Virus record (IMG/VR): IMGVR_UViG_3300025728_000005
Location: 1 to 48,063 of that record
Strand: one strand, 5' to 3'
Length of the DNA stretch: 48,063 bases
Source of the DNA: a virus
In this document: in pieces, positions 1 through 48,063 of the stretch
Position numbering within the stretch: position 1 is the stretch's first letter
How the letters are laid out: every line of letters begins with the position of its first letter
Translations under genes and position numbers: made by a program
The notes under the pieces: generated by a model
What the model saw: the letters and a program-made list of their open reading frames with translations, nothing else
What the model was told of the DNA's origin: nothing
Databases searched by the model: none

Positions 1-127
1 AGGAAGACGCTATTGCGGCGAACGCCGAAAGCCAGGCGACGATCACCACCCTGCAAGCCGAAGCCAAACGCAACGCTGCCTACAGCGCCGACCTGGCCAA
101 ACGCATCAAGGCCAGCGAAGACAAAGC
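1..127. repeat. Terminal duplication, left copy (assembly overlap)
   Basis: Bases 1-127 are identical to 47937-48063. The junction reads through Rz without a break, and 127 is a common assembler word length, so this is taken as circular-assembly overlap rather than a biological terminal repeat. Confidence 0.9.
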
Positions 128-263
128 AAAAAAGGCGAGGAAAGACTTTGAAGACCTCAAGCGCAACAGCAAGCCTGTTCGTGATTGGGCTGCTCAGCCT
201 CTGCCTGACGGCCTGCGTGGGAAATCCGCCGGTGGTGACAAAGGCCAGCGCAATCCGAATTGA
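1..263 (+). CDS. Rz: Rz-like i-spanin, 3' part (5' part is at the other end of the window)
   Basis: This is the C-terminal part of the inner-membrane spanin subunit. The reading frame enters at base 3 and stops with TGA at 261-263. Joined across the circular junction with the start at 47816 it gives a protein of 127 residues: an N-terminal membrane anchor followed by a long charged, Ala/Lys/Glu-rich periplasmic helix, which is the usual Rz build. Spanins join inner and outer membranes in the last step of lysis. The Rz1 gene starts inside it in another frame. The gene looks split only because the circular molecule was cut here. Confidence 0.85.
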   Translation, partial: EDAIAANAESQATITTLQAEAKRNAAYSADLAKRIKASEDKAKKARKDFEDLKRNSKPVRDWAAQPLPDGLRGKSAGGDKGQRNPN

Positions 264-417
264 AGCGCCCGAGCTGATTCCATGCGAGCGGGTAGGTGAT
301 GACACCGACCTGACCGACAACGGATCACTGTGGGATCTGAAAGACCAAGCCATCAAGCTGCTCGACACCTGCGCCGACCAAGTGGACGCCCAGATCCTGC
401 GCAGCCAGAGCAAGTGA
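148..417 (+). CDS. Rz1: Rz1-like o-spanin lipoprotein
   Basis: This small lipoprotein overlaps Rz in another frame, the classical embedded Rz/Rz1 arrangement. Starting from TTG at 148, which has an AGGAAAG ribosome site at 138-144, it has 89 residues. A hydrophobic signal segment (LFVIGLLSLCLTAC) ends in the lipobox LTAC, so cleavage before Cys and lipid attachment are expected, followed by a PP-containing periplasmic part. The frame is open further upstream to an ATG at 13, but that start would put about 45 hydrophilic residues before the signal peptide, so TTG is preferred. It should pair with Rz to disrupt the outer membrane. Confidence 0.8.
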   Translation: MKTSSATASLFVIGLLSLCLTACVGNPPVVTKASAIRIEAPELIPCERVGDDTDLTDNGSLWDLKDQAIKLLDTCADQVDAQILRSQSK

Positions 418-427
418 GGACCGCGCC

Positions 428-655
428 ATGCAACTGATCGACAACGCAAGCGGATGGCACAAACTCTGGTCTGTACGCGTGGCTCTGGCCGGTTCGGTCC
501 TGAACGCCATGGTCATTGGCTGGACCGTCTTCCAAGGCTCGGTAAACCCGTTGCTCTACGCCGCCATCAACATGGGGCTTGGTGTCTGCGTGGCTGTGGT
601 GCGTGTGCTGCCTCAGGGTAAGCCTGATGACAGCGCGGCTGGTCCTGAAGCCTGA
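428..655 (+). CDS. Small two-helix membrane protein of the lysis region (holin-like)
   Basis: This protein has 75 residues. Two hydrophobic segments are visible, about residues 15-37 and 41-63, with a short charged N-terminus and a polar C-terminal tail. It follows Rz1 directly and has a GAGGACC ribosome site. Short proteins of this type, seen near lysis genes in Pseudomonas phages, carry only DUF names. It could be a second holin or an antiholin working with the holin at 47490; the sequence alone does not decide. Confidence 0.65.
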   Translation: MQLIDNASGWHKLWSVRVALAGSVLNAMVIGWTVFQGSVNPLLYAAINMGLGVCVAVVRVLPQGKPDDSAAGPEA

Positions 656-674
656 ACTGTAGCCCGGAGTCCAT

Positions 675-833
675 ATGGCAACTATCAACATGACGGTCAG
701 TATCAAGTTCGCCTGGTGGGTCATGCCTTACCTGAGGATGCATGCACTGTTCTGCCGGGTGACTGGCAAGAAGCCAGATCTGGATAAGCTTTGCAGGCTG
801 GTGACGAGCAATGCCAAGTACGTTACCAAGTAA
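675..833 (+). CDS. Small hypothetical protein between lysis and head genes
   Basis: This 52-residue protein starts at ATG 675 behind a CGGAGT ribosome site and ends with TAA at 831-833. It has a weakly hydrophobic, Trp- and aromatic-rich first half (KFAWWVMPYLRMHALF) and a basic C-terminus. Similar short proteins are common at this place in Pseudomonas phages. No function is known to me; a membrane-associated role is possible. Confidence 0.6.
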   Translation: MATINMTVSIKFAWWVMPYLRMHALFCRVTGKKPDLDKLCRLVTSNAKYVTK

Positions 834-900
834 TACGTCCAGTTATCCCGCGCCACGAAATCAATCAAGCGTGAAACGTAGCGCGGAATAGGAAAGAAAT

Positions 901-2313
901 ATGGCCGAGTCAAAACCGCGAATTAAGATCAAAGGCGTCATGGTGCCCACCACCGACAGCCTGTCCAACCTGGTAGCCAACATCGGCACCGGTCGCGACA
1001 AGCGCACGCACAACGCCTTCGGTTATGAATACGTCAACCAGATGGAACTGGAAGCGGCCTATCAGTCCAACTGGATTGCCCGTCGCATCGTCGACAAGCC
1101 GAACGAAGACGCGCTGCGGGAATGGCGCACCTTCAACGGCAAGCAGGCCAAGCTGATCGAGACTGAAGAGCGCCGCCTCGGTGTGCAGCAACACTACCTC
1201 GACACCTGCTGCTGGGCCGACCTGTACGGTGGCGCGGCATTGCTGATGGTGACTGACCAGGATCTGGGCAAGCAGCTTGACCTGAAGAAGATCAAGAAGG
1301 GCAGCCTGAAGAACCTGGTGGTCCTCGACCGCTGGGATATTCAGCCGACCGACTTCAACTTGACCGACCCGCTCCAGCCCAACTGGATGCAGCCGAACTT
1401 TTACATGATGGTCAACGGCACGCAGCCGATTCACTACAGCCACATCATCCGCCGCACTGGGGCTCGCCTGCCTCGGCGCATGCGCATGTTCGAACAGGGC
1501 TGGGGTGACAGTCGCCTACGTCGCTGCATGTCTGACCTGCGTGATGTGGTAGCCACCAAGGGCGGCATTGCCTCGCTGGTACTGGAAGCCAACGTCGACA
1601 CGATCGGTGTGAAGGGTCTTCAAGCAGCCTTGGCCAGTGCGCAGAGCAATCAGGTCACCGAGCGTTACCGCCTGTTCGGCATGCTCAAGTCGATCGTGAA
1701 CCTCGGCCTGCTCGATCAGGATAACGAGAAATACGAACGCAACAGCATCAGCTTCAGCGGCCTCAGTCAGATCATGGAGCAGTTCATGGTGTGGACGGCC
1801 GGCGCTGCTGAAATGCCGGTTACCGAGTTGTGGGGCCAATCGGCTGCTGGGCTCAGTGCTACCGGTGAAGGCGACCGCAAGACCTACGAAGGCACGATCA
1901 AGGGCAAGCAGGACGGCCAGATGCGTCTGGACCTCGAACTGCTGGACCAAGTATTGATCCGCTCGGCGCTGGGCACCTACCCGGAAGGCATCGAGTTCGA
2001 ATGGAATCCGCTGTCGCTGCCTACGGGCGTCGAGCAGGCTCAGGAAGGCCTGGCTGATGCTCAGGCCGATGGCATCTACCTCGAAACCGGGGTGATTCGC
2101 CCGAGCCACGCTATGCGCCGCGCTCAGGCGAAAGGCACCTACGCCATCACCGACGAGCAGATCGCCGCCCAAGAGGCACTGGAGAAGGATCAGGACAATG
2201 CAGCCTTCGACAAAGACGACGGCGCCGACCTCCCAGGTTTCTCCCTCGGCGGCCCTGACGGCGATAAACCAGACGCTCCTGGCAAAACGAAAGAAGAAAC
2301 CGAAGGCGCCTAA
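901..2313 (+). CDS. Portal protein, DUF1073 family
   Basis: This is the dodecameric portal through which DNA enters and leaves the capsid. It has 470 residues, normal for the DUF1073 portal family, with the typical N-terminal region (IARRIVDKPNEDALREW) and the stretch WGQSAAGLSATGEGD that belongs to the conserved core. The C-terminal tail is acidic and Pro/Gly-rich. The start has an AGGAAAG ribosome site. It opens the head module and is followed by the MuF-like protein, the standard order. Databases label this family anti-CBASS Acb1-like because a related domain exists there; context here says portal. Confidence 0.9.
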   Translation: MAESKPRIKIKGVMVPTTDSLSNLVANIGTGRDKRTHNAFGYEYVNQMELEAAYQSNWIARRIVDKPNEDALREWRTFNGKQAKLIETEERRLGVQQHYLDTCCWADLYGGAALLMVTDQDLGKQLDLKKIKKGSLKNLVVLDRWDIQPTDFNLTDPLQPNWMQPNFYMMVNGTQPIHYSHIIRRTGARLPRRMRMFEQGWGDSRLRRCMSDLRDVVATKGGIASLVLEANVDTIGVKGLQAALASAQSNQVTERYRLFGMLKSIVNLGLLDQDNEKYERNSISFSGLSQIMEQFMVWTAGAAEMPVTELWGQSAAGLSATGEGDRKTYEGTIKGKQDGQMRLDLELLDQVLIRSALGTYPEGIEFEWNPLSLPTGVEQAQEGLADAQADGIYLETGVIRPSHAMRRAQAKGTYAITDEQIAAQEALEKDQDNAAFDKDDGADLPGFSLGGPDGDKPDAPGKTKEETEGA

Positions 2314-3169
2314 GCCGGTGATGCCCAGCAAGGAGGCTGAGCTGTACTACCACCGGCAGCTGCGGTCGCTGGTCAGTGCCATGGCTTCCGAGTTGGCTGC
2401 CTCCATCGTGCCGGAACTGAAGCGCCTCAAGCCCGACTACATCGCCGACGCCATGGTGACCCTCGACGGCTGGACTGACGACATCCTCGCCGCCATCCGC
2501 CGAGTGTCGCAGCGCTATACCTCGACCCTGTTCGAGTCGCAGATTCAACGAGTAGCAGCCGGTACCATCAGCCGCGCCGAGGCCGACAACGCCGAAGATT
2601 TCCGCGACTCGATCAACAAGGCCGTGGGCGTCGACTTCCAGCTGATCACCAAGCCCAAGGGCATGGTCGACTATCTGGAGGCCTCCACCGCCGAGAACGT
2701 CAACCTGATCAAGTCCATCCCGGCTGACTACTTCAGCAAGGTCGAGACGCTGGTGTTGGGCGGCATGAAGGACGGCCTCGCGCCTACCGCCATCGCCAAA
2801 CAGATTCAGGAAGAGACGGGCGTCACGGCGCGACGGGCCAAGCTGATCGCGCGTGACCAGGTGTCGAAACTCAACTCCGACCTGACCCGGCAACGCCAAG
2901 CCGCAGCCGGTATCGAGTTCTACAAGGCCGTGGATGCCAACGATCAGCGCGTCAGTGGCAACCCAGGCGGCAAGTACCCTAACGCCAAGATCAGTTGCTG
3001 GGACATTGCGCGGCAGGACATCGGCTACGGTCCCGGCGTGTACAAGGTCGCTGACGGCGCCAGCTGGAAAGGTGAAACAGGGCTTCATCCGGGACGCCAT
3101 CACGTTTTATGTAGATGCGTCGGAATCGCCATGATCCCCGGCGTGAACTACTTCCCCGACAAGGGCTGA
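2198..3169 (+). CDS. Minor head protein, Mu F / SPP1 gp7-like
   Basis: This minor capsid protein sits with the portal inside the prohead. It has 323 residues from ATG 2198, which lies behind GGATCAGG. The C-terminal half carries the phage Mu F domain: a conserved LIARDQVSKLN helix and a His/Cys cluster ending in HPGRHHVLCRC. With this start the gene overlaps the portal gene by 116 bases in another frame. An internal ATG at 2321, eight bases after the portal stop, would give a shorter protein without overlap, but the Lys-rich segment before it looks coding. It comes directly before the DUF2213 gene. Confidence 0.85.
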   Translation: MQPSTKTTAPTSQVSPSAALTAINQTLLAKRKKKPKAPKPVMPSKEAELYYHRQLRSLVSAMASELAASIVPELKRLKPDYIADAMVTLDGWTDDILAAIRRVSQRYTSTLFESQIQRVAAGTISRAEADNAEDFRDSINKAVGVDFQLITKPKGMVDYLEASTAENVNLIKSIPADYFSKVETLVLGGMKDGLAPTAIAKQIQEETGVTARRAKLIARDQVSKLNSDLTRQRQAAAGIEFYKAVDANDQRVSGNPGGKYPNAKISCWDIARQDIGYGPGVYKVADGASWKGETGLHPGRHHVLCRCVGIAMIPGVNYFPDKG

Positions 3170-3171
3170 CC

Positions 3172-4272
3172 ATGAAAAGAATGACCATCGACGAGGCCTT
3201 CAAGCCTACGTCGCGAACACTCACGCCCGAGGGTTTCCTCTGCGTGAAAGGGGTTGCAGCGCGCACCGGGGTCTATCAGTACCTGTCGAGCGAACTGGAC
3301 CTCGACGGCCCTGAGCGGATCGTCAATGTCTACCGCCCTCCCGGCCAAGTGTTCGACCCTGAGTCGATGGCAACCTTCGCCGACAAGGACGTGACCAACG
3401 ACCACCCGGACGATCTGGTCGACTCGACCACCTTCAAGGAAGTGTCGGTCGGCCATGTGCGCGGCGTCGAGCAGGACGGCGACAACTTGGTGGTCGACCT
3501 GATCATCAAGGACCAGACCGCCATCGACGACATCGACTCTGGCAAGGCCGAGCTTTCCCCCGGCTACCTGGCCGAGTACGTCGAAGCCCCCGGCATCGCC
3601 CCCGATGGCACCGCCTACGAATACGAGCAGCGTGACATCCAGATCAACCACGTCGCCGTTGTAGAAGCAGCGCGAGGCGGCAAGGTCGCCCGCATTTTTG
3701 ACCACAAACCGAAAGGTGTACCAATGGCACAACGGAAAGTCTTTTTAGACTCCAAGAAAAGCCGCTCCATCATTCTCGACGAAGAGGCAGCTTCGGTAGT
3801 CGAAGACGCCGTTGCAGCGCTTCAGAAGTTCGCGGATGAAGAGTCGGATCGCGCAGACAAGGCTGAAGCCACCAAGGACGAAGCCGAAGAGAAGCTGGAA
3901 GAGGCCAAGAAGGAAACTTCTGACGCCGCGATCGGCGCTCGCGTGAAGTCCACCCTCGACACCATCGCCCTCGCCGCCAAGGTAGTGAAGTCGTTCGACG
4001 CGAAGGGCCTGGTGTCCCCGCTCGAAATCAAGCGCGCCGCCATGGCTCAGCTGAAGCCGACCCGCGACTGGGCTGGCAAGTCCGAAGCCTACGTGCTGGC
4101 TGCCTTCGATGCCGCTGCTGATGAGGCAGAGGAAAGCGACGAGGACGACGAGGACAAGAAGAAGGTCGAGGACAGCCTGAAGCGCTTCGCTGACGACGCC
4201 GCCAAGCGTGGCATGAAGCCGACCAACGACGGCACTGCCGCTTACAACGATTTCCTGCGAGGTAAAAAGTAA
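3172..4272 (+). CDS. DUF2213 protein, probable prohead protease/scaffold
   Basis: This 366-residue protein has an N-terminal DUF2213 domain (about residues 1-190), seen in phages in the place of the head maturation protease, and a long acidic Lys/Glu-rich C-terminal half that should form a coiled coil, as scaffolding regions do. ATG 3172 was chosen because it follows the MuF stop by two bases and has an AAGGG ribosome site; the frame is open to 3115, but that part overlaps MuF. Role inferred: shaping and maturation of the prohead. It overlaps the next start by one base. Confidence 0.8.
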   Translation: MKRMTIDEAFKPTSRTLTPEGFLCVKGVAARTGVYQYLSSELDLDGPERIVNVYRPPGQVFDPESMATFADKDVTNDHPDDLVDSTTFKEVSVGHVRGVEQDGDNLVVDLIIKDQTAIDDIDSGKAELSPGYLAEYVEAPGIAPDGTAYEYEQRDIQINHVAVVEAARGGKVARIFDHKPKGVPMAQRKVFLDSKKSRSIILDEEAASVVEDAVAALQKFADEESDRADKAEATKDEAEEKLEEAKKETSDAAIGARVKSTLDTIALAAKVVKSFDAKGLVSPLEIKRAAMAQLKPTRDWAGKSEAYVLAAFDAAADEAEESDEDDEDKKKVEDSLKRFADDAAKRGMKPTNDGTAAYNDFLRGKK

Positions 4273-4784
4273 TGGCGACTGCATTCGATACCTTCAACCA
4301 GTACGCCAGCACGGCATTCGAGGGTCAAACCAATGACGACTCGATGTTCGACGATATCACCTACGTCGTCGAATCTGCGGCTGTTCCATTTGGTCGAGCA
4401 GTGATCCAGGGTGTCGCTGACCGAGGCGGCAAGCTGCCAGCCACCGCTGCCGCAGTCATCATCGGTTTGTCTGTGCGTCAAACGATCGGCATCGGTGGCG
4501 GTTACCTGACCGGTGACGGCAACGCCAACGCCAACCCAGTCGGCTCTCGCGCTGTCGGCCAAGAGTCGACAGCGCGGGCATACGGCCGCGCATGGGTGAA
4601 AACCCTCGGCGGTTCTACGCCAGGCCAGCAGGTCTATGTCGTGCCGAACACCGGTGAGCTCACCAACGCCGCTACCTCGGGGAATCTCCTGTGGACGGGC
4701 GCGACTTTCAAAACGACCGCCGCCGCCAACGGCATGGCAGTTATCCAAGTTCGCGGCCAAGCGCTTGCAACTCTGGTCGCTTAA
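4272..4784 (+). CDS. Structural cement / head decoration protein (Gp24-like)
   Basis: This protein has 170 residues. It is Gly/Ala/Thr-rich, with the pattern of phage structural cement proteins: a polar N-terminus, a central PFGRAVIQG segment and a C-terminal beta-rich part. It lies directly upstream of the major capsid gene, the usual place for a decoration protein that binds between capsomers and stabilises the shell. Its start overlaps the stop of the DUF2213 gene (TAATG). Confidence 0.8.
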   Translation: MATAFDTFNQYASTAFEGQTNDDSMFDDITYVVESAAVPFGRAVIQGVADRGGKLPATAAAVIIGLSVRQTIGIGGGYLTGDGNANANPVGSRAVGQESTARAYGRAWVKTLGGSTPGQQVYVVPNTGELTNAATSGNLLWTGATFKTTAAANGMAVIQVRGQALATLVA

Positions 4785-4796
4785 GGAGAAACGAAT

Positions 4797-5783
4797 ATGC
4801 CCCGCATGACAATGGACGCCCAAGTCCAGGCTGCACTTGGCTTCTACACCGGCCAACTGACCTACATCGAGCAGGAAGTACTGCGCCAGCCGTACCCTGA
4901 AATCCGCTATCCATCCATCCTGAACGTCGACACCACGGCGCCGGACTGGATCGAAAGCGTCGGCTTCAAAACGCTCGATTTCCGCGGTAAGCCGCAGATT
5001 CTCGGCGACAAGTCCAAAGATTACCCAATGGCAGAGATGGCGTCTGCGCTGGGTGCGGTGGACGTGCACACCTTCTCGCTGGGCTACTCCTACACCTTGG
5101 CCGAACTGGGCAAGGCGATGGAAATGGAGCGCAGCCAAGGCTACGGCGCCTCGATCAACTATCTGGCCGAGAAGCCAGCCGGTGTTCGCATGCTGACCGA
5201 GCAGTGGCTCGACAGCACCGCCTTCTCCGGCGATCCATCGGTTCCGTCTCTGTCTGCTGGCGGCCTGATCGGCTATCCAGGCGTGCCGGTGGTTGCTACC
5301 GGCACCCTTCTGGGCGGTTCGAACCAGACCATTGCGCAGATCATCGCCGGCACTGACCCTAACGTCGTGTCTCAGTCGCTGCTGAACCTGTTCAACAACG
5401 GCCGCCTGCGAGTTCAGATCACGCAGACCAACAACACCTTCCGTCCAACGCACGTGCTGCTGCCATCGGTGCAGTTTGGCCAGATCGAGAGCTATCGCAT
5501 CCCGAACACCTCGGATACGTTGCTGAGCTATCTGGAGCGCGTCACCAAGCTGACGTTTGAACCGATCCTGCAATTGGCGGGTGCTGGCGCGGGCGGCGTG
5601 GATCGCATGATGTTCTACACCAAGAACGATCAGTACGCGAAGTTCCATATGCCGCTGCCGTTCATGCTGAATGCTCCAATCGTGAGCGCTGGCGGCCTGC
5701 AATTCGAATCGGCTGGCCTGGTTCGTATCGCTGGCACCGAACTGCGCGTGCCGAAGTCCCACCTGTACGTCGACGGTGTCTAA
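4797..5783 (+). CDS. Major capsid protein, DUF2184 family
   Basis: This is the main shell protein, 328 residues, of the DUF2184 type, which has an HK97-like fold. Recognisable parts are the N-terminal LGFYTGQLTYIEQEV, the central DVHTFSLGYSYTLAEL and the C-terminal FESAGLVRIAGTELRVPK. An AAGGAGAAACG ribosome site precedes the ATG, in keeping with high expression. Cement gene, capsid gene and connector genes follow in normal order. Confidence 0.9.
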   Translation: MPRMTMDAQVQAALGFYTGQLTYIEQEVLRQPYPEIRYPSILNVDTTAPDWIESVGFKTLDFRGKPQILGDKSKDYPMAEMASALGAVDVHTFSLGYSYTLAELGKAMEMERSQGYGASINYLAEKPAGVRMLTEQWLDSTAFSGDPSVPSLSAGGLIGYPGVPVVATGTLLGGSNQTIAQIIAGTDPNVVSQSLLNLFNNGRLRVQITQTNNTFRPTHVLLPSVQFGQIESYRIPNTSDTLLSYLERVTKLTFEPILQLAGAGAGGVDRMMFYTKNDQYAKFHMPLPFMLNAPIVSAGGLQFESAGLVRIAGTELRVPKSHLYVDGV

Positions 5784-5792
5784 GGGGGTCAT

Positions 5793-6137
5793 ATGGCTCG
5801 CAAACAAGGCAAGGCAGATGATGCCGCTTCGGCGGACCTCGTTGTCTGGATCAACGTTAGCCGGAACCCGGTAATTCTGGGCGATGGCAGCACCGTTGCC
5901 CCGGGCGAAAGCACCACTCCCGAGCAGGCCGAGTTCGCTGAAGGCTCGTTCTGGGAAGAACACGGCGTGTTGGTATCCGGCTCGCCGGTGCTGACTGATG
6001 ACGGCGCTGGTCAGATCGAAGCACTGGGCGCCGAGATCGAAGGTCTGCGCGCTCAGCTGGTCACCGCTGGCAGCGAGAAAGACGCGCTGCTGGCCGAGAT
6101 CGAAGCGCTGAAGAAACAGATCCCTCCGAAAGAGTGA
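5793..6137 (+). CDS. Hypothetical head-region protein with C-terminal coiled coil
   Basis: This 114-residue protein follows the capsid gene by nine bases with a GGGGGTC leader. The first 65 residues resemble a small beta domain (VVWINVSRNPVILGDGS...), and residues 70-110 form a clear heptad-repeat coiled coil. Proteins of this shape after the capsid gene may be capsid fibres or assembly factors. No family is recognised with confidence. An intrinsic terminator follows. Confidence 0.65.
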   Translation: MARKQGKADDAASADLVVWINVSRNPVILGDGSTVAPGESTTPEQAEFAEGSFWEEHGVLVSGSPVLTDDGAGQIEALGAEIEGLRAQLVTAGSEKDALLAEIEALKKQIPPKE

Positions 6138-6156
6138 TCTGAGCAAAACCCCAATA

Positions 6157-6177
6157 GCCCCTCTTAACCCGAGGGGC
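6157..6177 (+). terminator. Hairpin terminator after the capsid block
   Basis: GCCCCTC (6157-6163) pairs perfectly with GAGGGGC (6171-6177) around a seven-base loop, followed by CGTTTCATTCT, a weak U-tract. It probably gives partial termination and sets a step down between highly expressed capsid genes and connector genes. Confidence 0.65.
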
Positions 6178-6200
6178 CGTTTCATTCTGGAGTCTGACCC

Positions 6201-6635
6201 GTGGCTGAACTAACGATTGAAGTGACGCCGGCGATCATTACCGACTTCCGAGCGTTCTACGAAGAATTTACAAGCAGTGCCGTCTGGTCTGATGCTCAGA
6301 TCACCAAGGCGCTGTATATCGCACGCGGCGAGCTTGATGCCTGCCGCTGGGGCACTTACTCGCCCTACTCGTTCCTGCAGCGTGGCTGGTTCGCCCTGGC
6401 GGCGCACTACCTGACCTGGAACAAGGCGACAACCGACGCCACTACGGCAGACGGCAGCGCCTCGACCCCCTTTGCGCAGTCGAGCAAGTCTGTGCGTGAC
6501 GAATCGGTGTCCTACGCCATCCCGGCCTCCATGGCCAACCTGACGACGTGGGAAGCGGCTCTTGCGCTGACTCCCTACGGCAACGAATACCTGCACCTGC
6601 GTGATCGGGCTGGCATGGGCGCGGTCTGCGTATGA
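6201..6635 (+). CDS. Head-tail adaptor, DUF4054 family
   Basis: This 144-residue protein belongs to the DUF4054 type of head-completion proteins. Visible family traits are the helical DFRAFYEEF...WSDAQITKALYIA region, the AAHYLTWNKA segment and the late SVSYAIPASMANLTTWEAALALTPYGNEYL block. It should bind beneath the portal as the first connector ring. Its stop overlaps the next start by four bases. Confidence 0.85.
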   Translation: MAELTIEVTPAIITDFRAFYEEFTSSAVWSDAQITKALYIARGELDACRWGTYSPYSFLQRGWFALAAHYLTWNKATTDATTADGSASTPFAQSSKSVRDESVSYAIPASMANLTTWEAALALTPYGNEYLHLRDRAGMGAVCV

Positions 6636-7129
6636 TCGAGCCGACGCTCAGCCTGATCGGCAAGCAGCAGGCCGAGGAAGCGCTGAAGGATCTGGCGAGG
6701 CGACTAGAAGGTGAAACCCGTGTGCTGGCCGGTGTGCCGAAAGGTGCGGGCACCTACGAAGACGGCTTGACCCTGGCAACTATCGCGGCGGTCAACAACT
6801 TCGGCTCGGCCGACGGCAAGATCCCTGCCCGTCCGGTGCTGGAGCCCGCTATTACCAAAGGCGCTCCGCAATATCAGCGACTCGCCGAGGTGATGTTGCC
6901 CAAGGTTCTCAGCGGTGAAATGACCATGCGCATCCTCTTGGAGCAGATGGGGCAGCTGGCCGAGGGTCACATCAAGCAGGAAATCACCGACCTGAAGACG
7001 CCGCCCAACGCGCCGTCGACGATCAAGAAGAAGGGTTCCGACAACCCACTGATCGACACCGGCGCCTTCCGCCAGTCCATTCGTTACGTCATCGACGACG
7101 GCTCCGAACCAATCGAAGAGGGTCTGTGA
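6632..7129 (+). CDS. Neck / tail-completion protein (HK97 gp10-like position)
   Basis: This protein has 165 residues. The sequence around NNFGSADGKIPARPVLEPAI, with the later TIKKKGSDNPLIDTGAFRQSI, is the signature of the phage virion-morphogenesis and gp10-type head-tail joining proteins. It lies between the DUF4054 adaptor and the next neck gene, with overlapping stops and starts. Confidence 0.75.
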   Translation: MIEPTLSLIGKQQAEEALKDLARRLEGETRVLAGVPKGAGTYEDGLTLATIAAVNNFGSADGKIPARPVLEPAITKGAPQYQRLAEVMLPKVLSGEMTMRILLEQMGQLAEGHIKQEITDLKTPPNAPSTIKKKGSDNPLIDTGAFRQSIRYVIDDGSEPIEEGL

Positions 7130-7623
7130 TGGGCTTGAACATGCGCGGTCACGTCAGCGGCCCCTTCGTGACGCACAAGGGTGTGATCCTGAACCGCTAC
7201 ACCAGCGAGGTCGTCGACTTCGAGCCGGCCCTGACCCTGAGCTATACCGACAGCTTCGATGCCAACGTACAGCCGGTGGGCGATGTAGAGATCCAGTTTT
7301 TGCAGATCGGTGCCGAGCGAGTGGATGACTTCCGCGTGATCCATCGCAATGACGGGCTGGGCATCGAGCTTTCAACCGCCGGCAAGCTGTCCGACATTCT
7401 GGTCTTCTCTGAAACGCCTGATAAGCCAGTCACCTGGTGGAAGGCTGTCAACCGAGACTTCAGACCCTGGCACAACTTCTGCCGCGCCGTGGTGGCCAAG
7501 CTCGACCCGGCTGAGATTGACCGACTGGAACTGAATGTGCTGGTGACGGCCGTCGAGCCGGTCGCCCAAGACACCTACGACTACGCCAACACCACACTGC
7601 CCGAGGACGTAGGACATGCTTGA
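7129..7623 (+). CDS. Hypothetical neck/tail protein
   Basis: This protein has 164 residues from ATG 7129, which overlaps the previous stop by one base (a GTG at 7126 is an alternative). No family is recognised with certainty. It lies among the connector genes and is probably a structural neck or tail-terminator partner. Oddly, its last residues (YDYANTTLPEDVGHA) closely match the last residues of the DUF2612 baseplate protein (YDYANVTLPGDIA), with 16 identical DNA bases. Confidence 0.7.
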   Translation: MGLNMRGHVSGPFVTHKGVILNRYTSEVVDFEPALTLSYTDSFDANVQPVGDVEIQFLQIGAERVDDFRVIHRNDGLGIELSTAGKLSDILVFSETPDKPVTWWKAVNRDFRPWHNFCRAVVAKLDPAEIDRLELNVLVTAVEPVAQDTYDYANTTLPEDVGHA

Positions 7624-8173
7624 CGACCTCGAAATGACCAAGGCCGTGTGCAGGATCGTCGTAGCGGCCACTGGACTACCGGCGAACAAGGTCATCATTG
7701 GCGACCCGGGTGACGCCTCACCGACCGGCAGCTACTGCGCTGTACGTCTGGACAATCCATCCCAGTACGGTCAGGCGCTCAACTCGCAAACCGATGTCGT
7801 CGCCACTGATGACCCGCAGTACAACGACATCCTCGCCAAGGTCGCCACCCAGTTCACTCTGGGCTTCAGCCTCAACTTCTACCGAGCGGGCGCCAAGCGT
7901 TACGCCGCCGCGATCTGCGAGGCGAACAAGCGCGAGCCGATTGCGGCCATCCTGCGCGCCGCCAAGCTCGGCTGGTCCCGCGTGTCACCGATCAACAACC
8001 TGACCGGCCTCTACCAGGCGGCCATGGAAGAACGCGCACAACTCACCCTGTACCTGTATGGCGAATCGATCGCCGAAGACCGCGTTCAGCGGATCTATCG
8101 CGCGGAATTCTCCGTGCAAACCGAACAATCTGGCGCCATTGCGCAAGGGGAAGTAAATGGCTTATCCGGCTGA
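7616..8173 (+). CDS. Neck terminator protein, gp12-like (LIC_12616 type)
   Basis: This 185-residue protein resembles the phage neck-terminator family: PTGSYCAVRLDNPSQYG near residue 40, a central FTLGFSLNFYRAGAK segment, and a C-terminal region with repeated aromatic and hydrophobic pairs. It should cap the finished tail and join it to the head. It overlaps both neighbours (8 and 17 bases), and the sheath gene begins before it ends. Confidence 0.8.
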   Translation: MLDDLEMTKAVCRIVVAATGLPANKVIIGDPGDASPTGSYCAVRLDNPSQYGQALNSQTDVVATDDPQYNDILAKVATQFTLGFSLNFYRAGAKRYAAAICEANKREPIAAILRAAKLGWSRVSPINNLTGLYQAAMEERAQLTLYLYGESIAEDRVQRIYRAEFSVQTEQSGAIAQGEVNGLSG

Positions 8174-9287
8174 AAGCATCATCAACATCACCACGCTGAT
8201 CAACTCGGCCGGGCTTGGTACTTCCAACTTCGGCGCGGGCATGGTCTTCGCGGACTTCGATTCGTCGAGCGACGTGACCTTTGTCGAAGGCACCTACCGC
8301 GACTACGGCTCGCCTACCCAGGTGGCTGCTGACTTCAACATCGCCTCCGACCCCTACGCTGCTGCATTGGCCTGGTTCTCGGCCGTACCGAAGCCGAAGA
8401 GCTTGCGCATCTACCTGCGTGTCGAACTGGATACCGTGGTCGAGTCGTTCAATGACGCGATCAGCAAGGGCATCTGGTTCTACTGGTTCGAGTTCGAGAC
8501 TGGTGTCCGCGCAGTTGATGCTGACGTGCTGGCCTTGGCTGCCGCTGGCGATGCCGCTGGCAAGTTCTTCGCCTACACCACCAACCAAGCTGGCGTGCGC
8601 GACCCGTCGGTTACCACCGACATCGTGACCAAGGCCGTGACCCAAGGCTCGCGTCGTGCGTTCGTGGCCAGCCACGCGACCGAGCTGTATGAAGGCTTCG
8701 AGATTGCTGCGGTGTTCAGCCGCGTCAACTTCAACGCCGCCAACTCGACCATCACCGGCGAATACAAAAAGCTGCCGGGGATCGACGCCGAAAGCCTGAC
8801 CCCGACCGCCTACGGGGCGATGAAGTCGAAAGGCGCCGTGTTCTACACCGTCGTCGAAACCGGTGGCGAGCGCGACAACGGCCGGATCATCAACTCGAAA
8901 ACCACGTCGACCTTCGGCGAGTATATCGACGATGTGTTCAACCTGGACGCCTTCGTCAACTTCATGACGGTCGCGCTGTACAACGCACTGACCAAGACGC
9001 CGACCAAGCTGCGCCAGACCCCTGCCGGTCAGCAAATCCTGATCGACGCGGCTGCACAGGTCGGCGAGAAGTTCATCGGCAACGGCTACCTGGGCGAGCG
9101 CCTGTACACCGACGACCAGACCGGCGAAGAGAAGACCAGCCGCGGCTACGAGATCCTGACCAAAGCCGAAGACATCCTGTTGATCTCCGACGCCGAGCGT
9201 GCTGCCCGTGGCTCCGCTCCGATCCGCATGCGCATCTTCCGTGCAGGCGCCATCCACACCGTCGACCTGACGGCCAACGTAGAATAA
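8157..9287 (+). CDS. Contractile tail sheath protein, DUF3383 family
   Basis: This 376-residue protein is of the DUF3383 type, the sheath of small contractile-tailed phages. It begins with a hydrophobic beta strand region (IINITTLINSAGLG), has the FYWFEFETGVRAVDADVLALA block and ends with an AGAIHTVDLTANVE strand, as expected for strands exchanged between neighbouring sheath subunits. Its presence shows a contractile tail. The tube gene follows after 13 bases. Confidence 0.88.
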   Translation: MAYPAESIINITTLINSAGLGTSNFGAGMVFADFDSSSDVTFVEGTYRDYGSPTQVAADFNIASDPYAAALAWFSAVPKPKSLRIYLRVELDTVVESFNDAISKGIWFYWFEFETGVRAVDADVLALAAAGDAAGKFFAYTTNQAGVRDPSVTTDIVTKAVTQGSRRAFVASHATELYEGFEIAAVFSRVNFNAANSTITGEYKKLPGIDAESLTPTAYGAMKSKGAVFYTVVETGGERDNGRIINSKTTSTFGEYIDDVFNLDAFVNFMTVALYNALTKTPTKLRQTPAGQQILIDAAAQVGEKFIGNGYLGERLYTDDQTGEEKTSRGYEILTKAEDILLISDAERAARGSAPIRMRIFRAGAIHTVDLTANVE

Positions 9288-9300
9288 GGGGCGCTGACTC

Positions 9301-9705
9301 ATGTCTTTAGCTGATCTTTCTGTAGAAAACACCATCATCGTGATCACTGGCGTCGGCCAGATCAATGACTGGGGCAAGACTGACCCACCCTTCACCATTG
9401 AGCCGATCGACGACAAGTCGACGCTGATTCGTGGCCTGGGTGGTCGCGCCGTCAAGTTCACCCGGATCAACCCTGGCCAGCGCCTTACGCTGAACCTGCT
9501 GCCTGGCAGTCCTCAGGCAATCGGCCTGCAAGCGCTGATCAACTCCGGGGCCGAAGTATCGGGCTCGTATGCCTCGATCGCCGGCCTTGAAGGCGCGATC
9601 TTCTCGGAAGGCGTCGGCACCAAGGGTAAATCCATGGCACGCGGCGGCCCCGGCATGAACGATGCGACCTTCATCTTTGAATTCAACGCAGGTATCGCGC
9701 AATGA
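9301..9705 (+). CDS. Tail tube protein, DUF3277-like
   Basis: This 134-residue protein follows the sheath gene, as tube genes do. The pattern IVITGVGQINDWG...FTIEPIDDKSTLIRGLGG, followed by a strand-rich region and FIFEFNAGIAQ, fits the DUF3277 phage structural family, which forms the inner tube. The stop overlaps the tail chaperone start by four bases. Confidence 0.85.
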   Translation: MSLADLSVENTIIVITGVGQINDWGKTDPPFTIEPIDDKSTLIRGLGGRAVKFTRINPGQRLTLNLLPGSPQAIGLQALINSGAEVSGSYASIAGLEGAIFSEGVGTKGKSMARGGPGMNDATFIFEFNAGIAQ

Positions 9706-10187
9706 GTTCGGCCGAAGCCTACATTCGCACCATCGAGCATGAAGGGGTGACGTATCGCTTCGGCATGCCCTCTGCTGAGAAGCAGCGCGCCGTCCTGTTC
9801 CGCCTGGGCAAGTACGGGGTTGAGCCAATGATTCGCGGCCTTGCCCTGGCTGAACTTGGGCAGGCATCTGAATTCATGGTCGCCGGTGGCATCGTCGGCA
9901 CAATGCTGGCCCGCATGCCAGAGGACGACTTCAACTTCGTCTGCGACTCGATGCTCGGCAAGCTGTTCAAGGAAGGCAGTTCTACACCGCTGACTATGGA
10001 AGACTTCTCGGGCCGACTGAAGACCTACTTCACGCTGGTGGTGATGGCTTTGGGCTCGGTGTTCGAGGATTTTTCGCAGCTCCTGACCCTCTTCCAGAAA
10101 TCTACCGATTCAGCAAAGGCGGCGGATTCGAGTCAGGAGAACGCCTCAACCCAGCCGTCGACTGGGAACTCTGGAGACCCTGCGTAG
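9702..10187 (+). CDS. Tail assembly chaperone, short form
   Basis: This is the 161-residue zero-frame product between tube and tape measure, the place of tail assembly chaperones (gpG-type). The body is helical; the last 30 residues are Ser/Gln/Ala-rich and look like a read-out tail rather than a fold. An overlapping frame continues to 10333 without a start codon of its own, so a longer frameshifted form is likely. Confidence 0.8.
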   Translation: MSSAEAYIRTIEHEGVTYRFGMPSAEKQRAVLFRLGKYGVEPMIRGLALAELGQASEFMVAGGIVGTMLARMPEDDFNFVCDSMLGKLFKEGSSTPLTMEDFSGRLKTYFTLVVMALGSVFEDFSQLLTLFQKSTDSAKAADSSQENASTQPSTGNSGDPA

Positions 10188-10333
10188 GGATACCCGGCCT
10201 GTGCCCGCCTCTGTGCACCTACAAAGACCTCACGGACGGCACCTATTCGCTCGGCTGGGTCAAGCGGGCGAACCTGGTCATGGATGAAATGATTTACGCG
10301 CGGCACATGGCCAAGGCCAACAACCCAGAATAG
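9702..10333 (+). CDS. Tail assembly chaperone, probable -1 frameshift (GT-type) product
   Basis: From inside the chaperone gene the -1 frame is open through to TAG 10331-10333 and encodes a protein-like sequence (EIYRFSKGGGFESGERLNP, then WELWRPCVGIPGLCPP and a helical end) that has no plausible start of its own. Many tailed phages make a G and a longer GT protein by -1 slippage at exactly this spot. The best slip site I see is the five-T run 10070-10074 in GAT-TTT-TCG, where the P-site TTT can re-pair in the -1 frame. The exact site is uncertain because no perfect X-XXY-YYZ heptamer is present. Confidence 0.6.
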
Positions 10334-10360
10334 CCCTGCACTTGCGGGGCTTTTGTTTTT
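10333..10360 (+). terminator. Strong intrinsic terminator before the tape-measure gene
   Basis: GCCCTGC (10333-10339) pairs with GCGGGGC (10344-10350), one pair being G-U, around a four-base loop and is followed by TTTTGTTTTT. The ribosome site AAGGAG of the tape-measure gene lies straight after. It divides tail tube and chaperone from tape measure and baseplate, so late antitermination or read-through must supply the genes downstream. Confidence 0.8.
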
Positions 10361-10371
10361 AAGGAGCCGCC

Positions 10372-11961
10372 GTGCGCGTTCTAGAGAGCTTCATGATCGC
10401 CCTCGGCCTCAAGGTCGACAAAAAGTCTTTCGAGTCGGGCGAGGCGGCATTCAGCGGCCTGACCAAAACAGCGCTGCAACTTGGCGCGGTCCTGGCCAGC
10501 AAATTGGCCATCGACAAGGTGGTGGGCGACTTCAAAAACGCCGGCACCGAACTGGATCGCTTCAACAAGCTGACGGGGATCAGCACGAATAACGTGCAGA
10601 CCCTGGGTCAGGCGATCAAGGCTCAAGGCGGCGATGCGGCTGCAGCCTTCTCCGACCTGAAGAAGATTCAAGACCTGATGGCCTCGCCGATCACCGGTAA
10701 TACCGGCTGGTTTGGCGACGTGGCCAAGCTGGGGCTGAACCCTGACGCCATCATCGGCGCCCAGGACACCGCCGAAGCGCTGGCCAACATTGCCGGCGAA
10801 TTCGAAAAGATGACCCCGCTCAATCAGCGCCTGGCCGGTCAAGCCCTGGGTCTGGATGATTCGACCGTGCGCCTGCTGATGCGTGGGCGTGACGAGGTCG
10901 AAAAGCAACTGGACTCGCGCGGCAAGCTGGCGATCATGACCCAAAAGCAGATCGAAGATTCGGCACGGCTGACCAAGGCGACCAGCGAACTGGATCAGGT
11001 GTTCACCGACATGGGTAACACCATTGCCGGCGAGCTGGCCCCCGCCTTTGCCGATATGGCCGAGGACTTCGTCGCCTTCTACCGCGACAACAAGGATCTG
11101 ATCGACTCAGGGCTGAAGGAATTCTTCGGTGACCTGGCTGACAACATTGAACTGGTCGCCATCGCCATGGGATTGATGGGCGGCGGTGCTGCACTTAAGG
11201 GGCTTGCCTCGCTGCGGGCCGTTGTTGGTCTTGGTGGTGCGGCTGCGGCTGGAAAGGCTGCGGCTGGCAACTTGGCTGTCGGTGGCGCCTCCATGCTGGC
11301 CGTGGCCGGTGGCAGTGCAGCAGCCTTGCTCTACTCGAGCAAGCTCAACGAAGGCGAAGACACCGAACTGCTGAATAACCGCCTGAAACGCGGCGGCGGC
11401 GAAGCGGTTGGTGCAACGGTCGACTTCTTCATGAAGAAAGGCTGGACTCGCGAGCAGGCGGAAGGCATTGCGGCCAACCTGGAGCAGGAGAGCGGCTTCA
11501 AGCACAACGCCGAGGGTGATGGTGGCAGCGCTTACGGATTGGCGCAGTGGCACCCTGATCGCCAGGCTGAGTTCGCCAAGAAGTACGGCAAGGATATCCG
11601 CAAATCGACCGGCGCCGAACAACTGGACTTCATCAACTACGAGCTGACCCGCGGCAACGAGAAATCCGCCGGTAAGAGTTTGCGCACCGCGACCAGCTCC
11701 TACGATGCGGCATCGATCGTCTCGCAGAAGTATGAGCGCCCCGGTGTAGACGACATGGATAAGGATCGAGAAGCGGCCAGTCGCGGCGATCGCGCCGCCA
11801 GCTACAGCGCGCAGGGCGGCAACTCCGGCCCCTCCTACACCGACAACCGCCAGTTCCACATTCACGGCGCCGACACTGAGAAGGTCAAGCAGCTCTACAC
11901 CGAGCAGCTGAGCAACCTCACCGAGCAAACGATGCAGGACTTCCGGAGCCCTGAAAAATGA
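10372..11961 (+). CDS. Tape measure protein with tail lysozyme domain
   Basis: This 529-residue protein starts with GTG behind AAGGAG. Helical N-terminal and middle regions lead to an Ala/Gly-rich hydrophobic stretch (about residues 265-325), as in tape measures. Residues about 350-425 carry a phage tail lysozyme domain: a helix (VDFFMKKGWTREQAEGIAANL), the catalytic-type Glu in EQESG, and SAYGLAQWHPDRQ. It sets tail length and locally cuts peptidoglycan during injection. It is short for a tape measure, which predicts a short contractile tail. Confidence 0.88.
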   Translation: MRVLESFMIALGLKVDKKSFESGEAAFSGLTKTALQLGAVLASKLAIDKVVGDFKNAGTELDRFNKLTGISTNNVQTLGQAIKAQGGDAAAAFSDLKKIQDLMASPITGNTGWFGDVAKLGLNPDAIIGAQDTAEALANIAGEFEKMTPLNQRLAGQALGLDDSTVRLLMRGRDEVEKQLDSRGKLAIMTQKQIEDSARLTKATSELDQVFTDMGNTIAGELAPAFADMAEDFVAFYRDNKDLIDSGLKEFFGDLADNIELVAIAMGLMGGGAALKGLASLRAVVGLGGAAAAGKAAAGNLAVGGASMLAVAGGSAAALLYSSKLNEGEDTELLNNRLKRGGGEAVGATVDFFMKKGWTREQAEGIAANLEQESGFKHNAEGDGGSAYGLAQWHPDRQAEFAKKYGKDIRKSTGAEQLDFINYELTRGNEKSAGKSLRTATSSYDAASIVSQKYERPGVDDMDKDREAASRGDRAASYSAQGGNSGPSYTDNRQFHIHGADTEKVKQLYTEQLSNLTEQTMQDFRSPEK

Positions 11962-12578
11962 GCACCATGAGCATCTTTGCCAAGACCCTGCCGAAGATTG
12001 GATCGCTGGAGTTCGACGCCAAACTGGAAGGCGCAACCAACAAAAGCGTCTATCTCACCCAGTTCCCGGTTGAGTTCGGCGCCAACATGAACGACCACGC
12101 CATTCTCCTGCCGGATCGCTACCTGCTGACCGGGGCTGTGTCGAATAGCCCGCTCGGCCTGGACCTGAACGACGTCGGCATGATGGGTATCGGTGCGGTG
12201 GCGTCGGCGGTCGGTGGCGTCGGCGGAGCGGCAATCAGTGCTGTCTCGGCCTACCTGCTGTCCGGCAGTGACAAGACCCGCGCCGCCACGGCCTGGGCCT
12301 CCCTGACCGCCATTCTGGAGGCTCGCGCCAAGTTCGATCTGGACACTGGCATGGAAATCATGCGCGACATGATGTTGGTTCGTCTGGATCAGCGCACCCG
12401 CCCCGAGGACGAAGACGGCTTGATATTCATCGCCGAGCTTCAACAGGTTCGCATCGTCAAGTCGAAGGTCGGCAAGGGTGTCACCTCGGCGGATCAGCTG
12501 ATGAAGAACGATACGGTCACCACGCAAGGAGCGCCTATGGTCGATAGCGGTGACACATCGGTCGAGGTGATCCAATGA
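11958..12578 (+). CDS. Baseplate protein, Dit-like N-terminal domain
   Basis: This 206-residue protein has an N-terminal beta-rich part (SLEFDAKLEGATNKSVYLTQFPVEFG) of the Dit-like phage tail type, then a Gly/Ala-rich hydrophobic stretch at about residues 75-100 and a C-terminal domain ending in mixed polar residues. It follows the tape measure with a four-base overlap and precedes the baseplate plug, so it probably joins the tube end to the hub. Confidence 0.75.
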   Translation: MSTMSIFAKTLPKIGSLEFDAKLEGATNKSVYLTQFPVEFGANMNDHAILLPDRYLLTGAVSNSPLGLDLNDVGMMGIGAVASAVGGVGGAAISAVSAYLLSGSDKTRAATAWASLTAILEARAKFDLDTGMEIMRDMMLVRLDQRTRPEDEDGLIFIAELQQVRIVKSKVGKGVTSADQLMKNDTVTTQGAPMVDSGDTSVEVIQ

Positions 12579-12877
12579 GCCGCTACAAGGTCGCCATGGC
12601 TGCCCTGCCCGCGCAGACATTCAGCGCCAGGCTGGGCAAGAACACCCTGACCATCGAGTTGCAATGGATGGCTCGACTGGAGGTATTCCGCGTCAACATC
12701 CTGACCTCGACGGGCGTGATCCTTACCGCTGGACGCTTCCTGCAACCCGGTTCCGACCTGCTCGCCGGCCTCTATCCGCCACCGAAGAACACCTACGGCT
12801 CCCTGATCCTGGAGGGCGACCAACCGACCCCGGATAACCTGGGGATCACCAACCTGCTGGTATGGTCCGATGAGTGA
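12575..12877 (+). CDS. Baseplate plug protein
   Basis: This 100-residue protein matches the short phage baseplate plug family (as in cyanophage Pam3 gp18-type proteins): compact and beta-rich, with FSARLGKNTLTIELQW in the first half and a GRFLQPGSDLLAGL turn in the middle. It should close the tube above the spike. It overlaps both neighbours by a few bases. Confidence 0.75.
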   Translation: MSRYKVAMAALPAQTFSARLGKNTLTIELQWMARLEVFRVNILTSTGVILTAGRFLQPGSDLLAGLYPPPKNTYGSLILEGDQPTPDNLGITNLLVWSDE

Positions 12878-13823
12878 TGAACTGTTCCTGCGCAGCTACC
12901 GGCTGAAACTGGGTCGTAGCAGTGGATCGAAAATCTACCAGATGCGCGTGGGCGAGATCATTCCCGGCGACAACGACGGCCTGCGCATCACCTTCCAGGC
13001 CACCCACTTCGCCGGCGGCGCGTTCAGCGTGGCTGAGATCACCATCTTCAACGTGTCGCAGGGCAGCACCAACCAGATGCTGGGCGACGGATCCGAGAAA
13101 CGTTACGAGTTCATTTCACTGGAAGCCGGCTATGCCGATCTGTTTGGCGTGATCTTCGTCGGGCAGATCACCAACGTGCAGCGTGTACTTGAAGACGGTG
13201 GCGCCACCAAGGGCATTCGCTTCTTCTGCAAGTCGTCGGCCAAGGAGCGCGACGAGAACCTGATCAACCTGACCCTGGCCCCGGAAACCGACCCGGTTCA
13301 GATCATCGAGGCCTGCGCTGAGCCATTTGGTGCAGAGATCCAGTTCTACGGCGACTTCTCCAGCCTTCAGCGGCGCTCGCGCGGCACCGTTCTGCAAGGC
13401 AGCCCCACCGCCTGCATGAATGAGCTGAGCGAAACATTCCAGTTTGACTGGATGGTCGAGAACGGCGCGATCAAGATCATCAAAAGAGATTCCGCGCTGG
13501 ACAATTCTGTCTACGTGATCAGCGCCAGCACCGGGATGATCGGCTCGCCCGTGGTCACCGACACCGAAGTCGGCATTCGCTACACCCTCAACCCCAAGAT
13601 CAAGCTGGGCGACACCATCAAGCTGGAATCGATGGCGCCGCGCTTCGAGTTCTCCGGGGCGTTCTTCTACGACATCCCGCGCACGATTGGCGAGGGTTAT
13701 TACAAGGTCAACTCACGGGTGTTTGCCGGGGATTCCCACGGCGACCAGTGGGAGGTCCAACTCAGCTGCCTGCGTCTAAGCGCGGCGGCACAGGCCGGCA
13801 TTTCCGACAGGGCAACCCGATGA
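12870..13823 (+). CDS. Baseplate hub protein
   Basis: This 317-residue protein lies between plug and spike, the hub position (gp27/gpD-like fold expected). Repeated beta strands, the FVGQITNVQRVLEDGGATKGIRF pattern and a late SRVFAGDSHGDQWEVQLSC strand pair are consistent with hub proteins that form the trimeric adaptor between the sixfold tube and the threefold spike. Recognition is by context and general pattern. Confidence 0.72.
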   Translation: MSDELFLRSYRLKLGRSSGSKIYQMRVGEIIPGDNDGLRITFQATHFAGGAFSVAEITIFNVSQGSTNQMLGDGSEKRYEFISLEAGYADLFGVIFVGQITNVQRVLEDGGATKGIRFFCKSSAKERDENLINLTLAPETDPVQIIEACAEPFGAEIQFYGDFSSLQRRSRGTVLQGSPTACMNELSETFQFDWMVENGAIKIIKRDSALDNSVYVISASTGMIGSPVVTDTEVGIRYTLNPKIKLGDTIKLESMAPRFEFSGAFFYDIPRTIGEGYYKVNSRVFAGDSHGDQWEVQLSCLRLSAAAQAGISDRATR

Positions 13824-14497
13824 GTAGTGATCCGCTTGCCTCGCGTACCCAGGCCCAGTTTTCCAAAATGCTGCGCGATGCGTTCGGCGAATACCTCAAA
13901 AGCAACATGCGCACCAGCGTGCCCGGCCACGTCCTGAGCTTTGACTCGTCAAGCCAGCAGGCCGAAGTGCAGATTGGGTTGATGCTCGAGGACCGCCAGG
14001 GCAATCAGGCTGAGCGCCGGCCGATCATCTGTGTCCCCGTGCAGTTTTGGGGCGCCTCGGGCGGAACCCTGGAATGTCGCGTGGGAGCGGGCACTGAGGG
14101 CGTGTTGTTCTTCAGCCAGGAGTGCATTGACTCCTGGGTCGACCAGGGCGGCGTGGCGGTCAAATCCGAGCCGCGGCGCTTCTCGATCAACGACGCCTAC
14201 TTCGTCCCCGGCATTCGCTCCAAGCCGGGCGCGATCACTGATTTTGCCAACGACGGCCTGCGCCTGCGCAGCAACGACGGATCGGCCTACTTCTGGATTC
14301 ACGACGACAAGACGCTGGAGATCGGCGGTGTGTCGCTCGACGTCAAGTGCCCGGCCAATTTCGAGCAGCCGGTCAACTTTGAACTGGCCGTGACCACCGA
14401 GACGACCATCACCAACCACGGCGTGAGCATCGGCTTCGAGCACACCCACAACGGCGTGCAGTCGGGCAGCGGCAATTCTGGAGTGGTCAACCCATGA
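13820..14497 (+). CDS. Membrane-puncturing spike, gp138 family
   Basis: This 225-residue protein starts at ATG 13820, which overlaps the hub stop (ATGA); the frame is open further upstream but only inside the hub gene. It has the OB-fold-like N-terminal domain (TSVPGHVLSFDSSSQQAEVQIG), a beta-helical middle part and a C-terminus with the HTHNG motif, whose His-X-His is thought to bind iron at the spike tip in this family. It pierces the outer membrane on contraction. Confidence 0.87.
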   Translation: MSSDPLASRTQAQFSKMLRDAFGEYLKSNMRTSVPGHVLSFDSSSQQAEVQIGLMLEDRQGNQAERRPIICVPVQFWGASGGTLECRVGAGTEGVLFFSQECIDSWVDQGGVAVKSEPRRFSINDAYFVPGIRSKPGAITDFANDGLRLRSNDGSAYFWIHDDKTLEIGGVSLDVKCPANFEQPVNFELAVTTETTITNHGVSIGFEHTHNGVQSGSGNSGVVNP

Positions 14498-14859
14498 CGG
14501 TACGAAAACTGGACGCTGACGGCGATCTGGCGCTGGGCAAGGAAGAATTCCTGACCGGCTACAGCGCCGAAGAGGTTGCGCAAAACGTCGTGACCCGCCT
14601 CAAGTTCTTCTTGGGTGAATGGTTTCTCAACACCGCCGACGGCACCGACTGGTTCGGCAGCGTGCTCGGCAAGGGCTCGGCCCTGGCCTCCCGCGAGTCG
14701 GTAATCCGTCGCCGCATCCTGCTGACGCCTGGCTGTGCCGGCATGACCGCCTTCAGCGTGACCTCGGATGCTCTAACCCGAGAATTGACGGTCAGCGCCT
14801 CCATTGTCAGCACCTCCGGCGAAACCGCCGACATCAATTTTGTCCAGGCGATCATCTAA
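14494..14859 (+). CDS. Baseplate wedge protein, gp25-like
   Basis: This 121-residue protein contains the EEVAQNVVTRLKFFLGEWFLNTADGTDW block typical of gp25 / DUF2634-type wedge proteins, which start sheath assembly at the baseplate. It lies between spike and baseplate J, the expected order, with four-base and one-base overlaps. Confidence 0.82.
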   Translation: MTVRKLDADGDLALGKEEFLTGYSAEEVAQNVVTRLKFFLGEWFLNTADGTDWFGSVLGKGSALASRESVIRRRILLTPGCAGMTAFSVTSDALTRELTVSASIVSTSGETADINFVQAII

Positions 14860-16118
14860 TGGCTGAAATCACCGAACAAGGAATTACCGGGCGCTCGCTC
14901 AACGAGTACCTGAGCGACATCGAAACACGGACGCTGGCGATCGATCCTGACTGGAACATCGACGCCGACTCGCCAGACGGTCAGCGCATCGGTATCGATT
15001 CCGAGCTGCTGGCCAACCTGGACGAGGCTGTAGTCGCCGTCTACCGCAGCAAAGATCCAGACAGCGCCACCGGTGAAGCCTTACGTGACATCGGCAAGAT
15101 TTCCGGCGTACCGATCCGCGAGGCGACCTACTCCATTGCACCGATCACTGTGGTCGGCGCGGCTGGAACGGCTATCCCGGCTAACTCGCAAGTGCGCAGT
15201 CGCATCGACAACAGCGTCTGGCTGACCACCGCCATTATCGTCATCGGCCTCAGCGAGACGGCCACCGGTTTCGCGACCTGCGCTACACCAGGTCGTGTGC
15301 TGGCCTCGGCCGGTGAGCTGACCGTCATCGGCACGCCCTACCCAGGCTGGGCGACGGTCACCAATGGCGAGGCGGCTGCCGGCGAAAACGCGGAAACCGA
15401 TACCGATTTCCGCAAGCGCCGCAATGAATCCGTGGCTCGCGCGGGAAGCAACATGCGCGACAATATGGTCGCCAACCTTGCCAGCGTGACCGGCGTGACC
15501 GATGTGAAGGTGCTGGAGAACAGCAGCGACGACCCATTCGACACCGACGGCGTGCCCTACACCGGGATCGCGATCATCGTCAACGGCGGCTCGGATGCCG
15601 ACGTGGGCCTGGCCATCTACCAGAAGCACAACCCGGGTACGCCGATGTTCCCGCGCTACAGCGCCAAGACGGACACCTGGATCGATACGCCAGGCGACAA
15701 CGGCGTCAAGGTCGAAGTGACCTCACCCGTCACCGGCAACAAGGACACCGTGACCTTCCAGCGCGCCACCGGCCTGCCGATCTTCGTGCACGTCACCTAC
15801 CAAAAGGAAGGCGACCTGCCGAGCGACATCGACACGCAGATCAAGAACGCCATCGTCGCCGACTCGACCCGCCAGCTGTTCGACGGCGAAACCACCACCG
15901 GTTTCAACAAGGGCGGTTATGACATCGGCGAGAAGGTTGTGCCGGGTCGCCTGTACACGCCGGTGAACAAGGTGCTAGGTAAGTACGGCGACAGCTACGT
16001 CACTGCGCTGACCATTGGCCTGAGCGCTATCAGTCAAGGACTGACCCCGATTCAGCCGGCCATCGCCCAGATCGCCACCTTTGACGCCGACAACATCGCG
16101 GTTACGGTGATCCCATGA
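14859..16118 (+). CDS. Baseplate J / gp47-like wedge protein
   Basis: This 419-residue protein starts at ATG 14859, which overlaps the previous stop by one base (the frame is open to 14619, but that part lies inside the gp25-like gene). Family traits: a helical start ending in DPDSATGEALRDIGKISGVPI, the TGFATCATPG and GWATVTNGEAA region, and TDTDFRKRRNESVARAGSN. It forms the wedge that triggers sheath contraction. Confidence 0.88.
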   Translation: MAEITEQGITGRSLNEYLSDIETRTLAIDPDWNIDADSPDGQRIGIDSELLANLDEAVVAVYRSKDPDSATGEALRDIGKISGVPIREATYSIAPITVVGAAGTAIPANSQVRSRIDNSVWLTTAIIVIGLSETATGFATCATPGRVLASAGELTVIGTPYPGWATVTNGEAAAGENAETDTDFRKRRNESVARAGSNMRDNMVANLASVTGVTDVKVLENSSDDPFDTDGVPYTGIAIIVNGGSDADVGLAIYQKHNPGTPMFPRYSAKTDTWIDTPGDNGVKVEVTSPVTGNKDTVTFQRATGLPIFVHVTYQKEGDLPSDIDTQIKNAIVADSTRQLFDGETTTGFNKGGYDIGEKVVPGRLYTPVNKVLGKYGDSYVTALTIGLSAISQGLTPIQPAIAQIATFDADNIAVTVIP

Positions 16119-16774
16119 TTATGGACCACGTCGCGCGCGCCAAGTCGCGCATCATCAACGAATACCGCGACAAGCAGCGCATGGTGCGCTGGCTGACCAT
16201 TACGCCCGAGATTGCCAATCAGTATCTGGAAGCGCCGCTGGATACGCTCTATGGCAGCTACGACGTCGACACCGTGACCGGCGACATGCTGGACATCATC
16301 GGCATCATCGTCGGGGTGCGCCGGCCAATCCTGCGCGGTACGGCGTTCGACGTCTTCGGCTATGCGGGTAACGACAGCTACACCAACTACAACATCGCGC
16401 CCTACATCGGGGAGGGCGGCATCATTGATGCGCCGCTGAACAACGACCTGTATCGCAAGATGATCAAGGCGAAGATCGCCCGCAACATCAGCGACGGCAC
16501 GGCCGACAGCATCATCCAGCTGGTGGAAATCATCATCGGCGTGAAGGTCACGGCGCTGATCTGCAACGGCGACAAGTCCTTCGACATCGGTATCGCCTCG
16601 GAACTGGACAACACCACGCTGTACCTGATCGAGAATTTCGACCTGATCCCGCGCCCGCAAGGCACGCGCATTGGCGAGATTTTCATCCTGCCGCCGAACA
16701 TCACCGACATCGAATCGTCGTCGGAGCACATCTACGACTACGCCAACGTAACCCTTCCCGGAGATATAGCCTGA
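16115..16774 (+). CDS. Baseplate/tail protein, DUF2612 family
   Basis: This 219-residue protein has the DUF2612 pattern, including DTLYGSYDVDTVTGDMLD near the N-terminus and KAKIARNISDGTADSIIQLVE in the middle. Family members lie after baseplate J and join wedges to tail fibres (gpI-like position). Its C-terminal YDYANVTLPGDIA repeats the end of the neck protein at 7129. The stop overlaps the fibre start. Confidence 0.82.
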   Translation: MIMDHVARAKSRIINEYRDKQRMVRWLTITPEIANQYLEAPLDTLYGSYDVDTVTGDMLDIIGIIVGVRRPILRGTAFDVFGYAGNDSYTNYNIAPYIGEGGIIDAPLNNDLYRKMIKAKIARNISDGTADSIIQLVEIIIGVKVTALICNGDKSFDIGIASELDNTTLYLIENFDLIPRPQGTRIGEIFILPPNITDIESSSEHIYDYANVTLPGDIA

Positions 16775-17613
16775 TGGCACGACAGCCTTTTAATACGCGC
16801 TGGGCTCAGGGCGTGGAAACCGAGGACAACCTGAACAGCTTCAAGCTTCCCGGGGATGTGCGTATTTCCACCGGCTGGGAAGGTGGACAGGACAAGGATG
16901 CCCCTCCGGCCGGGCAGGAAAACTGGTGGCATAACCGGGTCGACACGGCGCTGCAGGACATCGAGCGTCAAGGGGTGATGACCTGGCACGCCCAGGCGAT
17001 TTACGGCCTTGGCGCGCCCTGCTACGCCACTGACGGTTATTACTACGAGTCGCTGACCACCGCCAACACCAACAACAACCCGCTGACCAGCCCACTCTAC
17101 TGGCGGCAGATCGGCCAGACGCTGTACGCGAGTTTCAGCATTGCCGAATACAAGGACGTGGCACACAACGGCGCTCCCGATAATGGCTGGCTGAAGTGTG
17201 TTGGCGCGGTCCTGCTGCGATCGGCCTACCCGAAGCTGTTTGCCGTCATCGGCACGACCTACAACACCGGTGGCGAGCTGAGCACGCAATTCCGCCTGCC
17301 GGATTGGCGCGGTATATTCCCTCGCTTTCTGGACGATGGTCGCGGCATCAACACCGGTCGAACCCTCAGCAACATCATCGAGCCCAGTCAGAACCTGGCG
17401 CATACCCACGGTGTAAATGACCCAAGCCACACGCATGGGTACGCCTCAGCCGCATTTGGCACGGAGATGCAGGGCGGCGGCACCAACAGCTACGCCAGAC
17501 CGGTCTTCGGCCAGACTAGCAACGCCACTACAGGCATCAGCATCCAGTCTGCCGGTGGCGCTGAAGCTCGCCCCTCCAACCTCGCGCAAGTTCGTTGGAT
17601 TCGATACCTATGA
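16774..17613 (+). CDS. Tail fibre / collar-domain protein
   Basis: This 279-residue protein has an attachment domain of about 120 residues and a C-terminal phage tail collar-type domain (about residues 140-279) with DNGWLKCVGAVLLRSAYPKLFAVIG, FRLPDWRGIFPRFLDDGRG and His-rich turns (HTHGVNDPSHTHGY), ending in the NLAQVRWIRYL strand. Such domains form receptor-binding tips. A small probable fibre chaperone follows. Confidence 0.82.
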   Translation: MARQPFNTRWAQGVETEDNLNSFKLPGDVRISTGWEGGQDKDAPPAGQENWWHNRVDTALQDIERQGVMTWHAQAIYGLGAPCYATDGYYYESLTTANTNNNPLTSPLYWRQIGQTLYASFSIAEYKDVAHNGAPDNGWLKCVGAVLLRSAYPKLFAVIGTTYNTGGELSTQFRLPDWRGIFPRFLDDGRGINTGRTLSNIIEPSQNLAHTHGVNDPSHTHGYASAAFGTEMQGGGTNSYARPVFGQTSNATTGISIQSAGGAEARPSNLAQVRWIRYL

Positions 17614-17807
17614 GCCAGAAGACCGTTTACCAATACGACGCCAACGGCTGGTACGTGGGCGAAACGCTGGCCGATGCCGATCCGGTCGTGATCGGTAGTT
17701 GGCTGATCCCGGCCGGCTGCGTCGACGTCAAACCACCACTCTTTACCGCCGGCAAGATCCCCAAATGGGTCGGCTATAAGTGGAAACTCATAACCCCGCA
17801 GGTGTGA
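17610..17807 (+). CDS. Small tail protein, probable fibre assembly chaperone
   Basis: This 65-residue protein starts at ATG 17610 in a four-base overlap with the fibre stop. It begins KTVYQYDANGWYVGET and ends with KWVGYKWKLI. Short proteins with this Tyr/Trp-rich outline follow tail fibres in many Pseudomonas phages and are annotated as tail proteins or fibre chaperones. Confidence 0.65.
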   Translation: MSQKTVYQYDANGWYVGETLADADPVVIGSWLIPAGCVDVKPPLFTAGKIPKWVGYKWKLITPQV

Positions 17808-17809
17808 AT

Positions 17810-18259
17810 ATGGAAAGGCCAAAGAAGCGTCGTTTCACTGACAAAATGGAGGCGTTCTGTCTCGCCTACATGGAGACGGGCAACGCTTCCGAGTCCTACC
17901 GCCGCACCTACAATGTCGCCAACATGGCCGAGAAGAGCATGCAGCGCGAGGGCTGGAACCTGTTTCAACGGCCGCAGGTGCAGGAGCGGCTGGCTGAGCT
18001 AAGGGAAAAGGTCATGGACAGGCATAACATCACCGTCGATACGCTGCTGGCCGAACTGGAAGAGGCACGCCAGAAGGCCATGAATGCCGAGACACCTCAA
18101 GCCTCGGCCGCCGTCTCGGCCACCATGGGCAAGGCCAAGCTGCTAGGCCTGGACAAGAAGATTGTCGAAATCACCGGCAAGAACGGCGGCGACATCAAGA
18201 CCAGTTCCACCGTGACCGTGTCCGAGAAGGTCATGAACTCCATCATTGATCGCCTATGA
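17810..18259 (+). CDS. terS: Terminase small subunit
   Basis: This 149-residue protein begins at ATG 17810. Its N-terminal part (KKRRFTDKMEAFCLAYMETGNASESYRR) is the terminase_2-type helix-turn-helix that recognises the packaging site, followed by a coiled-coil oligomerisation region and a Thr/Val-rich tail. It overlaps the large subunit by four bases. An earlier ATG at 17780 lies inside the previous gene and was not chosen. Confidence 0.88.
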   Translation: MERPKKRRFTDKMEAFCLAYMETGNASESYRRTYNVANMAEKSMQREGWNLFQRPQVQERLAELREKVMDRHNITVDTLLAELEEARQKAMNAETPQASAAVSATMGKAKLLGLDKKIVEITGKNGGDIKTSSTVTVSEKVMNSIIDRL

Positions 18260-19866
18260 GCGCCCTGCTCGATTGGGACTCAATGGATGACGCGGAAAAG
18301 CAGGCGGTCAAGATTATTGGCGAGCATTCGCCGCTGTCCTTCATGCGCGTCTTTTTCCAGTTGAACCAGGGCATGAAGATGCTCTGCAACTGGCACCACC
18401 GCTACATGGATCACACCGCGCTCAAGGTATTGTCGGGCGAGCTGAAGAACGTCGTGTTCAACATGCCGCCGGGCGGTACCAAGACCGAATACTGGTCGAT
18501 TCACCTGCCCGCCTACGCCATGACCGTGCTCGACCGGACGCGCACGCTCAACGTCTCCTACTCGAAATCCCTGGTCGAGGAAAACTCGAACCGCATCAAG
18601 TCGATTATCACCAGCGACGAATACCAAGGCCTATGGCCGTGCGCGCTGGGTAAGGCTGACGTGGCCAACTGGGTCGTTACCGATGATCGCGGGCGCAACA
18701 AGCACCAGATCTTCAGCCGCTCCACTGGCGGGCAGATCACCGGTGTGCGTGGCGGCTACATCTCCGAAGGCTTCACCGGATTCATTAATCTGGACGACCC
18801 GGAGAAGGCCGACAGCGCGTTCAGCGCGACCATGCGGGCCAAGGCGCAGCGGATTGTCACCAACACCCTGCGCAGTCGTCGGGCGTCACCAGACACCCCG
18901 GTGATCTGCACCCAGCAGCGCCTGCACACGGATGACGTGTCGGGCTTCCTGCTCAAGGGTGGCATGGGCCTGGACTTCAGCCACATCAAAGTTCCGGCGC
19001 TGGTCACTCGCGAATACATCGCCAGTCTGCCGGATGAGATTCGCGAACACGCCGAGCGTGACGTTTTTAGCAGTCCGTCAATCGTCCGTGGCGGCGTCGA
19101 ATACTGGTCCTACTGGCCCGCCAAGGAAACCGTTGCCGACTTGATGGCGCTGTGGGATCGCGACCCGTACACGATGGTCAGCCAGTACCAGCAGGAGCCG
19201 GTGGCGCTGACTGGCGGCATGATCGACGCCGACTGGTTCAAGACCTATCAGCAATTGCCTTTTCTGGTCTGGCGCGGCGTGTACGTCGACACCGCACAGA
19301 AAACCGGCGAGCAGCACGACTATTCAGTATTCAGTCATTGCGGCCTGGGCGTCGACGGCAACCTGTACATCATCGAGATTCACCGCGGCAAGTACGACGC
19401 TGGCGACCTTGAGACGACCGCGCTGCGCCTGTGGCAACAGTGGAAAACCTGGGACCAATTCCACCCGGCCGCGCTGCGCTACATGCGCGTCGAGGACAAG
19501 TCGAGCGGCACCGGCCTGATTCAGACCATCAGCAAAAAGGGCTCGATTCCGATCGAGGCGCAGCCACGTGGTCCGGCGGCCAACAAGGTCACGCGCTGCA
19601 TGGATGCCGTGCCATGGTTCAAGTCGGGTCGGGTATTCGTCCCAGCCATCTACGACGACCAAGGCCGCAAGCTGGAGCACGTCAAGGATCATCGTGGCGA
19701 GATCATCGCCTCGACGGACTGGGTCACGCCCTTTCTCACCGAGGCTTCGGCCTTCACCGCCGACGACAGCCACGACTTCGACGATCAGGTCGACACCATC
19801 TTCGACGCGGTGGCCGACATGCTGATCAGCAATAACGGCGAATTCTTCTCCGGCAACTGGCTGTAA
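18256..19866 (+). CDS. terL: Terminase large subunit
   Basis: This is the packaging ATPase and nuclease, 536 residues. The Walker A-like loop is NMPPGGTKTE at 69-78 and the Walker B-type FINLDD at 176-181. The RNase H-like nuclease begins at VYVDTAQK (Asp345) with Asp355 in HDYSVF, and the last acidic cluster DDSHDFDDQVD lies near the C-terminus. It pumps DNA through the portal and cuts it. It is unusual that terminase lies after the tail genes instead of before the portal. Confidence 0.92.
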   Translation: MSALLDWDSMDDAEKQAVKIIGEHSPLSFMRVFFQLNQGMKMLCNWHHRYMDHTALKVLSGELKNVVFNMPPGGTKTEYWSIHLPAYAMTVLDRTRTLNVSYSKSLVEENSNRIKSIITSDEYQGLWPCALGKADVANWVVTDDRGRNKHQIFSRSTGGQITGVRGGYISEGFTGFINLDDPEKADSAFSATMRAKAQRIVTNTLRSRRASPDTPVICTQQRLHTDDVSGFLLKGGMGLDFSHIKVPALVTREYIASLPDEIREHAERDVFSSPSIVRGGVEYWSYWPAKETVADLMALWDRDPYTMVSQYQQEPVALTGGMIDADWFKTYQQLPFLVWRGVYVDTAQKTGEQHDYSVFSHCGLGVDGNLYIIEIHRGKYDAGDLETTALRLWQQWKTWDQFHPAALRYMRVEDKSSGTGLIQTISKKGSIPIEAQPRGPAANKVTRCMDAVPWFKSGRVFVPAIYDDQGRKLEHVKDHRGEIIASTDWVTPFLTEASAFTADDSHDFDDQVDTIFDAVADMLISNNGEFFSGNWL

Positions 19867-19919
19867 CCCTACCGACCTTCTCGGGTCGCACTCATTAAAT
19901 TCGCCCCAAGGAAATACGC

Positions 19920-22385
19920 ATGGCCAACCAGACCCAGCGGCTTGAACTCGCCACGGTTAACGCAGAACTCGGCAGCCACATTCTTTTCCGGTTCGCCAAT
20001 GACGCCGTTGGCGCCGCTCTGATTCCGACCGACTCCGGCGACATCAAAAACCTGAAGCAGGTCGTTGTCGATATCCAGGCGGATGGTGCGGAAAAGATCA
20101 GCTTCGCCACCACGATCTATCCGACCACGGCGGCCGGTATTGCCGCGACTACGGATGGCGCTATTTTTCTGGTGAAGTCGTCTGATCCGGACGAGATTTA
20201 TGCCGTCTACAGCAACACGGCTGGCGTAGCAGTGGATACCGGGAAGCGTGCGCTGTCGGCGACGGCTATCCAGGCGGCCATGGATGCATCGGCAGCGTCG
20301 GCCAGTGCGGCTGCAGTCTCGGCCGCGACGGCAGCCACCCGTGTAGCGCCATTCCTTGGCACCTTTGCATCGGCGCCAACCCTGCGCGGTGACGGCTCTG
20401 CGCTGCAAATCGGCGACCGCTACTTCAATAGTGGCGACGACACCGAATACCTCTACAGGTCGGCAGGCTGGGAGCCGAGCAATGTCGACTGGGATGATCT
20501 GGCGACCGCCACCGGACTCGTTTCCGTGTCGGCCATGCGCGCCCTCAGCACCATTTTTTTCACTCGCGCCGAGACGCTGGGGTATACCAGCGCTGGGGAT
20601 GGCGGCCACGGAAAGTATTATTTTATTCTTGATGCAACCCCGCCAACCGATAACGGCCTTACAGTCATTCACTCTGATGACGGTCGCGGCTACTGGATGC
20701 TAATCCATAGCGGAACAATCGACGTTAAGCAGGCTGGCGCACGGGCCGGGATCGACTGTGCGACTGCCTTTAGCAAAGTTGCTGCTGCAGTTGTGGCCAG
20801 CAATGGCGCGATCTCTCGCGTGGTGTTCTCTGCCGTTAGCGGAGGGCAATACACCGTCGGCAGCCAGGTACTGTTCAATTGCAGCCAGGTGACTTACGAG
20901 TTCCATGCAGATGTGGTCAATACGTCTACTGCATACACCACACCGCTGGTCTTTGCGCACGACATCAATGCTCAGCCGCTGGCAGCGCTATTTAACGTAA
21001 CCATCATCGGTAACGGTCATAAGTGGGACGGTAACGGTGCGGCTATTCTGGCGGTAATGGGGCTAGGGGCTGGGGTTCTGCCATCTACCTTTCCGGCACC
21101 GATGTTTAACTACATCGACAACCTCAAGATTCATGAGGTCGACTTTGCTAACGGCGTGTATGACAGCCTCAATCTGAGGCAGTGCCGTAACCACAAGATC
21201 AGCAAGTGCATTTTTCGTGATGCTACGCAGTACCTGGCCAACGGCCTGAACATCACCACTAACTGGGCGACGTATATTCGTGGCGATTACCGCACCTATA
21301 GTCACGGAGTGGTTGAAGATTGCGTTGCTTACAATAACTCATCGATGGGGATGACCTATTACCACTGTAGCGGCGGTACATGCAGAGGATGTATTGCCAA
21401 TAATAATGGCCTTAACAATGGGTCCGGTGGGTCAGGAAGCGGCTTCAGCTACGAGTCACCATCGGGCTCTGTGTCGATCAAATATGCAGATGGCCGATTT
21501 GAAAATTGCCACGCTAACAACAACGGAATCAATGGCTACTACATCAATACGCCGGGAGTGACAGTCGATGCAGACTGCACTTCGATGGGTAACGGCGTAC
21601 TAGGCCTAACCAACGATGTCAGCGGCTTGCAGATGTGTGGGGTTGTGGTTTCTGGCGCCGACCAAGTCACTGTGCTCGGAATCCATACATTCAACGCTCG
21701 TCACGGGGCTTCCTTCCTCGGCGCCACTGGTCTACTGCCAACCTGGAACTGTGGCGGCGAGTACAGCGACAATGCTGGATGCGGTATCGCGATCCAGAGC
21801 ATTCATCGTGGCGGCATAAGCCCAGGGACCAAGCTTTTCAGGAACGGTCGAACCCTTGTTGGCGGACAGAACCTGCCAGCTCTCAGCGTGTCGAACTCGG
21901 CCTACAACAACATGGGCGGTTCATTCACGGCGGTTGGCCTGGAGTTTGACAGTAACGGCGCCCGAGATATCAACGTCGCGAACGTGCGCACGGTTGAAGT
22001 CGGCAACTGCAAATCCTACAACACCAACGACGTGCGCGGTACTACTGGCGGCACAGGCTACAACTTCGGCGCCATCACGACGCTGTTGCTGCACGACAAC
22101 TTCCTTGATGTGTCCGGTAACGGCTGGACCACTAACGGCTACATTATCAACAACGACGTCTCGGTCTGCTACCAGAAGAGCAACAAGTCCAATCAGGCGA
22201 CCGGCACGGTCATGACCAATAATGCCAGCACCAAGTTCGGTATTTCTAACGCCGCTCGAATGACGACTGGCACCCATACAACGCTGACAACCCTTCCGGC
22301 GACTGGCTCGGTTACGCTGGTCCAGCTAGCGGACTTCGTGGCCACTCTGGCCGAAGCGCAGAAAGATGGGTTGATGCAAGCGTAA
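19920..22385 (+). CDS. Tailspike / tail fibre with right-handed beta-helix
   Basis: This 821-residue protein has an N-terminal virion-binding region (about 1-120) with an Ala/Ser-rich link, a small domain around GDRYFNSGDDTEYLYRSAGWEP, then IDVKQAGARAGIDCATAFSKV, the usual entry to a parallel beta-helix. Residues about 290-760 are Asn/Gly-rich short strands, as in pectate-lyase-like tailspikes that bind or cleave surface polysaccharide. Base use is more AT-rich in this middle part than in the baseplate genes, suggesting a separately acquired receptor-binding region. AAGGAAAT precedes the ATG. Confidence 0.82.
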   Translation: MANQTQRLELATVNAELGSHILFRFANDAVGAALIPTDSGDIKNLKQVVVDIQADGAEKISFATTIYPTTAAGIAATTDGAIFLVKSSDPDEIYAVYSNTAGVAVDTGKRALSATAIQAAMDASAASASAAAVSAATAATRVAPFLGTFASAPTLRGDGSALQIGDRYFNSGDDTEYLYRSAGWEPSNVDWDDLATATGLVSVSAMRALSTIFFTRAETLGYTSAGDGGHGKYYFILDATPPTDNGLTVIHSDDGRGYWMLIHSGTIDVKQAGARAGIDCATAFSKVAAAVVASNGAISRVVFSAVSGGQYTVGSQVLFNCSQVTYEFHADVVNTSTAYTTPLVFAHDINAQPLAALFNVTIIGNGHKWDGNGAAILAVMGLGAGVLPSTFPAPMFNYIDNLKIHEVDFANGVYDSLNLRQCRNHKISKCIFRDATQYLANGLNITTNWATYIRGDYRTYSHGVVEDCVAYNNSSMGMTYYHCSGGTCRGCIANNNGLNNGSGGSGSGFSYESPSGSVSIKYADGRFENCHANNNGINGYYINTPGVTVDADCTSMGNGVLGLTNDVSGLQMCGVVVSGADQVTVLGIHTFNARHGASFLGATGLLPTWNCGGEYSDNAGCGIAIQSIHRGGISPGTKLFRNGRTLVGGQNLPALSVSNSAYNNMGGSFTAVGLEFDSNGARDINVANVRTVEVGNCKSYNTNDVRGTTGGTGYNFGAITTLLLHDNFLDVSGNGWTTNGYIINNDVSVCYQKSNKSNQATGTVMTNNASTKFGISNAARMTTGTHTTLTTLPATGSVTLVQLADFVATLAEAQKDGLMQA

Positions 22386-22394
22386 TTCAAATAA

Positions 22395-22419
22395 CCCGCC
22401 ACCGCGCGGGCTTTCTTTT
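22395..22419 (+). terminator. Intrinsic terminator before the endolysin gene
   Basis: CCCGC (22395-22399) pairs with GCGGG (22406-22410) and CTTTCTTTT follows. It lies between tailspike and endolysin, close to the endolysin ribosome site, so it probably dampens rather than stops transcription into the endolysin gene. Confidence 0.65.
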
Positions 22420-22435
22420 CCCACGGGAGCAACCC

Positions 22436-23047
22436 ATGCCCATCACCCCGCAGCAACTGCTGCAGATACTCCCGAACGCCGGCCCAGTTGCCGGCGTTTT
22501 TGCGCCTGCGCTGAATGAGGCGATGGCGCGCTTCAAGATTGACACGCCATTGCGCGTGGCTGCGTTCATTGCCCAGGCAGGGCATGAGTCCGGCCAGTTG
22601 CGCTCATTGGTTGAAAACCTGAACTACAGCGCCGAGGCCTTGCTCCTCACCTGGCCGAAGCGCTTCACTCCGCAGATGGCGGCAGCAGTGGCACGCAAGC
22701 CTGAGCAGATCGCCAACATCGTCTATGCCTCGCGCATGGGTAATGGGCCTGCTGTGACGGGTGACGGCTTCAAATACCGCGGTCGTGGCCTGATTCAGGT
22801 CACTGGCTGGCTGAACTATCAGGCCTGTGGTCAGGCCCTGAGCCTCGACCTGCTGACCAAGCCTGAACTGCTGGAGCAGCCGGTATATGCCGCTCTGTCG
22901 GCCGCGTGGTTCTGGTCGAGCAATGGGCTGAATGAACTGGCGGATGCTGAGCGGTTTTCAGCAATTACTCAGCGCATCAATGGCGGACAAAACGGCGCCG
23001 CTGATCGACTGGAGATCTATCAGCGCGCCCTGAAGGTGCTGGCGTAG
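22436..23047 (+). CDS. Endolysin, glycoside hydrolase family 19 (chitinase-like)
   Basis: This 203-residue protein hydrolyses peptidoglycan at lysis. The GH19 motif AGHESGQL places the catalytic Glu at residue 51; FKYRGRGLIQVTGWLNY (112-128) is the second conserved block, followed by AAWFWSSNGLNELAD and ITQRINGG. No signal peptide is seen, so export depends on the holin. It closes the late operon, far from holin and Rz/Rz1, and converges with the leftward gene at 23050 with two bases between the stops. Confidence 0.9.
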   Translation: MPITPQQLLQILPNAGPVAGVFAPALNEAMARFKIDTPLRVAAFIAQAGHESGQLRSLVENLNYSAEALLLTWPKRFTPQMAAAVARKPEQIANIVYASRMGNGPAVTGDGFKYRGRGLIQVTGWLNYQACGQALSLDLLTKPELLEQPVYAALSAAWFWSSNGLNELADAERFSAITQRINGGQNGAADRLEIYQRALKVLA

Positions 23048-23049
23048 GG

Positions 23050-23685
23050 TCATTGATTCAGCTCCTTGACCTTGTCGATGCAGGCGTTATGCGCGACGGC
23101 TTTGTCATGATCAGATGCATAGGTCGCGGGCAGCCCCGGGTAATCTGAGTGCTTCGGCAGGGGGAGGTAGTCTGGCAGCACCACCGCTGCCGGCGCGGGC
23201 GGCGCTACCGGCGAACGATAAACCCCGAATGCTCCGGGACAGGTAAATGTGCATTTCACAAGATTGTTCGGCGTCCCTTCGTTTCGCATGTAGGCGATCG
23301 GTTCCTGCCGTGGTGCCCCCTTCTGAAGCCACTCAATCAACTGAGCCTGCTGTGCCACGGTAGCCTTGAGCGCTACAAGTTCCATCGCTTGCGGGTCGTT
23401 CAGGACTTTTATGATTGGGTGTTTAGGTGGCGGCTCTCTGTATAGCGGCGCACCTTTGATGTAGTCATATTCGTGCTGGGCGTCTGGCTTCAACCAAAGG
23501 TTATCTAGCCGTCGATCTTCGATCTGAGTTCCAAGTGAAGTTCCTTGATATTCCCAGTAAGCCGGCTCGCTCAGCCCCGCTTCCTGAGCGAGAACGGCGC
23601 GGAGTTCGTCTTCTGCTTCATACAGCGAGGTAGGGTTTAAAACCCGCTCCAGAAGCTCCCGCTTCACCATCACAAATTCGCTCAT
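23050..23685 (-). CDS. Hypothetical early protein
   Basis: This 211-residue protein is the last gene of the leftward operon. It has an N-terminal helix (VMVKRELLERVLNP), a Pro-rich middle and a C-terminal DYLPLPKHSDYP...DHDKAVAHNACIDKVKEL block that I know from variable Pseudomonas phage accessory proteins (Ea22-like build). Function unknown. Its start overlaps the stop of the next gene upstream. Confidence 0.7.
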   Translation of the reverse strand: MSEFVMVKRELLERVLNPTSLYEAEDELRAVLAQEAGLSEPAYWEYQGTSLGTQIEDRRLDNLWLKPDAQHEYDYIKGAPLYREPPPKHPIIKVLNDPQAMELVALKATVAQQAQLIEWLQKGAPRQEPIAYMRNEGTPNNLVKCTFTCPGAFGVYRSPVAPPAPAAVVLPDYLPLPKHSDYPGLPATYASDHDKAVAHNACIDKVKELNQ

Positions 23686-23996
23686 GGCTTTTCTCCGATT
23701 GCAAACGATCGATAGTCTTCACTGCCGGAAGCTGTGTGTTCAAGATTTCCAACTCGGTTAGTGTGGAACTCGCCCATCGGCAGAAAAATGCGCTCGAATT
23801 GGTGGTGCCACACGCCGTACCCCGTCGGGTGTTTATTGCCTACATATGCGACCGGCCCGCAGGCGCTGCACAGTCGCATCCCTTCGCGTTCCGGGGCGTA
23901 GGACCAATCGAAGCTTTTGGATACGGGCTTGAACCCCTGACACGACAGCGCCGTATTCTCACAGCAGCCGCATACTTCACATTGAAACAAGCTCAT
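23682..23996 (-). CDS. Hypothetical protein with Cys clusters (putative zinc binding)
   Basis: This 104-residue protein begins FQCEVCGCCENTALSC and has a second pair in LCSACG near residue 42, so two Cys pairs could bind zinc. The rest has no recognised fold. It is read with overlapping stops and starts within the leftward accessory block. Confidence 0.68.
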   Translation of the reverse strand: MSLFQCEVCGCCENTALSCQGFKPVSKSFDWSYAPEREGMRLCSACGPVAYVGNKHPTGYGVWHHQFERIFLPMGEFHTNRVGNLEHTASGSEDYRSFAIGEKP

Positions 23997-24586
23997 GACT
24001 TGGCCTCTTCGGGTTTGGTGAGGGCGGCTTCTACTGGCTCACCGATCAAGATCGCCAGCGCTTCGTAGTCAGCACGCGTTATTTCAATGACGCCTGTTTC
24101 TGCGTCTTCACTTGAATCGTCGAGAGCCCTGAATATTGCACGCTCAAGAGTGGCGCTCCACTGCTCGGCATGGGTCATTCGCCGCTCGGCGTCCGAAAGG
24201 CGCTGTTGTGCGTCTGAAAGCTCGTTGTGCATATCAGTTATCGCATGCTCAAGTGCCTCAGATACCGGGCCTTTCCCAGCGTGCTCGGCCCACTCTCTGC
24301 TTTCCAGCATGCAGGTTATTGACTTGCACGCGGCCATCTCTTCCCGCAAAGCAGCGAGCTGGGATAGGGCGGTGTCACGATCTGCGTGCAATTTCTTGAA
24401 ATACTCGACAAGCGTCTGGCCGGTTTCATTACTCGCCAGCGTTTCAGCGAGCGGGATCGTTGCGCTCACTGCGCCAACCATATGCCGCCACTGATCGCGG
24501 TCATATTCCATCGCGTCAAAATCTTCCTCGCGCACGCATCTGATGTTTTGTGCTTCCTCACACCAGAACCTTTGAACCTTCTTCAT
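23993..24586 (-). CDS. Hypothetical coiled-coil protein
   Basis: This 197-residue protein has a Trp/Cys-containing start (KKVQRFWCEEAQNIRCV) and a long central coiled coil (about residues 65-150, rich in Glu, Ala, Arg), then an acidic C-terminal part. No family recognised. It overlaps the downstream gene by four bases. Confidence 0.68.
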   Translation of the reverse strand: MKKVQRFWCEEAQNIRCVREEDFDAMEYDRDQWRHMVGAVSATIPLAETLASNETGQTLVEYFKKLHADRDTALSQLAALREEMAACKSITCMLESREWAEHAGKGPVSEALEHAITDMHNELSDAQQRLSDAERRMTHAEQWSATLERAIFRALDDSSEDAETGVIEITRADYEALAILIGEPVEAALTKPEEAKS

Positions 24587-24637
24587 TCCAAAATCTCCCT
24601 CATTCGATAATCGACCCGGTGCCGGAGTGGCTGTGGG

Positions 24638-24799
24638 TCACACCTGAGCAGCCATCTTTACCCGCTGCGCCTTGTCCCAGCCCATCTGCCAGCGCTCCCG
24701 TGAAAACGGTGCAGCGTCCTTGTCGAAAGGGTTCTTGTCGGCAGCAACACCCTTAAGAAATGCCGCATAACCCTGCTCGAACGCCATCAGCTTTTGCAT
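24638..24799 (-). CDS. RMF/CrpP-like ribosome modulation protein
   Basis: This 53-residue protein has a perfect AGGAGGTGAC ribosome site just before ATG 24799. The pattern FEQGYAAFLKG..., NPF, then ERWQMGWDKAQR aligns by eye with ribosome modulation factor of enterobacteria and pseudomonads (RGYQAG..CPY..QWLGGWREA), whose product dimerises 70S ribosomes into inactive 100S particles. In the related CrpP group a quinolone-related function was proposed. In a phage it might adjust host translation. It follows the serine recombinase gene after 19 bases. Confidence 0.72.
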   Translation of the reverse strand: MQKLMAFEQGYAAFLKGVAADKNPFDKDAAPFSRERWQMGWDKAQRVKMAAQV

Positions 24800-24818
24800 G
24801 GTCACCTCCTGGTGATCG

Positions 24819-25427
24819 TTATTCGTCGGTTTTGTCGCGAATCTTGGCTACTGTGGTCGGGCTGCACTCGGCCAATTCGGCCACTCTCTTCACCGATAGC
24901 GTCTTGTCGGTCAGCAGCGCCCTCACCCTTGCGTGCAGCAGCGCATCGACCGGCCTGCCCTTGTACTTCCCCGCCTTCTTGCTTTCCGCGATCCCTTGAG
25001 CCTGTCGGGTAGCTCGCGTCTCCCAGTCATCCCTTGCCATCTGCATGGCGACCTTGAGCAGCATGTCCTGCACTGCATCGAGGATGATCCGGGCCATGCC
25101 GCCGGCTTGAATGTCGGACAGGTCGACAATTCCCGGCACCACCAGCTTCGCCCCCTTCCCTTTGATCGCCGCAATGATCGCTTCTGCCTCTGGCAATGGC
25201 GCCCGAGTGATGCGGTCCATCTTCTCTGCGATCACCACGTCACCCGGCTGCAAATCGGCAATCATCCGATTCAGTGCAGGTCGGTCAGCACTGGTGCCGC
25301 TCATCTTGTCCTCGTAAATCCCCGCGATGTAATAACCTTCATCCCTCGCCTTTCCTACCAATGCCCGCTGCCGCTCAAGATCCTGTTCGGCTGTGCTGAC
25401 GCGCAGGTACACCCTGGCATTCTTCAT
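24819..25427 (-). CDS. Small serine recombinase (resolvase/invertase family)
   Basis: This 202-residue protein has the catalytic domain of small serine recombinases: the nucleophile is Ser11 in YLRVSTAEQ, with the conserved Arg region EKMDRITR (Arg72 and Arg75), helix E around residues 100-135 and a C-terminal helix-turn-helix (VKRVAELAECSPTTVAKI). It is full length for a resolvase or invertase and too short for a large serine integrase. No invertible gene segment was seen nearby. The 130 bases before the gene include an AT-rich stretch where its sites could lie. Confidence 0.85.
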   Translation of the reverse strand: MKNARVYLRVSTAEQDLERQRALVGKARDEGYYIAGIYEDKMSGTSADRPALNRMIADLQPGDVVIAEKMDRITRAPLPEAEAIIAAIKGKGAKLVVPGIVDLSDIQAGGMARIILDAVQDMLLKVAMQMARDDWETRATRQAQGIAESKKAGKYKGRPVDALLHARVRALLTDKTLSVKRVAELAECSPTTVAKIRDKTDE

Positions 25428-25557
25428 AACCTGCTCACTCGTTGTTTTGAGTGGCCAGTAAATCAGAACACATTTAGGATCGTCAATATAAATATTTGCC
25501 TATTGGAAACATTGGGCCTGGAATCGCCTCGCCTGAGGCGTACCCAAAGTGAGAGGG

Positions 25558-25893
25558 TTATGCCGCATCCCGGATCAAACCGTGATTGAGCGCGTATCGG
25601 TGAGCCTTGCGCAGCCGCTCAGGGTCAAGATCCAGCTCCCGTCCAGCCCCCTTCCAGCTTGAGCCGCGACTTCTCATGTCGTGCGCCTTCTGGATGGAGT
25701 CGAGCGGGAATGCAGCAGGCTTGCCCGGCTTTCGGTCGTAGCCGTCGAGCCCCTTGCCGATCCCGTTGCGTACCAGATGCGATACCTGGGCCGCGATCAG
25801 CCGAGGATCGCCACCCAATCCTTCGGCTATACGCTTCCAGCAGCAGCCCTCCTGTCTGAGTTCGTAGGCTAGGGCCAGTTCGTCAAGGGTCAT
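25558..25893 (-). CDS. Hypothetical protein with two HTH-like repeats
   Basis: This 111-residue protein starts at ATG 25893, overlapping the previous stop (ATGA); the longer frame to 26175 lies inside the neighbouring gene. Two similar helical units are visible (LALAYELRQEGCCWKRIAEG and IQKAHDMRSRGSSWKGAGRE), each followed by a basic helix (SHLVRNGIG, HRYALNHGL), suggesting a tandem helix-turn-helix DNA-binding protein. Confidence 0.65.
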   Translation of the reverse strand: MTLDELALAYELRQEGCCWKRIAEGLGGDPRLIAAQVSHLVRNGIGKGLDGYDRKPGKPAAFPLDSIQKAHDMRSRGSSWKGAGRELDLDPERLRKAHRYALNHGLIRDAA

Positions 25894-26435
25894 GGCTTCG
25901 TCTCGCCGGTATAGGTTCGCCACGGCACATTGCGGCCGCTGACCATGAAGCCCCAGTCGCCACGCCACTTGCTGGTGATGAACAGAGTGAATGCGCCTTC
26001 TGGCTGCACGTAGTCGATGCGGTGGTATTCGCCGAACGTCAGTGTCGCGGTATCGCCGGGGCGTCGGATGATTCGCACTCGCCGCGTTACCGACAGAATC
26101 GATTTTGTCCCTTGGCGGATTGCTGGCCGCTCTTCGGTGTAGCCACCACGCATAATGATCGTCCGCGCATTCCACGGGTGAGAGTGCAGGTCGCGGTCAG
26201 CATCCGGGCGCATGATGTGGTGTATACGGATCGACCACGGGAACCACCAGAACTTCGCCTTGTGCGTCTCGCGGCTGTAAGGGTTGAACAGCCACCAGCG
26301 GCCCATGTACATGTCGGAACCGTCGGCGGACATGATGTGCTGGTACGGGGTGCGCTGGGCTCGGGCGATGAGCCAGTTGGCGATGGCTGGGCGGGCAAGC
26401 AGCTTGGCGAACAGGCGCCAGAAGAGATTGATCAT
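25890..26435 (-). CDS. Cupin-like hypothetical protein
   Basis: This 181-residue protein has a hydrophobic, basic start (INLFWRLFAKLLARPAIANWLIA) and a cupin-like core with DLHSHPWNARTIIMRGGYTEE, a His-X-His pair and a later Glu/His (FGEYHRIDYV) that could bind a metal. Such proteins recur in phage early regions with unknown substrate. Its ends overlap both neighbours by four bases. Confidence 0.68.
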   Translation of the reverse strand: MINLFWRLFAKLLARPAIANWLIARAQRTPYQHIMSADGSDMYMGRWWLFNPYSRETHKAKFWWFPWSIRIHHIMRPDADRDLHSHPWNARTIIMRGGYTEERPAIRQGTKSILSVTRRVRIIRRPGDTATLTFGEYHRIDYVQPEGAFTLFITSKWRGDWGFMVSGRNVPWRTYTGETKP

Positions 26436-26800
26436 GGCTTCACCAGTTCAGCAGGGATGGAAACGGTGTCGCCTAGTTTGGCGGCCACGATGGCTCGGCA
26501 GGCTGCGACGATTGGCGATGTGGCGTGCCAGGCGGCAGTGGAATCGGTCCACGCGCACGGATCGCAAACCTCGTCCGAGTAGATGATGCTGATGCGGAAT
26601 CTCTCAATCAGCGGGCCGCACTGACTCCAGTCTTTTGATGGCGATAACCCGAGCCCGCTGGGAGATCGAATATCGTAATAGGTTTTGCTGGGCGTATACA
26701 CCGGCTGGATACTCGCTGTCCATCCAGCTGCTTGCGCCACCGCCCAATCCAGAGCAGGGCCAATCAGGTCGGCAGTCTTCACTTCGGTCATCATATCCAT
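26432..26800 (-). CDS. DUF2591 family phage protein (NinX-like)
   Basis: This 122-residue protein starts at ATG 26800 with GGAG eight bases upstream, directly overlapping the upstream stop. The start VKTADLIGPALDWAVAQAAG and the later CDPCAWTDSTAAWHATSPIVAACRAIVAAKLGD are hallmarks of the DUF2591 family, widespread in phage early regions, function unknown. Confidence 0.78.
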   Translation of the reverse strand: MDMMTEVKTADLIGPALDWAVAQAAGWTASIQPVYTPSKTYYDIRSPSGLGLSPSKDWSQCGPLIERFRISIIYSDEVCDPCAWTDSTAAWHATSPIVAACRAIVAAKLGDTVSIPAELVKP

Positions 26801-26976
26801 CACTCGCTCTCCTGCTGTGCCGCCCGGCACTCCCGGACGATCTTGTAAATGGCCGCCTTGCTCAACCCGAAGCGCTTGGCGGCCTCTTCGGCGCTGTGCG
26901 TCTGGTAGCACTCGATAATCTTGGCGTTGCGTACTGCGTTCTTTCCCGGTTTCGGCCCGGACTTGTGCGTTTTCAT
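26800..26976 (-). CDS. Small HTH protein
   Basis: This 58-residue protein has a basic N-terminus and a helix-turn-helix of the resolvase/transposase type: IIECYQTHSAEEAAKRFGLSKAAIYKIVREC. It begins right after the stop of the pentapeptide-repeat gene and overlaps the next start by one base. Probably a small DNA-binding regulator. Confidence 0.7.
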   Translation of the reverse strand: MKTHKSGPKPGKNAVRNAKIIECYQTHSAEEAAKRFGLSKAAIYKIVRECRAAQQESE

Positions 26977-27645
26977 TCAATCAGCCCCTTTCTCAGGCGC
27001 CTCGTACGGAACGGCAGGCGAGGCCTCAATGATGGTTTTAAGGATTGGCTTCCAGATCGCCCACCAGGCTGATGCGCGCGAATCCATTTCCTGAATCTCT
27101 TCTTCACTGAACGCCCACCACTCAGTCAGCGTGTGGAACTGGCAGCCGATCTGCATCTCGTCCGCTGTGTACGTCACCGGCCAGAGATCGCACTGCACAG
27201 ACTTGATCTGCGACAGATTGCCGACAGCGCCCCAGATTGAAGCGGCGGAGCGCAGGTCGGCGGAGCGCAGGTCGGCGGAGCTCAGGTCGGCGTAGCGCAG
27301 GTCGGCGGAGCTCAGGTCGGCGTAGCGCAGGTCGGCGGAGCTCAGGTCGGCGTAGCGCAGGTCGGCGGAGCGCAGGTCGGCGGAGCGCAGGTTGGCGTAG
27401 CGCAGGTCGGCGGAGCGCAGGTCGGCGGAGCTCAGGTCGGCGTAGCGCAGGTCGGCGGAGCTCAGGTCGGCGGAGCGCAGGTTGGCGTAGCGCAGGTCGG
27501 CGGAGCTCAGGTCGGCGGAGCTCAGGTCGGCGGAGCGCAGGTCGGCGGAGCGCAGGTCGGCGCGTTCGCCGCCCTCTTCATCGTTTAGCCATGCGCTGTG
27601 CTTCTGAATGATCTCGTCAAATTGTTCGGTGGTGAAAGTTCGCAT
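26977..27645 (-). CDS. Pentapeptide repeat protein
   Basis: This 222-residue protein starts at ATG 27645 behind a GGAG ribosome site. An N-terminal helix ([20 protein letters not shown]) leads to 21 tandem pentapeptides, A(D/N)L(R/S)(S/Y), which should fold as a right-handed quadrilateral beta-helix. A C-terminal domain with many Trp ([25 protein letters not shown]) follows. Some pentapeptide proteins mimic DNA and block gyrase (Qnr, MfpA); whether this one does is unknown. The repeat array at the DNA level is almost uniform, a sign of recent slippage expansion. Confidence 0.85.
27247..27561. repeat. 21 tandem 15-bp units encoding pentapeptides
   Basis: 315 bases consist of exactly 21 units of the 15-mer GTCGGCGGAGCGCAG and close variants (CTCAG or TAGCG forms; two units with GTTGG). 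Variation is limited to a few positions, so units probably expand and contract by slippage or recombination. Confidence 0.92.
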
Positions 27646-27673
27646 TGGTCTTACTCCATTGATTTGTGTTTGG

Positions 27674-28564
27674 TTAAAGGGCTGCGAGGGTCCGCTCGTA
27701 CAGCTCGTCATGCTCGGCGGACATTGGCGATTCAGTGTGCTGGCGCTCGGCGACTAGCACGCCGCCCGACAGGAAGCCGGTGACGATCGGTGCGACAGTC
27801 TTGGCCTGTGTCACCAGAAACAGGTGCCCGTCGTTGATCACGCGCAGCTGCGAACGCGGAATCAGGTTGGCCATCATGCGCATGTTGACCAGCGGAATCA
27901 GGGGGTCGTCATTGCCGGCCAGTACCAGCGTCGGCTGCTTGATCTTGTGCAGCCAGTGCGCTGAGGTCCATGCCCAAACCGCCATGGCTTGATAGTAATA
28001 ACCGCGCCCGCTGGGCGATTTCATCTTGCTGGTGTGCGCGGTGGCCAGCGACTTGTCGTAACGGAACGCGCCGCCGTAGATGTCCGGGGCGATGCGTGCA
28101 CCGTGCTCGGGGTCGGTGTAGCGGCGTGGCGAGGCCATCAGGCTCAGCACCTTGAGTGATGGGGGCACCATGGCGACCCCGCAGGAGGTGGCAGCAAGGA
28201 TAAGTCGTCTGCACCGGTGCGGCTGGTCATAGGCGAACTGCTGGGCCAGAAAGCCTCCCCACGACACGCCGATCACGTTGACTTGGTCATAGCCCATCAC
28301 GTCCAGCATCGTGGCGACGGTCTTGGCCATGCCGCGAAAGGTGTACGGCAGCAGCGGAGCCGGCGAACCTCCGACACCGGGCACGTCGAAAGCGATGATT
28401 TCTTGGTCAGGGTCCAGCTCATTGGTGAACGGGATGACCAAGTCCAGCGATGCGCCGATGCCGTTGAACACCACCAGCGGGGTCAGGTGCGATTTACCTG
28501 GGCGAACCGCCGTCCTGATTGACAGCCCATCCACTTGAACAGTGCGGAAAACAAAAGCCTTCAT
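27674..28564 (-). CDS. phaZ: Medium-chain polyhydroxyalkanoate depolymerase PhaZ (phage-borne)
   Basis: This 296-residue alpha/beta hydrolase matches the intracellular mcl-PHA depolymerase of Pseudomonas along its length: [70 protein letters not shown] and [11 protein letters not shown]. The nucleophile is Ser101 in GVSWGG, with Asp220 in NDDP and His247 in DGHLF, one residue offset from the triad I recall for P. putida PhaZ (Ser102/Asp221/His248). It should release hydroxyacids from PHA granules. No signal peptide is seen. ATG 28564 is preceded by CGGAG. The gene has its own promoter and operator and lies behind a terminator, so it is separated from the operon upstream. Confidence 0.9.
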
Positions 28565-28581
28565 TGCGTCGTGCTCCGGTT

Positions 28582-28599
28582 GGTCCTTATTGATGGACT
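28582..28599. promoter_or_regulatory. Operator site 1 (upstream of phaZ)
   Basis: The - strand reads AGTCCATCAATAAGGACC, nine of ten arm bases of the AGTCC-N8-GGACT consensus. It starts one base after the -10 hexamer of the phaZ promoter, so a bound regulator would cover the transcription start. Confidence 0.65.
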
Positions 28600-28600
28600 C

Positions 28601-28629
28601 ACTATGCGCTGACAATCCGATTAGGTCAA
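28601..28629 (-). promoter_or_regulatory. Promoter of phaZ
   Basis: On the - strand TTGACC (28629-28624) is separated by exactly 17 bases from CATAGT (28606-28601), giving a good sigma-70 promoter (five of six and four of six matches). The expected start of transcription, near 28594, falls within the operator palindrome. A second TTGACT lies 12 bases further upstream. Confidence 0.65.
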
Positions 28630-29007
28630 CGAACAAGTCAACGATTCGGACAAAAAGAAACCCGGCGAACCGGGCGGGTTTGGAGCGTTATTCAGATTGA
28701 TGGCGGCGATAGCCTTGGAATAATTTGGATTGTCGCTCAGCATCTTCTGAACACTGTCGCAATCGCCACCAAGAAAGGTGATTCGGTCATAACCAGCCTC
28801 CAGGCAGCAGGCGTAATCGCTGGTCATTGAAGAAAGCAGTGAGCGCATCTGCTCCAGATCCTCTCTGCATTGTCCGAGCAAAAGCATTGTTTCCGCATGA
28901 CTCTCGCAATTCAGCCGGTGCAGTTCTCGTATTTTTTCAAAATCGGCTGCATAGACATATTCGCCCGCTGCGCCTTTGAAGGTGTAACGCTTCACATCGT
29001 TCATCAT
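28621..29007 (-). CDS. Hypothetical protein
   Basis: This 128-residue protein starts at 29007 behind AGAGGGATCA, overlapping the stop of the small gene upstream. It is mostly helical with several Cys (YACCLEAGYD, GGDCDSV). No family recognised. Its 3' end contains the terminator at 28651-28674 and the phaZ promoter, so its last residues (PGSPGFFLSE...) are encoded by control DNA. Confidence 0.62.
   Translation of the reverse strand: MMNDVKRYTFKGAAGEYVYAADFEKIRELHRLNCESHAETMLLLGQCREDLEQMRSLLSSMTSDYACCLEAGYDRITFLGGDCDSVQKMLSDNPNYSKAIAAINLNNAPNPPGSPGFFLSESLTCSLT
28651..28674 (-). terminator. Intrinsic terminator upstream of phaZ
   Basis: On the - strand CCCGG-TTCG-CCGGG, a stable UUCG-type tetraloop hairpin, is followed by TTTCTTTTT. 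It lies inside the end of the preceding gene, so leftward early transcripts should stop here before phaZ. Confidence 0.8.
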
Positions 29008-29153
29008 TGATCCCTCTGGTATTTGGCCTGCCGCATCTTGGAGCAGGCCGAGTGGTTGCCGGATGCGCGATTGCGCTCACAGAATTCGCAGGTTGAAGTT
29101 ATTGCAAGGCGCGGCATGGGTTGGCGCGGGTTGCGGCGTCTGCGTGGGGTCAT
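29004..29153 (-). CDS. Small Cys/His protein (putative zinc knuckle)
   Basis: This 49-residue protein starts at ATG 29153 behind GGAGCAAGC. A very basic N-terminus (TPRRRRNPRQ) is followed by CEFCERN and HSACSK, giving a C-x2-C-x8-H-x2-C pattern for one zinc. It overlaps the next start (ATGATG). Probably a small nucleic-acid-binding protein. Confidence 0.65.
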   Translation of the reverse strand: MTPRRRRNPRQPMPRLAITSTCEFCERNRASGNHSACSKMRQAKYQRDQ

Positions 29154-29169
29154 GCTTGCTCCAGGCCGC

Positions 29170-29553
29170 TCAGGCACGACGAACCTTGAAGTAGATCATC
29201 GCCTTGGCACTATCGAAACACTCGTCTAGTCGCTCGAAAGCCTTGTACTTGGCCTGGCTGCGCGTGCAAGCCCATACGCGAACGATGTATTCGCGATCAA
29301 GCCACCAGCAGCCGTATTTCCCGCCAGCCAAAACTTCCCACTCCTTGAGCGGCAGATTGTCGGTTATTTCGCCGTACTCGATACCGTCAGTTGGGTGGTG
29401 CGGCCTGATGCGCTTCTCGGGGTCTTCATCCAGGCATACGCCTATGTAAGCATTGATCGCGCTCAGGATAACCCCAGGCTTCCCGTAGGCGGTCACTCGA
29501 CGGCCAATCTCGGCAGGAACTTTGTAGTAGTCACGAATATAGGAAAGGCTCAT
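29170..29553 (-). CDS. Hypothetical protein
   Basis: This 127-residue protein begins SLSYIRDYYKVPAEIGRRVTAYGKPGVI and has a small beta domain pattern with an Asp/Glu-rich centre and WWLDREYIVRVWACTRSQAKYKAF. Similar proteins occur in Pseudomonas phage early regions, function unknown. The upstream ribosome site is weak. Confidence 0.68.
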   Translation of the reverse strand: MSLSYIRDYYKVPAEIGRRVTAYGKPGVILSAINAYIGVCLDEDPEKRIRPHHPTDGIEYGEITDNLPLKEWEVLAGGKYGCWWLDREYIVRVWACTRSQAKYKAFERLDECFDSAKAMIYFKVRRA

Positions 29554-29590
29554 GTGTGGCGCTCTCTATGTATAGATTGAATATTGCGGA

Positions 29591-29968
29591 TCAGCCCAGC
29601 ATGTCGATCTGTACCGCCTTGCACTCTTTCTCCCCGATCGGCAGTGGAGCCAACTGCGAATCGCTTGGATTCTTCAGCAGCTCTCGGCGCGATTCATTCT
29701 CGAAGCGACGCGCTACGGATTCGCTGATTCGTATTTTGTGGCGCGGGGGCCGCAGGAACTCGACCAGTTCGGCGTCGGTCATGGCGTCCATCTTGAGGAT
29801 GGCCAGCTGGATGACTTCGCTGATCTCTGGCGTCTTCGAGCGCTCCCGGATGCGATCCATTGCCTCTTCAATGCCTGGCCTAACCCGATGCCGAAGCTCT
29901 TTTTCCGCGACCTTCCCGCGCTTGAGGGCAGCCTTGGCGCTGCGTTCCTTTGTCGTCATCGCGGTCAT
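29591..29968 (-). CDS. Hypothetical helical basic protein
   Basis: This 125-residue protein overlaps the previous stop by four bases. It is Lys/Arg/Glu-rich and mainly helical (KERSAKAALKRGKVAEKELRH; VIQLAILKMDAM; SVARRFENESRRELL). It may bind nucleic acid; no family recognised. Confidence 0.66.
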   Translation of the reverse strand: MTAMTTKERSAKAALKRGKVAEKELRHRVRPGIEEAMDRIRERSKTPEISEVIQLAILKMDAMTDAELVEFLRPPRHKIRISESVARRFENESRRELLKNPSDSQLAPLPIGEKECKAVQIDMLG

Positions 29969-30276
29969 GGCTGCTCACCTGATTGTGGTTTGGCCAGCTT
30001 CTCTATGGTGAATTTGAAGGTGCTAATGTCGTAGCCGCGCGCGATCAACTCTTCTTTAAGTGTTTTGCCGGTGAACAGCTTCGCATCTTCGAAGGCCGCC
30101 ATCATGACCGGCGTGTCTCGCTTGCAGCTGGATATTCCGGCCTCGACATAGTCATCGCGATTGCGCCAGAAGTAGGTCAGCTCGTCGCTGTTGCCGGGCT
30201 CATGCGCCCACACAACCGTGACCCCGCTGATCTTTCCGTCATTCTTCGGTCCGCGGCGACCCTTTGGATATTTCAT
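29965..30276 (-). CDS. Hypothetical protein
   Basis: This 103-residue protein starts at ATG 30276, which overlaps the previous stop; the frame is open to 30327 inside the neighbour. It begins KYPKGRRGPKNDGKISG and contains a WRNRDDYVEAGISSCK segment and a C-terminal helix KTLKEELIARGYD. Unknown function. Confidence 0.66.
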   Translation of the reverse strand: MKYPKGRRGPKNDGKISGVTVVWAHEPGNSDELTYFWRNRDDYVEAGISSCKRDTPVMMAAFEDAKLFTGKTLKEELIARGYDISTFKFTIEKLAKPQSGEQP

Positions 30277-30494
30277 AGCTCGTCGTCCTCGCAAATGTTC
30301 TGCGCCCACTCCATCTGCGAGCGGCACTTGATGATCTGGTTGATGGTGGGCCGGCAGCCGATGCGCACCTTGTCGCGGATGCTGTAGGCCGACGCCTTGA
30401 TCGCTGCGTCAGTGGCGTGAATGCGGTAGGCCAGCAACAGGATGAGGATCGCGTCCATCATGCTGAGCTGGCAGCTTGTAGGAGGTATGTGCAT
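30273..30494 (-). CDS. Hypothetical protein
   Basis: This protein has up to 73 residues from ATG 30494, or 62 from the ATG pair of MMDAILILLLAYRIHATDAA. Neither start has a clear ribosome site. It combines one hydrophobic helix with a basic, Cys-containing part (IRDKVRIGCRPTINQIIKC). Unknown function. Confidence 0.58.
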   Translation of the reverse strand: MHIPPTSCQLSMMDAILILLLAYRIHATDAAIKASAYSIRDKVRIGCRPTINQIIKCRSQMEWAQNICEDDEL

Positions 30495-30566
30495 GGGAAA
30501 GGCCGCTGGGTGGAAGGGTGGTGTATGACTGTCGGCGCCGGGTGGCGACCTTGGAGCTGATGCGTT

Positions 30567-31043
30567 TCACTGCTTAAACTCGATTCCGTAGGTTTTGACT
30601 AGGCGCTCGGTGACATGCCAGGTCAGGCCGATCTGTGCGCGCGCCAGCGACTTGCGGATGCCGATCTCGGCCAGCGCTCGCAGACGCTCGACCAGGGGCG
30701 CGTCCAGCTTCGGATCGACGCAACCATGCCCGCTGCCGTTGTTGCGCAGCGGCTTGCAGATGATTCCGTGCTGTTTGCAGACGGTGTAGACCTGGTGATC
30801 GGTGACGCCCAGCGCCTGCACGATCTTGGTCTTGTTCATGGTCTTGCCCATTTCACGGACCTTTTCGACGAAGGCGCGGTATTCCAGTTCCTCGGGCGAG
30901 ATAACCGGCTCGGTGCGCGACGGGCGCGGCTCAAACGTTGGCGGGGCCAAATGCTCAATCTTGCCGCCAGAGCGGAAGAAGGCGTCCGTGGCAGCGGCCA
31001 GTTCGGATCGATAGACCTGTCTGGTGTCGTTGTATTGGTTCAT
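30567..31043 (-). CDS. HTH protein, paralogue A
   Basis: This 158-residue protein shares its plan with the next gene upstream. Common parts: an N-terminal FFRSGGKIEHLAPPTF motif, a central helix-turn-helix around MNKTKIVQALGVTDHQVYTVCKQHGI, and a second one near the C-terminus (GIRKSLARAQIGLTWHVTERLVKTYGIEF). Likely a DNA-binding regulator. Starts one base after the stop of its paralogue. Confidence 0.7.
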   Translation of the reverse strand: MNQYNDTRQVYRSELAAATDAFFRSGGKIEHLAPPTFEPRPSRTEPVISPEELEYRAFVEKVREMGKTMNKTKIVQALGVTDHQVYTVCKQHGIICKPLRNNGSGHGCVDPKLDAPLVERLRALAEIGIRKSLARAQIGLTWHVTERLVKTYGIEFKQ

Positions 31044-31044
31044 G

Positions 31045-31653
31045 TCAGTGTGCTCGGGAGTTGAAGGCCTTCGGATAATCGATATTGAACCTGGCCAGGA
31101 TGCGCAGGAATGGCTTGAAGGTGAGCCCGGAATTCTCCATGGCCTTGCTACGGGTAAGCCCGGCTTTCATGAAGGCCTTGATGCGTTTGGCCAGGTCGGC
31201 GTCATTCGCGCCATCGACACCGCCACGCGTGTAGCCTGCTGGCTGGAACTTGAAACCATGCTCCTTTGCCATAGAGAACAGAGTCTTTCGCGACAGTCCG
31301 GTGCGCAGGATCGCTTGTGAGTAGTTCATGGTTTCAGCGAGCTTCTTGACCTGCTCAACAAGCTCTGCTCGAGCCCTTTCGGCAATTTCGGCTCGCTCTT
31401 CGCGTTCGATTTCGCGCAAGGTCATTTTTGTGACCTTTTCGGGTTCGGCTACAGCCTTGGGCGTCAATGGTTTGGCGGCCTTTCTGCGAGGCGGCGGTTC
31501 ATGCCTCGCGGGTGGCGGCACGAAACTCGGCCCCTGCAACACCTCAATAACCCCGCCCTTTCTCAAGAAATCCCGCTCAAGCATTGCGATCTCATAGCTC
31601 CTGGCCGCGTTCTCTTTGACCATGTTCAATTCGGTGCTGACGTATGCGCTCAT
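31045..31653 (-). CDS. HTH protein, paralogue B
   Basis: This 202-residue protein is the larger copy of the pair: FLRKGGVIEVLQGPSF, then a Lys/Glu-rich helix of about 45 residues missing in copy A, then MNYSQAILRTGLSRKTLFSMAKEHGF and GLTRSKAMENSGLTFKPFLRIL. Both HTH units align with copy A. It follows a terminator, so it probably has its own promoter or depends on read-through. Confidence 0.7.
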   Translation of the reverse strand: MSAYVSTELNMVKENAARSYEIAMLERDFLRKGGVIEVLQGPSFVPPPARHEPPPRRKAAKPLTPKAVAEPEKVTKMTLREIEREERAEIAERARAELVEQVKKLAETMNYSQAILRTGLSRKTLFSMAKEHGFKFQPAGYTRGGVDGANDADLAKRIKAFMKAGLTRSKAMENSGLTFKPFLRILARFNIDYPKAFNSRAH

Positions 31654-31670
31654 GGCGACCTCGCTTTCGG

Positions 31671-31702
31671 CCCCAAAAGAAAAGGGCGCTCTATTGGCGC
31701 CC
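31671..31702 (-). terminator. Intrinsic terminator after the recombination operon
   Basis: On the - strand GGGCGC pairs with GCGCCC (31697-31702 with 31684-31689) around seven bases, followed by TTTTCTTTTGGGG. It lies between the exonuclease gene and HTH paralogue B, dividing the leftward operon. Confidence 0.82.
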
Positions 31703-31721
31703 AGTTGGTTGGATTGGCTGA

Positions 31722-32393
31722 TTACTTCTTCAGCGCTTTGATCAGGTACGGATCGACGTCGGCCTGGCCGAGTAGCCAGCGCTTATAGTCGGCAGGGATG
31801 TCGGCGATTTTCGATCCGGCGTGCTTGCCGAAGCGGATCACGGTCGGGATGCGTGCCTCTTCTGAGATTTCCCACAACCGTTCCCAGCTTCCCAGTTCCT
31901 GACCGGGCTCAAAATTCAGGCAATTAATGATCGCGATCAGCAGTCGGCGGCAGTTGTGCACGTCGTCGAGCGCAGCGTGAGCGTTCTTCAGCAGCTCTCG
32001 CGCCTGGTCCCGGTAGTGCAGGTAGATCATCGCCGATTGGCTGTGCGAGTCAGCATCCGGCCAGAGCGAACGGCTCAGCGCCTGGGTGCAGATGCGTTTC
32101 ACGTCAGGCTGACCGATCACGCCCCAGTCATAGTCGACGTTGTGGCCGATGATGTAGGTGGTGCCGGCGGGAAGTGCGAACTCGGTGTGCGGCGGGCAGT
32201 CGACCAGATCCTCGTCGAGGATGTGCGCGGTAGCCATGGCACCAAGTTCAATCGGCTTTGATGGCTTGTAGCGCTGAAGGAATTGCTCAGCGACCGTCAG
32301 CGTCTGGATGCTTTCCAGTCGAAGCCATGCCGCCTCAGTTGGCTGCGGCTCTTTCAGGCCGGTTGTTTCGAAGTCGAGGATAATTGCTGTCAT
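31722..32393 (-). CDS. DnaQ-like 3'-5' exonuclease, ExoX type
   Basis: This 223-residue protein is a DEDDh exonuclease: IILDFETTG with the first Asp/Glu pair at residues 7 and 9, GHNVDYDWG (Asp of motif II) and HAALDDVHNCR (His and Asp of motif III). A C-terminal DUF3820-like domain (VIRFGKHAGSKIADIPADYKRWLL) is shared with ExoX-type phage nucleases. An ATG three codons upstream at 32402 is possible; both have weak ribosome sites. It probably trims DNA ends during recombination with ERF and SSB. Confidence 0.83.
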   Translation of the reverse strand: MTAIILDFETTGLKEPQPTEAAWLRLESIQTLTVAEQFLQRYKPSKPIELGAMATAHILDEDLVDCPPHTEFALPAGTTYIIGHNVDYDWGVIGQPDVKRICTQALSRSLWPDADSHSQSAMIYLHYRDQARELLKNAHAALDDVHNCRRLLIAIINCLNFEPGQELGSWERLWEISEEARIPTVIRFGKHAGSKIADIPADYKRWLLGQADVDPYLIKALKK

Positions 32394-32441
32394 GTATGTC
32401 ATCCGTTTTCAGTGTGATGGGATGGTGGCTCGAGCGAGGAT

Positions 32442-32897
32442 CTAGAACGGGATTTCTGGATCGTATTGCGAGTCATCGGGCTGCTGCGCTGATTGCTGGC
32501 TCCGTTGCTGCGATTGTTGACGCGACGCCGATTGCTGCTGGTCGCCATCCTGCGGCTTGCCGCCGAGCAGCTGCATGGTACCCTGCATATCCACGATGAT
32601 TTCCGTGGTGTAACGCTTGACCCCATCCTTCTCCCATTCACGGGTTTGCAGCTTGCCTTCGATGTACACCTGCGAGCCTTTACGCAGGTACTCCCCGGCA
32701 ATCTCGGCGACCTTACCGAACAGACAGACCCTATGCCATTCGGTTTTTTCGACCTTCTGGCCGGTTTGCTTGTCGGTCCACTGTTCGCTGGTGGCCAGGC
32801 TCAGATTTGTTACTGCGTTGCCGTTGGGCATGTAGCGAACTTCAGGATCCTGTCCGCATGTGCCGACCAAAATTACTTTATTGATGCCGCGTGCCAT
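32442..32897 (-). CDS. ssb: Single-stranded DNA-binding protein
   Basis: This 151-residue SSB has the OB-fold start [18 protein letters not shown], the [32 protein letters not shown] core, a Gln/Ser-rich linker and the acidic tip DPEIPF that binds partner proteins. It covers single strands in phage replication and recombination. It sits between ERF and the exonuclease. Confidence 0.93.
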
Positions 32898-32946
32898 ATT
32901 TCTCTACCTCGATTTGATACCCCGGCACCGGCCGGGGCTTGATTGG

Positions 32947-33537
32947 TTATGCCGCTTGGCCCTGTGGTGCCAGTTCAGCCTTACGCTTGTCTTTTGCCTT
33001 GCCGAAGGTCTCGCCCATTTTCTTGTTGTTCGCGTCCTTCGCTGCTGCAAGGCCGGCGTCGAATGCATTTTTCAGCGACGCCATGTCCGGCGCCTTGGCG
33101 ATGTCAGCAATCATGGCTGTCCAGTCGTACTGGTTCGTCGATTGCTGCCGGCTCTGCTGCTGAGCCCCTGTCGTCGAATCGAGTGCGTCGTGCTCGACGA
33201 TTTCCAGCGCCGTCACATACAGGTAGCGCCGCTGGTAGGTCTCAACTGCGCCGATGTTCTGGACTTCGTGGCAGCCCTTGAGCGCCGCACTGCCCATCGG
33301 GCTGGTGAACTCGACAGACGTGCCGTCTTCCACGTCCACAACCTTCAGGGTGGCAAGCTCAACCCCGAACGAGACGATCCCGCACAGACCCTTCTCTTTG
33401 AAAAGGTCATTGATTGCCGGCAGGAAGTCGCCCAGCTCGAAGTAGCTGTAGCCAGCAAACTTGTTCTCGCCGGTCTTTTTCAGGGTCATGCGCTGCATTT
33501 CGCAGCGGGCTTCTTGGAGCTTTTTGTAGACGCTCAT
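32947..33537 (-). CDS. ERF family single-strand annealing protein
   Basis: This 196-residue protein starts at ATG 33537 behind GAGGTGC. The ERF pattern is clear: YKKLQEARCEMQRMTLKKTGENKF, YSYFELGDFLPAINDLFKEKGL, then GAVETYQRRYLYVTALEI. The C-terminal part is a Gln-rich link and a Lys/Ala-rich helix. It anneals complementary strands in phage recombination together with SSB. Confidence 0.9.
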   Translation of the reverse strand: MSVYKKLQEARCEMQRMTLKKTGENKFAGYSYFELGDFLPAINDLFKEKGLCGIVSFGVELATLKVVDVEDGTSVEFTSPMGSAALKGCHEVQNIGAVETYQRRYLYVTALEIVEHDALDSTTGAQQQSRQQSTNQYDWTAMIADIAKAPDMASLKNAFDAGLAAAKDANNKKMGETFGKAKDKRKAELAPQGQAA

Positions 33538-33545
33538 GGCGCACC

Positions 33546-33689
33546 TCAAATTGGTTGGTTGTCCCACTGGCGTTCAATCTTGATCGCCTCGTCTTCGTAC
33601 TCTTTGCGGTCATCGCCCTGGAACTGCTCGGGGTCGAACGCGCCTACCGTCATCCAGTCGAGCTGGGCGGTCAGTCGTGGTGTGTTCAT
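33546..33689 (-). CDS. Small hypothetical protein
   Basis: This 47-residue protein starts at ATG 33689 (NTPRLTAQLDWMTVGAFD) and has an acidic centre. It lies between the coiled-coil protein and ERF with short gaps, so it is probably translated as part of the recombination operon. Unknown function. Confidence 0.58.
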   Translation of the reverse strand: MNTPRLTAQLDWMTVGAFDPEQFQGDDRKEYEDEAIKIERQWDNQPI

Positions 33690-33696
33690 GGGCGCC

Positions 33697-34791
33697 TCAG
33701 AAGTTGATGGTGATGTTCGGCACTTCACCGCGGTAGATTTTCAGAACGAGCGCCTTGGCCAGTTCTTCGGTGACGTTCATCGACATGATTGCCAGCTTCG
33801 CCTCGCCCATGATTTTCGACTTGTGCGCCGTATCGGCTGCGCGGGCGTTCTGCTGGCGGACAATCTCGGCGGCGGCATCGTCTGCGCGCTTCTGCTCATC
33901 CAGACGCGCCTGCTCGACTGCCTGCTCTTGCCGGGTTGCAGCCTCCTTGCGCTCACGTTCGGCGCGCTGCTCGGCCTCTTCCTGGTCGCGCTTTGCCTGC
34001 TCAGCCTTGCGCTCAGACTCGGCCGCAGCCAGCTTCAGGTCGTTCTCGCGCTTGGCTGCTGCCGCCTGCTCGTCCTTCACCCGCTGCGCTTCTGCATCCC
34101 GCTCGCGCTGCGCCTTCTGTTCCGCCTCGATGCGCGCCTTCTCGGCAGCCTCGTGGGCGATTCGTTGCTCGCGGTCTTTCTGCTCCTGCGCCTCTTTCTC
34201 GGCGCGCAGCCTGATCAGTTCGGCCTGTTCCGACTCGTACTGCTCCTGGTCGGCCAGGGCCTTGCGCAGAATCACCAAGGCGGCAGCCTTTGCCCGGTGC
34301 GCGTCGGCCTCGAACTCTTCCAGCTCCTGGTTGATCTCCAGACTGTCCAGGTCCTGGACCTTGGCGCCGATCAGTGCCGCGGTCATGCCGGCGGTGTCGG
34401 TGTTTTCGATGTGCGCGATCACGGCCTTGTGCGCAGCGACCCGGGCTTCCTCTTTCTCCTCCCACTCATTCAGTGGGCGGCGAACCTGCTCCTGCAGCGA
34501 CTCCAGGGTTTCGCGCATTCGCTTGCGCTCGGCGTCGATCAGCTTCGGGACTTCCTTCAGCTCGGCGACCAGCTTTTTGCCGGCGTCGTCCAGGGCCACT
34601 TTCGACTTCGCGACCTTGTGGGCGATCGAGGCGATGGCGGCGCGACCCTTGGCGGTGCTGGTGTCCGGCACGAACGACATAACCTCGTCGCGGATCTTTT
34701 GTAGCCATGGCTCCAGGCCGTTCGGCGCGCTGTACACGGCCAGCGCTGTTTTTTTCGGTGGCACGGTGGCCAATTCAGTAGTTGCAGACAT
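33697..34791 (-). CDS. Long coiled-coil protein of the recombination operon
   Basis: This 364-residue protein has a helical N-terminal domain (about 1-130) resembling phage DUF1351-type proteins and a long Ala/Glu/Lys/Arg/Gln coiled coil (about 130-325), with a short C-terminal domain ending in VLKIYRGEVPNITINF. Comparable genes lie beside ERF and SSB in many phages; the frequent TolA-like label reflects composition only. Probably an accessory to recombination. Confidence 0.75.
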   Translation of the reverse strand: MSATTELATVPPKKTALAVYSAPNGLEPWLQKIRDEVMSFVPDTSTAKGRAAIASIAHKVAKSKVALDDAGKKLVAELKEVPKLIDAERKRMRETLESLQEQVRRPLNEWEEKEEARVAAHKAVIAHIENTDTAGMTAALIGAKVQDLDSLEINQELEEFEADAHRAKAAALVILRKALADQEQYESEQAELIRLRAEKEAQEQKDREQRIAHEAAEKARIEAEQKAQRERDAEAQRVKDEQAAAAKRENDLKLAAAESERKAEQAKRDQEEAEQRAERERKEAATRQEQAVEQARLDEQKRADDAAAEIVRQQNARAADTAHKSKIMGEAKLAIMSMNVTEELAKALVLKIYRGEVPNITINF

Positions 34792-34836
34792 GCGTGTATC
34801 TCCCGCGCCATCCGGGACCGGGGCGCTGTGCTTGAG

Positions 34837-34953
34837 TTAGTTGGCGAGCTGACCGACGTAGGCGCTGGCCAGCATGACGAAGGTGGAGCCGAAGAGGACG
34901 ATGGCTGAGCCGCGCCAGATGACGAATCGCTTGGCTTTCTGGTAGTTAGTCAT
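34837..34953 (-). CDS. Small membrane protein
   Basis: This 38-residue protein starts at ATG 34953 (TNYQKAKRF), overlapping the upstream gene by eight bases. One transmembrane helix, VIWRGSAIVLFGSTFVMLA, fills most of it. Function unknown; small single-helix proteins are often host-directed. Confidence 0.6.
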   Translation of the reverse strand: MTNYQKAKRFVIWRGSAIVLFGSTFVMLASAYVGQLAN

Positions 34954-35317
34954 CGCGAGCCGCCAGTATCTGGTTGCCGAAGAGCGTGATGCGCCGCTTG
35001 GCAATGCCGAATTTCTTGCGCCACTCGCGGCGATCCTGAATGGCTTGCCATGCCTTCTGGCAGCCCGGACACTCAGCAAGAATCTCGGCGCGCTCTTCTG
35101 CGGTGCAGGTCGACTCGTTGCCGTAGTCGTCTACCTCCCACTCCAGCACTTGAGAGACGTGGGAGTATTGGCCGCCTTTGCGATTTACTCGGCTGTCATC
35201 GCTGGCCCGGGTGCATTCGTCAAAATAAGCCCCAATGCGCAGAGTTGCCTTCTTCACCGCCAGCCGTGCTTCAGCGTAATCCGCGCAGGCCTGTTCGAAT
35301 TTCGATGCTGTTTTCAT
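34946..35317 (-). CDS. Hypothetical protein
   Basis: This 123-residue protein has an N-terminal helix (FEQACADYAEARLAVKKATLRIGAYFDEC) and a CTAEERAEILAECPGCQKAW segment with three Cys that may bind a metal, then a basic C-terminus. Known to me only as a recurrent Pseudomonas phage hypothetical. Confidence 0.66.
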   Translation of the reverse strand: MKTASKFEQACADYAEARLAVKKATLRIGAYFDECTRASDDSRVNRKGGQYSHVSQVLEWEVDDYGNESTCTAEERAEILAECPGCQKAWQAIQDRREWRKKFGIAKRRITLFGNQILAARDD

Positions 35318-35430
35318 TTCGCCACCACCACAGGAAGGCTGAACTGCTCACTCTGAATCTCACGCATCTCTGCGTAGATGCCCCAGTAGAAGATGGTTAG
35401 GACGGTTAACATCCAGAAGAATGGCTTCAT
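35314..35430 (-). CDS. Small membrane protein
   Basis: This 38-residue protein (start 35430, stop 35314-35316) overlaps both neighbours by four bases. An aromatic transmembrane helix (FFWMLTVLTIFYWGIYA) is followed by a short polar tail. Tight translational coupling supports it being real. Confidence 0.6.
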   Translation of the reverse strand: MKPFFWMLTVLTIFYWGIYAEMREIQSEQFSLPVVVAK

Positions 35431-35624
35431 GACGTCCGCTCCCGTACCGCTATCCGTCGACCCCTTTGAGTGGTAGCCAGCTGCACCGGCAGATCCACCA
35501 CCCTGAACTCGCGACCCCGGCCTATCACTTCGTTGAACGGTAGGCCGAAGGCGATGATGGCGAGGCGTCTTTCGATGGCCTCGATCTCTTCGTCGATCAG
35601 GCTCTTCACGATTGGCGTGCTCAT
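35427..35624 (-). CDS. Small hypothetical protein
   Basis: This 65-residue protein has an acidic helical start (VKSLIDEEIEAIERRLAIIAFGLPF) and a basic end (TTQRGRRIAVRERTS). It overlaps both neighbours by four bases. Unknown function. Confidence 0.62.
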   Translation of the reverse strand: MSTPIVKSLIDEEIEAIERRLAIIAFGLPFNEVIGRGREFRVVDLPVQLATTQRGRRIAVRERTS

Positions 35625-35842
35625 GCTGCCTTCCCCTTCAAAAGTTCGACATACCGCGTAAGTTCCAGCCCGCGAATCGTTTTGGTGTAGGTATCGCGCT
35701 CGGCGCCAGTGATTGCATCCAGGCTGTGCGCCATGAACACCGCCATTCGCGCAACCGAGGCGGCCATGACCGGGAATTCAGTGGCCGGGATCGTCTCGAT
35801 TTCCTTTTCGATCATGCGCACTGCAGTGTCGTGCGTGTTCAT
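35621..35842 (-). CDS. Small hypothetical protein
   Basis: This 73-residue, mainly helical protein (EKEIETIPATEFPVMAASVARMAVFM) overlaps both neighbours by four bases in the leftward operon. No family recognised. Confidence 0.62.
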   Translation of the reverse strand: MNTHDTAVRMIEKEIETIPATEFPVMAASVARMAVFMAHSLDAITGAERDTYTKTIRGLELTRYVELLKGKAA

Positions 35843-36078
35843 TCCTTGACTCCGTTGTATCCGAAGAAGTCGCCGATCTGCTCGACGGCGATGCTGATTC
35901 GCTTGGCCGTAGCCTTACGCTCAGCCAGATCGCGCTGCCGCTTGGCGTCCAGTCGCTGCGAGCGCTCAGCCTCGTAATTGTGGAACTGGTCGGCCTGTGC
36001 CTTTTTCGGTCGCCCGTAGGCGTCGTGCAGCCGGTCCCACTCTCGTGCCTGCGCACTGTCTGCGTAACTTGTAGCCAT
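35839..36078 (-). CDS. Small hypothetical helical protein
   Basis: This 79-residue protein is rich in Asp, Arg, Lys and Gln, with a long helix (FHNYEAERSQRLDAKRQRD) and a hydrophobic C-terminal end IGDFFGYNGVKE. Unknown function; overlaps the downstream start by four bases. Confidence 0.62.
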   Translation of the reverse strand: MATSYADSAQAREWDRLHDAYGRPKKAQADQFHNYEAERSQRLDAKRQRDLAERKATAKRISIAVEQIGDFFGYNGVKE

Positions 36079-36106
36079 GTGATGCCTCCTGAGTGGGGCG
36101 GTCTGG

Positions 36107-36565
36107 TTATGCTGCGACCGGTCGGTTCATCAGCTCGGCGTAAGCCTTCAGCGCGTCTTCTCGGGTGTCGCCGAATGCGTAGTTGTTGGATGACTGGAGG
36201 TCTTCGAATCCTTCGCCGACCACGCACCATGCGCTTCCGTCTTTCATGACGCGGACTGCCCACCAAGGCTTTTGGAAGCCATCGGTGTTGCAGCCGTTGC
36301 AGGCCCAGGTGCCGCCGTAGACGAATCCGGTTTGCTTGCACTGGCCATGCGGGAACGGGTGAATGAAGTAGATCTTTCCGTCACGGATCATTTCGTCGGC
36401 CTTGTACCAGCCCTGCATGCGCTCGGCCCTGTATGCGCCGTCGGTGGCCTGAACAAACCCAACGCCTTGGACGCGAGAGTTGAAACCGCCGCCGAAGTTA
36501 CCGTCTAGACTGCTCGGCTTAAATATTTCGTAGGCATATTTGATCTTGCTGACATGCTTGCTCAT
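36107..36565 (-). CDS. Hypothetical protein
   Basis: This 152-residue protein starts at ATG 36565 with a GGAGATTGAG leader. It is rich in Gly and aromatic residues (SLDGNFGGGFNSRVQGVGF; YGGTWACNGCNTDGF), with a C-x2-C pair, and ends in a helix (TREDALKAYAELMNRPV). It looks like a compact beta domain; no family recognised. Confidence 0.66.
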   Translation of the reverse strand: MSKHVSKIKYAYEIFKPSSLDGNFGGGFNSRVQGVGFVQATDGAYRAERMQGWYKADEMIRDGKIYFIHPFPHGQCKQTGFVYGGTWACNGCNTDGFQKPWWAVRVMKDGSAWCVVGEGFEDLQSSNNYAFGDTREDALKAYAELMNRPVAA

Positions 36566-36577
36566 CTCAATCTCCAA

Positions 36578-36700
36578 TCAGGCGATATACCCGCCCGGCA
36601 TAGTGGTGATGACCTTCATAGGCGCGTCATGCATCCGCCCCTTGGCGCAGTCGTGCAGATCGGGGCGAGCTTTGCGGATCGACTTAGGTGCGCGCTTCAT
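36578..36700 (-). CDS. Small basic protein
   Basis: This 40-residue protein has an excellent GAAGGAGAGC ribosome site before ATG 36700 and stops at 36578-36580. It is Lys/Arg-rich at the start (KRAPKSIRKARPDLHD) and ends VITTMPGGYIA. Unknown function. Confidence 0.58.
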   Translation of the reverse strand: MKRAPKSIRKARPDLHDCAKGRMHDAPMKVITTMPGGYIA

Positions 36701-36990
36701 GGTTGCTCTCCTTCGGCGGCGATCAGGTGCAGGCCGTCCATTTCAAGCCAGTGGGTTATTCCTTGGATTTGCCTGTCGGCTTCATCAAAGGCCACTACCG
36801 GCCCGGTTACGTTCGGCTTTGAAGCCCTGATCGGCGCGGCGTACCAGACATGACTCATCTGGCCCATGCGATTTCGCGCCTTCAGGTTGTTGGTGACCAG
36901 AACTGCTGGAACGGTCTTCACGCTCGGATCGTCCGGAGCTTCGTTCTCTGCTGGCCAGCGCTCTTCGAAAGCAACCCATGTTGGTTTCAT
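36697..36990 (-). CDS. Hypothetical protein
   Basis: This 97-residue protein starts at ATG 36990 behind GAGGTG; the longer frame to 37119 overlaps control DNA and the membrane gene. It contains VKTVPAVLVTNNLKARNRMG and an acidic C-terminal part. It overlaps the next start by four bases. Unknown function. Confidence 0.64.
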   Translation of the reverse strand: MKPTWVAFEERWPAENEAPDDPSVKTVPAVLVTNNLKARNRMGQMSHVWYAAPIRASKPNVTGPVVAFDEADRQIQGITHWLEMDGLHLIAAEGEQP

Positions 36991-37022
36991 TGCACACCTC
37001 GTATCGAATGATGCGTCTGTAA

Positions 37023-37088
37023 TTAGTCCTTGCGGCTTGCGACAGCGGGCGTCCGTCGTCTCTCTAGTGCGAGTGCTTTGGCTTCCAT
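37023..37088 (-). CDS. Possible 21-residue peptide
   Basis: A short frame starts at ATG 37088, with GGAG of the leading TAGGAG eleven bases upstream, 12 bases after the stop of the membrane gene, and ends at TAA 37023-37025. The peptide is basic (EAKALALERRRTPAVASRKD). Spacing and ribosome site support translation, but it is too short to be sure. Confidence 0.35.
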   Translation of the reverse strand: MEAKALALERRRTPAVASRKD

Positions 37089-37100
37089 GTGTGCGATCTC

Positions 37101-37268
37101 CTACCAGGCGCCAAACCACGCGCCAGTGCCGTGAACGATGGCCATCGGGAAGAACAGCGCCCCAGCCACCAGAAAGCCCCAGCTCGCCGCCTTGAGGCAG
37201 ACGATCACGTGGGTGAACCAGGCGGCGATCGCCCAGAGCAGGACAAACAAACCGATGTGATGCTTCAT
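37101..37268 (-). CDS. Small membrane protein, first gene of the leftward operon
   Basis: This 55-residue protein starts at ATG 37268 and stops with TAG at 37101-37103. Two hydrophobic helices (IGLFVLLWAIAAWFTHVIVCL and WGFLVAGALFFPMAIV) fill it. The ribosome site GGAG lies in the right arm of operator 2, so regulator binding to DNA and translation signals share bases. It occupies the spot where lambda-like phages start the pL operon or carry their repressor gene. Confidence 0.68.
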   Translation of the reverse strand: MKHHIGLFVLLWAIAAWFTHVIVCLKAASWGFLVAGALFFPMAIVHGTGAWFGAW

Positions 37269-37276
37269 GCGTGCTT

Positions 37277-37294
37277 ACTCCGTAATTACGGACC
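37277..37294. promoter_or_regulatory. Operator site 2 (left edge of the control region)
   Basis: ACTCC-GTAATTAC-GGACC has nearly the AGTCC-N8-GGACT arms, and its 14-base core TCCGTAATTACGGA is a perfect palindrome. It lies nine bases upstream of the first leftward start codon and also carries that gene's GGAG ribosome site. Confidence 0.6.
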
Positions 37295-37319
37295 TTCGTA
37301 TCCGGTCCAGGGTCGATTT

Positions 37320-37821
37320 ACTTCCCGCTGCGGCCTCTCTCAAAGCCGCACTGGTGAAGTATTCCCAGGCCCGCTACTGGCGTCAGCCTGGGTTTGTTGC
37401 GTCATCGGTGTAGCCCGTTGCCCGCTGCTGATTGCAGGACTGGCCGGTCGTCTTCGTGGGTGGGCTTCGAGCTTCCTACTCATGGCGTCAATCGGCATCT
37501 GTTCGCCATGGATCACAGGTCCTTACAACATGCACGCTGCAGCTCTGAATGCCCGACTGAGTGGGGCAGGGTGCATGAGGTCCGGCGATCCCAGCCGAGG
37601 CTATCAGGATCGCTAATTCAATTCTGTTAGCCGTGACCCGCAACTGGCGTCGGCCACAAGCTCAATCAAATTGTTCTTCCAGTCGCGGGCCTTTCGGCTT
37701 GTCTCCCACTGGATAACGGGTTTTGGTGCTTTACGCTGCGCACCCAGGTCCGTTGCCAACCCTCTGAACTGTTAAGGCCAGTTCATCGCTGCCTTTGTTG
37801 CTGGGCCGGTGGTTATCCGGC
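37320..37821. ncRNA. Candidate large structured RNA (orientation unknown)
   Basis: This gene-free stretch of about 500 bases contains an unbroken series of perfect or near-perfect stems: 37329-37334/37345-37350 within 37320-37324/37356-37360; 37364-37370/37386-37392; 37481-37487/37504-37510; 37529-37535/37571-37577 with inner 37550-37554/37564-37568; 37585-37591/37607-37613 with inner 37593-37596/37599-37602; 37629-37633/37695-37699 with inner 37637-37647/37679-37689; 37725-37729/37740-37744; 37765-37771/37779-37785; 37805-37809/37817-37821. Frames through it look non-coding. G-U evidence is mixed, so the strand is not assigned. It is flanked by operators 2 and 3. Confidence 0.6.
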
Positions 37822-37839
37822 AAGGTCTGTCGCTGTCGA

Positions 37840-37857
37840 AGTCCGTATGTCTGGACT
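37840..37857. promoter_or_regulatory. Operator site 3 (right edge of the structured region)
   Basis: AGTCCGTATGTCTGGACT has both arms of the consensus perfect. It lies directly right of the structured region and just before a short frame with a perfect ribosome site. Confidence 0.7.
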
Positions 37858-37875
37858 CGATGGAGGTAAAGTTAC

Positions 37876-37929
37876 ATGCAGGCAAAAGAATGCGCAAGGG
37901 GTATTTCAAACATTTTTCGTGGCGCGTGA
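37876..37929 (+). CDS. Possible 17-residue leader peptide
   Basis: ATG 37876 follows a strong GGAGGT ribosome site at 37862-37867 and reads 17 codons (QAKECARGISNIFRGA) to TGA 37927-37929. It lies between operators 3 and 4, upstream of the cro-like gene. Either a leader peptide or chance; the strong ribosome site is the main support. Confidence 0.35.
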   Translation: MQAKECARGISNIFRGA

Positions 37930-37952
37930 AATGAACCGGAAGCCGATATGGT

Positions 37953-37970
37953 AGTCCATCAAAAAGGACG
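37953..37970. promoter_or_regulatory. Operator site 4 (before the cro-like gene)
   Basis: AGTCCATCAAAAAGGACG has nine of ten arm bases. Its centre ATCAAAAA is close to that of the phaZ operator (ATCAATAA). TATGGT directly upstream could be the -10 of the rightward promoter; no good -35 is seen. Confidence 0.65.
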
Positions 37971-38028
37971 TTGCGCCGAGGGTTGCTTAAGGGCAATAAT
38001 CAGCCACCGACCATAAAGGACTCACACA

Positions 38029-38259
38029 ATGGCTATTCGACATAAAGGCCTTTTGGCCTGGCTGAAAACGGCAACGGACGAAGAGATCCAGGAAGCCGGC
38101 GTTACTCGCGACCATTTGAAATTGATCGGCTATGGTTACCGCAAGGCATCGCCTGAAGTAGCAGCGGTAGCCGAGGTGGTCACCAAAGGCGTCGTCACCC
38201 GCAAGGAGCTGTTCCCGGACACCTGGGAGCGGATCTGGCCCGAGCTGAAAGCAGCATGA
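38029..38259 (+). CDS. Cro/YdaS-like repressor
   Basis: This 76-residue protein opens the rightward operon behind AAAGGACT. The layout GLLAWLKTATDEEIQEAGVTRDHLKLIGYGYRKASPEVAAVAEVVTKGVVTRKELFP...WPEL fits small Cro-like proteins of the YdaS type, with recognition helix around residues 35-50 and a C-terminal WERIWPEL. It probably binds its own control region and is one candidate for the operator-binding protein. Confidence 0.75.
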   Translation: MAIRHKGLLAWLKTATDEEIQEAGVTRDHLKLIGYGYRKASPEVAAVAEVVTKGVVTRKELFPDTWERIWPELKAA

Positions 38260-38311
38260 AACACGAATCCGGGTAAATTCCCGGAATAAACCCACTGACT
38301 AGGTAACCCCT

Positions 38312-38518
38312 ATGGCATACGATGACAAAATCCACCGGCATGACCGGCAAGTGAAGATCATGCTCAACACGGGCATCTTCGATGACCTTCGCGACGTGGC
38401 CGTGGCCAACGGCCTGCAGCACAGCGTCCTCGCTCGCGAAGTGATCGAAGCCTTCCTCAAGGCTGTGGAAGAAACCGGCAAACTCCCCCTGGGCCTGGAT
38501 CAAAGAAAACGCGCCTGA
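38312..38518 (+). CDS. Small ribbon-helix-helix-like protein
   Basis: This 68-residue protein has a short strand (RQVKIMLNTGIFDDLRDVA) followed by two helices (LQHSVLAREVIEAFLKAVEE), a plausible Arc/MetJ-type ribbon-helix-helix outline. Probably DNA binding and regulatory. A weak CCGGG/CCCGG hairpin lies in the gap before it. Confidence 0.62.
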   Translation: MAYDDKIHRHDRQVKIMLNTGIFDDLRDVAVANGLQHSVLAREVIEAFLKAVEETGKLPLGLDQRKRA

Positions 38519-38543
38519 TCACGTAATTAAGGACTAATACAAG

Positions 38544-38801
38544 ATGCCCGGAAAAAATGCAGTAGTGATGGACTTCAGCGCTTCTTCTCAGCAGAGATTG
38601 GAGCGCATTGCGTCAATGTTGGGCATTACCGTGGATGAGCTGGCCGACGCGGCTCTGACCATCGGCCTACCGGGCATCAAGCAGGCGCTGCAAAGCGCCT
38701 GTGATACCAGCCCTGCGGAACAGGTTCAGATTGGTGGCGTCATGGCCAATGTCGTGTGTTTGTGGAGCAAACAGCCCCTCGCCAGGGAGGCCAGTGGCTG
38801 A
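38544..38801 (+). CDS. Small hypothetical regulator-like protein
   Basis: This 85-residue protein follows the half-operator-like TAATTAAGGACT, which also holds the AAGGA ribosome site. The first half is helical (SSQQRLERIASMLGITVDELADAALT), with the LGI-turn typical of small DNA-binding helix-turn-helix proteins; the end is less ordered. Function unknown; operon partner of two likely regulators. Confidence 0.62.
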   Translation: MPGKNAVVMDFSASSQQRLERIASMLGITVDELADAALTIGLPGIKQALQSACDTSPAEQVQIGGVMANVVCLWSKQPLAREASG

Positions 38802-38807
38802 CCGCGA

Positions 38808-38825
38808 AGTCCGTAATTCTGGACT
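38808..38825. promoter_or_regulatory. Operator site 5 (before the Rha gene)
   Basis: AGTCCGTAATTCTGGACT has both arms perfect and the GTAATT centre of operator 2. It begins seven bases after the stop of the preceding gene. Confidence 0.72.
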
Positions 38826-38866
38826 GGTTCCAAAGTGGTAGGAAAGATGCAAGAATCAGCGGGCAC

Positions 38867-38892
38867 AAAAAAGCCGCCTGGCAGGGCGGCTT
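38867..38892 (-). terminator. Hairpin with U-tract on the leftward strand
   Basis: AAGCCGCC (38871-38878) pairs with GGCGGCTT (38885-38892) around six bases. On the - strand the stem is followed by a run of U, so it fits a leftward terminator; on the + strand only CTCAAC follows. It lies in the leader of the Rha gene, where it may also act as an attenuator. Confidence 0.55.
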
Positions 38893-38922
38893 CTCAACTA
38901 CTAAACATGTGGACTTCATTGT

Positions 38923-39741
38923 ATGAACATTGCTCAAAATTGCAATACCTCCGTTCGTCTTCTCAAAGGTGAACATCACGCGCCACGTTTCGGCGACAAG
39001 CAAAACGTAGCGCCGACTATGTCTTCGCGGGAAATCGCCGATCTGGTCGAGGCTCGCCACAACGATGTTCTCACCACCATTGAGCGGTTGTTCACCAAAG
39101 GCCTTTTACGATCTGCTCGCAAAAGCCGCCGCGAATCCACTGGCGGGCGCCCAATCGATGTTTACGACCTGAGCGAGCGAGATACCCACCTGGTTGTCGC
39201 CGGGTATAGCGACGAGCACCGCGCAAAGGTTATTGACCGGTGGCAGGAGCTGGAGGTTGTTACGGACAAGCCAGCCTTCGATATTTCCGCAGCCCTAAGC
39301 GATCCGAAAACCCTTCTGGCCCTGCTCACTGAAAACGTGACCAAGGTCGTCGCACTCGAAGCCGACAATAGCGAGCTTTCGCAAGAAAACCTGATGCTTG
39401 AACAGAAGGTCGTCGCTGATGCCCCGAAAGTGGATTTCTTCAACGGAGTCATAACATCGCATGGCGTTCATGCTGTCCGAGATATCGCTCAAGCCATCGG
39501 CACCGGCCAGAAGCGACTGTTCGAGTTCATGCGTAAGCATCGCTGGATTGACCGGTTCAACACGCCATATCAGGCCAAAGTTGAGGCTGGATATCTGGTC
39601 GCCGATCCGCATATCTACAAAGACCCGGACACCGGAGAGCGCAAGACAAAGTTTACCTGCCGAGTGACTGGTAAGGGTTTTGCCAAGCTCCAGGCGTTGT
39701 GGGCCAAGCGCGATACCGATCTGCTCGGGGGTGATGTATGA
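38923..39741 (+). CDS. Rha-family regulator with KilAC (antirepressor) domain
   Basis: This 272-residue protein has an N-terminal Rha domain (about 25-115: MSSREIADLVEARHNDVLTTIERL...GRPIDVYDLSERDTHLVVAGY) and a C-terminal phage antirepressor KilAC domain (about 160-265: GVHAVRDIAQAIGTGQKRLFEFMRKHRWI). A coiled stretch joins them. Such proteins act as antirepressors or regulators of early genes. The start is ATG 38923, in a long leader with operator 5. Confidence 0.85.
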   Translation: MNIAQNCNTSVRLLKGEHHAPRFGDKQNVAPTMSSREIADLVEARHNDVLTTIERLFTKGLLRSARKSRRESTGGRPIDVYDLSERDTHLVVAGYSDEHRAKVIDRWQELEVVTDKPAFDISAALSDPKTLLALLTENVTKVVALEADNSELSQENLMLEQKVVADAPKVDFFNGVITSHGVHAVRDIAQAIGTGQKRLFEFMRKHRWIDRFNTPYQAKVEAGYLVADPHIYKDPDTGERKTKFTCRVTGKGFAKLQALWAKRDTDLLGGDV

Positions 39742-40106
39742 GCGATTTCATTACCCAGAAGAGCGTCCAAGCCCGCAAAGAACACCGCTGCGGAGAGTGT
39801 GGCGGATTCATTCAGCCCGGCATCCGCTACATGATCATATCGGGGGCCATGGACGGCCAAGGATTCAGTCACAAGCGCTGCGGCGGCTGTCATCACGCTT
39901 TCGTCTGGCTCGACCTCACCTTGAGGCTAGGGCCTTACGGGATGCCAGATGACGATGGGATCGAGTTCGGTGCCTTGCGCGCAGAGCTGGCCGAGTATGC
40001 GAGCGAGTCGCGCTTCACATGCCCGGAAAGCCTAAAGCACTTGCATGGCATGGCTGAGCGCCGTCGCGATGCTGAGCTTGTGCGTCTTGAGCGGGGTGCT
40101 GCATGA
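39738..40106 (+). CDS. Zinc-finger-like hypothetical protein
   Basis: This 122-residue protein contains HRCGECGGFIQPGIRY and KRCGGCHHAF, two Cys pairs suitable for one zinc, and a helical basic C-terminus. It overlaps Rha and the initiator gene by four bases each. Probably binds nucleic acid or protein; function unknown. Confidence 0.68.
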   Translation: MSDFITQKSVQARKEHRCGECGGFIQPGIRYMIISGAMDGQGFSHKRCGGCHHAFVWLDLTLRLGPYGMPDDDGIEFGALRAELAEYASESRFTCPESLKHLHGMAERRRDAELVRLERGAA

Positions 40107-40912
40107 AGTTCACCATCACGATCAACCAACCAAAGGCTCTTGAGTGGGGTCTGAACTCGCAGCAGGCGCTTCTGTTCGCCTTCGTCTACGAGTGCCCAAG
40201 CTGGACCAATCCGGTAAAGACCGATGAGGGTATTTTCTTCGCGCTGAGCAAGGCCAAGATCGTTGAGGAATTGCCTCTACTGACCGATAAGCCGGACACC
40301 GCCTATCGTCTCCTGAAGGCTCTGGAACAGGCCGGACTGATCGACCTTTCCAGCACATCGAGAATCACTCTATTTCGCCTGACTGAGAAGGCGCGACAGT
40401 GGAACCAGAAGCTTGACGGGTCGGAAAAATATCCGACCCCGTCGGAAAACATTGAAAATAAAGAGGATTTGACCTCGGAAAAATATCCGACCCAGGTCGG
40501 AAAAATATCCGATCTGACCTCGGAAAAATATCCGACAAATAAGGATACCAATAATAAGGTAACCAGTAATAAGGATGGGGGCGCAGCTTCGCCGCGCAAG
40601 TCGACGAAGTTTGACCCGATCCCTGCCAAGCCCAAAAACGTATCCGCCGAGTCCTGGTCCGACTGGTGCCAACATCGCCGGGAGATCCGCAAGCCACTGA
40701 CCGCCAAGACCTGCGAACAACAGGCCAAGGCGCTGGAGGCTCACCCGACGCCTGACGTCGTGATCAACCTGTCGATCAGCAACGGCTGGACCGGCCTGTT
40801 CCCGGACAAGGTGCTGCCGACCACCAGCGTGGCATCACGGCACAATGGCTTCGCTGATCGCGACTACAGCGCCGGCCTGACTGCCCGTGAAGGGGGTGGC
40901 TATGCGTTCTGA
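40103..40912 (+). CDS. Replication initiator (lambda O-like) containing the origin
   Basis: This 269-residue protein has an N-terminal winged-helix domain (about 1-95: FALSKAKIVEELPLLTDKPDTAYRLLKALEQAGLIDL), a low-complexity middle with SEKYPT repeats produced by the iterons inside the gene, and a C-terminal domain (WSDWCQHRREIRKPLTAKT) for helicase loading. The middle encodes the origin, as in lambda O. The DnaC-like loader gene follows with an 11-base overlap. Confidence 0.85.
   Translation: MKFTITINQPKALEWGLNSQQALLFAFVYECPSWTNPVKTDEGIFFALSKAKIVEELPLLTDKPDTAYRLLKALEQAGLIDLSSTSRITLFRLTEKARQWNQKLDGSEKYPTPSENIENKEDLTSEKYPTQVGKISDLTSEKYPTNKDTNNKVTSNKDGGAASPRKSTKFDPIPAKPKNVSAESWSDWCQHRREIRKPLTAKTCEQQAKALEAHPTPDVVINLSISNGWTGLFPDKVLPTTSVASRHNGFADRDYSAGLTAREGGGYAF
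40421..40535. other. Iteron cluster, probable replication origin
   Basis: Four exact copies of TCGGAAAAATATCCGA, each a palindrome, lie at 40421-40436, 40475-40490, 40497-40512 and 40520-40535; a partial copy TCGGAAAAC is at 40442. Spacing of 21-23 bases puts them on one face of the helix, with a 33-base gap. An AT-rich stretch with three AATAAGG repeats (40537-40576) follows and could be the melting region. The layout copies lambda ori inside gene O. Confidence 0.8.
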
Positions 40913-41708
40913 AGTAGTCACCCTGCCGAAAGCCACCGACCCTGGTACGGTCACGCGGGAAGCGCTGTGCGATGACCACGGCCCGTTCACGCAGAAGACC
41001 ATCAAGATTCTGAACAGCACGTTCGAAACTGAGTGCCCGTCCTGCGTAACCATCCGAAAGGAGGCAGAGAAGGCTGCGGAAATCGCGCAGGCGGCGCTTG
41101 AGGCGAAAAACCGCATGGAGCGTAAGCTTGGAGCGGCATTGATCCCCAAGCGCTTCGCAGGCCGCACGCTGGACGGCTACACGGTCGAGAACGAGGACCA
41201 GAAGGAGGCACTGCGGATATGCCGCAAGTACGCCGCGGTATTCCCGGAGATCTACAAGGCCGGTCGCTGCCTGCTGCTGCTGGGCAAGCCCGGCACCGGC
41301 AAGACGCACCTGGCCGTCGGCATCGCCAACGAGATCATGCGCACATCGGCCTTCACCGCCGTGTACCGCACTGTCGGCTCGCTCCTACAGGCAATCCGGG
41401 GCTCCTACGACAAATCCGGCACGCAGAACGAAGCGCAGATCCTGGCCGGCATGATCGAACCGTCCCTGCTGATCCTCGACGAGATCGGCGTCAGCAAGGA
41501 GAAGCCGAGCGACTTCGAGCTGACCACCCTGTTCGCTGTGATCAACGGTCGGTACGAGCAGCAACGTCCGACGGTGATCATCAGCAACCTGGATGCCGAG
41601 CATTTGCCGATGGCTATGGGTGACCGGTGCGTCGACCGTCTTCGGGAGGGTGGCGGAATCGCCGTAAAATTCGATTGGGAATCACAGCGCGGGAAGGAGT
41701 TCTTTTGA
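40902..41708 (+). CDS. DnaC-like helicase loader (AAA+ ATPase)
   Basis: This 268-residue protein starts at ATG 40902 behind AGGGGGTGG; an in-frame GTG at 40887 is less likely. The N-terminal part has CDDHGPF...CPSC, a four-ligand zinc motif; Walker A is GKPGTGKTH at 128-136, Walker B LLILDEIG at 189-196. It loads host DnaB helicase at the phage origin together with the initiator. Confidence 0.9.
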   Translation: MRSEVVTLPKATDPGTVTREALCDDHGPFTQKTIKILNSTFETECPSCVTIRKEAEKAAEIAQAALEAKNRMERKLGAALIPKRFAGRTLDGYTVENEDQKEALRICRKYAAVFPEIYKAGRCLLLLGKPGTGKTHLAVGIANEIMRTSAFTAVYRTVGSLLQAIRGSYDKSGTQNEAQILAGMIEPSLLILDEIGVSKEKPSDFELTTLFAVINGRYEQQRPTVIISNLDAEHLPMAMGDRCVDRLREGGGIAVKFDWESQRGKEFF

Positions 41709-41977
41709 TGACTACAAAAATTCGTGAATGCGTGGCCCGGGCGATCTGGAATATCCGCCGCGAGGAAGAAGACCGCTGCGACATGGAGCTTGAGGATATG
41801 GGGCTCGATCATTCCGTGTGGGCTGAAGCCGACGCCGCTATCAAGGCCATGGTGATCAAACTCCCAGAGAAATGCGAATACGCAGACTCCCAGAGCGACT
41901 ATGCAAAAGGCCATCGTCAAGGAAAGCGTGATGTTGTTGATTGCATCGAAGCCGCCGGCGCGAAGGTGGCCCCATGA
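41708..41977 (+). CDS. Small hypothetical protein
   Basis: This 89-residue protein starts at ATG 41708, overlapping the loader stop by one base, with AAGGAG upstream. It is helical and charged (RECVARAIWNIRREEEDRCDME; YAKGHRQGKRDVVDCIEAAG). Unknown function. Confidence 0.65.
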   Translation: MTTKIRECVARAIWNIRREEEDRCDMELEDMGLDHSVWAEADAAIKAMVIKLPEKCEYADSQSDYAKGHRQGKRDVVDCIEAAGAKVAP

Positions 41978-42123
41978 ACCTCCTAGTCATGTCCAGCACT
42001 GGCCGCATGCAGTCCTCGTGGCTAAAGGTCAACCTGATCCGTATCGGCTTGTGGCGCCCGCAGATCTGCGATGACGCTACGTCGGATGGTCCGCACTGCA
42101 AGATTCGCTGGGGGATGAAGTGA
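41974..42123 (+). CDS. Small hypothetical protein
   Basis: This 49-residue protein starts in an ATGA overlap. NLLVMSSTGRMQSSWLKVN, then RIGLWRPQICDDATSDG and a Cys/Trp end. Unknown function; support comes from coupled start and stop. Confidence 0.55.
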   Translation: MNLLVMSSTGRMQSSWLKVNLIRIGLWRPQICDDATSDGPHCKIRWGMK

Positions 42124-42491
42124 TGGAAGATCGTGAATTGTTGGAACTGGCGGCGAAGGCTGCTGGGTATGAGCTGCACGACCACACAATATTGGGCGAC
42201 GGCGTTTGGCTCTACGGTGAAGGAGAGTCGAAGTCGGAGGACGGACGAACCATATTCTTCTGGTCTCCGCTGGCCGATGACGGTGATGCGCTTCGGCTAT
42301 CTCGGTCCTTGAGCATTGATATCCACTACCTTGTCGATGTATCGCCGGCATACATGCCTTGTGCTGTAAAGGCCAGCCACTGGCAAGGTGCGTGGATGAT
42401 CGCTGAAGACATTGTCGGATCGTTCGACGGCAGCCACCTGCGTCTTGCAATAGTTGGAGTGGCAGCGCAAATAGGGGCGGCCAAGCCATGA
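42123..42491 (+). CDS. Hypothetical protein
   Basis: This 122-residue protein begins EDRELLELAAKAAGYEL, followed by WSPLADDGDALRLSRSL, a pattern I recognise from Pseudomonas phage hypothetical proteins of the DUF2591-neighbour kind. Function unknown. Overlaps the previous stop by one base and the next start by four. Confidence 0.66.
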   Translation: MEDRELLELAAKAAGYELHDHTILGDGVWLYGEGESKSEDGRTIFFWSPLADDGDALRLSRSLSIDIHYLVDVSPAYMPCAVKASHWQGAWMIAEDIVGSFDGSHLRLAIVGVAAQIGAAKP

Positions 42492-42664
42492 CCCCTCCCC
42501 AAGCAATGCAGGTCGCCCGCCTCCAGTCCCAAGGCTTCGCGCTGACCCAGGAACTCAAGGACGCCGTGAGGATGGTTCGCGGGGCTGACATCCGCATCGT
42601 GTTTGCCGATGGGACGATGAAACGCGGCCATCATGAGAGCAGGCCGCACAAGGAGAAGGTGTGA
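42488..42664 (+). CDS. Small hypothetical protein
   Basis: This 58-residue protein starts in an ATGA overlap at 42488 and stops at 42662-42664. It has a helical part (AMQVARLQSQGFALTQELKDAVR) and a basic end. Its 3' end holds the AAGGAG ribosome site of the next gene. Unknown function. Confidence 0.6.
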   Translation: MTPPQAMQVARLQSQGFALTQELKDAVRMVRGADIRIVFADGTMKRGHHESRPHKEKV

Positions 42665-43149
42665 TGGGCAAAACATTCGCTGAAAACCTGATTTTGGCTA
42701 GATCCAAGACCGGCATGACACAAAAAGAACTGGCGCGGAAAAGCGGCTTGAGTACTCAGCAGTTAGCTGGGTATGAAGTTGGTGACTCCGGATCAATATC
42801 AAGTCCACCCCTAACGCACGTGATCAAATTGGCAAGCGTTCTCGGAATTAGCATCGATGATCTGGTTCCCATTCATAAATTCAATGCTGAACCATCTCTG
42901 GCGAACCTGATCGCCGAGATTGACCGCCTGAAGTCCGACCTGCGCGAGTCAGAGGATCTGGTTGAGCATCTGCAGGACAAGCGGACCGAGCTGCAGCGTG
43001 AGGTTGAGACGCTGCGCAAGGACGCCGAGCGCTATCGGTGGCTGCGTCAAGATGATCTCGTGCAATTCCAGATCAGCAAGACTCACAGCGAAGAGGCCAT
43101 GGATCGAGCGATTGATGCGGCCATGGACAAGGAGCCCGACAATGGCTGA
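42664..43149 (+). CDS. XRE-type HTH protein with coiled coil
   Basis: This 161-residue protein has an N-terminal XRE/Cro helix-turn-helix (about 1-75: ENLILARSKTGMTQKELARKSGLSTQQLAGYE), followed by a coiled coil (LIAEIDRLKSDLRESEDLVEH) and a short basic end. No peptidase domain is present, so it is not a LexA-type CI repressor. It may be a regulator of middle genes and another candidate for the operator binder. Confidence 0.75.
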   Translation: MGKTFAENLILARSKTGMTQKELARKSGLSTQQLAGYEVGDSGSISSPPLTHVIKLASVLGISIDDLVPIHKFNAEPSLANLIAEIDRLKSDLRESEDLVEHLQDKRTELQREVETLRKDAERYRWLRQDDLVQFQISKTHSEEAMDRAIDAAMDKEPDNG

Positions 43150-43540
43150 CTTCGCACTGAAAAACGCCACCGACCTGAACCGGCTCTGCGGCATCCTGCA
43201 TGCGACGGACCTGACCAAGCCCAAGGTCGTCACGATCAAGGACGAGAAGCGCGCCGACGTGGCCAATCGCAAGATGTGGGCAATGCTGCGCGACGTGGCC
43301 AATCAGGTCGAGTGGTACGGCCAGAAGCTGTCGGATGAGGACTGGAAGCACATTTTCAGCGCGTCCGTGGAGAAGCAGAGGGCAGTGCCGGGGCTGGACG
43401 GCGGGTTCGTCGTCATGGGCATTTCAACCCGCAAGCAGTCGGCCAAATGGTTCAGCGATCTGTTCGAGGTGATGCACGCCTTCGGGGCTGAGCGGGGCGT
43501 GCGCTGGACTGAGCCAGACCGATGGGGAGGCAGGTACTAA
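43142..43540 (+). CDS. ninB: NinB recombination protein
   Basis: This 132-residue protein matches NinB (lambda Orf-like), which helps recombination by acting with SSB-coated DNA. The family stretch RKMWAMLRDVANQVEWYGQKLSDEDWKHIFSA is clear, as is STRKQSAKWFSDLFEVMHAFGAE. ATG 43142 overlaps the preceding gene by eight bases. Confidence 0.88.
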   Translation: MADFALKNATDLNRLCGILHATDLTKPKVVTIKDEKRADVANRKMWAMLRDVANQVEWYGQKLSDEDWKHIFSASVEKQRAVPGLDGGFVVMGISTRKQSAKWFSDLFEVMHAFGAERGVRWTEPDRWGGRY

Positions 43541-43565
43541 AATAGTTACCAATCGGCAAAAAATA

Positions 43566-43583
43566 AGTCCATAACCAAGGACT
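43566..43583. promoter_or_regulatory. Operator site 6 (before the gene at 43584)
   Basis: AGTCCATAACCAAGGACT has both arms perfect and ends directly at the ATG of the next gene; AAGGA of the right arm also serves as its ribosome site. A regulator here could start or stop a middle transcript. Confidence 0.68.
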
Positions 43584-43961
43584 ATGCGCTATAATCGCCT
43601 GACTGAAACGGACGTGAGGCAGGCGGTTATGGGCACCTTCTACATTCGATGGGCAGCATCTACATTTTTCGGAACCCTCTATCAGGAAAAGTACTGCCCT
43701 GAGTGGGATGACGCCGTTAATCGCTTGATCGACAAGCATTGGTCAGACGCCAAGCTTGACGATTACACGGTAACTTTAGGTGGTGTCGAGATATGGATAT
43801 CGAACGCCTTTTACTCGTACGGCTACCACTGGCGTATGCACGCTGATCCGCAGTTTCGTCCATCTGTTCGGATAATGGGTCGGCTCGACTCTCTGGTGCG
43901 ACATATCAAGGCAAAGCGGCATGACAAATATGTCGAGGCGATGCGGAATATTTGCCCATGA
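43584..43961 (+). CDS. Hypothetical protein
   Basis: This 125-residue protein is rich in aromatic residues (FYIRWAASTFFGTLYQEKYCPEW; VEIWISNAFYSYGYHWRMH), with a basic end. No family recognised. It starts right after operator 6, so its expression may be separately controlled. Confidence 0.66.
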   Translation: MRYNRLTETDVRQAVMGTFYIRWAASTFFGTLYQEKYCPEWDDAVNRLIDKHWSDAKLDDYTVTLGGVEIWISNAFYSYGYHWRMHADPQFRPSVRIMGRLDSLVRHIKAKRHDKYVEAMRNICP

Positions 43962-44263
43962 GTCGCCAAACCAAAGTCACCAAAGCCGCCCGAGGCCGCG
44001 ACTGTACGGTTAGGCTCCCAGGCTGTCCCAACGACACGGAAACGACCGTGCTCGCCCATTACCGACTCGCCGGCACCTGCGGGATGGGGATCAAGCCAAA
44101 CAACCTGCAGGGCGCATGGGCGGATGACTTCTGTCACTCCTGCATCGATGGTCGCATAAAGCACCCGGACGGCCTGACCCACGAAGAAATGCGCCTGTAT
44201 CACGCCGAGGGCGTTTTCCGCACCATCGACACGCTGATCAACGAAGGGGTGATTTCCGTATGA
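43958..44263 (+). CDS. YbcO-like nuclease (DUF1364)
   Basis: This 101-residue protein starts at ATG 43958 (ATGA overlap). RGRDCTVRLPGCPNDTETTVLAHYRL, then GIKPNNLQGAWADDFCHSCIDGR match the DUF1364/YbcO family, a small HNH-like nuclease of phage nin regions with Cys/His metal ligands. Likely cuts recombination or replication intermediates. Confidence 0.8.
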   Translation: MSRQTKVTKAARGRDCTVRLPGCPNDTETTVLAHYRLAGTCGMGIKPNNLQGAWADDFCHSCIDGRIKHPDGLTHEEMRLYHAEGVFRTIDTLINEGVISV

Positions 44264-44562
44264 GCCATAACTTCAAGGCTGGCGATCTGGCGCTAATCAT
44301 CAATGACAACCGTTTCTCAGAGAACATCGGTCGTTGCGTCGAGCTGAGGTTTCTAGTTGCTCAGGACGAGATATACATCTCTCAAGAAACAGGCAGCTTC
44401 ATCAAGAACACAAGTGGAAGCCCGGTATGGATTGTCGAGGGGAAAGGACTTCGAAGCGATGTCTTTAAGAATGGATGGTGCCAAAAGGCGCCGCACAATC
44501 TGATCCCACTGAAAGGCGATTTCGAGCCGGTCCAGCAGAAGGATCGCGAGGTAGTCGCATGA
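44260..44562 (+). CDS. Hypothetical protein
   Basis: This 100-residue protein starts FKAGDLALIINDNRFSENIGRCVEL, a beta-rich SH3-like outline, and ends in a charged tail. Proteins with this look are frequent in Pseudomonas phage nin-like regions. Unknown function; four-base overlaps on both sides. Confidence 0.65.
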   Translation: MSHNFKAGDLALIINDNRFSENIGRCVELRFLVAQDEIYISQETGSFIKNTSGSPVWIVEGKGLRSDVFKNGWCQKAPHNLIPLKGDFEPVQQKDREVVA

Positions 44563-44639
44563 CCGCCATCGCCGTACTCACCATCGCCTGGTTCTGCCTT
44601 CAGGGCCATGCCATCAACTGGTGGAGAAGCCGCACATGA
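44559..44639 (+). CDS. Very small membrane peptide
   Basis: This 26-residue frame begins in an ATGA overlap at 44559 and itself overlaps the next start. It consists almost wholly of one hydrophobic helix (TAIAVLTIAWFCLQGHAI) and a basic end. Perfect coupling to both neighbours supports it. Confidence 0.5.
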   Translation: MTAIAVLTIAWFCLQGHAINWWRSRT

Positions 44640-44827
44640 GCTTTGAACAGGCTGTCAGTGATTTCACCTGCCTCCAGATCTTGCGCGAGCGCATTCAGAG
44701 CGACACGGCCAATGCGGGCTGGTACATGCACTGCGCGTACAAATTAGGCAAAGGTTGTTCGGTGGATGAGGCGCTTGAGCTCCCGCCAAAGCCCACCAAG
44801 CCGACCCTGACGGTGGTGAGATCATGA
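44636..44827 (+). CDS. Small hypothetical protein
   Basis: This 63-residue protein starts at ATG 44636. It is helical (FEQAVSDFTCLQILRERIQSD), followed by YKLGKGCSVDEALELPPKP. Four-base overlaps on both sides. Unknown function. Confidence 0.6.
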   Translation: MSFEQAVSDFTCLQILRERIQSDTANAGWYMHCAYKLGKGCSVDEALELPPKPTKPTLTVVRS

Positions 44828-44982
44828 AGAAGCCCTGCCCGATCAACGCCAACCACGACACCAGCGCCTTCAGCACCTATCAGGATCTGTGGTGCCACGA
44901 CTGCCGACAATTCCACCCTTGGCCGCTGAAGCCTGATCAGCGGCCGCTGCATTCCAATAATCGAGACAAGCGGAGTAAGTGA
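44824..44982 (+). CDS. Small Cys/His protein
   Basis: This 52-residue protein (ATG 44824, stop 44980-44982) has CPINANHD and WCHDCRQFHPW, ligands for a zinc ion, and a basic end. Unknown function; translation coupled to both neighbours. Confidence 0.58.
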   Translation: MKKPCPINANHDTSAFSTYQDLWCHDCRQFHPWPLKPDQRPLHSNNRDKRSK

Positions 44983-45548
44983 TGATGGATACGACTGAGC
45001 TGAAGAAGGCCGCAGAGGCCGCAACGCCTGGGCCGTGGGAGTGTTCCGACAAGCATGATGGTCGGTTCTGGCATATCCATAGCGGAAATCAAGCAATTGG
45101 CAGTACCCATGCCGCCGGAAAGCAATCCGGTTACGCGAATCTGTTTGAGGCGAATGCGAAATTCATTGCCGCCGCCAACCCTGCCGCCGTTCTGGCCCTG
45201 ATCGCCGAGAATGATCGACTCAAGCGCGAAGAAAAGAACGATAAGATCGCCTATAAGGCGGCAATTGAGCGCCAAGAAGAACTACGGATCGAGCGCGACC
45301 AGCTCAAGGATGAGGTCGCCATAGGTGACAGAATCATCACCGAGCGCGATCGCCTGCTGGCAGCGATTCCAGAGTGCGGCCCCCATGGTCAGTGCGTACC
45401 GCATGCGATTGAGTGGGTTGAGCGGATGAAGGACGAGAACGAAGCGCTGCGTAAGGCGCTGACCACCATTCGCGAGGAATCGCACGACATCGGCGCCTGT
45501 GAGTGCGCAGCGGATGCCTTGGTAGATTCGCGGAAGGTGAACCCATGA
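44982..45548 (+). CDS. Ead/Ea22-like protein
   Basis: This 188-residue protein starts at ATG 44982 (or 44985). Its beginning, LKKAAEAATPGPWECSD, and the FEANAKFIAAANPAAVLALIAENDRL region are typical of the Ead/Ea22-like family of phage accessory proteins, here with a long coiled coil. Function unknown, non-essential in lambdoid phages. Confidence 0.8.
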   Translation: MMDTTELKKAAEAATPGPWECSDKHDGRFWHIHSGNQAIGSTHAAGKQSGYANLFEANAKFIAAANPAAVLALIAENDRLKREEKNDKIAYKAAIERQEELRIERDQLKDEVAIGDRIITERDRLLAAIPECGPHGQCVPHAIEWVERMKDENEALRKALTTIREESHDIGACECAADALVDSRKVNP

Positions 45549-45766
45549 CCGGCTACCTCATCAAGAACACCCCACACCAAACCAACCGGTTCCACGTCTA
45601 CCGTCCAGGCGAGCAAGCTCCCTCGTTCATGGTGCCGACCGTAGTCGAAGCGCTCGACCTGGTGGCGCTAGACAAGGCTCAGCCAGTCGAGCCGGTGGTC
45701 TGCCATAGCCCGCTGAATCGCTGCTTTGAGTGCCAATCGGGGGATTGCCCATGTCTGCCGCTGTGA
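45545..45766 (+). CDS. Small hypothetical protein
   Basis: This 73-residue protein starts at ATG 45545. It opens TGYLIKNTPHQTNRFHVYRPG and ends with CFECQSGDCPCLP, a Cys cluster possibly binding metal. It overlaps the VRR-NUC gene by 16 bases. Unknown function. Confidence 0.62.
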   Translation: MTGYLIKNTPHQTNRFHVYRPGEQAPSFMVPTVVEALDLVALDKAQPVEPVVCHSPLNRCFECQSGDCPCLPL

Positions 45767-46179
45767 CCGCAAGAAAGCCTAAGGCGATCGCCCTGCCGGT
45801 GCCGACGGAGCATGTTGAACAGGTGAAAGTTGTTACGTGGTTCCGCCTGCAATACCCGGCGATCAAGGAACTGCTGATCGCAATCCCGAATGGCGCACAT
45901 CTGGCCGGGACGCCGATCCAGCGAGCCAAGAAGATTCAGCGCATGAAGGCCGAAGGGTTCACCACTGGGGTGGCGGACCTGTTCCTGATGAAGCCGTCTT
46001 TCGGGTATTCCGGCCTATGGATCGAAATGAAGCGACTCAAGTATTCGCCATCCGACGTGAGCGACGACCAGAAGGCGTTCCAGGTGAGAGCGCTGGATAA
46101 CGGGTATCAGGCAGTGGTGTGCGGCGGCTTCGAGGCTGCGCGGGAAGCGATCAAGGCATATTTGCAGGGGGTGGTATGA
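45751..46179 (+). CDS. VRR-NUC domain nuclease
   Basis: This 142-residue protein starts at ATG 45751 behind GGGGGA. It carries the VRR-NUC (PD-D/ExK) core: EQVKVVTWFRLQYPAIKELLIAIPNG, TTGVADLFLMKP (catalytic Asp) and LWIEMK (Glu-X-Lys), with SDDQKAF downstream. Phage members cut branched DNA such as Holliday junctions, useful before packaging. Confidence 0.87.
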   Translation: MSAAVTARKPKAIALPVPTEHVEQVKVVTWFRLQYPAIKELLIAIPNGAHLAGTPIQRAKKIQRMKAEGFTTGVADLFLMKPSFGYSGLWIEMKRLKYSPSDVSDDQKAFQVRALDNGYQAVVCGGFEAAREAIKAYLQGVV

Positions 46180-46385
46180 GCAAGTGGGTGGCGCGGGTCC
46201 GCTGCAAATGCGGTCATGCATATTCAGGGGAAATATTCAGTGCATCTGACTTTCGGATAATCCAAGTATGCCCAACCTGCGGGAGCAAGGAGGAATGGCG
46301 CGACACGGTAGAGCGCTGGGTATCAACCTCGAGGTGGAATAGTCCGCGCACATGGGGTACTGGCTATTGGGAGGTTAAGGCATGA
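46176..46385 (+). CDS. Zinc-ribbon protein
   Basis: This 69-residue protein has RCKCGHAYSG and VCPTCGSKEEW, a C-x-C...C-x2-C zinc ribbon, then a Trp-rich end. ATGA overlap with the nuclease. May bind nucleic acid or RNA polymerase; function unknown. Confidence 0.65.
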   Translation: MSKWVARVRCKCGHAYSGEIFSASDFRIIQVCPTCGSKEEWRDTVERWVSTSRWNSPRTWGTGYWEVKA

Positions 46386-46921
46386 AATATCTAAACATCG
46401 TCACAGCAGTGGTCCGGGCACTATCGACCGACAACATGGGCGGCGGCATGAACTTCGAGCCTCGGGTGCAGGACACCAAGCTCAAGGGGGAGATCACTGG
46501 CAAGGATGACCAGCTGCTGCACGACAGCATGATCCGGGCTCGCCTGCATGCCACGCTGGCCCCGGAACACTGGGAGATCCTGAAGGCCAAGTTCTCACCG
46601 GACCTGAACCATAAGCGCGAATCCATTCGGGCGGTGCGTACCCGAGTGAAGACGCCTGCGCCGGAACGGTTCAGGGATGCCGCGGTGCTGACCTGGGCCA
46701 TGCCGAAACTGCCGGGGAAGGATGGGAAGCGCTCAGCTACCACGCTGCCGGCCGAATGGTACGAAACTGATCGCTGGTGTGACGATCCTGTGCCAGAGAG
46801 AACCAAGCAGCGCTGGAGGCGTGACATTTCCATCGGGTTGGAGGCGGAAGTGAACAAGGCGCTAGCCATTGCTCAGGAAGCGCTGGAGCCGCTGGGAATC
46901 TTCCGCGAACAGGTAGCGTGA
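46382..46921 (+). CDS. Last early gene, possible late-transcription regulator
   Basis: This 179-residue protein has no family I can name with certainty. Mostly helical, basic in the middle (FSPDLNHKRESIRAVRTRVK), with WYETDRWCDDPVPERTKQRWRRDI near the end, which looks like a helix-turn-helix. It is the final gene of the rightward early operon, next to the late promoter, leader and terminator: the place of Q in lambda. A late antiterminator or activator role is inferred from place only. Confidence 0.6.
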   Translation: MKYLNIVTAVVRALSTDNMGGGMNFEPRVQDTKLKGEITGKDDQLLHDSMIRARLHATLAPEHWEILKAKFSPDLNHKRESIRAVRTRVKTPAPERFRDAAVLTWAMPKLPGKDGKRSATTLPAEWYETDRWCDDPVPERTKQRWRRDISIGLEAEVNKALAIAQEALEPLGIFREQVA

Positions 46922-46982
46922 TAAATATATTTGCTGGCCCATTGCCAAGACTGGCGCTGTGGCGTATCGTATTGTCATCCTG

Positions 46983-47012
46983 TTGCAATTGCGTTCAGGG
47001 CTTGAATATATA
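46983..47012 (+). promoter_or_regulatory. Probable late promoter
   Basis: TTGCAA (46983-46988), 18 bases, then TATATA (47007-47012). Transcription would start near 47019, inside operator 7. This is the only clear promoter before the lysis and structural genes. Confidence 0.65.
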
Positions 47013-47013
47013 G

Positions 47014-47031
47014 AGTCCATGATTAAGGACT
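47014..47031. promoter_or_regulatory. Operator site 7 (late promoter)
   Basis: AGTCCATGATTAAGGACT has both arms perfect. It begins one base after the -10, exactly as at the phaZ promoter, so a bound protein would cover the transcription start. Confidence 0.75.
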
Positions 47032-47035
47032 GCGA

Positions 47036-47205
47036 GTTTCAACCAGCGGCCAGAGTTGCCCGACTAGTTCCCTCCTTCGAGTCGGGGTATCTGGATACGG
47101 TTTAGCCGGTTAGTACCGTAACATCGCAAAACACCGGCAGCCTGCGAGCCCTACTAACGCTTACTCAGGGGGTTGTGCAGGCGGGCAGACTGGGAAGACA
47201 GTCAT
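47036..47205 (+). ncRNA. Structured leader RNA with predicted pseudoknot
   Basis: Downstream of the late promoter, four stem-loops follow each other: 47059-47065/47080-47086 within 47050-47054/47090-47094; 47096-47101/47115-47120; 47141-47145/47177-47181 with inner 47149-47152/47167-47170; and 47188-47192/47199-47203. The loop of the second stem contains GCCGGT (47105-47110), which can pair with ACCGGC (47133-47138), an H-type pseudoknot. No convincing gene lies here (one 32-codon frame at 47204 runs into the tRNA). It may be an antitermination element, a regulatory RNA or a tRNA leader. Confidence 0.58.
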
Positions 47206-47280
47206 GAATCAACCAGCGCCAAGACGCATGACGAGGACAGAAAGTCCGCCATGCCATCCCGCACATGCGGAACTAATTCT

Positions 47281-47357
47281 GGCGAGTTCCACTGTCTGGT
47301 GATGTGGCAAGGCTCATAACCTTGATCAGGTCGGTTCGATCCCGACACTCGCTACCA
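47281..47357 (+). tRNA. tRNA with anticodon CAU (Met, or Ile2)
   Basis: A full 77-nt cloverleaf with encoded CCA: acceptor GGCGAGT/ACTCGCT (first pair G-U), a D-arm with loop GG, anticodon stem CAAGG/CCTTG, loop CTCATAA with CAT at 47315-47317, variable region ATCAG, and T-arm GTCGG-TTCGATC-CCGAC, then A and CCA. CAU may be elongator Met or, if lysidine-modified, Ile for AUA codons. It is transcribed from the late promoter just before a terminator. Confidence 0.9.
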
Positions 47358-47362
47358 ATTTC

Positions 47363-47390
47363 AAAGCCTCGCCATCGTGCGGGGCTTTTT
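47363..47390 (+). terminator. Strong terminator after the tRNA
   Basis: AAGCCTCGC pairs with GCGGGGCTT (one G-U pair) around CATCGT and is followed by TTTTT. It separates leader and tRNA from the holin and all structural genes, so late expression needs read-through, like tR' in lambda. Confidence 0.85.
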
Positions 47391-47489
47391 CAATTTCGGC
47401 ACCCACGCAACCGTCCTTGCCCCGAGCGGACGCGATATGCGCGGAGTGCCGGACCTATCACACAGCCCGATGCGCGGGAACCACGAGAC

Positions 47490-47819
47490 ATGAAAATGCC
47501 CGAGAAGAATCCCGATACCTGGCTGATAGGCATGGCCTGGCTCAGCCAGAACGCCCCGATGTTCTATGCAGCGCTCCTCTCGTGCTGGATTGCCTTCTTA
47601 CGCGTCATCTACGGGGGCGGACGCCTGCGACAAGCCTTCCTTGAGTCGTGCCTGTGTGGCGCGATCACAGCCGGGGCATTCCCCTTGCTTGCCTATTTCA
47701 ATTTGCCGTCAAGCATGGCGGCAGCACTTGGCGCCTTCATTGGCACCCTCGGCATGAAGAAAGTGGCCGCATTGGCCGAGCGATGCACTGACATTCAAAT
47801 TTCAAGGCGAAAGGGATGA
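47490..47819 (+). CDS. Holin, lambda/phage_holin_3 family
   Basis: This 109-residue protein starts at ATG 47490; the frame is open to 47304, but that part overlaps tRNA and terminator. MPEKNPDTWLIGMAWLSQNAPMF and RVIYGGGRLRQAFLESCLCGAITAG are family hallmarks, with three hydrophobic segments (about 22-38, 53-74 and 78-93) and a basic end. It opens the inner membrane for the endolysin at 22436. Its stop overlaps the Rz start (ATGA). Confidence 0.82.
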   Translation: MKMPEKNPDTWLIGMAWLSQNAPMFYAALLSCWIAFLRVIYGGGRLRQAFLESCLCGAITAGAFPLLAYFNLPSSMAAALGAFIGTLGMKKVAALAERCTDIQISRRKG

Positions 47820-48063
47820 ACATGAGAGCGATCGCCGCAGCAATCATCATCGCTCTGGTCGCCATGCTGCTCATTGGCGTCCAGCAGTATCGCGTCACCA
47901 CCTTGCGCGCCGAAATGCAGATCGAAACCAAGAGCAAGGAAGACGCTATTGCGGCGAACGCCGAAAGCCAGGCGACGATCACCACCCTGCAAGCCGAAGC
48001 CAAACGCAACGCTGCCTACAGCGCCGACCTGGCCAAACGCATCAAGGCCAGCGAAGACAAAGC
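47816..48063 (+). CDS. Rz: Rz-like i-spanin, 5' part (continues at base 1 of the circle)
   Basis: ATG 47816 overlaps the holin stop. The N-terminal signal anchor (AIAAAIIIALVAMLLIGVQQY) is followed by the charged periplasmic helix. The frame runs off the window end; bases 47937-48063 equal bases 1-127, and the rest of the gene is at 128-263. Confidence 0.87.
   Translation, partial: MNMRAIAAAIIIALVAMLLIGVQQYRVTTLRAEMQIETKSKEDAIAANAESQATITTLQAEAKRNAAYSADLAKRIKASEDK
47937..48063. repeat. Terminal duplication, right copy (assembly overlap)
   Basis: This is the exact copy of bases 1-127, inside the Rz gene. Removing one copy gives a circle of 47,936 bases. Confidence 0.9.

Follow-up and report, generated by a model that had tools for sequence, protein, structure and literature searches.

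A predicted mcl-PHA depolymerase gene in the early operon of a contractile-tailed phage recurs in unrelated phages

For starved bacteria in soil and water PHA is a main store of carbon, and the metabolic genes known from phages belong mostly to photosynthesis or to nucleotide, phosphate or central carbon metabolism. The intracellular degradation of mcl-PHA has been described as a trait of the genus Pseudomonas (PMC12504323). In the PhaZ depolymerase of P. putida KT2440 the FNGIG loop (residues 34-38) with Asn35 and the lid (residues 133-192) are experimentally essential, changes in the hinge abolished or altered the activity, and changes in lid and hinge alter the choice of substrate; the single hinge change S184F raises the esterase activity and nearly abolishes that of the depolymerase (PMC12504323). 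In PHA-producing mixed cultures, phages have been described that carry the PHA-synthesis genes phaC, phbB, fadJ, acs, ackA, acdAB and fadD (mSystems 2025, PMC12013262). Like the gene presented here, these are phage-borne genes of PHA metabolism recovered from metagenomes; however, they serve synthesis and phaZ is not among them, whereas our gene encodes a degrading enzyme and belongs to what appears to be a widespread lineage of its own. An original prediction, made from the letters of this DNA alone, knew of no system in which a phage directs PHA mobilisation. A literature search, run without most subscription journals and preprints, likewise revealed no earlier report of a phage-borne phaZ, the nearest being the phage phaC of 2025 (PMC12013262).

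Compared with PhaZ of KT2440 and other pseudomonads, the phage proteins described below have in common the TIGR02240 family match, the catalytic triad, the FNGIG loop, a lid of about 60 residues and the overall length. They differ by an identity of at most 74%, by seven substitutions common among phages and by the C-terminal tail with the motif EERQRAVMHP, which the pseudomonad enzymes have and most phage copies lack. Furthermore, the pseudomonad gene has phaC1 and phaC2 as neighbours, whereas the phage copies never lie beside them. More remote is the intracellular PHB depolymerase PhaZ of Bacillus thuringiensis (8ynv), which has the same fold but only 16-17% identity and is an enzyme for short-chain PHB.

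The stretch of DNA analysed, called the window in the following, is a viral record of 48,063 nt. An identical stretch of 127 bp at both ends makes a complete phage genome of about 47.9 kb very probable (Table 1). On the plus strand, PHROG matches identify portal, head protease, major head protein, tail sheath, tape measure, the large terminase subunit TerL and endolysin; on the minus strand they identify an exonuclease and an Erf-like protein. A gene for a single-stranded DNA-binding protein (SSB) is located between the latter two. An anti-repressor, an O-like protein and a DnaC-like protein are also encoded. No integrase was found among the window genes scanned. Bacterial flanks are absent, and phage hallmarks lie on both sides of phaZ. 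By DNA comparison the nearest cultured relatives are Pseudomonas phages, with which only short stretches are alike. A tRNA-Met gene is located close to the end of the record (positions 47281-47357).

Table 1. Features of the window that bear on phaZ and its genome context
Feature	Position	Strand	Evidence
Terminal direct repeat, left copy	1..127	.	end-to-end sequence identity
Tail sheath protein, contractile tail	8157..9287	+	PHROG match
Terminase large subunit, phage hallmark	18256..19866	+	PHROG match
Serine recombinase, small, resolvase/invertase type, end of early operon	24819..25427	-	PHROG match
Pentapeptide-repeat protein, directly downstream of phaZ (28-bp gap); also downstream in L003	26977..27645	-	
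phaZ, mcl-PHA depolymerase-like alpha/beta hydrolase, 296 aa, triad Ser101/Asp220/His247	27674..28564	-	reading frame, TIGR02240, alignment, model
GGAG, Shine-Dalgarno-like motif, 9 nt upstream of the phaZ ATG	28574..28577	-	sequence
Small protein, directly upstream of phaZ	28621..29007	-	
Phage protein phrog_16342	29170..29553	-	PHROG match
Phage protein phrog_5439, end of the conserved genes ahead of the variable, phaZ-bearing segment	29591..29968	-	PHROG match
Exonuclease phrog_192, early operon	31722..32402	-	PHROG match
Single-stranded DNA-binding protein, early operon	32442..32897	-	matches annotated phage SSB
Erf-like ssDNA annealing protein, early operon	32947..33567	-	PHROG match
phrog_1376 protein, early operon	33697..34791	-	PHROG match
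Terminal direct repeat, right copy	47937..48063	.	end-to-end sequence identity

The phaZ reading frame is intact from the ATG at 28564 to the stop codon at 27674-27676, on the minus strand, which the original prediction had not specified. A longer frame is possible from a TTG at 28636, but it is the ATG that has the GGAG motif in front of it. Its assignment as mcl-PHA depolymerase in the original prediction is borne out by the NCBIfam equivalog TIGR02240 (poly(3-hydroxyalkanoate) or mcl-PHA depolymerase), which the protein matches with 406.8 bits (E=4.5e-122) against a curated cut-off of 250.6 bits; the next-best NCBIfam families are PcaD-like and reach 106-113 bits, far under their own cut-offs. 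The protein scored above the TIGR02240 cut-off in the genome search as well, and all 24 tested members, phage and host, matched this family. The proposed triad also holds, and its residues align with Ser102, Asp221 and His248 of KT2440 PhaZ. A check of relatives had been suggested at the outset; here the closest proteins proved to be other phage PhaZ copies (73-99% identity), followed by Pseudomonas PhaZ (about 66%), and not esterases of other kinds. A second phaZ was not found in the window.

As predicted, phaZ stands alone in the early region of the phage: it is part of the early operon, and no phaC-like open reading frame was seen among the genes around it. It is co-directional with the recombination genes and lies downstream of them. 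The phrog_1376 protein served as query for viral contigs with the same early operon, including relatives without phaZ. Past the homologue of the phrog_5439 gene the gene content of these relatives diverges, and among close relatives phaZ was present only in a near-identical contig (L002/L197), while L003, L006, L007, L008 and L017 carry it at the same relative place. Because the content after the last conserved early gene varies among relatives, phaZ of the window is cargo, placed in a segment whose genes change from one related phage to the next. A promoter scan of the window returned fewer promoter-like sites than were obtained in shuffled sequences. The pentapeptide-repeat protein is long and consists of near-identical repeats of 10 letters, and the number of repeats differs in L003. 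In the same operon, positions 25890-26435 encode a cupin-like protein with a match to phrog_4786, annotated as cysteine dioxygenase.

We consider it likely that phage phaZ is an auxiliary metabolic gene for an active intracellular mcl-PHA depolymerase, by which host PHA would be mobilised in the course of infection. Early expression, granule hydrolysis and a benefit to the phage, which we infer, would be connected as follows. PhaZ would be made early in infection from the leftward operon of the phage and would attack the polyester granules of the infected Pseudomonas cell, giving rise to (R)-3-hydroxyalkanoic acids. The acyl-CoA synthetase and the beta-oxidation of the host would then convert these hydroxyacids to acetyl-CoA, NADH and ATP for phage replication. 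The effect should be greatest in starved, PHA-rich cells, in which external carbon is scarce and the balance of host PhaZ and PhaC alone would hold the carbon in store. The location of phaZ between recombination and lysis genes, or beside the DNA polymerase gene in a Noxifer-like jumbo phage, fits a use in lytic growth. If such a widely shared depolymerase proves true, phages would tap the storage granules of their hosts directly, phage productivity would be tied to the state of the host's carbon stores, and the long-standing problem of phage reproduction in starved cells would become testable.

PhaZ was found in 46 further IMG/VR contigs with 50-99% identity. Together with the window these fall into 13 groups according to common neighbouring proteins, the grouping being based on stretches of 5-21 kb rather than on whole genomes. 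Phage genes near phaZ were identified in most groups and encode a head protein (L025), NinB (L039), virion proteins and DNA polymerase (L045), a lytic tail or endolysin-type protein (L014), RIIB (L026), a baseplate wedge protein (L052), a tail fibre and a nicotinamide phosphoribosyltransferase (L018), and PhoH and terminase (L049). For L016, L029, L042, L046 and L047 the phage status leans more on IMG/VR and on weaker matches. A terminase search with PF03237, a model too narrow for these phages, was over the cut-off in 3 of 21 viral records. The ends of the contigs truncate phaZ in L005 and L052, and the L035 copy contains a single in-frame stop. None of 50,697 records of cultured phages exceeded 33% identity to the window PhaZ in a direct search, and L018 and L042 had no counterpart among phages by megablast. 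The nicotinamide phosphoribosyltransferase gene (L018, 217-1965), which belongs to NAD salvage, is a second metabolic gene in the phaZ region of that contig.

In the 283-kb contig L045, phaZ is located between homologues of Noxifer gp082 (78%) and of the NTP pyrophosphohydrolase gp080 (70%), downstream of the DNA polymerase gene (84%). Of the 20.8 kb of L045 compared with Noxifer, a jumbo phage of P. fluorescens SBW25, 64% align with 77% identity, and the genes around DNA polymerase and NTP pyrophosphohydrolase follow one another in the same order in both. However, in Noxifer the hypothetical gp081 occupies the place of phaZ, and no phaZ match was present in this phage. Phages of the L025 type (about 48 kb) have a slot between head or capsid genes and tail genes, in which phaZ, where present, is solitary and antisense. 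Where the slot is visible it holds phaZ in 12 of 34 loci and different cargo in others; in L174 it measures only 219 bp. Inspection by eye of L161-L191 showed that other antisense cargo includes proteins of about 310 aa, a TerB-like protein and a prohibitin/lipoprotein-like protein. ParA-like partition genes were likewise noticed by eye near phaZ in L029 (4609-5310) and L043 (4010-4696), which suggests that carriers of this type may in part be phage-plasmids.

This variety of contexts has to be considered with respect to the benefit that the phage might draw from a working depolymerase. Instead of supplying fuel for replication, the enzyme could serve the lysogen, block the lock-up of carbon in PHA by the host, or remove granules that stand in the way of replication or lysis. 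The antisense, solitary position in the capsid/tail cargo slot of the L025 type is typical of genes with their own promoter, some carriers with ParA-like genes (L029, L043) may persist as phage-plasmids, and the three orphan bacterial copies described below show that such genes can settle in cells. In contrast, the location of the window phaZ in an early operon with recombination genes and that of the Noxifer-like phaZ beside DNA polymerase both fit lytic growth, and in 400 Pseudomonas genomes no phage-type copy was found that is as close as the copies of related phages. A benefit of this other kind is rather unlikely in our judgement, and a role in fuelling replication remains the preferred reading.

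The catalytic parts of the window protein are complete. Its lipase box reads GVSWGG, and G[VIL]SWGG is invariant across phage copies; the catalytic Ser and Asp are kept in 46 of 46 aligned phage copies and the His in every copy that reaches this position. The FNGIG loop, the equivalent of Asn35 and a full-length lid are present in the window PhaZ. Among phage copies FNGIG is kept, Asn35 is found in 43 of 45, and the lid comprises 60-67 aa. The substitutions N40S, A106F, G136P, K137S, S154E, V182M and D219N replace residues fixed in hosts in at least 80% of phage copies. A106F adjoins the nucleophile motif, G136P and K137S mark the start of the lid, S154E and V182M lie within the lid, and D219N is two positions before the catalytic Asp. 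At the hinge (190-195) the host sequence YYWQLF is replaced by YYYQAM in the window PhaZ, and this segment is variable among phages. The conserved host tail is missing or replaced in most phage copies. The AlphaFold model of the window protein (pLDDT 84.9, pTM 0.85) shows a complete alpha/beta-hydrolase with a helical lid, with residues 269-282 disordered. Since the solved structures nearest to this model are general esterases, with a Bacillus PHB depolymerase at rank 9, fold comparison does not fix the substrate. Among the top 50 viral proteins in BFVD, none matched the model with more than 22% identity.

As changes in lid and hinge alter the substrate choice of KT2440 PhaZ, a tuned or shifted activity of the phage enzymes is possible. 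Taken further, this would mean that the phage protein is a PhaZ-derived esterase or lactonase which acts on another target, such as a membrane lipid, a signal molecule or a modified host metabolite, and is no longer a granule depolymerase. The fixed phage-specific substitutions at the nucleophile elbow and in the lid, the variable hinge and the loss of the host tail are in line with such a shift, as is the presence of Ala at the Ser184 position in 20 of 45 phage copies, given that S184F flips the activity of the KT2440 enzyme (PMC12504323). However, the window copy retains Ser at this position (alignment by eye), Asn35, FNGIG and the full lid length, it scores far above the TIGR02240 cut-off, and its closest cellular relatives are Pseudomonas PhaZ proteins and no other hydrolases. 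Such a shift of substrate seems improbable to us.

In the hosts, phaZ had been described by the original prediction as lying between the two PHA synthase genes. This agrees with our survey, in which phaC homologues adjoined phaZ in 79 of 80 Pseudomonas host loci versus 0 of 46 viral loci; the host gene usually has this phaC1/phaC2 context, but membership in the enzyme family does not require it. PhaZ was detected in 365 of 400 Pseudomonas genomes, none being more than 68% identical to the window protein. Compared with 79 host PhaZ proteins, the phage copies reach a best identity of 55-74% and the window protein one of 66%. Among 369 genomes sampled across the class, the Pseudomonas centre genome alone passed E 1e-85; a first scan of genome contigs with a single protein as query had given no match. 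In maximum-likelihood trees the operon-borne host PhaZ proteins form one group (support 100/97) with every phage copy outside of it. A recent capture from a Pseudomonas host is rejected by this tree and by the identity of at most 68% in the 400 genomes. Three orphan bacterial copies (L010, L062, L151) nest in the phage group; two are on megaplasmids and one is chromosomal, and none lies beside phaC. With these copies inside, a strict phage-only clade is rejected (p-AU 0.024). The branch that unites phage and orphan copies has modest support (80/84), and a single origin of both is favoured but not proven.

Median dN/dS values within phage groups are 0.07-0.20; phage phaZ is under purifying selection. 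GC and GC3 of phaZ track the GC content of each phage contig (0.40-0.59), a base composition that fits long-resident genes. Contamination by host DNA is rejected by the terminal repeat, the phage hallmarks and the lack of phaC. Although only one gene with a clear bacterial relative is concerned, the most improbable alternative, a functionless host fragment recently packaged, transduced or misassembled into the contig, is refuted by the terminal repeat of a complete genome, the recurrence of gene and flanks in a second contig (L002/L197), an identity that does not exceed 68% to any PhaZ in the 400 Pseudomonas genomes, purifying selection, 13 phage neighbourhoods and the absence of phaC.

The original prediction underrated the finding, as phaZ recurs in unrelated phages, is under purifying selection and has a lineage of its own with marked substitutions. 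Beyond the single gene we lean, with some reserve, towards the broader view that a phage-specialised and structurally tuned PhaZ lineage has spread among many unrelated phages, a Noxifer-like jumbo phage among them, and that mobilisation of host PHA is a common strategy of Pseudomonas phages. If true, this strategy would let Pseudomonas phages replicate in starved, PHA-rich cells. The phage PhaZ proteins would at the same time offer polyester recycling a choice of mcl-PHA depolymerases that have diversified in nature.

The two megaplasmid copies, from P. silesiensis pPL1 (L010, 5977-6870) and from a P. serbica plasmid (L062, 6001-6798), resemble the phage copies in their position within the phage lineage, their phage-type signature residues and the lack of phaC, but differ in being carried on plasmids of more than 1 Mb. 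They were probably acquired from phages or from a common mobile pool. The chromosomal copy (L151, 1408-2298; G232:C9) is 57% identical to the window PhaZ and occurs in a genome which has a normal copy too. It groups with the jumbo-phage copies of L045 and L046.

Follow-up and report, generated by a model that had tools for sequence, protein, structure and literature searches.

The phage record analysed here, a stretch of 48,063 nt to which we refer as the window, carries scattered copies of the palindrome AGTCC-N8-GGACT. This raises the question of whether the copies form one family of sites and, if so, whether they act as DNA or as RNA, and which protein is their most plausible reader.

A dispersed palindrome family

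A scan of the whole record, with arm bases counted out of 10, recovers the seven sites listed in a first-pass annotation, namely four perfect copies (37840, 38808, 43566 and 47014), two with one mismatch (28582 and 37953) and one with two mismatches (37277; Table 1). The genome-wide scan proposed there finds a real family, with four perfect copies against about 0.05 expected (mean of 0.047 in first-order Markov simulations of the 48-kb record), in agreement with its estimated chance rate of about one perfect site per Mb. Allowing up to one mismatch gives seven sites, against a mean of 1.26 in the same simulations (maxima over 300 runs, one perfect site and five at this tolerance), and the reversed control pattern has no match in the record. 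Six of these seven are intergenic or in leaders; the other, site 2712, lies within a coding region and looks like a chance match. The two-mismatch class (8 of 10 arm bases) is not enriched in the record (23 observed versus 17.9 expected), so that site 37277 relies on its conservation in the relative L010 and not on statistics. When all 5-base arms are combined with spacers of 0 to 20, three families in the record reach at least four copies (0.5 expected), and the within-window statistics are therefore suggestive, with conservation in relatives carrying the case. We found no description of the motif in the literature.

The core half-site is RGTCCNT and the whole putative operator spans about 18 bp, with the base adjoining the palindrome arm varying freely. 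The earlier description, which placed every site at a gene start or promoter, goes slightly too far, since 38808 follows an ORF ahead of a terminator-like stem and 47014 is inside the late leader. Two types of centre do exist as sequence (GTA..TCT at 37840 and 38808; AT....AA at 37953, 43566, 47014 and 28582), but the type can change between orthologues of one site, and the graded affinity once attached to these types is neither favoured nor disfavoured. Additional matches of the form AGGCCCT..AGGGCCT, near Q-like genes or before start codons, proved terminator- or RBS-like on inspection and are not counted.

Table 1. Palindromic sites, promoters and module genes in the window
Feature	Position	Strand	Sequence or product	Context
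Palindrome	28582..28599		AGTCCATCAATAAGGACC (minus-strand sense)	short gap upstream of phaZ-like gene
Half-site	37014..37031		CGTCTGTAATTAGTCCTT	upstream of leftward gene, ATG at 36991
Weaker site	37277..37294		ACTCCGTAATTACGGACC	upstream of ORF 37101-37268 (-)
Palindrome	37840..37857		AGTCCGTATGTCTGGACT	11 nt downstream of -10 of leftward P_L-like promoter
Inferred leftward promoter	37869..37897	-	TTGCGC-17-TAACTT	sequence conserved in L010
Palindrome	37953..37970		AGTCCATCAAAAAGGACG	leader of rightward cro-like operon
Cro/YdaS-like protein	38029..38259	+		disfavoured as binder
38312 protein	38312..38518	+	68 aa, MAYDDK..., PHROG 4113	best candidate binder, putative ribbon-helix-helix
Half-site	38518..38535		ATCACGTAATTAAGGACT	25-nt gap between ORFs 38312 and 38544
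Second small module protein	38544..38801	+	85 aa	possible partner
Palindrome	38808..38825		AGTCCGTAATTCTGGACT	directly after ORF 38544-38801, ahead of terminator-like stem
Terminator-like stem	38873..38892		GCCGCC..GGCGGC	downstream of 38808 site; order same in relatives
Antirepressor-type protein	38923..39741	+	Phage_pRha + KilAC/ANT	
Palindrome	43566..43583		AGTCCATAACCAAGGACT	gap preceding ORF 43584
Probable late promoter	46942..46970	+	TTGCCA-17-TATCGT	upstream of 47014 site
Palindrome	47014..47031		AGTCCATGATTAAGGACT	late leader, between Q-like ORF 46382 and Proteo-phage-1 RNA

Conservation and linkage to the 38312 gene

Comparison with related phages, which the first-pass annotation had recommended, shows that each of its seven sites recurs at the same place in a relative. 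Site 37840 keeps its position and arms in L010, 37953 has identical arms there with two of eight centre bases changed, and 38808 is identical at 17 of 18 positions; the position of 38808 holds a single or tandem palindrome in nearly all examined relatives with a 38312 homologue. The counterpart of 43566 in L295 is AGTCCCTAACCACGGACT, within flanks that are otherwise 97% identical, and 28582 is identical in L298, where it precedes a 98% identical phaZ-like ORF. Site 47014 is retained in L293, L294, L295 and, at two mismatches, in L296, and its centre differs there: the window has AT..AA, L293 CT..AG and L294 TT..AG. The CATCCTGT that follows the probable late promoter is conserved in relatives, and TTGCAA-17-ATATAT was rejected as a promoter abutting 47014, its -35 being unconserved and the late promoter upstream being better.

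The weaker elements also persist in L010, with 37277 represented by GCTCCGTAATTATGGACC, a conserved island amid poorly conserved flanks, the 37014 half-site forming another such island, and the 38518 half-site retaining CACGTAATTAAGGAC; taken singly, any of these three may be a chance occurrence. The 38518 half-site overlaps a possible Shine-Dalgarno sequence.

Presence of the palindrome follows that of the 38312 gene across genomes. RGTCYCT-N4-AGGGACY, with at most one mismatch, is present in 22 of 22 related records (20 selected for a 38312 homologue and 2 for a Q-like gene) versus 0 of 24 control phages selected by their P_L leader and without a 38312 homologue. At the leftward promoter, the position equivalent to 37840 is occupied in all 31 distinct leaders of phages with a 38312 homologue, and the contrast in half-palindromes there (31/31 versus 8/100) gives a P of about 1e-22, uncorrected for relatedness; an AGTC-type P_L half-palindrome is present in eight leaders without a close 38312 homologue. 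Part of this linkage is plain hitchhiking, because no more than about 500 bp separates the palindrome from the gene, and only the P_L sites, 2 to 6 kb away, and the dispersed sites escape it. Among relatives, the tandem post-module sites are retained across different CI and Cro genes and immunity operators. A 42-kb relative (G002) has six matches to its own palindrome variant, five of them outside genes; its record, which begins just at the post-module site, contains no 38312 homologue. Searches of named phages by tblastn returned nothing for 38312 and only matches at E = 0.5 for a 50% homologue.

The notion of a regulon of one phage protein thus survives insofar as the family is real and conserved and its behaviour is that of sites read by a single trans-acting factor encoded by the phage, with the binder itself putative.

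Candidate binders and mode of recognition

The module runs from the cro-like gene through 38312, 38544, the operator-like site 38808 and the terminator-like stem to the antirepressor gene, and Ant-type similarity lies downstream of it in most relatives. No S24-type CI repressor gene was found in the 48-kb window. Of the four candidate binders named at the outset, 38312 (possibly acting with 38544) is favoured by the evidence over Cro 38029 and the HTH protein 42664. We give slightly better than even weight to the reading that the 38312 protein, a putative ribbon-helix-helix (RHH) regulator encoded just upstream of the antirepressor gene, uses the palindromes as its operators. A Pfam search with 38312, which has a paralogue at 36%, gave no match, and a distant homologue (31%) has an above-cut-off match to the NikA-like RHH family PF21983. 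AlphaFold models the monomer with low confidence (mean pLDDT 61), predicting two helices at 22-32 and 39-55, and the model yielded no meaningful fold match in Foldseek; hhalign similarity is weak (P of 0.003 with Arc over 25 columns and 0.03 with Mnt).

It is possible, if rather unlikely, that the sites are DNA operators of another protein, be it 38544, the Cro/YdaS-like 38029, the antirepressor-type protein, the HTH protein 42664 or a host factor. The 38544 protein always adjoins 38312 as part of the same module, 38029 and 42664 are of HTH type, and in a phage that is without an S24-type CI some other protein must regulate. Against these candidates, 38544 is far less conserved than 38312 (50% identical in L010), and a host factor would leave the absence from all 24 module-less phages unexplained. 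Cro is an unlikely binder, since the sites are kept in relatives whose immunity regions differ and whose cro/CI genes are unrelated; the Cro type varies among palindrome-keeping phages, and both PseuP_224 (Cro 51% identical, with TTACC-type repeats instead) and JBD68 have a Cro homologue and no palindromes in the scanned loci.

Less probable still, and in our view improbable, is that phage transcripts carry the sites at their 5' ends as RNA hairpins, serving either antitermination (nut/put-like) or translational control. Most sites are transcribed, 38808 precedes a terminator-like stem (compare lambda nutR), and in relatives a second hairpin and the boxA-like CGCTCTTTAACA come after the P_L site. 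The substitution patterns nevertheless argue for recognition as DNA. The arms are conserved without compensatory pairs (among 48 distinct sites, pairs 2-5 and 7 show not one compensatory double change), pair 6/13 is A-A, C-C, C-G or U-G at orthologous sites, and P_L variants, read as transcribed, contain C-A and A-G mismatches. T/G mismatches keep to the same DNA strand across sites transcribed in opposite directions, and the P_L and post-module sites of the window match at 16 of 18 positions on the same DNA strand versus 12 of 18 in the RNA sense. What looked like an excess of G-U wobbles among right-operon sites was rejected as a sign of a hairpin, since P_L mismatches are A-C in the transcribed sense and the bias therefore follows the DNA strand. 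A generic nutR/nutL arrangement was rejected as well, because RHH-less phages with a boxA leader have no leader-hairpin copy above control in the right operon (best 12.35 versus 12.2 in controls). The P_L site may also have an RNA role, as it occupies a place at which every one of these phages has a hairpin of some kind ahead of boxA; boxA is found at P_L of relatives, L010 among them, and was not seen beside the P_L site of the window or the right-operon sites.

That the palindromes are chance occurrences near genes, conserved through overall relatedness alone, is refuted for the family as a whole and very improbable in general, for while two other 5-base arm families have at least four copies and some relatives are near-identical, the arms persist as centres and flanks diverge, and the split between related records and controls is complete.

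If the 38312 protein, perhaps with its neighbour 38544, binds the palindromes as a DNA operator family, the protein would be an early product of the rightward operon. It would then occupy sites close to both transcript starts, leftward and rightward, as well as one that closes its own module ahead of the antirepressor gene, one in the late leader and others in the short intervals that precede several other genes. Once bound, it would damp those transcripts by roadblock or promoter occlusion; we infer repression, not activation. The L014 homologue would prefer GGTCCCTAATTAGGGACC, and the 38312 protein of the window AGTCC[AG]T sites. More tentatively, and with considerable doubt, this could be a stoperator-like system built on a small RHH protein, in which one early protein, acting at many points through palindromes dispersed over short gaps, damps early, late and accessory transcription and has become the main switch in the window lineage that is without an S24-type CI. 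If true, this Pseudomonas phage group would possess a portable regulator-plus-operator layer, independent of CI/Cro immunity, that reaches early, late and accessory genes, and PHROG 4113, so far functionless in annotation, gains a candidate function. Since the gene, the sites and natural variants of both are listed, binding specificity and protein-site co-evolution are directly testable.

Comparison with known systems

Stoperators of Cluster A mycobacteriophages (L5, Bxb1) are dispersed repressor sites in non-promoter positions, with a motif that drifts between phages together with the repressor (PMC6550527). The sites described here are similarly many, dispersed and mostly away from promoters, and their motif likewise varies between phages, but they number about 7 to 9 in the window, unlike the 20 to 30 per genome in L5, and are 18-bp palindromes, whereas L5 sites are asymmetric, 13 to 14 bp long and aligned with transcription, and a monomeric repressor binds them. 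Cluster A stoperators block elongation; the likeness here is one of site dispersal and motif drift.

As with lambda nut and HK022 put, the P_L site of relatives is followed by a hairpin and a boxA-like sequence, but RNA pairing is not conserved and module-less phages have no right-operon copy. Lambdoid OL/OR sites likewise lie near both early promoters, leftward and rightward; here there are no clusters of three and the sites extend far outside immunity, and, unlike Cro/CI operators, the same palindromes occur with different CI/Cro genes.

The operator of Mnt has the arms GGTCC/GGACC. In P22, ant is under the control of mnt and arc (PMC11016777). The module studied here differs from P22 immI in lying in the early right operon after cro, with wider arm spacing and many dispersed sites, and the sequence similarity of 38312 to Arc and Mnt is too weak for a claim of homology. 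The layout is nonetheless P22-like (38312-38544-site 38808-antirepressor 38923), with small putative RHH genes beside an antirepressor gene and, as in immI, a GTCC..GGAC palindrome between them.

Palindromic sites in the window

A motif scan of the window returned the AGTCC-N8-GGACT sites at the coordinates assigned to them by the first-pass annotation, and all real sites fall outside the main genes. Perfect copies number four versus 0.047 simulated and sites with at most one mismatch seven versus 1.26, with 0 matches in the window for a control pattern. Because the two-mismatch class is not enriched over expectation in the window, and two unrelated arm families there also reach at least four copies, window statistics alone are not decisive. 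The record represents a whole virus with a Pseudomonas-phage-like genome and carries a terminal direct repeat of 127 bp.

Palindromic sites and other features of the window
Position	Strand	Feature	Mismatches	Context
28582		palindrome	1	gap upstream of phaZ-like gene (minus strand)
37277		palindrome	2	
37840		palindrome	0	immediately downstream of inferred leftward promoter (P_L)
37953		palindrome	1	within leader of cro-like gene
38808		palindrome	0	directly 3' of ORF 38544, ahead of terminator-like stem and antirepressor gene
43566		palindrome	0	gap between two ORFs
47014		palindrome	0	late leader, upstream of Proteo-phage-1
37014, 38518		weaker half-sites		short gaps
24963-25412	-	serine recombinase		PF00239, E 3.6e-25
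26977-27711	-	pentapeptide-repeat-type protein		
27674-28636	-	phaZ-like esterase/depolymerase gene		early-left region; copy in relative L298 98% identical
30567-31043	-	SutA RNA-polymerase-binding domain		sub-threshold Pfam match, E 1.7e-4
37364-37821	-	leader of leftward operon		~460 bp, 80-87% conserved in other Pseudomonas phages, mostly with no annotated gene
47044-47142		Proteo-phage-1 RNA (RF03044)		late leader, directly after 47014 palindrome

Conservation and linkage to the 38312 gene

The first-pass annotation had read the sites as the regulon of one phage protein, and comparison with related viral records shows the palindromes to be kept. L010, a 5.9-kb contig whose homologues are 87% (Cro-like) and 94% (38312, a 68-aa ORF) identical, retains equivalents of 37014, 37277, 37840, 37953, 38518 and 38808, with drifting centres and constant arms. 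The 47014 site is retained in the late regions of L293, L294, L295 and L296 with differing centres (AT..AA, CT..AG, TT..AG), the 43566 site persists in L295 with both inner A changed to C in flanks otherwise 97% identical, and the phaZ site of L298 is identical to that of the window. The 42-kb relative G002 has six matches of its own palindrome variant, five of them outside genes, one of these five being between late structural genes.

Homologues of 38312 were found at 10 loci in Pseudomonas genomes and at 42 viral loci, two of which are fragments of the window phage's close relatives. Nearly all carry one or two copies of RGTCCCT-N4-AGGGACY, ~445-475 bp from the homologue start codon, after a second small ORF and before a terminator-like stem; a second lineage has GGTCCCTGTTTCGGGACT at this post-module position. 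In whole-record scans, the palindrome occurs with at most one mismatch in 22/22 records (20 picked for a 38312 homologue, two for the Q-like gene) versus 0/24 controls picked for the leftward leader and lacking a homologue. The half-palindrome in the leftward leader, 2-6 kb from the homologue, is present in 31 of 31 distinct leaders of homologue carriers versus 8 of 100 leaders of other phages, with p-values for the linkage overstated since the sequences are related. Linkage of the gene to the post-module site is partly trivial, as they lie close together; more weight falls on the dispersed sites and on P_L, which is distant from the gene. Among homologue-carrying phages the palindrome persists while CI, Cro and P_L operators vary strongly. 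In L126 and L244, phages with an AGTC-type leftward leader, cro is followed by the gene of a different RHH protein that also starts with MAYDD (MAYDDPSHKRS..., NikA-like) and may be a sister regulator.

Putative binder and known systems

From sequence, the most likely binder of the palindromic DNA sites is the putative ribbon-helix-helix (RHH) protein 38312, which would recognize them as DNA. It is small, with two predicted helices after a low-confidence N-terminal stretch in a structure model that is not reliable, and has a paralogue at 36% identity; its RHH assignment is putative, a distant homologue (31%) being the one that matches an RHH Pfam model. Sites acting as nut-like RNA would fit relatives' leftward leaders, which generally start with a pair of hairpins plus a boxA-like CGCTCTTTAACA. 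At the P_L site of the window itself, no adjacent boxA was seen. RNA is disfavoured as the main level because the right operon of module-less phages has no copy of their own leader hairpin, 48 distinct sites show no compensatory changes in the conserved arms, and mismatch bias tracks DNA strand rather than transcribed sense in leftward versus rightward sites. An RNA role of the P_L site, in addition to the proposed DNA binding by 38312, is a further possibility.

Since neither an S24-type CI (Peptidase_S24 domain) nor a tyrosine integrase was found across the window, the candidate 38312/palindrome system may be the phage's main early regulator; the direction in which it would regulate is guessed from where the sites lie. 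Between leftward leader and cro (37822-38029) the window has no CI gene, whereas the comparison phage PseuP_224 carries one there; a CI-like ORF is likewise absent from this interval in L010.

The window order of regulator, regulator, operator, terminator and antirepressor, with regulators and operator putative, resembles P22 immI, where ant is controlled by mnt and arc (PMC11016777). In being scattered into short gaps, the palindromes recall the stoperators of Cluster A mycobacteriophages (PMC6550527), except that stoperators are asymmetric.

Follow-up and report, generated by a model that had tools for sequence, protein, structure and literature searches.

The predicted late transcript of this lambda-like phage carries within its leader a member of the Proteo-phage-1 RNA family (Rfam RF03044). 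In the window, by which we mean the whole stretch of 48,063 nucleotides analysed here, positions 47044-47142 match the full model (1-82) with 59.3 bits, the curated gathering cut-off of the family being 42 bits; this RNA, like all features of the late region described below, lies on the plus strand. Proteo-phage-1 is a catalogued phage RNA family that is functionally unexplained, and no function for it was found in the sources read. Judging from comparison with related sequences, the leader is a real, conserved and pseudoknotted member of this family. The finding is a member of a known RNA family, the context and structure of which are extended here. We lean towards the view that this modular phage RNA is a small RNA which acts in trans and is made from a late promoter of the Q/AlpA type, and that it is not a read-through device.

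Structure of the leader RNA

The RF03044 stretch comprises hairpin P1 (47050-47094), hairpin P2 (47096-47120) and a pseudoknot in which GCCGGT at 47105-47110 pairs exactly with ACCGGC at 47133-47138. The alignment to RF03044 places both nested stems of the consensus, P1 and P2, in the window. They are followed by hairpin P3 (47140-47182), which lies mostly beyond the Rfam model, and by hairpin P5 (47188-47203), with the sequence GACUG-GGAAGA-CAGUC. An earlier note on this DNA had described four hairpins and this same pseudoknot, and both descriptions hold, the hairpins being P1, P2, P3 and P5. A further small hairpin (AGUCC/GGACU, 47014-47031) precedes the RNA in the leader; its arms are kept in the three closest relatives (L256-L258, whose regulator gene product is 89% identical), while its loop varies.

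The Rfam consensus line is nested and 82 nt long, whereas in the relatives collected here P3, P4 and P5 are added, the pseudoknot covaries, and a terminator is often present. The extended RNA in these relatives consists of P1, P2 with the pseudoknot, P3, an optional P4, and P5 with a GAAAGA hexaloop, often with a terminator on the 3' side. In the window the P1 arm is longer, P4 is missing, and a tRNA stands ahead of the terminator. The predicted folding energy is unexceptional, both for 47044-47206 (z -1.05) and for 47036-47400 (z -1.38). As stability alone is not exceptional, the case for an RNA structure rests on comparison, that is, on the Rfam match, on covariation and on paired changes. 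Matches to isrJ and tRNA-Sec in the window scored below their cut-offs and were rejected.

Covariation of the paired elements

Viral contigs were scanned for the pseudoknot with its third pair forced off the usual bases, which gave 38 loci with one match each. Pseudoknot complementarity was kept in 17 of the 20 matches that lie next to a P2 stem with five or more pairs, compared with 2 of the 18 that do not; the types recovered were GCCGG/CCGGC, GCTGG/CCAGC, GCGGG/CCCGC and GCAGG/CCTGC. Covariation in relatives had been proposed in the earlier note as one check on this pairing, and the paired bases indeed turn out to be both conserved and covarying. The hairpins vary in a similar manner: P2 occurs in 29 stem versions among 145 core matches that have it, and 97 of these 145 carry a P5 with a G(A/G)(A/G)AGA hexaloop on 16 distinct stems (shuffled control, 1/145).

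In an alignment of 31 late-type sequences, 16 of 38 pairs are changed on both sides, against a mean of 6.7 in shuffled alignments, and no shuffle reached as high a value; six of the pairs changed in this way belong to helix 4, the counterpart of P3. The pseudoknot shows no paired change in this alignment, partly because the search pattern itself fixed the pseudoknot, and its covariation rests on the forced-pair scan together with a few divergent copies (PAE2, PMG1). Closer to the window, P2 and P5 of L256-L258 differ by paired changes, among them a compensatory change in P2 of L256 and a different, paired P5 stem in L257. Taken together, these sequence comparisons find compensatory changes in each of the hairpins P2 to P5 as well as in the pseudoknot, which shows that the structure of the RNA is under selection.

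The regulator gene and the late promoter

The gene upstream of the leader (46382-46921) encodes a protein of 179 amino acids that belongs to phrog_3412 (E 1e-50). It falls into no Pfam or NCBIfam family, and by sequence it has no relative in the PDB, AlpA and Q included. Its AlphaFold model (pLDDT 81) finds AlpA (7xya/7xyb) as best Foldseek match, with probability 1.00 but modest E-values of 0.02-0.03; in VIA-align the Z-scores are 11.5/10.9 for AlpA, 8.6/7.2 for lambda Q and 4.9 for Q21, while the next, unrelated row reaches 3.5. No function has been listed for phrog_3412 so far; the modelled fold suggests a family of AlpA/Q-like antiterminators of Pseudomonas phages. Gp71 of Pseudomonas phage MR13 (L010), a phrog_3412 homologue, is annotated as 'putative prepilin peptidase'; given its kinship to the AlpA/Q-like regulator, this looks like a misannotation. 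In Pseudomonas phage PS-1, an int-alpA RNA (RF02996; L012:3057-3122) sits directly behind the phrog_3412 gene, in the place taken by the late promoter region in other phages.

Behind the regulator gene we predict a late promoter at 46942-46970, with -35 TTGCCA, a 17-bp spacer and -10 TATCGT. It is the sole promoter match in 46900-47500, and its position relative to the regulator gene is the same in relatives. The spacer contains a direct repeat of period 8, TGGCG-N3-TGGCG (TGGCG at 46952-46956 and 46960-46964). Such period-8 repeats, with at least 6 of 7 matches, are found in the spacers of 19 of 21 distinct relatives compared with 6% of shuffles; they have lineage-specific sequences, and the repeat in the window is weaker than those of the relatives (5/7 matches). 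The earlier note had also seen a promoter with an operator, and a predicted promoter and an operator-like direct repeat do exist, but the promoter had been misplaced: the one that it put near 47000 has a -35 (TTGCAA) which L256-L258 do not keep, while they do keep 46942-46970, where the repeat forms part of the spacer.

Directly downstream lies a conserved initially transcribed region (GTCATCCTGTTGCAATTGCG, 46974-46993) that matches the motif CCATCCTGTC-N4-TTGCG of the relatives. This motif occurs in 61 of the 67 distinct regions scanned downstream of the regulator gene; on the opposite strand, 9 of 80 have it. Because both the promoter and the transcribed region from about 46974 are conserved, transcription is predicted to start near 46977, about 60 nt before position 47036, where the earlier note had begun.

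The tRNA, the terminator and the genes downstream

A complete tRNA(CAU), annotated by ARAGORN as tRNA-Met, follows at 47281-47357, and an intrinsic terminator with a 10-bp stem and a T run at 47363-47388, ahead of the lysis genes; the earlier note had read both correctly. What does not carry over to relatives is the fusion of the leader to the tRNA. L256-L258 have the RNA and lack the tRNA, and the terminator of L256 is nearly identical to that of the window. Elsewhere, the tRNA stands before the RNA in L124, L143, L144, L167 and L184 and after it in the window and L120, and other loci have none. By sequence, then, the tRNA is an optional neighbour of the RNA. An apparent tRNA neighbour in L114 was discounted, as the ARAGORN tRNA reads as opposite strand in the printed sequence.

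Terminators are a common feature of these regions. Of 96 late-type loci, 54 have one ahead of the RNA, an arrangement absent from the window, and 47 have one behind it, at +140 to +230 (control stretch, 0/94). A strict scan found a terminator behind the regulator gene in at least 25 of 67 regions, which is a lower bound.

The first lysis gene behind the leader encodes a holin/anti-holin (47490-47819; PF05106, E 5e-22; phrog_126). The window carries an exact terminal direct repeat of 127 bases (1-127 identical to 47937-48063), so that the contig probably represents a complete, circular assembly (about 47.9 kb) in which a spanin gene spans the junction. An Ant-like anti-repressor gene (38923-39738, plus strand; phrog_63) is in keeping with a temperate phage; among the window ORFs scanned, none was recognised as an integrase.

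Distribution and genomic context

The regulator protein, and not the RNA, served to find 80 loci, of which 49 records were searched with RF03044. Matches were present in 19 of the 49; the other 30 had none, some of them possibly being fragments. In 18 of the 19 matching records the RNA lies on the strand of the regulator, 114-1522 nt behind its gene. The remaining one (L329) has a Q-like late region lacking the RNA, and an early-type copy about 12 kb away on the other strand. A second strong copy was found in none of the 50 records searched whole, and the window likewise has one copy, behind the late promoter. Of the weaker extra matches, the six strongest were not accepted as second copies, since by appearance they are probably coding sequence.

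The core formed by P2 and the pseudoknot also occurs outside late regions. PS-1 has it in its leftward early region, as do PAE2 and PMG1 in a divergent form, and across phages it adjoins genes for a Mu-like transposase, DNA helicase, DNA polymerase, tail/terminase proteins, an HNH endonuclease and lysis proteins. In L199, the start of a phrog_1376 gene (4244-5299) lies 105 nt behind the RNA core; the window has a phrog_1376 gene as well (33700-34791, minus strand), and the function of this family of 352-364 aa is not assigned. No annotated phage turned up when three non-late cores were used as queries in DNA searches. Three loci of the genome scan (L004, L005, L006) were set aside since cmscan reported no RF03044 match for them, and a class-wide search of genomes around L005 yielded a single match, which fell below the threshold.

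A proposal for the function of the RNA

We suggest the following sequence of events. The AlpA/Q-type antiterminator would act at the predicted late promoter behind its gene, and RNA polymerase would start at about 46977 and transcribe first a short leader and then the pseudoknotted RNA (47044 to roughly 47206), the tRNA and the terminator. Without the antiterminator, most transcripts would end at 47363-47388, giving an RNA of roughly 410-420 nt; with it, polymerase would continue into the holin and spanin genes. A cut by RNase P at the 5' end of the tRNA (47281) may then free the structured RNA, which would act in trans as an optional, movable small RNA on a host or phage target that is probably widespread. 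The single copy, the optional presence and the indifference to neighbouring genes, all of them evident from the comparisons, are why we infer that the RNA works in trans; it would presumably be stable. We regard action as a free small RNA as more likely than a switch that controls the downstream genes. Among the three roles that the earlier note had offered, a processed regulatory RNA is accordingly the best supported, the processing itself being our inference. A riboregulator of one particular gene, another of the three, is disfavoured because the RNA core adjoins unrelated genes. More tentatively, the P2-pseudoknot core (AGCNGG..AGTG...AACNCCNGC) may be a mobile trans-acting module of unrelated phages, able to sit in any operon, with a host component that is widely conserved as its target.

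It is conceivable, though in our opinion rather unlikely, that the RNA is a general cis-acting leader that never becomes a free small RNA and acts on its own transcript, by protecting it, by positioning tRNA processing or by affecting downstream expression. In the window the RNA does precede a tRNA and lysis genes on the predicted transcript, in several contexts the next ORF begins within about 200 nt downstream of the RNA, and many non-late copies lie shortly ahead of a coding gene, as roles in RNA stability, translation or processing would have it. However, the downstream genes are unrelated between contexts, a terminator separates the RNA from them in about half of the late-type loci, the closest relatives have no tRNA to be processed, and the 30 of 49 regulator-bearing records with no RNA match also argue against a leader of this kind.

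The third role offered by the earlier note, a put-like element, seems improbable to us. The nascent RNA would in this case bind RNA polymerase and cause it to ignore downstream terminators, as in phage HK022, whose put RNAs are about 70 nt long, consist of two stem-loops with a triplex, require no phage protein, and are encoded in two copies, putL and putR, behind the early promoters (PMC9378689). Like putL and putR, the window RNA is a structured RNA that comes early in a long phage transcript, and in the window a terminator follows it; the early-type copies in PS-1, PAE2 and PMG1 are situated within the leftward early region. In over half of the late-type relatives (the 54 of 96 noted above) a terminator nevertheless comes before the RNA, and the phage possesses an AlpA/Q-like protein together with a promoter of that type, both of which speak against a put-like role; so does the fact that the RNA is optional and has one strong copy per record, in contrast to the pair of HK022.

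That the RNA is an idle, functionless spacer by-product of the late promoter appears very improbable: such a promoter is expected to fire and then terminate without the antiterminator, and the folding energy is unexceptional, but the covariation of the hairpins and the pseudoknot described above contradicts it.

Comparison with known systems

The AlpA/Q-type promoter context, the multi-hairpin extension, the covariation of the pseudoknot and the unrelated neighbours make the function of Proteo-phage-1 a testable question, and known systems offer two further points of comparison. The first is StxS, a stable small RNA that Stx phages transcribe from the interval between PR' and tR' and that RNase E processes (PMC7873438). 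Like StxS, the window RNA is encoded between a Q-type late promoter (predicted here at 46942-46970) and the first terminator (47363-47388), and since StxS is made there, a segment of this kind can yield a stable small RNA. StxS differs in that it is described as Hfq-binding and base-pairing, whereas Proteo-phage-1 is compact, pseudoknotted and, in most late-type relatives, located behind a terminator.

The second comparison is with the AlpA unit of P. aeruginosa and the Q units of phages 21 and lambda, which share with the window the fold of a regulator encoded next to the promoter and a downstream terminator (PMC7969949, PMC9371919, PMC6606751). They have a binding element between -35 and -10, for which the period-8 spacer repeats, strong in the relatives and weaker in the window, are a candidate counterpart: these repeats are similar to the direct-repeat element used by Q of phage 21 (PMC6606751) and, in position, to the AlpA element (PMC7969949). 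Units of this type also have a -10-like pause element after the start site, to which the conserved initially transcribed motif may correspond. What sets phrog_3412 apart from AlpA and Q is that it has no PDB match by sequence and that the repeats, spaced at a period of 8, differ in sequence from lineage to lineage.
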